A DNA stretch of 21,981 nt from a virus. The notes below the pieces were generated by a model. That model saw only the letters and a list, made by a program, of their open reading frames with translations, did no database searches and was not told where the DNA came from. Positions within the stretch are counted from its first letter, which is position 1. Every line of letters begins with the position of its first letter. The position numbers were made by a program, and so were the translations under genes. The DNA lies in the IMG/VR virus record IMGVR_UViG_3300032287_001168, positions 1 to 21,981 of that record; one strand, given 5' to 3'. Shown here piece by piece: positions 1-21,981 of this stretch.

Positions 1-85
1 CTAAAGGTTATAGGAGTACCCACAACCAACGCACCAGTAGTGTTACATGTTATAGAATTGGTAGAACTGTTAGTTCTAGTTACTG
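1..85 (-). repeat. Recurring module cut by the window edge
   Basis: Encodes NSSTNSITCNTTGALVVGTP followed by ITF, the start of a further copy. It shows that the module array continues to the left of the window, so the giant gene has not reached its end here. Confidence 0.7.
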
Positions 86-3000
86 TACCGGTTGAACCCA
101 ATATCATTTTATTACCATTATGGTACACTATAGGATCAGTCCATACTGCACCAGTACCTACCTGAATGATTACATACATACTGCCGGTACCGTCTGATAA
201 CGCCATTGTAGGACCAGCAGTACCTGTACTGATATTATATGTTTGTGATATGGTTATTCTCTTTGATACTTGGCTTACAGTTTTAACATAATATATAGTA
301 TCTTCTAATATTCCACCGAAGGTCAAACCTTGGAATGTTATTGAACTATTCACTACGAAATCATCTACATTTTCACATAATATAGAATTATTTGCTGAAT
401 CTGTCTCAGTAGCAATTGTGTCTTTTGGTTGCGAATTTGGTCTAATAACACCGCTACCATTATATATGGTTGCTGCATAGTTACAGTTAACTTCAATCTC
501 ATTCCAGCCAGTGGTAGTGTTTATTCTGATTGGATCTGTTTTTGTACTTGCTTTAACTAACTGATTACCGTTTCCTACTTCATAAACATCAATTCTCAAT
601 CTATCTGACACTGGCAAGAATGTTAAAGGTGATGCTAATGTTAGTACATTGTTGATCCAATCGACAGAATATGTAGGTTCGTAAACTGTTGTTGCTAGTC
701 CAGTAGTCCCATTGATAACATATACTGCTAAAGATATAGGATTTTCCGCGACATAGCTGAAGTCATAATTCACTTGGGTACCTGATGTAGGAATGTATTC
801 TCTAGAGACTACATTATATCCCACGTGTGCATAAACAGCAGCATCCCAATCAGTGCCAGGTCTAGTAGCTACTGTCATAGTCATCGTATCAGTAACGACA
901 CCAGGAACCAATTCCTCAGGACCGTAGCCAAACTCAAACTCTGCTCCTTGTACATCATATACAGTTGCTTGAGGTGCAAACACTGATGATTCAGTCCAAG
1001 TAGTTCCGTTATCAGAACTTACTAAGATAGTGTTATTGTCACCCACTGCGATCCAAGTACTATCATCTGCATTAAATGTTATACCATTCAAGTTTTCAGT
1101 AGTTCCTGAAGTCATAGTAGCCCATGACGTACCATTTGTTGAACGTCTTACTATACCGCTGTCTCCCACTGCAATAAATCTATTATTTGCAAAATGAACA
1201 TCACGCAGAGTGAGCGTTCTAGGGTATGCGTACATATAAGTTCTTTCAGACGGTTGTGCTGCACTTAGCGCAATTACTGCTCCGCCTGCAGTCAAACTCA
1301 ATTGAACATTATTACCAGATATGGTTTTTATGTAGTATGTAGTACCTGAAGAAAGATTGTTGAATGATGAAGTAAATCTTACAGGATCGTTCACTGAGAA
1401 GCCTACAATATTACCAAGATTCAATTGATCAGCAACATCATTTACCCCAGATATATACACATCATTTACTGCATACCAATTTCCACCGTCAGTACTATTG
1501 AAGATTGCACCGTCTTCACCAACTGCAACTATAGTAGTGCTGCTATTGGTTACTCCGTAAAATCCTTTGGAGCTGATGAAAGGTATTTGTCCCCAATTAA
1601 TTCCGTCGCTACTTATAAACAATAAGTTTACATTTACTGTCACACCTATTCCGCTTGAATAGTCTATTTCTTGACCTTTACCCACAACAACAAAGCCAGT
1701 ATAAAGAGTCATGTCTACACCCTTAACTCCATATAATATATTAGTTAAGTCTGGATTAGTAAACGCAAAACGTTGTCTCCAAATGTAAGTATCATCACTT
1801 GATACAATGTTCTCTCCTACCGCTACCCATGTATTATTTAAGTATGAAACAGAATTTAGGTACAATGAGCTTACACTCAATGCGGTAAAATCATATGAGG
1901 TTATGTCATACGGCACTGATCCATATGGGGTATAGTAACCATTTGTAGTCCATGTAATGCCGTCTTGACTTCTGAATAACGGGGTAGCTGCATTATTAGT
2001 CGTAAGAATATAATAGCCACCTTCATATATGATATCAGTAGTAGACAAATTAGTATTAGCTAGCTTGTCAATTTCCCATTGATTTGCATCCGTGCTTCCA
2101 ATTACGCTTGAGTATGTAGGTGTGTCCGCGGCTGCAAGATAAGTTACTCCATTCCATACTACTGAGTTAATATCAACTTCAGTAGGGTAAAACGGCTGAT
2201 CTTGTAGTATAGTGTCTAGTGCAAATTGTTGGGCTGGTGCAAATGCATTTCCTAGATACGTACTATTAGGATAAGTCACCCCCTCAAACAATTGAGTCAA
2301 ATCTACACCGGGCATATTATCTGTAGGTTGATAGTAACCCAAAACGCGATCCATTGCATTTAATCTACGATCACCGGACGTCAGTAATTCCCATTTGCCA
2401 AAAATAAACTCAGTGTCGTTATTGCTTACTACACAAACATAAACTCTATTATTGTACTTGACAATACTTTGATTAAAGATGAATGGTTCGGGTAACAATG
2501 CGTATGAACCAGCCTTAGCCATTGTATATGACTGTGGCGCTAATGCCGTAGTCAAGCTAATCGGTGAGCCACCAGGCATATCACTTACTTGAAGTGTCGT
2601 TGCAGTAAAATTAACATTGTCTATGATATAATATGTTTGTCCCACAGTCATACCACCAGTAATATTACCGGTGAATACAACTGCATCATTCACTGAGAAT
2701 TCACTAGTAGAACTTACAGTAATTATATCAGTAGAAGCTTGTGTTTCTGTTACAGTAGTCTGACTGATGCCTATATAGGGCAATGTTAATCCACTTACAG
2801 CTACTGTCAGCAACTGATTTTCATATAATGCAAATTCAGTAGATGAAATTACTTTCAAGTAGTATTGGTTTGTTTCGCCCGGTACTAAACCATTACAGAT
2901 TACATCTAAAATCTCACCAGTAGAACTTATACTGTTAACAGTTAACGTTAAGTTGTTTAGCGGCGTAGTTCCACCAATATTAGCTCCGTTAATAGTAATC

Positions 3001-6000
3001 ACATTGTCTACTGCATAACCTGATGCACCATTGGTAATAATTACCCTATATCCTCCTAAGATATAACTTACGTCAAATACAGGAGTGCTTAATGGGGTTT
3101 GATCAACCGTCACACTAGAAGTCACTATCATGACGTTGGTACCGGTACCAGTACCAACCAATGTTATTAAGCTACCGGTAGTCGTCAATGATATATTAAA
3201 TGTGTTTCCTACCTTATTTCGAACATAGTATGGTATATTTTCTGATATGCCTGTAGGTAAAGTGCTTCCTGTAGTTTTTCTAAATTCTACTTTTGTTAAG
3301 TTTGCTGGAGCAGCAGCAACAGTTACTGTGCCCGGTGTTCCTGCACCAAAGCTTGACACATTCTGTTGTGTATTTCCAGGGTTGATCGCTGATCCGCCGG
3401 GTGCAGAAGAACACACTTGTATATAAGGAAATCCAGTTCCTGTCATCAAACCGCTAGCGGTAGTGACGGTGACTACTGTTCCACCAGGCGAGTCAGACAC
3501 AGTGAAACGATGATCATCGATAATTTCTTTTACGAAATATTCTAAATCAATAATCAATCCACCAATACTAGATCCGGAGAACACAATTGGCATATCAATG
3601 AATAATGATTCGGTCGTATCACATGTGATAGCATTTATAGACGATGATGTATAAGTTGCTTCAATCTCTATGGTACCTGAACCAACTACATAATAGGTAG
3701 TTCCTGAAACTAAGCTTCCTATACTAGTAGACACTTCAACTGGCATATTGACATAAATATCAGTCAGTGCCAAATATATGTTAGTTATAACAATACGATA
3801 AACATTAACAACTACTGTGTCAATAGTACGCTGTCCAATTAGTGCTGCGATATCGCGGGAAATCAGTGTAGTGTCAGTACCAGTGATTCCAGGATATTGA
3901 CCAGATGTGTTGTACAACGTAAATCTTTGACCATTTACTTGACCTGGACTTACTGGCAAACTGACGTTTACTATCATATTATTACCAGTTGCAGTGGTTA
4001 AAGTAACAATATCTACTTGGCTAGTAAGAAGTGCAGATGTATTTGCAGCAGGCGATACTGCTGTTAATGATATTACTGGACCGTTAATTGTAGCAGATAC
4101 ACGCAACGAATTAGAACTAGTAATTGCAGAAACATAGTACGTAGTACCGGATGTTAACCCGCCAAATGTAGTTCCTGAAACTCCTGCTTCCACCATTGTG
4201 TTAATAATTATTGGATCATTGACTGACATTTGGTTAGTATCAGCATCTACGATCAGCGTATATTGATATTGCCCTACAGCCGGAGTTACACCAGCAACTT
4301 CTAGAATATTGTATGTTAATGGATTTTGTTTTTCAGACATTGTGAATGTCTGACTGTCTACTACGGTAGTTATATAGTAAACTTGATTCTCAATCACTCC
4401 ACCAAATACACCGTTGTTAGGTAATGTGTTGTCACTTCCTGTAAAGAAGATAGGTAAGTTAATATAGAACCCTGCAGTACCCCCGCTTCCAGTTAAGTTT
4501 AATGGAACTGTCAACTTGTTAGTCACCGCTTGAGTCGCAGTAACGTTCATTATACCAGGATAGTTAACTGTAATAACAGCAGCATCAGTTACCTCACCAA
4601 CGTAGCATTCTAGACCAGCTGGACCTATTGTATAGCTACTCAATGCCTGAATTGGACTACCAGTCGAATTCTGTGACACGGTGAAATCAGTTTGATTTAA
4701 AATACTATGTACGTAGTAAACTGCTTCATTTACTAACCCACTAGTACCCACTTCACCTTTGAATTTTACTGGCATGCCGATATAGAAACCTAGCGTACCA
4801 CCAGATGCATTTGGATTACCAGATCCATCATCTTGAAGATTTAGTCTTATACAATCATTAGCATCAATAGTTGATGTAACAGTTCTGATAAAGGAACTAT
4901 ACGTTACCGTTCTATCGTTTCTTACATCAACGATCTCAAAAGCTACCCCTTGGGCGCTTGCTAATATAGAATTAATTGGAGGTTGACTACTTTCTAGAGA
5001 AATTGAAGAACTTGCTACTGACTCGCTATTCGAATATGTTCCAGCATAGTATGCTCCGTAGTATCTTCCGGCTGCCCATTCAATAATATCTGAATTGTAG
5101 GTTGTTCTATCAAAACGTAGCACAATGTTATTTTCTCTGACTGGAATCGCAGAAGATATTGCGCTTGCTCTTGCACCTACATTTAACTTATGCGTGCCAG
5201 TGCCAGTACTATACAAAGTAATTCTATCATGATCATTTATAGAATCTGTATAATTTGCATATAGACCAACAACTACTGATGGTACTGTTTCTAGCACATT
5301 AATATAATACCATTGATTATGTTCTAATCCACCCACCGAAGTACCAGATGATACCTTATATTGAATAAGGTCCCCTGTTTGTAATAGTGGTGCAAACAAT
5401 TGAATAGTGTTGAAAGTAGTATTAACCTGAGTACTTTCAAAGTTGATAACCACCGCCGGATCGATTACTATCTTAGGTAGCACCGCATAACCTTGTCCTG
5501 GATCTTCTACATCAATTCTTAGTACACTATCCAAATTCATGACCGCAGTCAGTACCGCAGGTCTAACTGGTGCTGGATACAATATAGGATCAATGTAAGC
5601 TGTTACTTTTGGAGGTTCAGGATATGCTCTACCGCCGTCCAATACTAGCACCGCCGGCAAGTCTATGTAAATCAATGTGTTTGGTACATGTGTACTTATT
5701 GAAGTTCCATTTACACCACGTGTCAATCCGGATAACACATTCAATGATCTATCTACTGATGCATACCCAATCTGTTCTTCACCTATTTGCACTATGCCAT
5801 TGATCGGGAAACCTTGAGCGTTATCAACTGAGAACTCGTTTGAGTTTAACGAAATATAAGATTGCAATGTAGCTATTTGTACATCAGACTGTCCTGTTAA
5901 GCTTACTCCGTGATTTTGGTACCATTGAGAATATTCAGGTTGTTGCCATATTGGATTCTCTGGTAAGAAAGTATTGACATTGTTTGCATTTTGATAAACC

Positions 6001-9000
6001 AACTCAGGAGTAATAAATTGTTTAGTAGCTGCACTATATTTTGATGGTAAATCAAAATCAGTAATGTCGCCTTCAAATACGTCTGTTCCTGTATATTTGA
6101 ATAAGAATTCTTTTATGACCACGTGATATGGTTTTATTTCATTCAAGTAACCTGATAAGAAGTCTTGATTATCACTTTGAAATACTTCAATAGGACGTAA
6201 CTCTCTAATGGTATGACTTACATCTATAAATGATGTTTTATTCAACCAAGGCAAATAATTTTGATTTTCAGATGTTTCGCTTTGTATATATTCGAACAAT
6301 AATATCAAACTCTTGTTTCTATAAATCAATAAGTCTTGAGTATAAATTTGTTCGTTAAGAGCCCTGATAATTTTTTTAGTTTCTTCGCTAGGATAAACAT
6401 CATATATATCGGTGTCAAAGAAATTGTCGCCAAACCCTAATCTTACGGACGAGTAATCCCATAATGCAGACTTGAACGCGATAGTACCTCTTTGTAATCC
6501 TATTCGTCTCCAATTACCTGTGATTTCAAGTATGTATGTTTCTGCTCTACCAGTGTCATTTGCAGAAACCGTGACGATAGTACCTGACGGTACACTCAAT
6601 GTAGATAAGTCTGCATATATTGATACTTGTAGGGCAGATTTAGTATTGTTATCGTATCTCGGTGCCCACCAGTTTACGAATTCCCAATAATCAGCAGTAT
6701 CATAAAAATCACCTGATGTAGTCAAGAATGAAGCCTGTCTAATCTCAGTTATAGGATATTGAGCAAGTACAGTGTTTGCATATTGTAGATAGTTTTTCAA
6801 TGCGGTGAAGCGATTATAGAAAAAGCTTTGTCTAGGTCTTGCTAATATACCAGATTGAACTGCTTTAGGAAGATATGGATTAGGAACAACTTGCCCTGAA
6901 TCATCAACTCCAGACAAACTATCTAATAGTCTGTTGTATAATGAAACCGGTGGATCGGACGATTCAACTGCACCAGTGTGTGTGGCTGAAGTGTGATCAA
7001 GGGCGTACAGTGTTGTAGGTATTCCCGGTAAGAAATCACTTGCATATCCGTCACGAATTAGATTGTATTGTTGATGAGAAGGATCATCGTTTGATCCTGT
7101 TGCATATCCTATGTGTAATACACTATCATTTGCATTAAAATAATCACCTGAATTATACAATCCATACACACTAGGCAATAATGGGGTGAAATAACTTACA
7201 CCAGATCCTTTTGGATTTTCTATATAGGACGCAATAATAGAGTCTGATAGTGTTTTTCCATTATCTGCAAATATTAAGTTTGTATTTCTGGCCCAGAAAT
7301 AATAGACCGGTGTTAGTGCGCCGGCAGCGTTTATTATATACTGGATAGAATACACTGTGGTGTCATATGGAGTACCAGGACCTTGGTATGCAGTAGGAGG
7401 TACATTGCTTGCTACCCAGCTATAAACTGCTACATCACTACCAGGGAATAACGTAGCCCAATATTGACTATTATACGATACATCATTGTTCTGATGATAG
7501 TTTACATATCGCATATTTCTTGTATTCAACCAAATCTGACCAAGCTGTGCTGCTCCCCAAACAATCCCACCTTGTACAACTCCGGAGTTATTATACTGCG
7601 CAGGATCGTCATTAGAAACGATATCGATATTTTGTCTTGCTGCACCTAATATTTTTCCTTGAAGTGGATCAATATAATCCAAATTAATCAATGTATTATT
7701 TGTCTCTGCACTGAATAGTTGAATGTTAAAGATTCTATTAGTATCAACTACTGGAGCGGAGTATCTATATAAAGACCAATCTTTAACACCTGTACTGTTA
7801 GCATATGTTATTACTTGTCCTGCTAACTCAGTTCCAGTGGTGCTACCGTAATCATTAGGAGTGCCAATAATTACTGAGTACTGATCAAAGTCTACTGAAG
7901 TTCCATATCTAGGTTGATTACTATAAACTAGGTTTTGTGCATTAACACTTTGAGCATATACAAATTTACCAGTGTTCAACAGATTCTCATCATATTGAGA
8001 AACATAATCGAACATGTACACCGCGCCTGCATTTGGATATTGATCTATCCATTGTGTTGCATTGTTGTCAAATAATGTATCGTCATCTTGATTTTCATCA
8101 TCAGAGAAATCAAATGTTGTAGCAGCATATCTTGTGCCAACCGGGGCGCTTGCAACAAATGAGTCAAACTCATTAAATTTTACTAAGGTACCAAATTGTG
8201 TAGGTCCTTGTCTATGCGGACAGTGAATCTTTTGCGTATTGACATATATTTCAATACCCAATTCTCCTAACGTACTGGTGTCCAATACACCTAAAACCAG
8301 CTTCTCATTGACTTGTGCTAGTTCGGTGTCTGTCAAAGACAGGACTAACTTACCATCCAAATTACTAGCAGATATATTAGTTATGTTAGATGAGTTTATT
8401 GCGTTTGCAACAGTAGTTGCATCTCCGGCTGGTAGATATACAAGATATCCATTTATCAACATTGTTCTAATAGTAGTAACATTACAATCAGTAGTTCCTG
8501 TTATGGTTCCGTACTTGGCGCCTGCATCAGTGAATCTGTATACCGCACCTTCTTCAAATTGAGAATTTAATTGAAACGGTGCACCAACTATTACTTCACT
8601 AACATGAGTTGTTGTGCTTACACTAATACCAAATTGAGATCCTACTTGCGGTGTCTCACCTGTTGTGAGCGTTTGTGCTAATGTAAAATTGTTACTACTC
8701 ACTGTTATTATATCACCAGCATTTAGTGAACCAGTGTACACTAGTGTATTGCTCACTACTGCATAATTATTATCGGTTATTAATGTTCCATTTCTAGACA
8801 CGAATATAGGAGTAGTTTGTACATACGTAGGAACTGATATTGATGCCACTGTGTTAATAGCAATTGGAGTAACACTATCTCTTGTTTCTTTAATTGAAAC
8901 AGTGCTTCCCACTATGCTGTTTACATAGTAAACCTTATTTGCAATAATTTCTGTACCGGCTAGACCAGAGCCAGTAAACATTATAGGATCGTCAACTGAT

Positions 9001-12000
9001 ATACCTGATACGCTGCTCAATGTAATATAGTCACCTACTGCATTTGTTGCTGTTGCAGTAACTGTAGTGACTGCAGGTGACCAAGCAAGCTGTAGAGTTT
9101 GTGTGGCGGGTGATATGCTAGAATATTGAATTTCAATGTTTTGAACAGTGCGATCAAATACGTATGCGTATCCCCAATTATCTACGGTAGCACTATAATC
9201 TTGATTAGGCGCACCAATTACTACACAGTCTCCGTAATAATCTACCCCAATGGAATAACCAAAATTATCACCCGATACCAAACCACCTATAGTTAGATAA
9301 GTAGAATACTCGAATTCACCGGTTAACTGAGATTTTCTATACACATACACTCTGTTTAGGTCGATAGCTGAAATATACAACCAACTTTGATCGCCTGACA
9401 TTGCCACTGCACTGCCCCAATTGGTCGATCCGCCTTGTGCAGCTATTGCAGTTTGGTAAACTACTAGGTCGTCAGATGCAATAGTATTATTAAGTTTGTA
9501 AATATGTACTTTAGGTGTTCCTGTAGGCTCTGATATAGCATACAAATCTCCTGCATGTGCAATAGTTGCACCAAAACTAGTGCCAGATGATAGTGTTTGT
9601 GCTAACTGATATGAGTCAGTAAGATCATTATAGGTATATCTATATACGTACCCTGCGTCAGCATCGCCTATCAAGTATCCCAACTGTTGTCCTGTAGCTA
9701 CTGCGCTACCATAAGATTGAGTCGATGTTTTTGTAAATTTACGTTGATACTGATAGTTTATACTCTTTCTGTATACTCCCCATGAACCACTTGTGTCGGT
9801 ATCTACCCACACGGTGTTCTTTATGAATTCACTATCTAACAATGGTAAGGTGTCAATATCTGCAGGAGTATCAACTCTCTGAGAGGTAAATTTCATACCA
9901 ACACCTTGACCTTGGATCAGTTTAATACTAGGATCTAATGTTTTGCTTATCAACACCTTGTATTGATCGATGACGATAGTAACCAAATAATAGCCATCTA
10001 TTGAAGGATCAAGATTTACAATAGAGAAAGGCTGATATTGTACTAAGTTATGTGGATTATTAAATGTTATTGTTACAGTATCATTTAAGTTATTTTTTGC
10101 GCTAAGAACTTGCCCTATTGCAACAGGAGTGAACACTTCCCATTTTTCTAAATAATTTGCCAACCATACATAATCTCTTACATAGAAATTCTGTATAGGT
10201 ATTACAACACCGTTTTGATTGACCCCTAACGGTAGTTGAGCGTAGAAGAATGATGACATTTTTACGTCATTATAATTAACGTACCCTGCATCGGGGAATA
10301 CTAATGTAGGAGTACTACTGTTTACTGTAGGTAATACGTTTACATCGGATATTGGTCTTCCGTAGTTAAATAGAGAGTATATAGGAACTTCTTGTTGTAC
10401 CCCATTGTTATACAACCCATTAGTCAATCCTACTATGGCAGGATTTCCGGTCATGTAATTTTGATTGACCTTAAATTCTATAAAGTTACTGTTTAATACT
10501 CCACCAAATTCTCCTGACTTAATAGCCCAGTTTTCATATATGTCATAGTCAATTCCACCTTGAGGTAGTCGGGCACCTTTAAATGCGCTAGCAGCATTTA
10601 GTGTGCCCTTAGACTTGATAAGATTTCTATAGACATTAACCTGAGTAATGTCTGTCAAATCTGCTAATGCCAAATAATCCCTAGGTCTATATCCAATTAG
10701 ACTAAAACTTAATAGGTCTGCATCATTTTCAAGATTGGCTTGATTAATGTCGTAGTATAAAGTGCTTTCATAACTACGTGTACTTGAGTTAGGTAGCAAT
10801 CCCTTTTGAATCTCATCATAATCAGTGCGCTTCCAATCTTCTTCGGTGAAAAGCTCACTTGCTTGAATGATCTTTAGCGCAGTCCAATACTTGTTTTTGT
10901 ACTTTACTATCTCACCTTTAGTATATTTGATGGTTCTATTCCATTCCTTAATATTATCTTGATTATAGATAAATCCAGAAACATCAACTGTACCGTCCCA
11001 TGCCGCAGATTTTGTACCACGAACCGAGATACGAGTTTGGCGTAGTCCTGTAGTTAGATTGTATATTATGTCACCGAACAATGTCACGTTGTTGAAAACG
11101 ATACCGTGTTCAAAATTACTTACATTAAATTGCCCATATGATAGAGTGTCTCCGTCATTTAATGCTGTGGCAGTAAATGCAGTTCCTTCACGAATTATTG
11201 CTAAATCTTTAGACTGTACAGGATATAAATTTTGATTTAAAATAAAGTTTGTTTGTTGAATCGTTAACGGTTGAACGATATTACTATCTTTATTAATTTT
11301 TAATGTTCTAGCAGCAGGATTTAATGTCACAACACTGCCTGTTTCCCATCCAGTCTGAGCCCAGTACAGGAACTCGGCTGTCATTTGATTCCAGTTAATT
11401 TCTAGATCATTGTCTTGTACATCAAAAACCATTCCAGCATCAACTAGATAAGCAGCATAGTCATTTAAGAACTGTGCTACTTCCTGCACTGTGTACATTA
11501 TTGTGCCGTAAGGTACAATTTGCTCTTGATTATAATGATCTACTGTAATTTTAACTTTTAAATTTTCAACTTCAATGTTGATAAAATTTCCTGCATATTT
11601 AGGCTTTAATGTTCTAAAATACGCAGACATTTGAGAATTACCAAACACACTGAATCCACCGTCTACAATTTGAATTATGACGGATGAGTAGACGATTCTG
11701 TTGAAAGGTTGATTGTCATACAACAAAACTGCGTAGCTTTCATCTGGTATTAATAGAGAAGCATTTCTACTATTAGGTGTTCCTTTTTCTACGTAGAACT
11801 TTAATAATGTTTTGTCACTAAAACCAGCAAGTCTGTAAACTAATCTCACATCCATGTTAGCTAGTAGGGTCTTAATATTTTCAGTTGCTGCTACACCTGC
11901 TTGCTTTTCATAATCAACTATCCAATTGATATAGCTAGTTACAGGAGTACCAGAACCGTATACATCAATATCAGTCAATTTCAAATGGCTACGATCATTA

Positions 12001-15000
12001 AGTAGATATTGATTAAATTCAACATTGTATTTGTAGTGATCAATATCAACTGCTAAGTTGAAGAATTCAGCAGGCTTCATTAGAGCCATCAATCTAATTA
12101 AATCAAACGGATAAGAACTGCTTCTACGATAACTAAATTCTACCGGAGCATCGTCTCCCACTTTCCAATCACGTTGGAATAAGTTTTGATTAAAATTACC
12201 TACTATACAATACAGAGGTGACAATAAGTTACCTGCGCTATCTACTGGTATCACATCTAGCAAGCCAGGACGCACCGCGTTTTTTATAGTTATTGGGTTA
12301 CCGTTATTCCAATCAATGCCCTCAGCAAGGTCATTCCATAGCACTAAGTTGTCACTTGTGTAGGGGGCAGGTCCATATCTAGAAGTCCACCAATTTGGTT
12401 GCTCCGTGAAACCCAACATTTCCCATGGAGTAGTGTTAGGAGTAGTAGTGTCGTAGAAGAATTGATATATGCCTCTCCAATATCCTTGGAATATAGGGTC
12501 GTTATTAATTGCATTTCCACTTTGGAAATAATTATATGTAAAGCTGTCGTTCGTGTTGTATAGTTGTTTCTTGTAGTTTAATCTATTCTGTCCTATCCAA
12601 TTCAAGAATGCAGGAGTATACATCATCAACCATTCTTCGTTAGAGTAGTCAATATCTCTAAAGAATCCGGGTACTATCTCATACGCTTGTATAGGGATCA
12701 CTGCACTTAGTTTTAAGTTATTATAGATTCTCTGTTCGAACTCAAGCAGAACCTGATCTCTAAAATCAGTTAAGACTCCACTGATCGGATCATATTCTCC
12801 ATATAGTCTATTGTATGACCCATCGTGTCCTTTTATGAAATAAGTCGGGGTGGTGTAATCGCTATCTAGTATTACTGTAGGGATGTGTGCAGGATATAAT
12901 CCTAATTTGGTAGGAGTATTGGGAACATAAGATCCGTATGTTTGTGTATACTCTTTGATGGTTATGCTATCACCAGGCAACAAGTCTAGAGTGACAGTCA
13001 ATGAAGGTGTAGTATCACTTATAGTATAATCCTGCCCTTTAATTAACTGTGCAAAAGTAGTTACTCCATTAGTAGTTCTTGTTAAGTATACAAGTACACC
13101 ATAATAGTTTGCGGTCGCAAAATCGTAGATTCTAGAAAGTGGATAAATGCTTACATCTAGACTATTAGCGAAAGAATATACATTTGTTATATACGCAGCC
13201 TTGCTGGGCAGCATATCGCTCCAGAAGAATGGTTGAGAATCTGTCTTAGACGCAGTGATCTGATCCATTGCATCATCTAGTAATACAGAAGGATTATATA
13301 TCTGTGTATAATCTGCATTTTCAACAGTGTTAACTAACAAGTTTTTAAACTTGATGTACTCTCTACTGTTGAACAACAAAGCGTTAAACAGATTATGTTC
13401 TTGTTTTCTCAAGAAAGCACCGGGCAATGCCAACGATGCACTATTTTGAATAATGCGATTTCCCCATGGTACTAAGTTACCCAAGTCCCTAAAGTTATTA
13501 GGTCCAAAGACATTACCATTAGTATTGGGATTATTATAGAAAATACTTTGATATTGTCCTCTAATATCACCTATATTTGCAGTAGTCAAATCTGCGTTTA
13601 ACGGGTTGTTATTCAGATTGACAGGTATTTGATAGTAAGCAGTTTGACTTACTTGATTGCTTAAAAGCTGAATTTGAATTACGGTGTTAATATTTGGTAA
13701 TGATGTTAATGTTACCACTGTTGTATTTGGTTCTACCGTTACAGTATATGAACTAGCAGGCTGTCTTACGTTGTTGATATAAACTGCAATGGTAGGCCAA
13801 TTTGTGTTGCCGCCCGGCAACATTGAAATATCACAACGGTAAGTATTGGTTGGTACTAACACATCATAATCAAATTCAAAAATTTGATATTGTACGCTAG
13901 GAGATACTGCTGTTTGCCAACCTATTTGTCTAACGCGATCTTCTCGGTTTCTATATTGAAATACATACCCTGTATTAACCAATTGAGTAATAGGTGTAGT
14001 GCCGCTAACATAATCGAAAGTGTCTACGTTTAATGAAACATCAAAACTTATATCACCTACGTTGTCTACCGCACTGTATCGTATAGGAAATCCTAAAATA
14101 CTATCATCTAATCCAAAACCAACACCGTATGCAAATAATTTACATCCTATAAATGAAGTACCTACGTAAACATCAGAGTTACCAAAACTTATATTGTTTT
14201 CATCAAATACATCAAAAAACGGTGGCTGATTTACTGTAATTTTTTGTTGCGCTTCTATCCAATCTAGTCCATCAAAATAAAATTCTTTACCTTGATTGTA
14301 GTATCCACGTAGAGCAACAGTTTGTTGGTCTGGTAGTACTAGTCCATTTTCTACTTCAGTTAAAGTAATTACTGGGGTTGATGATCCAGTAACGCTAGAA
14401 AATCTTGAGACATAAATTTTATTTTTTACATTTTCATTAGTATCTGCTGTAAAAACTACAGTAGATCCATCAAACAATGCATAATTATCATTGGTTGTGT
14501 CAGTTCCTATTAACTGAACTGCTGATGTAGTAGGGATATATCCGGTGTCACCGATATCCCATCCAACTTCAAGAGTCAATGTAGTAGTACCTGAAATGGC
14601 TAATATTTGAGTGTTGGTTGGTAGCTTATTTGCCGAATCAGAAACATATTGTCCTACAGTAAATGCACCAACAACATCATCGGCTAATACAGTTACAAGT
14701 GTGCTTTGCGGAGCCCAAACTAGAGTACAACTTCCGGATCCAGTCGTAGGAGAAAAAAGATCGCCATATTTAGTAGTAGCTAGTTTAAATTCAGTAGGGC
14801 TAACTACTTCATAAACAAAATATGTAGTACCGGTCACTGTTCCGCCTATTGTAGGTACAGAGTTAAAAATTATAGAGTCACCTACTCTAAAACCTGATGT
14901 ACTATTACATGTAAAAATCTTTGTAAGTGCTGATGCTGCCGTAACTGTCCTGGTAGGTGTATAATTAGTTGAGGTTATTGAAGCATTATATGATGTATAT

Positions 15001-17123
15001 ACCTCTACATCGGGGTAATAGTTTTCTTGGCCGGCTACTAAGCTAAACGCATCCGTCGTTCTAACATCAATGAAGTCTACCGGATCTTTTCCTTCAGCAC
15101 CTGAGTTGAACAATCTAATATTTGGATAAAATTCAACGATAGGTCTTTTTGCTTTATACTCACTGGTTGCATACAATGTAATCAACTCAGGATTGTTATT
15201 GTATTGTGCTGTTGCATTAATAACATCAATGTGAAACCAACGATTACTACGAGACCATGAATTTCTATCAATAGAGTTTCTTGCAATAGTGATATAGTCT
15301 GGTGTTATAGGTATGTACGAATTACCTTCCCATGCACTCATTCCCCATGGCGTAGTATCCCATGGCACATATGCGGTAGAAGTAAAAGACTCAGGTGCAA
15401 TCAAATTTTGCACAGGTAATAATTCAATAGAAGTACCTACACTTTCTACATAATACTCGCCGGCTTTATACGATACAGGAGTTATATTACCTTGAAACGA
15501 AACTTTTAGTCCGTTAGTAAATACAATACCATTTGTTGAGGTGTATTGCGTTTTTCCTAAGATATCTCTTTCAACATCAATAGTATTGAGAGTGTTACTT
15601 TCGATTAACCGTATAATACCTACTTTATCTGCTGATATACTATCTTGATAATATAAAGTATCTAGCGGAGCACTTATATAGGGAATCAGTACAATAGCGC
15701 CTGCATCATTTCTATAGAATGATCTAGAAATCCATTGAGTTCCATACACAGCAGTAATTTTTTCATTTACTGGAATCTCACCGTTAGGTATCAATCTAAT
15801 TACCGGATTTGAAGGATCACCAACGTAAGTAATAGTGTAAAAATTCTCACTAACATTAGTATAAAAACCTTCTTCAAATTGCCCTTGATTGGTATACCCA
15901 GTCATTGATCCGGATGCAGTACTTAATGGTATTTGACTTCCGTACGGCTTTAACGATATAGAAAACTGTGTAGGGCTTGTAATAGATTCTACATAATATA
16001 AGGTATTTGGTGCAGTCTCTGAGTAGTTTTGTATTCCACCGAATTCAGTTACTCCGGAAAAAGTGATAGAATTTCCTACTACTAAATTTGCTGTACTGTT
16101 GCAAGTTATAAGATTTCCTGATGCGTTAGTAGCAGTAACTGATATAGTCTGTATTGCATTTAGGTCATTATTGTAGTCGTATGCAGTATAGTCATAGAAA
16201 TTAGACACATACCCAATTTCATATGGTTCACCTGTGTTATAGAACATAACACGTAACCCTTGAAGTGCGGTCACCCCATCTATGTTTACTACTTCACTTA
16301 ATGGTTTTCCATTAATTGTACTGAACGGAAACGTGCATACTACGTCTGTTAAGTTATTTCCTGGGAAGTTATATTGATTTTGTGCATCTTTTTGTGGCAC
16401 TGTAAATGTAACTATGCCCTCACTAGCACCGTTATTATCTACTCCTAAAACATCACGTGTTTGTAGGTTAGGTTGAGTTGGACTAAACCCAGTTACACCT
16501 GGTTGACCTTGTATCCAAAATTGACCATCCTGATTTACTGCAAACGAATATGTACCTCCACGCAACAATGTTAGTGTGGGGTTTGTAGTACCTTGACTTT
16601 CTGCTACGGTTATAGGAACTATATTGTAGCCATTTACTACGTCATAAACAATGTAGTCATTTGAAGAAAACACTGTCTCGGCTGATACTACAACTCTCTC
16701 AGGTCCTTCAGGTATCCAATAGTATTGGTTGAAGTTAATGATTTTATCTAGATTTGTGAACGAATCCCAAGAATAGAATTCGCTAGTGAACATTCTATCG
16801 TTATTGTTAGTAACTCCGCCTTCGACTTTTAGCGCATCAATTATGCCTGGATAACTAATAAAGTCTTGTGCAACTGATTCATTAGTCTTAGTAAACACTA
16901 CTCCCGGATCGAGTTGATAGTCTTTTCGTGTTTTAGTTGGTTCGGTGACATAATAGTCTTTAGCATTAATACCGTAACCAAATTTACTACCAATGTATCC
17001 TTCAATCTTTCTCGTTTCAGGTTGAGATACTATCTGATCTAACGATGCAGCTAAAAACTGAGCGTTAGATGGTGTTTTGAATATCTCTGGTAAAAAATTT
17101 AATGTTCTGATTCTGGTTGCCAT
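1..17123 (-). CDS. Giant modular virion structural protein (at least 5,707 codons, C-terminus beyond window)
   Basis: One minus-strand frame runs from ATG 17123-17121 to the left edge without a stop. Translation checked near the start, at 15.9-16.2, 14.7-15.0, 9.2-9.8, 8.0-9.1, 5.7-5.85 and 0.96-1.6 kb and at bases 3-80 stays in the same register. An in-frame TAA (17132-17130) just upstream fixes the start; no strong ribosome site is seen, and gp6 ends 10 bp earlier, so co-transcription or coupling is likely. Its N-terminus (MATRIRTLNFLPEIFKT) matches my memory of large 'virion structural proteins' in uncultured and cyanophage-type T4-like genomes. Domains in order by residue: conserved start (1-180), degenerate beta module (about 183-250), recurring modules (about 323-406, 722-802), long Trp/Tyr/Asn-rich part, FG-GAP propeller (2471-3089), RGxNGT and GxGY motifs (about 3760-3890), recurring-module cluster (about 3893-4870), Asp-box propeller (about 5010-5380), more modules (about 5567 onward). 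No signal peptide or transmembrane segment is evident. A baseplate-attached fibre or adhesin role is inferred. Confidence 0.9.
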   Translation of the reverse strand, partial: MATRIRTLNFLPEIFKTPSNAQFLAASLDQIVSQPETRKIEGYIGSKFGYGINAKDYYVTEPTKTRKDYQLDPGVVFTKTNESVAQDFISYPGIIDALKVEGGVTNNNDRMFTSEFYSWDSFTNLDKIINFNQYYWIPEGPERVVVSAETVFSSNDYIVYDVVNGYNIVPITVAESQGTTNPTLTLLRGGTYSFAVNQDGQFWIQGQPGVTGFSPTQPNLQTRDVLGVDNNGASEGIVTFTVPQKDAQNQYNFPGNNLTDVVCTFPFSTINGKPLSEVVNIDGVTALQGLRVMFYNTGEPYEIGYVSNFYDYTAYDYNNDLNAIQTISVTATNASGNLITCNSTANLVVGNSITFSGVTEFGGIQNYSETAPNTLYYVESITSPTQFSISLKPYGSQIPLSTASGSMTGYTNQGQFEEGFYTNVSENFYTITYVGDPSNPVIRLIPNGEIPVNEKITAVYGTQWISRSFYRNDAGAIVLIPYISAPLDTLYYQDSISADKVGIIRLIESNTLNTIDVERDILGKTQYTSTNGIVFTNGLKVSFQGNITPVSYKAGEYYVESVGTSIELLPVQNLIAPESFTSTAYVPWDTTPWGMSAWEGNSYIPITPDYITIARNSIDRNSWSRSNRWFHIDVINATAQYNNNPELITLYATSEYKAKRPIVEFYPNIRLFNSGAEGKDPVDFIDVRTTDAFSLVAGQENYYPDVEVYTSYNASITSTNYTPTRTVTAASALTKIFTCNSTSGFRVGDSIIFNSVPTIGGTVTGTTYFVYEVVSPTEFKLATTKYGDLFSPTTGSGSCTLVWAPQSTLVTVLADDVVGAFTVGQYVSDSANKLPTNTQILAISGTTTLTLEVGWDIGDTGYIPTTSAVQLIGTDTTNDNYALFDGSTVVFTADTNENVKNKIYVSRFSSVTGSSTPVITLTEVENGLVLPDQQTVALRGYYNQGKEFYFDGLDWIEAQQKITVNQPPFFDVFDENNISFGNSDVYVGTSFIGCKLFAYGVGFGLDDSILGFPIRYSAVDNVGDISFDVSLNVDTFDYVSGTTPITQLVNTGYVFQYRNREDRVRQIGWQTAVSPSVQYQIFEFDYDVLVPTNTYRCDISMLPGGNTNWPTIAVYINNVRQPASSYTVTVEPNTTVVTLTSLPNINTVIQIQLLSNQVSQTAYYQIPVNLNNNPLNADLTTANIGDIRGQYQSIFYNNPNTNGNVFGPNNFRDLGNLVPWGNRIIQNSASLALPGAFLRKQEHNLFNALLFNSREYIKFKNLLVNTVENADYTQIYNPSVLLDDAMDQITASKTDSQPFFWSDMLPSKAAYITNVYSFANSLDVSIYPLSRIYDFATANYYGVLVYLTRTTNGVTTFAQLIKGQDYTISDTTPSLTVTLDLLPGDSITIKEYTQTYGSYVPNTPTKLGLYPAHIPTVILDSDYTTPTYFIKGHDGSYNRLYGEYDPISGVLTDFRDQVLLEFEQRIYNNLKLSAVIPIQAYEIVPGFFRDIDYSNEEWLMMYTPAFLNWIGQNRLNYKKQLYNTNDSFTYNYFQSGNAINNDPIFQGYWRGIYQFFYDTTTPNTTPWEMLGFTEQPNWWTSRYGPAPYTSDNLVLWNDLAEGIDWNNGNPITIKNAVRPGLLDVIPVDSAGNLLSPLYCIVGNFNQNLFQRDWKVGDDAPVEFSYRRSSSYPFDLIRLMALMKPAEFFNLAVDIDHYKYNVEFNQYLLNDRSHLKLTDIDVYGSGTPVTSYINWIVDYEKQAGVAATENIKTLLANMDVRLVYRLAGFSDKTLLKFYVEKGTPNSRNASLLIPDESYAVLLYDNQPFNRIVYSSVIIQIVDGGFSVFGNSQMSAYFRTLKPKYAGNFINIEVENLKVKITVDHYNQEQIVPYGTIMYTVQEVAQFLNDYAAYLVDAGMVFDVQDNDLEINWNQMTAEFLYWAQTGWETGSVVTLNPAARTLKINKDSNIVQPLTIQQTNFILNQNLYPVQSKDLAIIREGTAFTATALNDGDTLSYGQFNVSNFEHGIVFNNVTLFGDIIYNLTTGLRQTRISVRGTKSAAWDGTVDVSGFIYNQDNIKEWNRTIKYTKGEIVKYKNKYWTALKIIQASELFTEEDWKRTDYDEIQKGLLPNSSTRSYESTLYYDINQANLENDADLLSFSLIGYRPRDYLALADLTDITQVNVYRNLIKSKGTLNAASAFKGARLPQGGIDYDIYENWAIKSGEFGGVLNSNFIEFKVNQNYMTGNPAIVGLTNGLYNNGVQQEVPIYSLFNYGRPISDVNVLPTVNSSTPTLVFPDAGYVNYNDVKMSSFFYAQLPLGVNQNGVVIPIQNFYVRDYVWLANYLEKWEVFTPVAIGQVLSAKNNLNDTVTITFNNPHNLVQYQPFSIVNLDPSIDGYYLVTIVIDQYKVLISKTLDPSIKLIQGQGVGMKFTSQRVDTPADIDTLPLLDSEFIKNTVWVDTDTSGSWGVYRKSINYQYQRKFTKTSTQSYGSAVATGQQLGYLIGDADAGYVYRYTYNDLTDSYQLAQTLSSGTSFGATIAHAGDLYAISEPTGTPKVHIYKLNNTIASDDLVVYQTAIAAQGGSTNWGSAVAMSGDQSWLYISAIDLNRVYVYRKSQLTGEFEYSTYLTIGGLVSGDNFGYSIGVDYYGDCVVIGAPNQDYSATVDNWGYAYVFDRTVQNIEIQYSSISPATQTLQLAWSPAVTTVTATATNAVGDYITLSSVSGISVDDPIMFTGSGLAGTEIIANKVYYVNSIVGSTVSIKETRDSVTPIAINTVASISVPTYVQTTPIFVSRNGTLITDNNYAVVSNTLVYTGSLNAGDIITVSSNNFTLAQTLTTGETPQVGSQFGISVSTTTHVSEVIVGAPFQLNSQFEEGAVYRFTDAGAKYGTITGTTDCNVTTIRTMLINGYLVYLPAGDATTVANAINSSNITNISASNLDGKLVLSLTDTELAQVNEKLVLGVLDTSTLGELGIEIYVNTQKIHCPHRQGPTQFGTLVKFNEFDSFVASAPVGTRYAATTFDFSDDENQDDDTLFDNNATQWIDQYPNAGAVYMFDYVSQYDENLLNTGKFVYAQSVNAQNLVYSNQPRYGTSVDFDQYSVIIGTPNDYGSTTGTELAGQVITYANSTGVKDWSLYRYSAPVVDTNRIFNIQLFSAETNNTLINLDYIDPLQGKILGAARQNIDIVSNDDPAQYNNSGVVQGGIVWGAAQLGQIWLNTRNMRYVNYHQNNDVSYNSQYWATLFPGSDVAVYSWVASNVPPTAYQGPGTPYDTTVYSIQYIINAAGALTPVYYFWARNTNLIFADNGKTLSDSIIASYIENPKGSGVSYFTPLLPSVYGLYNSGDYFNANDSVLHIGYATGSNDDPSHQQYNLIRDGYASDFLPGIPTTLYALDHTSATHTGAVESSDPPVSLYNRLLDSLSGVDDSGQVVPNPYLPKAVQSGILARPRQSFFYNRFTALKNYLQYANTVLAQYPITEIRQASFLTTSGDFYDTADYWEFVNWWAPRYDNNTKSALQVSIYADLSTLSVPSGTIVTVSANDTGRAETYILEITGNWRRIGLQRGTIAFKSALWDYSSVRLGFGDNFFDTDIYDVYPSEETKKIIRALNEQIYTQDLLIYRNKSLILLFEYIQSETSENQNYLPWLNKTSFIDVSHTIRELRPIEVFQSDNQDFLSGYLNEIKPYHVVIKEFLFKYTGTDVFEGDITDFDLPSKYSAATKQFITPELVYQNANNVNTFLPENPIWQQPEYSQWYQNHGVSLTGQSDVQIATLQSYISLNSNEFSVDNAQGFPINGIVQIGEEQIGYASVDRSLNVLSGLTRGVNGTSISTHVPNTLIYIDLPAVLVLDGGRAYPEPPKVTAYIDPILYPAPVRPAVLTAVMNLDSVLRIDVEDPGQGYAVLPKIVIDPAVVINFESTQVNTTFNTIQLFAPLLQTGDLIQYKVSSGTSVGGLEHNQWYYINVLETVPSVVVGLYANYTDSINDHDRITLYSTGTGTHKLNVGARASAISSAIPVRENNIVLRFDRTTYNSDIIEWAAGRYYGAYYAGTYSNSESVASSSISLESSQPPINSILASAQGVAFEIVDVRNDRTVTYSSFIRTVTSTIDANDCIRLNLQDDGSGNPNASGGTLGFYIGMPVKFKGEVGTSGLVNEAVYYVHSILNQTDFTVSQNSTGSPIQALSSYTIGPAGLECYVGEVTDAAVITVNYPGIMNVTATQAVTNKLTVPLNLTGSGGTAGFYINLPIFFTGSDNTLPNNGVFGGVIENQVYYITTVVDSQTFTMSEKQNPLTYNILEVAGVTPAVGQYQYTLIVDADTNQMSVNDPIIINTMVEAGVSGTTFGGLTSGTTYYVSAITSSNSLRVSATINGPVISLTAVSPAANTSALLTSQVDIVTLTTATGNNMIVNVSLPVSPGQVNGQRFTLYNTSGQYPGITGTDTTLISRDIAALIGQRTIDTVVVNVYRIVITNIYLALTDIYVNMPVEVSTSIGSLVSGTTYYVVGSGTIEIEATYTSSSINAITCDTTESLFIDMPIVFSGSSIGGLIIDLEYFVKEIIDDHRFTVSDSPGGTVVTVTTASGLMTGTGFPYIQVCSSAPGGSAINPGNTQQNVSSFGAGTPGTVTVAAAPANLTKVEFRKTTGSTLPTGISENIPYYVRNKVGNTFNISLTTTGSLITLVGTGTGTNVMIVTSSVTVDQTPLSTPVFDVSYILGGYRVIITNGASGYAVDNVITINGANIGGTTPLNNLTLTVNSISSTGEILDVICNGLVPGETNQYYLKVISSTEFALYENQLLTVAVSGLTLPYIGISQTTVTETQASTDIITVSSTSEFSVNDAVVFTGNITGGMTVGQTYYIIDNVNFTATTLQVSDMPGGSPISLTTALAPQSYTMAKAGSYALLPEPFIFNQSIVKYNNRVYVCVVSNNDTEFIFGKWELLTSGDRRLNAMDRVLGYYQPTDNMPGVDLTQLFEGVTYPNSTYLGNAFAPAQQFALDTILQDQPFYPTEVDINSVVWNGVTYLAAADTPTYSSVIGSTDANQWEIDKLANTNLSTTDIIYEGGYYILTTNNAATPLFRSQDGITWTTNGYYTPYGSVPYDITSYDFTALSVSSLYLNSVSYLNNTWVAVGENIVSSDDTYIWRQRFAFTNPDLTNILYGVKGVDMTLYTGFVVVGKGQEIDYSSGIGVTVNVNLLFISSDGINWGQIPFISSKGFYGVTNSSTTIVAVGEDGAIFNSTDGGNWYAVNDVYISGVNDVADQLNLGNIVGFSVNDPVRFTSSFNNLSSGTTYYIKTISGNNVQLSLTAGGAVIALSAAQPSERTYMYAYPRTLTLRDVHFANNRFIAVGDSGIVRRSTNGTSWATMTSGTTENLNGITFNADDSTWIAVGDNNTILVSSDNGTTWTESSVFAPQATVYDVQGAEFEFGYGPEELVPGVVTDTMTMTVATRPGTDWDAAVYAHVGYNVVSREYIPTSGTQVNYDFSYVAENPISLAVYVINGTTGLATTVYEPTYSVDWINNVLTLASPLTFLPVSDRLRIDVYEVGNGNQLVKASTKTDPIRINTTTGWNEIEVNCNYAATIYNGSGVIRPNSQPKDTIATETDSANNSILCENVDDFVVNSSITFQGLTFGGILEDTIYYVKTVSQVSKRITISQTYNISTGTAGPTMALSDGTGSMYVIIQVGTGAVWTDPIVYHNGNKMILGSTGTVTRTNSSTNSITCNTTGALVVGTPITF
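190..425 (-). repeat. Recurring module near the left edge
   Basis: Encodes ETDSANNSILCENVDDFVVN, SSITFQGLTFGGILED and TIYYVKTVSK, then a Gly/Thr-rich end. It has the full element order of the module, including the Cys after the first strand. Confidence 0.75.
985..2100 (-). other. Sialidase-type Asp-box (BNR-like) beta-propeller, residues about 5010-5380
   Basis: Asp-box motifs (SxDxGxxW type) recur: STDANQW (2076-2096, degenerate), SQDGITW (1950-1970), SSDDTYIW (1779-1802, degenerate), SSDGINW (1593-1613), STDGGNW (1476-1496), STNGTSW (1122-1142) and SSDNGTTW (996-1019). Between them lie WVAVGE, IVAVGEDGAIF, RFIAVGDSGIV and WIAVGDNNTIL strands, the usual 'xxAVGxxGxI' partner of each blade. 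Such propellers occur in sialidases and in non-enzymatic binding proteins. I see no sialidase arginine-triad context, so a binding or scaffold role is more likely than enzymatic activity. Confidence 0.8.
1240..1455 (-). repeat. Recurring module inserted inside the Asp-box propeller
   Basis: Encodes LGNIVGFSVNDPVRFTSSFN, then NLSSGTTYYIKTISGNNVQL and a GGAVIALSAA end. It lies between the STDGGNW and STNGTSW blades and matches the recurring unit well. Confidence 0.75.
2515..5445 (-). repeat. Dense cluster of recurring ~80-residue modules
   Basis: At least seven copies in series by eye, some diverged: about 5180-5445 (HNQWYYINVL), 4620-4895 (IGMPVKFKG, NEAVYYVHSI), 4290-4555 (INLPIFFTG, ENQVYYITTV), 4045-4275 (MSVNDPIII, GTTYYVSAI), 3660-3800 (VNMPVEVST, GTTYYVVGS), 3445-3655 (ITCDTTESLFIDMPIVFSG, LEYFVKEI), 3120-3345 (ENIPYYVRNK) and 2515-2760 (FSVNDAVVFTG, GQTYYIID). 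Consensus elements are a (V/I)xxPIxFxG strand, a GGL turn, a GTTYYVxxI strand, then FTVS and a Thr/Ser/Gly-rich end. The units read as tandem beta-domains forming an extended stalk-like array. Confidence 0.75.
2780..3065 (-). other. 'GxGYxVxDxITINGxxxGGTxPxNxLTLTV' module inside the repeat cluster
   Basis: Encodes YRVIITNGASGYAVDNVITI, then NGANIGGTTPLNNLTLTVNS and ISSTGEILDV. This fits a distinct small module that I recognise from other phage structural proteins. It lies between recurring units and runs into a diverged TYYV-like strand (GETNQYYLKVIS). Confidence 0.5.
5470..5840 (-). other. 'RGxNGT' module followed by 'GxGY..P.V' motifs
   Basis: The strand encodes EFSVDNAQGFPINGIVQIGE, EQIGYASVD, then LNVLSGLTRGVNGTS (5700-5840). 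This fits a short phage structural module of the form GFPxxGxIxIGxExIxY...LxGxTRGxxGT that I recognise from memory. It is followed by GGRAYPEPPKVTAYI and PGQGYAVLPKIVID, two copies of a GxGYxxxPxVxI pattern seen in phage fibre and baseplate proteins. It lies just before the dense cluster of recurring modules. Confidence 0.5.
6100..6400 (-). other. Charged helical segment ending in KPYHVVIKEFLFKYTG
   Basis: Residues about 3575-3675 of the giant protein read as helix-prone and charged, with EETKKIIRALNEQIYTQDLL, IYRNKSLILLFEYIQSETSE, DVSHTIRELRPIEVFQSDNQ and KPYHVVIKEFLFKYTG. This differs from the beta-rich modules around it. It could be an assembly or oligomerisation element. I cannot name a family. 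Confidence 0.45.
8061..8111 (-). other. Acidic loop DFSDDENQDDDTLFDNN in the propeller
   Basis: Seventeen residues containing seven Asp and one Glu, located between the sixth and seventh FG-GAP motifs. Such Asp/Asn-rich loops commonly bind calcium, but the spacing does not match a standard DxDxDG loop, so metal binding is only a suggestion. Confidence 0.4.
8841..9072 (-). repeat. Recurring module inserted inside the FG-GAP propeller
   Basis: Encodes TATNAVGDYITLSSVSGISV, then DDPIMFTGSGLAGTEI and ANKVYYVNSIVGS. It has the same pattern as the other copies and sits between the fourth and fifth FG-GAP motifs. This largely explains the roughly 570-bp gap between those blades. Confidence 0.7.
9900..13600 (-). 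other. Long aromatic/Asn-rich stretch of the giant protein with no recognised domain
   Basis: About 1,230 residues of the giant frame in which I recognise no family. The composition is unusually rich in Trp, Tyr, Phe, Asn and Asp. Stretches look globular rather than repetitive, such as PWEMLGFTEQPNWWTSRYGP and SYINWIVDYEKQAG, and there is a charged helical segment around KEWNRTIKYTKGEIVKYKNK. Several parts look like ordinary mixed alpha/beta domains, unlike the Thr/Ser/Gly-rich recurring modules on either side. This is the part where a fold search is most likely to give new information. Confidence 0.6.
14718..14960 (-). repeat. Recurring protein module, second clear copy
   Basis: Encodes TKIFTCNSTSGFRVGDSIIF, then IGGTVTGTTYFVYEVVSPTE and FKLATTKYGD. 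It has the same order of elements as the N-terminal copy: Cys-Asn-Ser-Thr, VGDSIIF, GTTYFV, SPTEF. Downstream, from about 14.6 to 13.6 kb, follow Trp/Tyr/Asn-rich beta-like segments that I cannot assign. Confidence 0.75.
15906..16155 (-). repeat. Recurring protein module, N-terminal copy
   Basis: Encodes ITCNSTANLVVGNSITFSG, then FGGIQNY, NTLYYVESITSPTQFSIS and LSTASGSMTG. This is a clear copy of the recurring unit whose pattern is ITCxSTxxLxVGxPIxFxG, then GGLxxGTTYYVxxI, then FxVS and a Thr/Ser/Gly end. A shorter diverged copy follows at about 15415-15600, with NGIVFTNGLKVSFQG and KAGEYYVESVG. Confidence 0.75.
16370..16580 (-). other. Degenerate 'RGxTYxFxVN...GVxNNG...GxVTFTVP' module
   Basis: The translation reads LLRGGTYSFAVNQDGQFWI, then GVTGFSP, VLGVDNNGASEGIVTFTVPQ. 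This resembles a small beta module I know from marine phage and bacterial proteins, which normally continues into a YYQCxxH...M type end reminiscent of a cupredoxin fold. Here the continuation is KDAQNQYNFPGNN, so the Cys/His/Met end is absent. The assignment is from memory of the pattern, not a search. Confidence 0.45.
16580..17123 (-). other. N-terminal conserved region of the giant protein
   Basis: About 180 residues opening with MATRIRTLNFLPEIFKT, followed by IEGYIGSKFGYGINAKDYYV, a TRKDYQLDPGVVFTKT segment, and an aromatic block YSWDSFTNLDKIINFNQYYW. I recall closely similar openings on very large structural proteins of uncultured aquatic T4-like phages. Being N-terminal and shared, it is the likeliest part to dock to the baseplate, while the later modular portion would project outward. 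Docking is inference; the pattern itself is seen in the sequence. Confidence 0.6.
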
Positions 17124-17133
17124 AATATATTAC

Positions 17134-20100
17134 TTATCTAATTTGTAACTCGGCTGGTGTCAATGCTGCTATTACTACAATGTCATTTGCAGTAGCAGCG
17201 TTAACAAATATTTCGTAAGGTGAGCACTTAATTTCATACAAATCACCGAACGCCATATTGGGATCGTTTGGTACTAATACAGCAGAACTAATTAATTCCC
17301 CTACTTGATTATGCAGATATGCACTTAGCTCTGAGAAGTAGAAGGTATCTCCAAAGTTCCAATTATTAATAGCAAAATAGTCGTTCATAGATGCTAACAC
17401 CGAACTGCGAATTTCGCTATCACTTGCGTTGGTATTGGATGTTTTAATGACTTTAATAGTCGCTCTCAAATTTGCAGATGCTTTGGGCCCAAACAAAGGC
17501 TTAAAGACTACGCTGTTTAGAACAACGCTATCACTTAGCATTTTGTAATTTTTCAATTGACCGTATTCATCATTTAATTCATTGATTGTTGGTTTGGGCG
17601 GAATAGGTACAGTATTTGTTGTATCTTGAATATAGTTTGTGTACTGTGTGTAATATGATTGAGTTACTACGTACAAATCGATAATGTTAGTTGTGGCAGG
17701 ATCGATACGAGTAGTATTATTACTATTGTGTCTATACTGAAACTGTAATCCTTGACGCCCGGGTTTTATAGAGTATTGGGGTTGCTCTACTAAAATGTAA
17801 TAAGGAGTAGTTACCGTGCTGTCCTGTACTGTTTTCCAAAAAGTATTTTCACCATATGCATAGAATAACTGTCCTAACGGGTACTCGTATTTTACAACTT
17901 CTATTTGAGTCTTAGTTTGGTATTGAACTACTTCGTTAGTAGGAACAATCTGATATCTAGACAGGTTAATAGCATCTTCGACTAGTTCAAAGAATACATA
18001 TATACCTGTATTGGCTCCACCATTAACATAACCGGTGATTGTGTAGAAGAAGTCAGGATTTAATATTAATCCTCTGTTATTGATATCGTTGCTAGCTACT
18101 TCAACTTCAAAATCATTTATATAACCATCACTCTCTACTGTCTGCCCTACTATATTAACCTGAACATCTTTGGATAGAGGGTAGTTAGATGTAGGTTGAG
18201 TATTCGTTGACAGCATTTTAATAAAGTCTTGTAGTATCTTTCCTGAGAAAGGATCATACACTAATTTGTCGCGCTCAAAGCTAAATCTAGTATCAGATAC
18301 ACTTCCAAAATAGTATCTTAGTGAACGGTATGTTACTAGATATCTATTACCTGGTTCACTTATAAATTGCACAAACCAGTTCGTAGAATCATTTTGTTTA
18401 ATGCTCCATCTATCTTGTCCGATAGATAATGAATTATCAAAAATTAGTGAAAAGTTCTGCTGCAACTCCATACGAATGATACATTCTTGTACTATTTCAT
18501 TTGATAATGAATTATCGAATGCCGGAAGTACTGTTGTTATTGTACATCCATTAGGAACATAACCATTCAATGTTACCGGGCCAGTACCGTTAACGAACGA
18601 ACCCTGACCGTTGTTGTAACCATCTCCTATTACTCCTAGTGCAGTAGTCCATATATATGTTTGATCGCTAGGCCCTGGAATTCCTGATACTAATCTATTA
18701 TTAGAATCAAAATAATATCCTGACGGTGGGACAAATTTTACCAATGCGCCAGGTGTTATATACTTGACATTATTTGTCGAGTATGTGCCAATTGGAATTG
18801 GAGTTTCGCTACCATCAGTTATATTGTAAAAGTAACCAGTGTTAGAATTAGCGTCTACTGTACTATTTTTCCAGTAGACAGTACCGTCACCGGACGCTAC
18901 ATTGATAGTATATTGAGGATAATTTTGAGTATAGTATTGGCTAACGCGATTAGAGGACAACACTGACCCCAACGTGTCTGTCAAGAAGGTAATTATATTA
19001 CCAACTGTATTGATAGTAAGAGACAAGTAACCATTCTCATCATCTTGCCATAATGCACCATCATTAGCAAAGCTGTTTAGACTAGAGTATTTCCCTGTAG
19101 GGTCTAACAAGTCTAAATTCTTAGAAACACCAACTGAACTGCGATTTATCGCTTTAGATTTAATAATAGAACTGTATAAGGTATATGGAAAATTATTATA
19201 ATCTTCACCATTAACCATACGGTTTTGAGTATAATATCTAGTAGGAGCACGTTGTTTAATTTGTGCTATAGGCTCACGCGCCTGTGCATTAGATACCGGC
19301 AGTTGTAATGAAAGACCCAAAGTTAATATCTCTGTCTTTCCCAATCTATTCAGATAGTTAAAGGATACAGTTATACCTTGCATTTCTAATGGATCAATCG
19401 TGTAAGTCAATGCATTACCAAAACGTACATATGCTCTATATGTACCTACAGGGATTTCGCTAAAAACGCCGTCACCAAACACGTAACTTACTTGATCGTT
19501 AAATCGTGATCCCACAGAAAATATTTTTCTATTACTAGTTTCGGTCTGAAGATACGCATCTGCATATATATTTTCTACTTTGTTCCACAATAATCTAGTA
19601 CCGTTGTTGGTATTTAATTGATACAACCAAGTGTCTGTGTTATTGACCCCTTGAATATCGATATTAACTACTTGATTAGCAATCTGTTGTTCTAACGTAA
19701 AATCATAATTTTGTAGGCTACCTTGTTTAAAGTAAAAGAAGTAACCGGTGTTAGGACTACCGTAACCTAACTTATCATTACGATATAGCATGTTAAATAG
19801 CCCAGAAGGAGCAGGAGGTATTTCATACATGTAGTCAGCATCTACACTAGTAACACTGCATAGCTCAAAACCCATTGTAATACCATCAACGGTTGATGTA
19901 AATGGTACAATAGGTAATGCTGTGTTTGGAATTCTTAATGTGTACTCACTAGTAACTATTCCTAATAAATCTGCCACATTAGCAGGTCTACCTATTCTTT
20001 GCGTATCTACTAATGCAGCATTGATGATAGTATTAAATTGTTCTAACCAGCTTGGGTTCGCGGGATCGTTCCAAAGAATAGGTAGATTGCTTAGATTAGT

Positions 20101-20502
20101 ACCGTTCAAATCAGTCAAACTTTGTGTCGTTTGTATGTTAACAACTTTTAAATATCCCTGTGCCGCTAAATTGCGTTTTGGTGTGTAGCTAACCAAATTA
20201 GCAAGTTTAATTACGCTGTCACGGCGCTCTGCCGTATCAATGAAATTTTCTCTAGTATTAAGGTCATTACGAAAAGCAAGACCTTGCCCCATGAACGCGA
20301 TAACATCTAATAGAGCAATGAATTCTGAACTTTCAATGTAGTCATTGAATGTTTCAGGGTAATATACGCGCAAATAGTCTATGAAACTTTTACGTAAAGT
20401 CTCATAGTCATAGCTTCTAAAATCAGCCTCACGGAAGGTTTGGTAGATTGCTTTCCAATCATTTACTCCAAACAGTGCGGATTGTCGTGAACTTGTAGCC
20501 AT
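17134..20502 (-). CDS. 6: Baseplate wedge subunit gp6 (T4 gp6-like, baseplate J-type), enlarged
   Basis: At 1,122 residues this is a long form of the T4 gp6 family (T4 gp6 is about 660). gp6 dimers form the continuous inner ring of the baseplate that links the wedges and rearranges on contraction. The N-terminus is a clear family signature: SALFGVNDWKAIYQTFREAD, then SYDYETLRKSFIDYLR, FNDYIESSEFIALLDVIAF and NTRENFIDTAERRDSVIKLA, within the first ~100 residues. Around residues 415-450 the segment TRYYTQNRMVNGEDYNNFPY resembles the baseplate-J pattern. The C-terminal ~80 residues (SELSAYLHNQVGELISSAVL, MAFGDLYEIKCSPYEIFVNA) are the other typical block. The middle (about 460-800) is Gly/Asn/Tyr/Thr-rich and probably holds the extra domain or domains relative to T4. 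ATG 20502 is supported by an upstream in-frame TAA (20517-20515). The giant gene begins 10 bp after the stop. Confidence 0.95.
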   Translation of the reverse strand: MATSSRQSALFGVNDWKAIYQTFREADFRSYDYETLRKSFIDYLRVYYPETFNDYIESSEFIALLDVIAFMGQGLAFRNDLNTRENFIDTAERRDSVIKLANLVSYTPKRNLAAQGYLKVVNIQTTQSLTDLNGTNLSNLPILWNDPANPSWLEQFNTIINAALVDTQRIGRPANVADLLGIVTSEYTLRIPNTALPIVPFTSTVDGITMGFELCSVTSVDADYMYEIPPAPSGLFNMLYRNDKLGYGSPNTGYFFYFKQGSLQNYDFTLEQQIANQVVNIDIQGVNNTDTWLYQLNTNNGTRLLWNKVENIYADAYLQTETSNRKIFSVGSRFNDQVSYVFGDGVFSEIPVGTYRAYVRFGNALTYTIDPLEMQGITVSFNYLNRLGKTEILTLGLSLQLPVSNAQAREPIAQIKQRAPTRYYTQNRMVNGEDYNNFPYTLYSSIIKSKAINRSSVGVSKNLDLLDPTGKYSSLNSFANDGALWQDDENGYLSLTINTVGNIITFLTDTLGSVLSSNRVSQYYTQNYPQYTINVASGDGTVYWKNSTVDANSNTGYFYNITDGSETPIPIGTYSTNNVKYITPGALVKFVPPSGYYFDSNNRLVSGIPGPSDQTYIWTTALGVIGDGYNNGQGSFVNGTGPVTLNGYVPNGCTITTVLPAFDNSLSNEIVQECIIRMELQQNFSLIFDNSLSIGQDRWSIKQNDSTNWFVQFISEPGNRYLVTYRSLRYYFGSVSDTRFSFERDKLVYDPFSGKILQDFIKMLSTNTQPTSNYPLSKDVQVNIVGQTVESDGYINDFEVEVASNDINNRGLILNPDFFYTITGYVNGGANTGIYVFFELVEDAINLSRYQIVPTNEVVQYQTKTQIEVVKYEYPLGQLFYAYGENTFWKTVQDSTVTTPYYILVEQPQYSIKPGRQGLQFQYRHNSNNTTRIDPATTNIIDLYVVTQSYYTQYTNYIQDTTNTVPIPPKPTINELNDEYGQLKNYKMLSDSVVLNSVVFKPLFGPKASANLRATIKVIKTSNTNASDSEIRSSVLASMNDYFAINNWNFGDTFYFSELSAYLHNQVGELISSAVLVPNDPNMAFGDLYEIKCSPYEIFVNAATANDIVVIAALTPAELQIR

Positions 20503-20508
20503 AAGTAT

Positions 20509-20516
20509 TCTCTTTT
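20509..20516 (-). promoter_or_regulatory. Purine-rich ribosome-binding-like site for gp6
   Basis: The minus strand reads AAAAGAGA six bases upstream of the gp6 ATG at 20502. This is a weak Shine-Dalgarno-like stretch (AAGAG core) at normal spacing. It is the clearest such site in the window: gp25 and the giant gene have no obvious one. Confidence 0.4.
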
Positions 20517-20527
20517 AAGTATTTATC
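20517..20527 (-). promoter_or_regulatory. T4-type late promoter-like element upstream of gp6
   Basis: Read on the minus strand this is GATAAATACTT. It matches the T4 late promoter consensus TATAAATACTATT in seven of the eight core positions plus the following C and T. In T4, late promoters are read by RNA polymerase carrying gp55 and gp33 with the sliding clamp. Initiation about six bases past the core would fall near 20514, giving a leader of roughly a dozen bases before the gp6 ATG. The box lies in the longest intergenic gap of the window (51 bp), where a promoter would be expected. It could drive gp6 and the giant gene downstream. Such AT-rich boxes also occur by chance, so the call rests on motif plus position. 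Confidence 0.55.
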
Positions 20528-20530
20528 ATA

Positions 20531-20553
20531 CCTAAAAAGTGCGGTTTTTTAGG
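20531..20553 (-). other. Perfect 8-bp inverted repeat directly after the gp25 stop codon
   Basis: The arms are 20531-20538 (cctaaaaa) and 20546-20553 (tttttagg), with a 7-base loop, and the element abuts the gp25 TAG. On the minus-strand transcript it can form a mostly A-U hairpin between gp25 and gp6. It is not a classical intrinsic terminator, because no GC-rich stem or trailing U-run follows; the U-tract lies inside the 3' arm. It may be a weak terminator, an mRNA-end stabiliser, or a boundary in front of the late-promoter-like box that starts three bases downstream of it. Confidence 0.5.
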
Positions 20554-21003
20554 CTACTGAAGGCTAGCACTGTTTGTGCCAGAACTTAGAAACACACTTA
20601 TCAATTGTGCTTGGTTAAAAGGAGCTACTGCTATTTCTAGTTCGATAAGAATACCATTTTCTTGAGGGAACGCTTTAACAGAATTCATGATAAGTCTAGG
20701 ATCTAAACTAGCTACTCTTTTTACTTCAGTTTCTAATTGATATTGAACATCAGGTGTATTGGGTTCAAACACGAAGTTCCACAAGGTAGTGCCATAAGCG
20801 GGATTTCCTACTTTTTGACCTTGCTGAATGTTAAGTGCGTTTACAAAGTCTTGCAGAACTAAATTAGTATCTACTAATCTGAACTTCTTTCCAGTGTTAA
20901 TGCCTTTACGTATCGAACCCACGCCACCATCGTTACCTGTTTCGGCATTTGTAGTTTTTGGCTTGTTAGCCCCTATTGTACTGAATCCTATATATTGTGG
21001 CAT
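20554..21003 (-). CDS. 25: Baseplate wedge subunit gp25 (T4 gp25-like family)
   Basis: This 149-residue protein matches the gp25 baseplate wedge family; T4 gp25 is about 132 residues, and the excess is a polar N-terminal extension (about residues 1-30). In T4, gp25 joins gp6 and gp53 in the wedge core and helps control sheath assembly and contraction. The seen signature is the family core from about residue 31: IRKGINTGKKF, then a DTNLVLQDFVNAL helix, the PAYGTTLWNFVFEPNT segment (residues 68-83) carrying the conserved 'EP' at 80-81, then VKRVASLDPRL and the strand-rich C-terminus ending SVFLSSG. The family was once described as lysozyme-like, but I see no catalytic site and infer a purely structural role. 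ATG 21003 is supported by an in-frame TAG just upstream (21009-21007). No strong Shine-Dalgarno sequence precedes it. gp6 follows, as expected for wedge partners. Confidence 0.95.
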   Translation of the reverse strand: MPQYIGFSTIGANKPKTTNAETGNDGGVGSIRKGINTGKKFRLVDTNLVLQDFVNALNIQQGQKVGNPAYGTTLWNFVFEPNTPDVQYQLETEVKRVASLDPRLIMNSVKAFPQENGILIELEIAVAPFNQAQLISVFLSSGTNSASLQ

Positions 21004-21016
21004 AGTCTATTATTTA

Positions 21017-21981
21017 TTAAGCGGAACCAATTATATTATCAATAGAAACTAATTTAGATTCTAATTGATCAACCAATGCTATCCATTGCTGTCTAGCAGC
21101 CTCTAATTGCGGGTCACCCCGGGGTAATGTATTTTCTAAGTTGAAATAGTTCTCCTCTGCATTGTCTATCTGATCAGAAAGGTTAGATATCTCACTAAGC
21201 ATTCCATCTACTTGATTATTTTGTTGTAATATGGACTGTAACTGCTCTGCCGCAGATTCTACTACTTCTCCGAAATCTGGAGCAGGAATTCTAGGATCAC
21301 CTAGCAATGATGTAACCTGTGATTGAACTTCACCTAGTGCATTAGTATTAATGCCTATACTAGGCATTTTAATTGCAGATGCTCCGCCAAACCCTATAGC
21401 TCCCATTGCAGCGTTTAATTCGGCTGATGCCCCAGGTGGCAATCCACTAAGCGCAAATGAGGTTAAGCTCTGACCGGTAGTCTGTAACTTACTAAAACTA
21501 TTTGATAAAGAAGTTCCACTCAAGCCTGCCAAAGTACTTAATCCCGCAGCACCAGCTACGCTCTTAGGGAATGCAATATTATTCAATGCTGAGGTTACTG
21601 CATTTGTTACCATTCCGCTTAAGTAAGGATTTCTAGGTATCCCTAAATTACCTAATGATTTGTTTACTAATGATCCTACGCTCAGTGGACCTCCCGGTAA
21701 AGAGAACATTCCACTAGCTTTAGATGAGTTACTTGTAACACTTACTATTCTATTTGCTCCACCTATTAAACTATTAATAGACCCAAACAATTGACCTATA
21801 TTTTTGCTAGTCATCAACGTGTCAGTAGCTCTCAGTATTTGACTGGTGCCACTTAGCGCAGTGTTTATTTTACTAGTAGTTTTAGCTAGATTCTTGTTGC
21901 CAAAAATTCTACCTAAGCCACCAACTGCACCTAACACCCCGCCGATGCCGCTTATTGTCTGCAATGTATTTCTACTATTAC
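21017..21981 (-). CDS. Unidentified Gly/Ser/Ala-rich phage protein with predicted C-terminal coiled coil, 5' end outside window
   Basis: I do not recognise this gene. The frame ends at TAA (21019-21017) and stays open to the right edge, giving 321 codons plus two bases. A TTG at 21964-21962 could start it, but five more sense codons (NSRNT) precede it and no clear ribosome site is visible there, so the true start is probably upstream of the window. The first ~190 visible residues are rich in Gly, Ser, Ala and Leu, with GG and SLxxG-like patterns (for example GGVLGAVGGLGRIFG), suggesting amphipathic or membrane-active helices or loosely repetitive packing. The last ~65 residues are acidic and Gln/Leu/Ile-rich with a heptad-like spacing (MLSEISNLSDQIDNAEENY), suggesting a coiled coil. 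It ends 13 bp before gp25, so it probably belongs to the same baseplate or tail operon. A hub, spike-associated or tape-measure-related protein would fit the context, but no motif decides between them. Confidence 0.8.
   Translation of the reverse strand, partial: NSRNTLQTISGIGGVLGAVGGLGRIFGNKNLAKTTSKINTALSGTSQILRATDTLMTSKNIGQLFGSINSLIGGANRIVSVTSNSSKASGMFSLPGGPLSVGSLVNKSLGNLGIPRNPYLSGMVTNAVTSALNNIAFPKSVAGAAGLSTLAGLSGTSLSNSFSKLQTTGQSLTSFALSGLPPGASAELNAAMGAIGFGGASAIKMPSIGINTNALGEVQSQVTSLLGDPRIPAPDFGEVVESAAEQLQSILQQNNQVDGMLSEISNLSDQIDNAEENYFNLENTLPRGDPQLEAARQQWIALVDQLESKLVSIDNIIGSA

Follow-up and report, generated by a model that had tools for sequence, protein, structure and literature searches.

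What kind of protein is encoded by a viral gene that runs for at least 17.1 kb without a stop codon, directly behind a gene for a baseplate wedge subunit? The window analyzed here, a 21,981-bp stretch of DNA that constitutes the entire IMG/VR record IMGVR_UViG_3300032287_001168, is largely taken up by a single open reading frame on the minus strand (17123..3), which opens with an ATG, continues for 5,707 stop-free codons and exits at base 3. Because the window is the whole record, its left edge is the end of the contig and the gene is truncated there. The initial annotation, made from the letters alone, had described one uninterrupted gene with a visible product of about 0.6 MDa, and both statements are borne out (626 kDa as computed here). 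It had also placed the left edge inside another repeat module, and residues 5684-5707 (24 residues) do lie within a module copy, residue 5684 being aligned to residue 5748 of a homolog (L107) in the repeat module alignment. Its further statement that the protein must be longer than its visible part agrees with the complete homologs, which are single ORFs of 6,346-6,597 residues (694-718 kDa, or 0.69-0.72 MDa) in 11 longer contigs whose downstream DNA was fetched; the complete window protein would comprise about 6,430 residues, or about 0.7 MDa. A twelfth closed homolog (G008) is identical in length to one of the others (G007), and a second batch contained further closed genes.

Phages bearing such a giant, a protein assigned no role more specific than "virion structural", are common in IMG/VR: a first scan of viral contigs identified 375 stretches encoding a relative, and a second at least 595. 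The best 80 of the 375 relatives, with identities of up to 73%, were kept, and all 80 loci are open from the start codon through the end of the fetched DNA. Ten contigs from bacterial genome records, mostly MAGs (Pelagibacter, Marinimicrobia and others; L197-L206), encode relatives as well, and are probably phage contigs that were binned there. Calculated in 500-codon bins, dN/dS between close pairs was 0.03-0.13 along the full gene; in pairs that include the window it was 0.07-0.19, with one bin, in the BNR region, reaching 0.32 and several being saturated. Since purifying selection spans the entire length, an assembly artifact is very unlikely, and the gene is real and its frame intact, as had been claimed. 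A chimeric join or a mis-assembly of repeats, to which a metagenomic contig carrying repeated modules could be prone, is for the gene class effectively refuted by the occurrence of the same full-length frame in more than 10 contigs of separate records, with low dN/dS throughout. Exact searches of the viral contigs with a 35-mer for leftward extension of the contig and with a 23-mer at the start codon of the giant returned no match, nor did a megablast search of the window against GenBank phages, and Tandem Repeats Finder detected no DNA-level repeats in the window, the protein modules having diverged.

The genes upstream of the giant, all on the minus strand, encode a gp6-like baseplate wedge subunit of 1,122 residues (17134..20502; phrog_10646, phrog_219, TIGR02243), a gp25-like baseplate wedge subunit of 149 residues (20554..21003; PF04965 above cut-off) and the C-terminal part (320 residues) of a protein whose gene is cut (21017..21979) and whose counterpart position in a relative (L004) holds a gp5-like hub/lysozyme gene of 1,258 residues. 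The order gp25-gp6-giant is kept in the window and its relatives. On the 3' side of the giant, one relative (L082) encodes a phrog_11259 member, a candidate Peptidase_G2 protein (borderline domain match) and a cluster of radical SAM genes. The Peptidase_G2 (autoproteolytic chaperone) candidate is a 405-residue protein encoded soon after the giant (L082 5480-6697) and is perhaps a fiber or spike; the cluster consists of three adjoining radical SAM/SPASM-type genes (L082 10893-14809) and may serve peptide or surface modification.

Three pieces of the giant match PHROG 10938 (E 2.9e-58, 1.1e-138 and 2.5e-53), a family of 3,324 positions annotated as "virion structural protein"; its PHROGs category is, however, "head and packaging", which counts against a role in the wedge. 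No NCBIfam family scored above cut-off for the giant. Orthologs in isolates of RaK2-like and other jumbo phages include RaK2 ORF070 (3,326 residues), SCTP-2 gp140 (3,807), PA5oct gp355 (3,857), Atu_ph07 gp180 (4,449) and Phosso 294 (4,555). All are colinear with the window protein over conserved blocks (residues 1-195, about 504-700, 875-2300 and 3100-3710; 22-45% identity) that make up a shared backbone of about 2,300 residues, the additional length consisting of inserted modules. They also share its place directly after gp6 or the positional equivalent, the SCTP-2 neighbors being annotated as hypothetical only. Against the 3,326-4,555 residues of the isolates, the window clade, at 6,346-6,597 residues of predicted length, is the longest found in the family. 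Shorter relatives annotated as virion structural proteins were already known; the window clade has a specific expansion of modules.

Evidence that these proteins are part of the virion comes from the orthologs. The record of the PA5oct protein notes ESI-MS/MS, and phAPEC6 gp245, a protein of 381.9 kDa with 17 unique peptides and 7.6% coverage, is numbered next after the wedge protein gp244 (PMC7247149). The RaK2 homolog (382 kDa) equals gp245 in size and, judged from size and position, gp245 would be an ortholog of the giant. The giant is thus probably a virion or baseplate protein. The initial annotation had proposed a baseplate-borne giant because of its place behind gp6: adjacency to gp6 and presence of orthologs in virions both stand, whereas a location in the baseplate itself is what we infer from them.

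The architecture of the protein, all features of which are given here with their minus-strand coordinates, alternates conserved blocks and modules. Conserved block 1 (residues 1-195; 16539..17123) carries the motif LPEIF..T..QFL, and its residues 1-120, modeled alone, have low AF2 confidence. A predicted cupredoxin-like beta-sandwich (residues about 151-507; 15603..16673) resembles rusticyanin (2cal; Z 9.8, rmsd 1.8 over 93 residues), and the many laccase rows in the structure search all stem from this one sandwich. It is split by a first module resembling the FCCH domain of E1 enzymes (residues 332-407; 15903..16130), which matches human UBA6 (7pvn_B) with a Foldseek probability of 1.00; a second such module (residues 732-798; 14730..14930) was found by iterated search. 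Conserved core block 2 (residues 875-2300; 10224..14501), the block with the strongest conservation and common to all isolates, includes a helix with a KGT..A motif (residues 2159-2187; 10563..10649) that may correspond to the KGT motif of gp7/gpI. Next come FG-GAP-type repeats (residues 2470-3107; 7803..9716; FG-GAP_2, E 3e-10) with FCCH-like module 3 inside (residues 2693-2759), and conserved core block 3 (residues 3100-3710; 5994..7826), which has a helical part and a KPYHv motif and is conserved in the isolates. The remainder, resolved by iterated search, comprises an array of several FCCH-like modules, partial copies included (residues 4100-4860; 2544..4826), YCF48/BNR Asp-box repeats (residues about 5092-5376; 996..1850) with one FCCH-like module inside (residues 5229-5290), and further FCCH-like modules (residues 5574-5707; 3..404), the last of which is truncated by the contig end. 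Two CBM5/12-like stretches were seen, one in core block 2 as a weak Pfam match (window 10875-10946; residues about 2060-2083) and the other by eye only (window 2409-2516; residues about 4870-4905).

The FCCH-like modules, of about 70 residues and of the type ..GGL..gttYYV.., occur 14 times in the visible part of the window protein, up to 17 times in complete relatives and not at all in the isolates (iterated search). Their score against E1_FCCH (PF16190; E 1.8e-5, 25.1 bits) falls under the Pfam cut-off of 29.5 bits, and they are therefore called FCCH-like rather than filed as FCCH. They share with the E1 domain this sequence similarity and, in the N-terminal model, the fold match, but are dispersed in a virion protein with no link to ubiquitin activation. 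Among the FG-GAP repeats, one exceeds the Pfam cut-off (PF14312; 40.5 bits against 23) and the others emerged from iterated search; going by repeat type, they probably form a beta-propeller. The YCF48/PSII_BNR match (PF14870; 17.7 bits) is under the cut-off of 27, the Asp-box repeats coming from iterated search only, and by the same reasoning they may form a propeller as well. FCCH-like, FG-GAP and BNR modules are undetectable in the isolates, unlike in the window clade. Protein length tracks the FCCH-like copy number (r = 0.93, 35 sequences), a correlation that is descriptive because the sequences are related and non-independent.

Is the giant, then, the counterpart of gp7? In T4, gene 7 follows gene 6, and in the window and the isolates the giant directly follows gp6, a position matching that of T4 gp7, P2 gpI and T6SS TssG after gp6, gpJ and TssF, respectively. 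P2 and the T6SS have counterparts of gp6 and gp7, and the wedges of T4 and the T6SS contain two gp6/TssF per one gp7/TssG (PMC6300606). Elsewhere in the five complete isolate genomes, we found no T4-type gp7 (phrog_964, phrog_17744), gpI (PF09684) or TIGR02242 protein, using profiles that recovered one or more of the controls T4, phiM12, X1 and P2. By eye, the KGT motif and the LP..FL N terminus of the giant resemble those of gp7/gpI/TssG, and the LP and KP similarities to gp7 are likewise by eye only; at about 6,430 residues against 1,032 for T4 gp7, however, the giant has no significant profile match. The T4 gp7, TIGR02242 and PF09684 profiles gave no match in the window and its relatives (TIGR02242 misses T4 gp7 too, which makes it a weak test), and HMMER searches of the giant with three gp7 landmarks (the N-terminal LP, KGT and HP motifs) returned nothing significant. 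In hhalign the KGT landmark alone fell on its expected site (residues 2166-2187) as the best match of the whole profile, with a P of 0.031 and a probability of 1.6%; at that P value, homology to gp7 is not claimed. As to the three-helix stem and trifurcation fold of gp7/TssG, Foldseek/VIA searches with models of residues 1-730 and 3090-3745 found no gp6, gp7 or TssG and gave weak tailspike matches, and profile searches of PDB sequences with the three conserved pieces and gp6 produced nothing relevant.

It is nevertheless plausible, from its position and from the absence of another candidate, that the giant works like gp7, and its most likely identity is a subunit of the baseplate wedge or an arm anchored there. 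On the strength of the position after gp6 and of the (gp6)2:gp7 rule, we put at roughly 0.6 the probability that the giant, as a virion protein of jumbo myophages, fills the place of gp7/TssG/gpI in the baseplate wedge. Its conserved blocks would anchor it on the gp6 dimer, with some six copies in each virion, and the FCCH-like barrels, the two propeller-type repeat sets, the cupredoxin-like sandwich and the C-terminal array would project as a large arm that may widen the baseplate and carry, or itself act as, cell-surface-binding elements. The gene would have grown as modules were inserted and duplicated in the gaps separating conserved blocks and at the C-terminal end.

The best surviving alternative, which we regard as rather unlikely, is that the giant is a tail-fiber or spike scaffold mounted on the baseplate, such as the trunk of the branched fibers of RaK2-like phages, and that another, unrecognized protein is the gp7 counterpart. 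FG-GAP, BNR and cupredoxin-like modules are in the style of adhesins and tail fibers, the RaK2 baseplate bears ramified fibers (PMC3622015), and the tailspike matches of the giant models, weak as they are, point the same way; yet the position directly after gp6 is conserved, and the five complete isolate genomes yielded no other gp7 candidate. We consider it improbable that the giant is a polyprotein cleaved after translation into several virion proteins. Its length and block structure would suit such a precursor, as would the borderline Peptidase_G2 domain of one downstream protein, but profile searches found no protease domain in the giant itself, and phAPEC6 gp245 is listed as one protein, albeit at a coverage that cannot settle cleavage. 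Tape measures usually rank among the longest phage genes, which is the reason to consider such a role, or that of an ejected protein, at all; this reading is disfavored, and has very little probability left, given that the modeled parts are mostly strands and loops, that the repeats are of propeller or barrel type, that the gene lies directly after gp6, and that a twofold variation of length among phages whose tails are similar is at least hinted at (136 nm and 3,857 residues in PA5oct, 128 nm and 3,326 residues in RaK2).

Very large genes directly behind gp6 are found in at least two phage groups. In the cyanophages S-CAM22 (L220; 18,822 bp, 6,273 residues) and S-SSM4 (L221/L233; 20,799 bp, 6,932 residues) the gene is similar to or larger than the window giant in size; like the latter, both genes and that of ACG-2014f, a 4,225-residue protein in the gp7 slot annotated as "baseplate wedge initiator", lie directly after gp6 and are modular. 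The T4 gp7 core is present in the S-CAM22 and S-SSM4 proteins, where about 2,850 residues are inserted between its KGT and HP motifs; giant gp7 proteins thus exist, and the gp7 slot spans at least 498 (Xanthomonas phage X1) to 6,932 residues. Whereas the gp7 core motifs of the cyanophage giants are clear, the window family does not match them significantly, and its sole matches to S-CAM22 lie in G/Y-rich repeats outside the gp7 core. The same proteins provide a yardstick for size. The initial annotation had called the giant extreme and several times larger than any T4 wedge subunit, which holds against T4 gp7 but not against the cyanophage proteins of the same slot. A 14,256-bp gene of phage WO was described in 2016 as the second largest phage gene (PMC5062602). 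The window gene, considered as a candidate for the largest, is ruled out by S-SSM4; it is large but sets no size record.

If the giant is a subunit in the gp7 slot, it would rank with the largest baseplate proteins known and be a site at which adhesin-like modules come and go, with a bearing on host recognition and on how far the wedge core tolerates huge insertions. Tentatively, and as something possible though short of likely, the gp7 slot may be a general site for megadalton-scale arms in contractile-tailed phages, two phage lineages (RaK2-like/jumbo and cyanophage) each having enlarged a wedge subunit to 6-7 thousand residues through modules placed between core landmarks; baseplates would thereby gain several MDa of modular surface-binding protein. 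In Salicola phage SCTP-2, the gene in the gp6 position, before the giant (L105 6609-15899), encodes 3,096 residues, suggesting that the gp6 slot too may be expanded.
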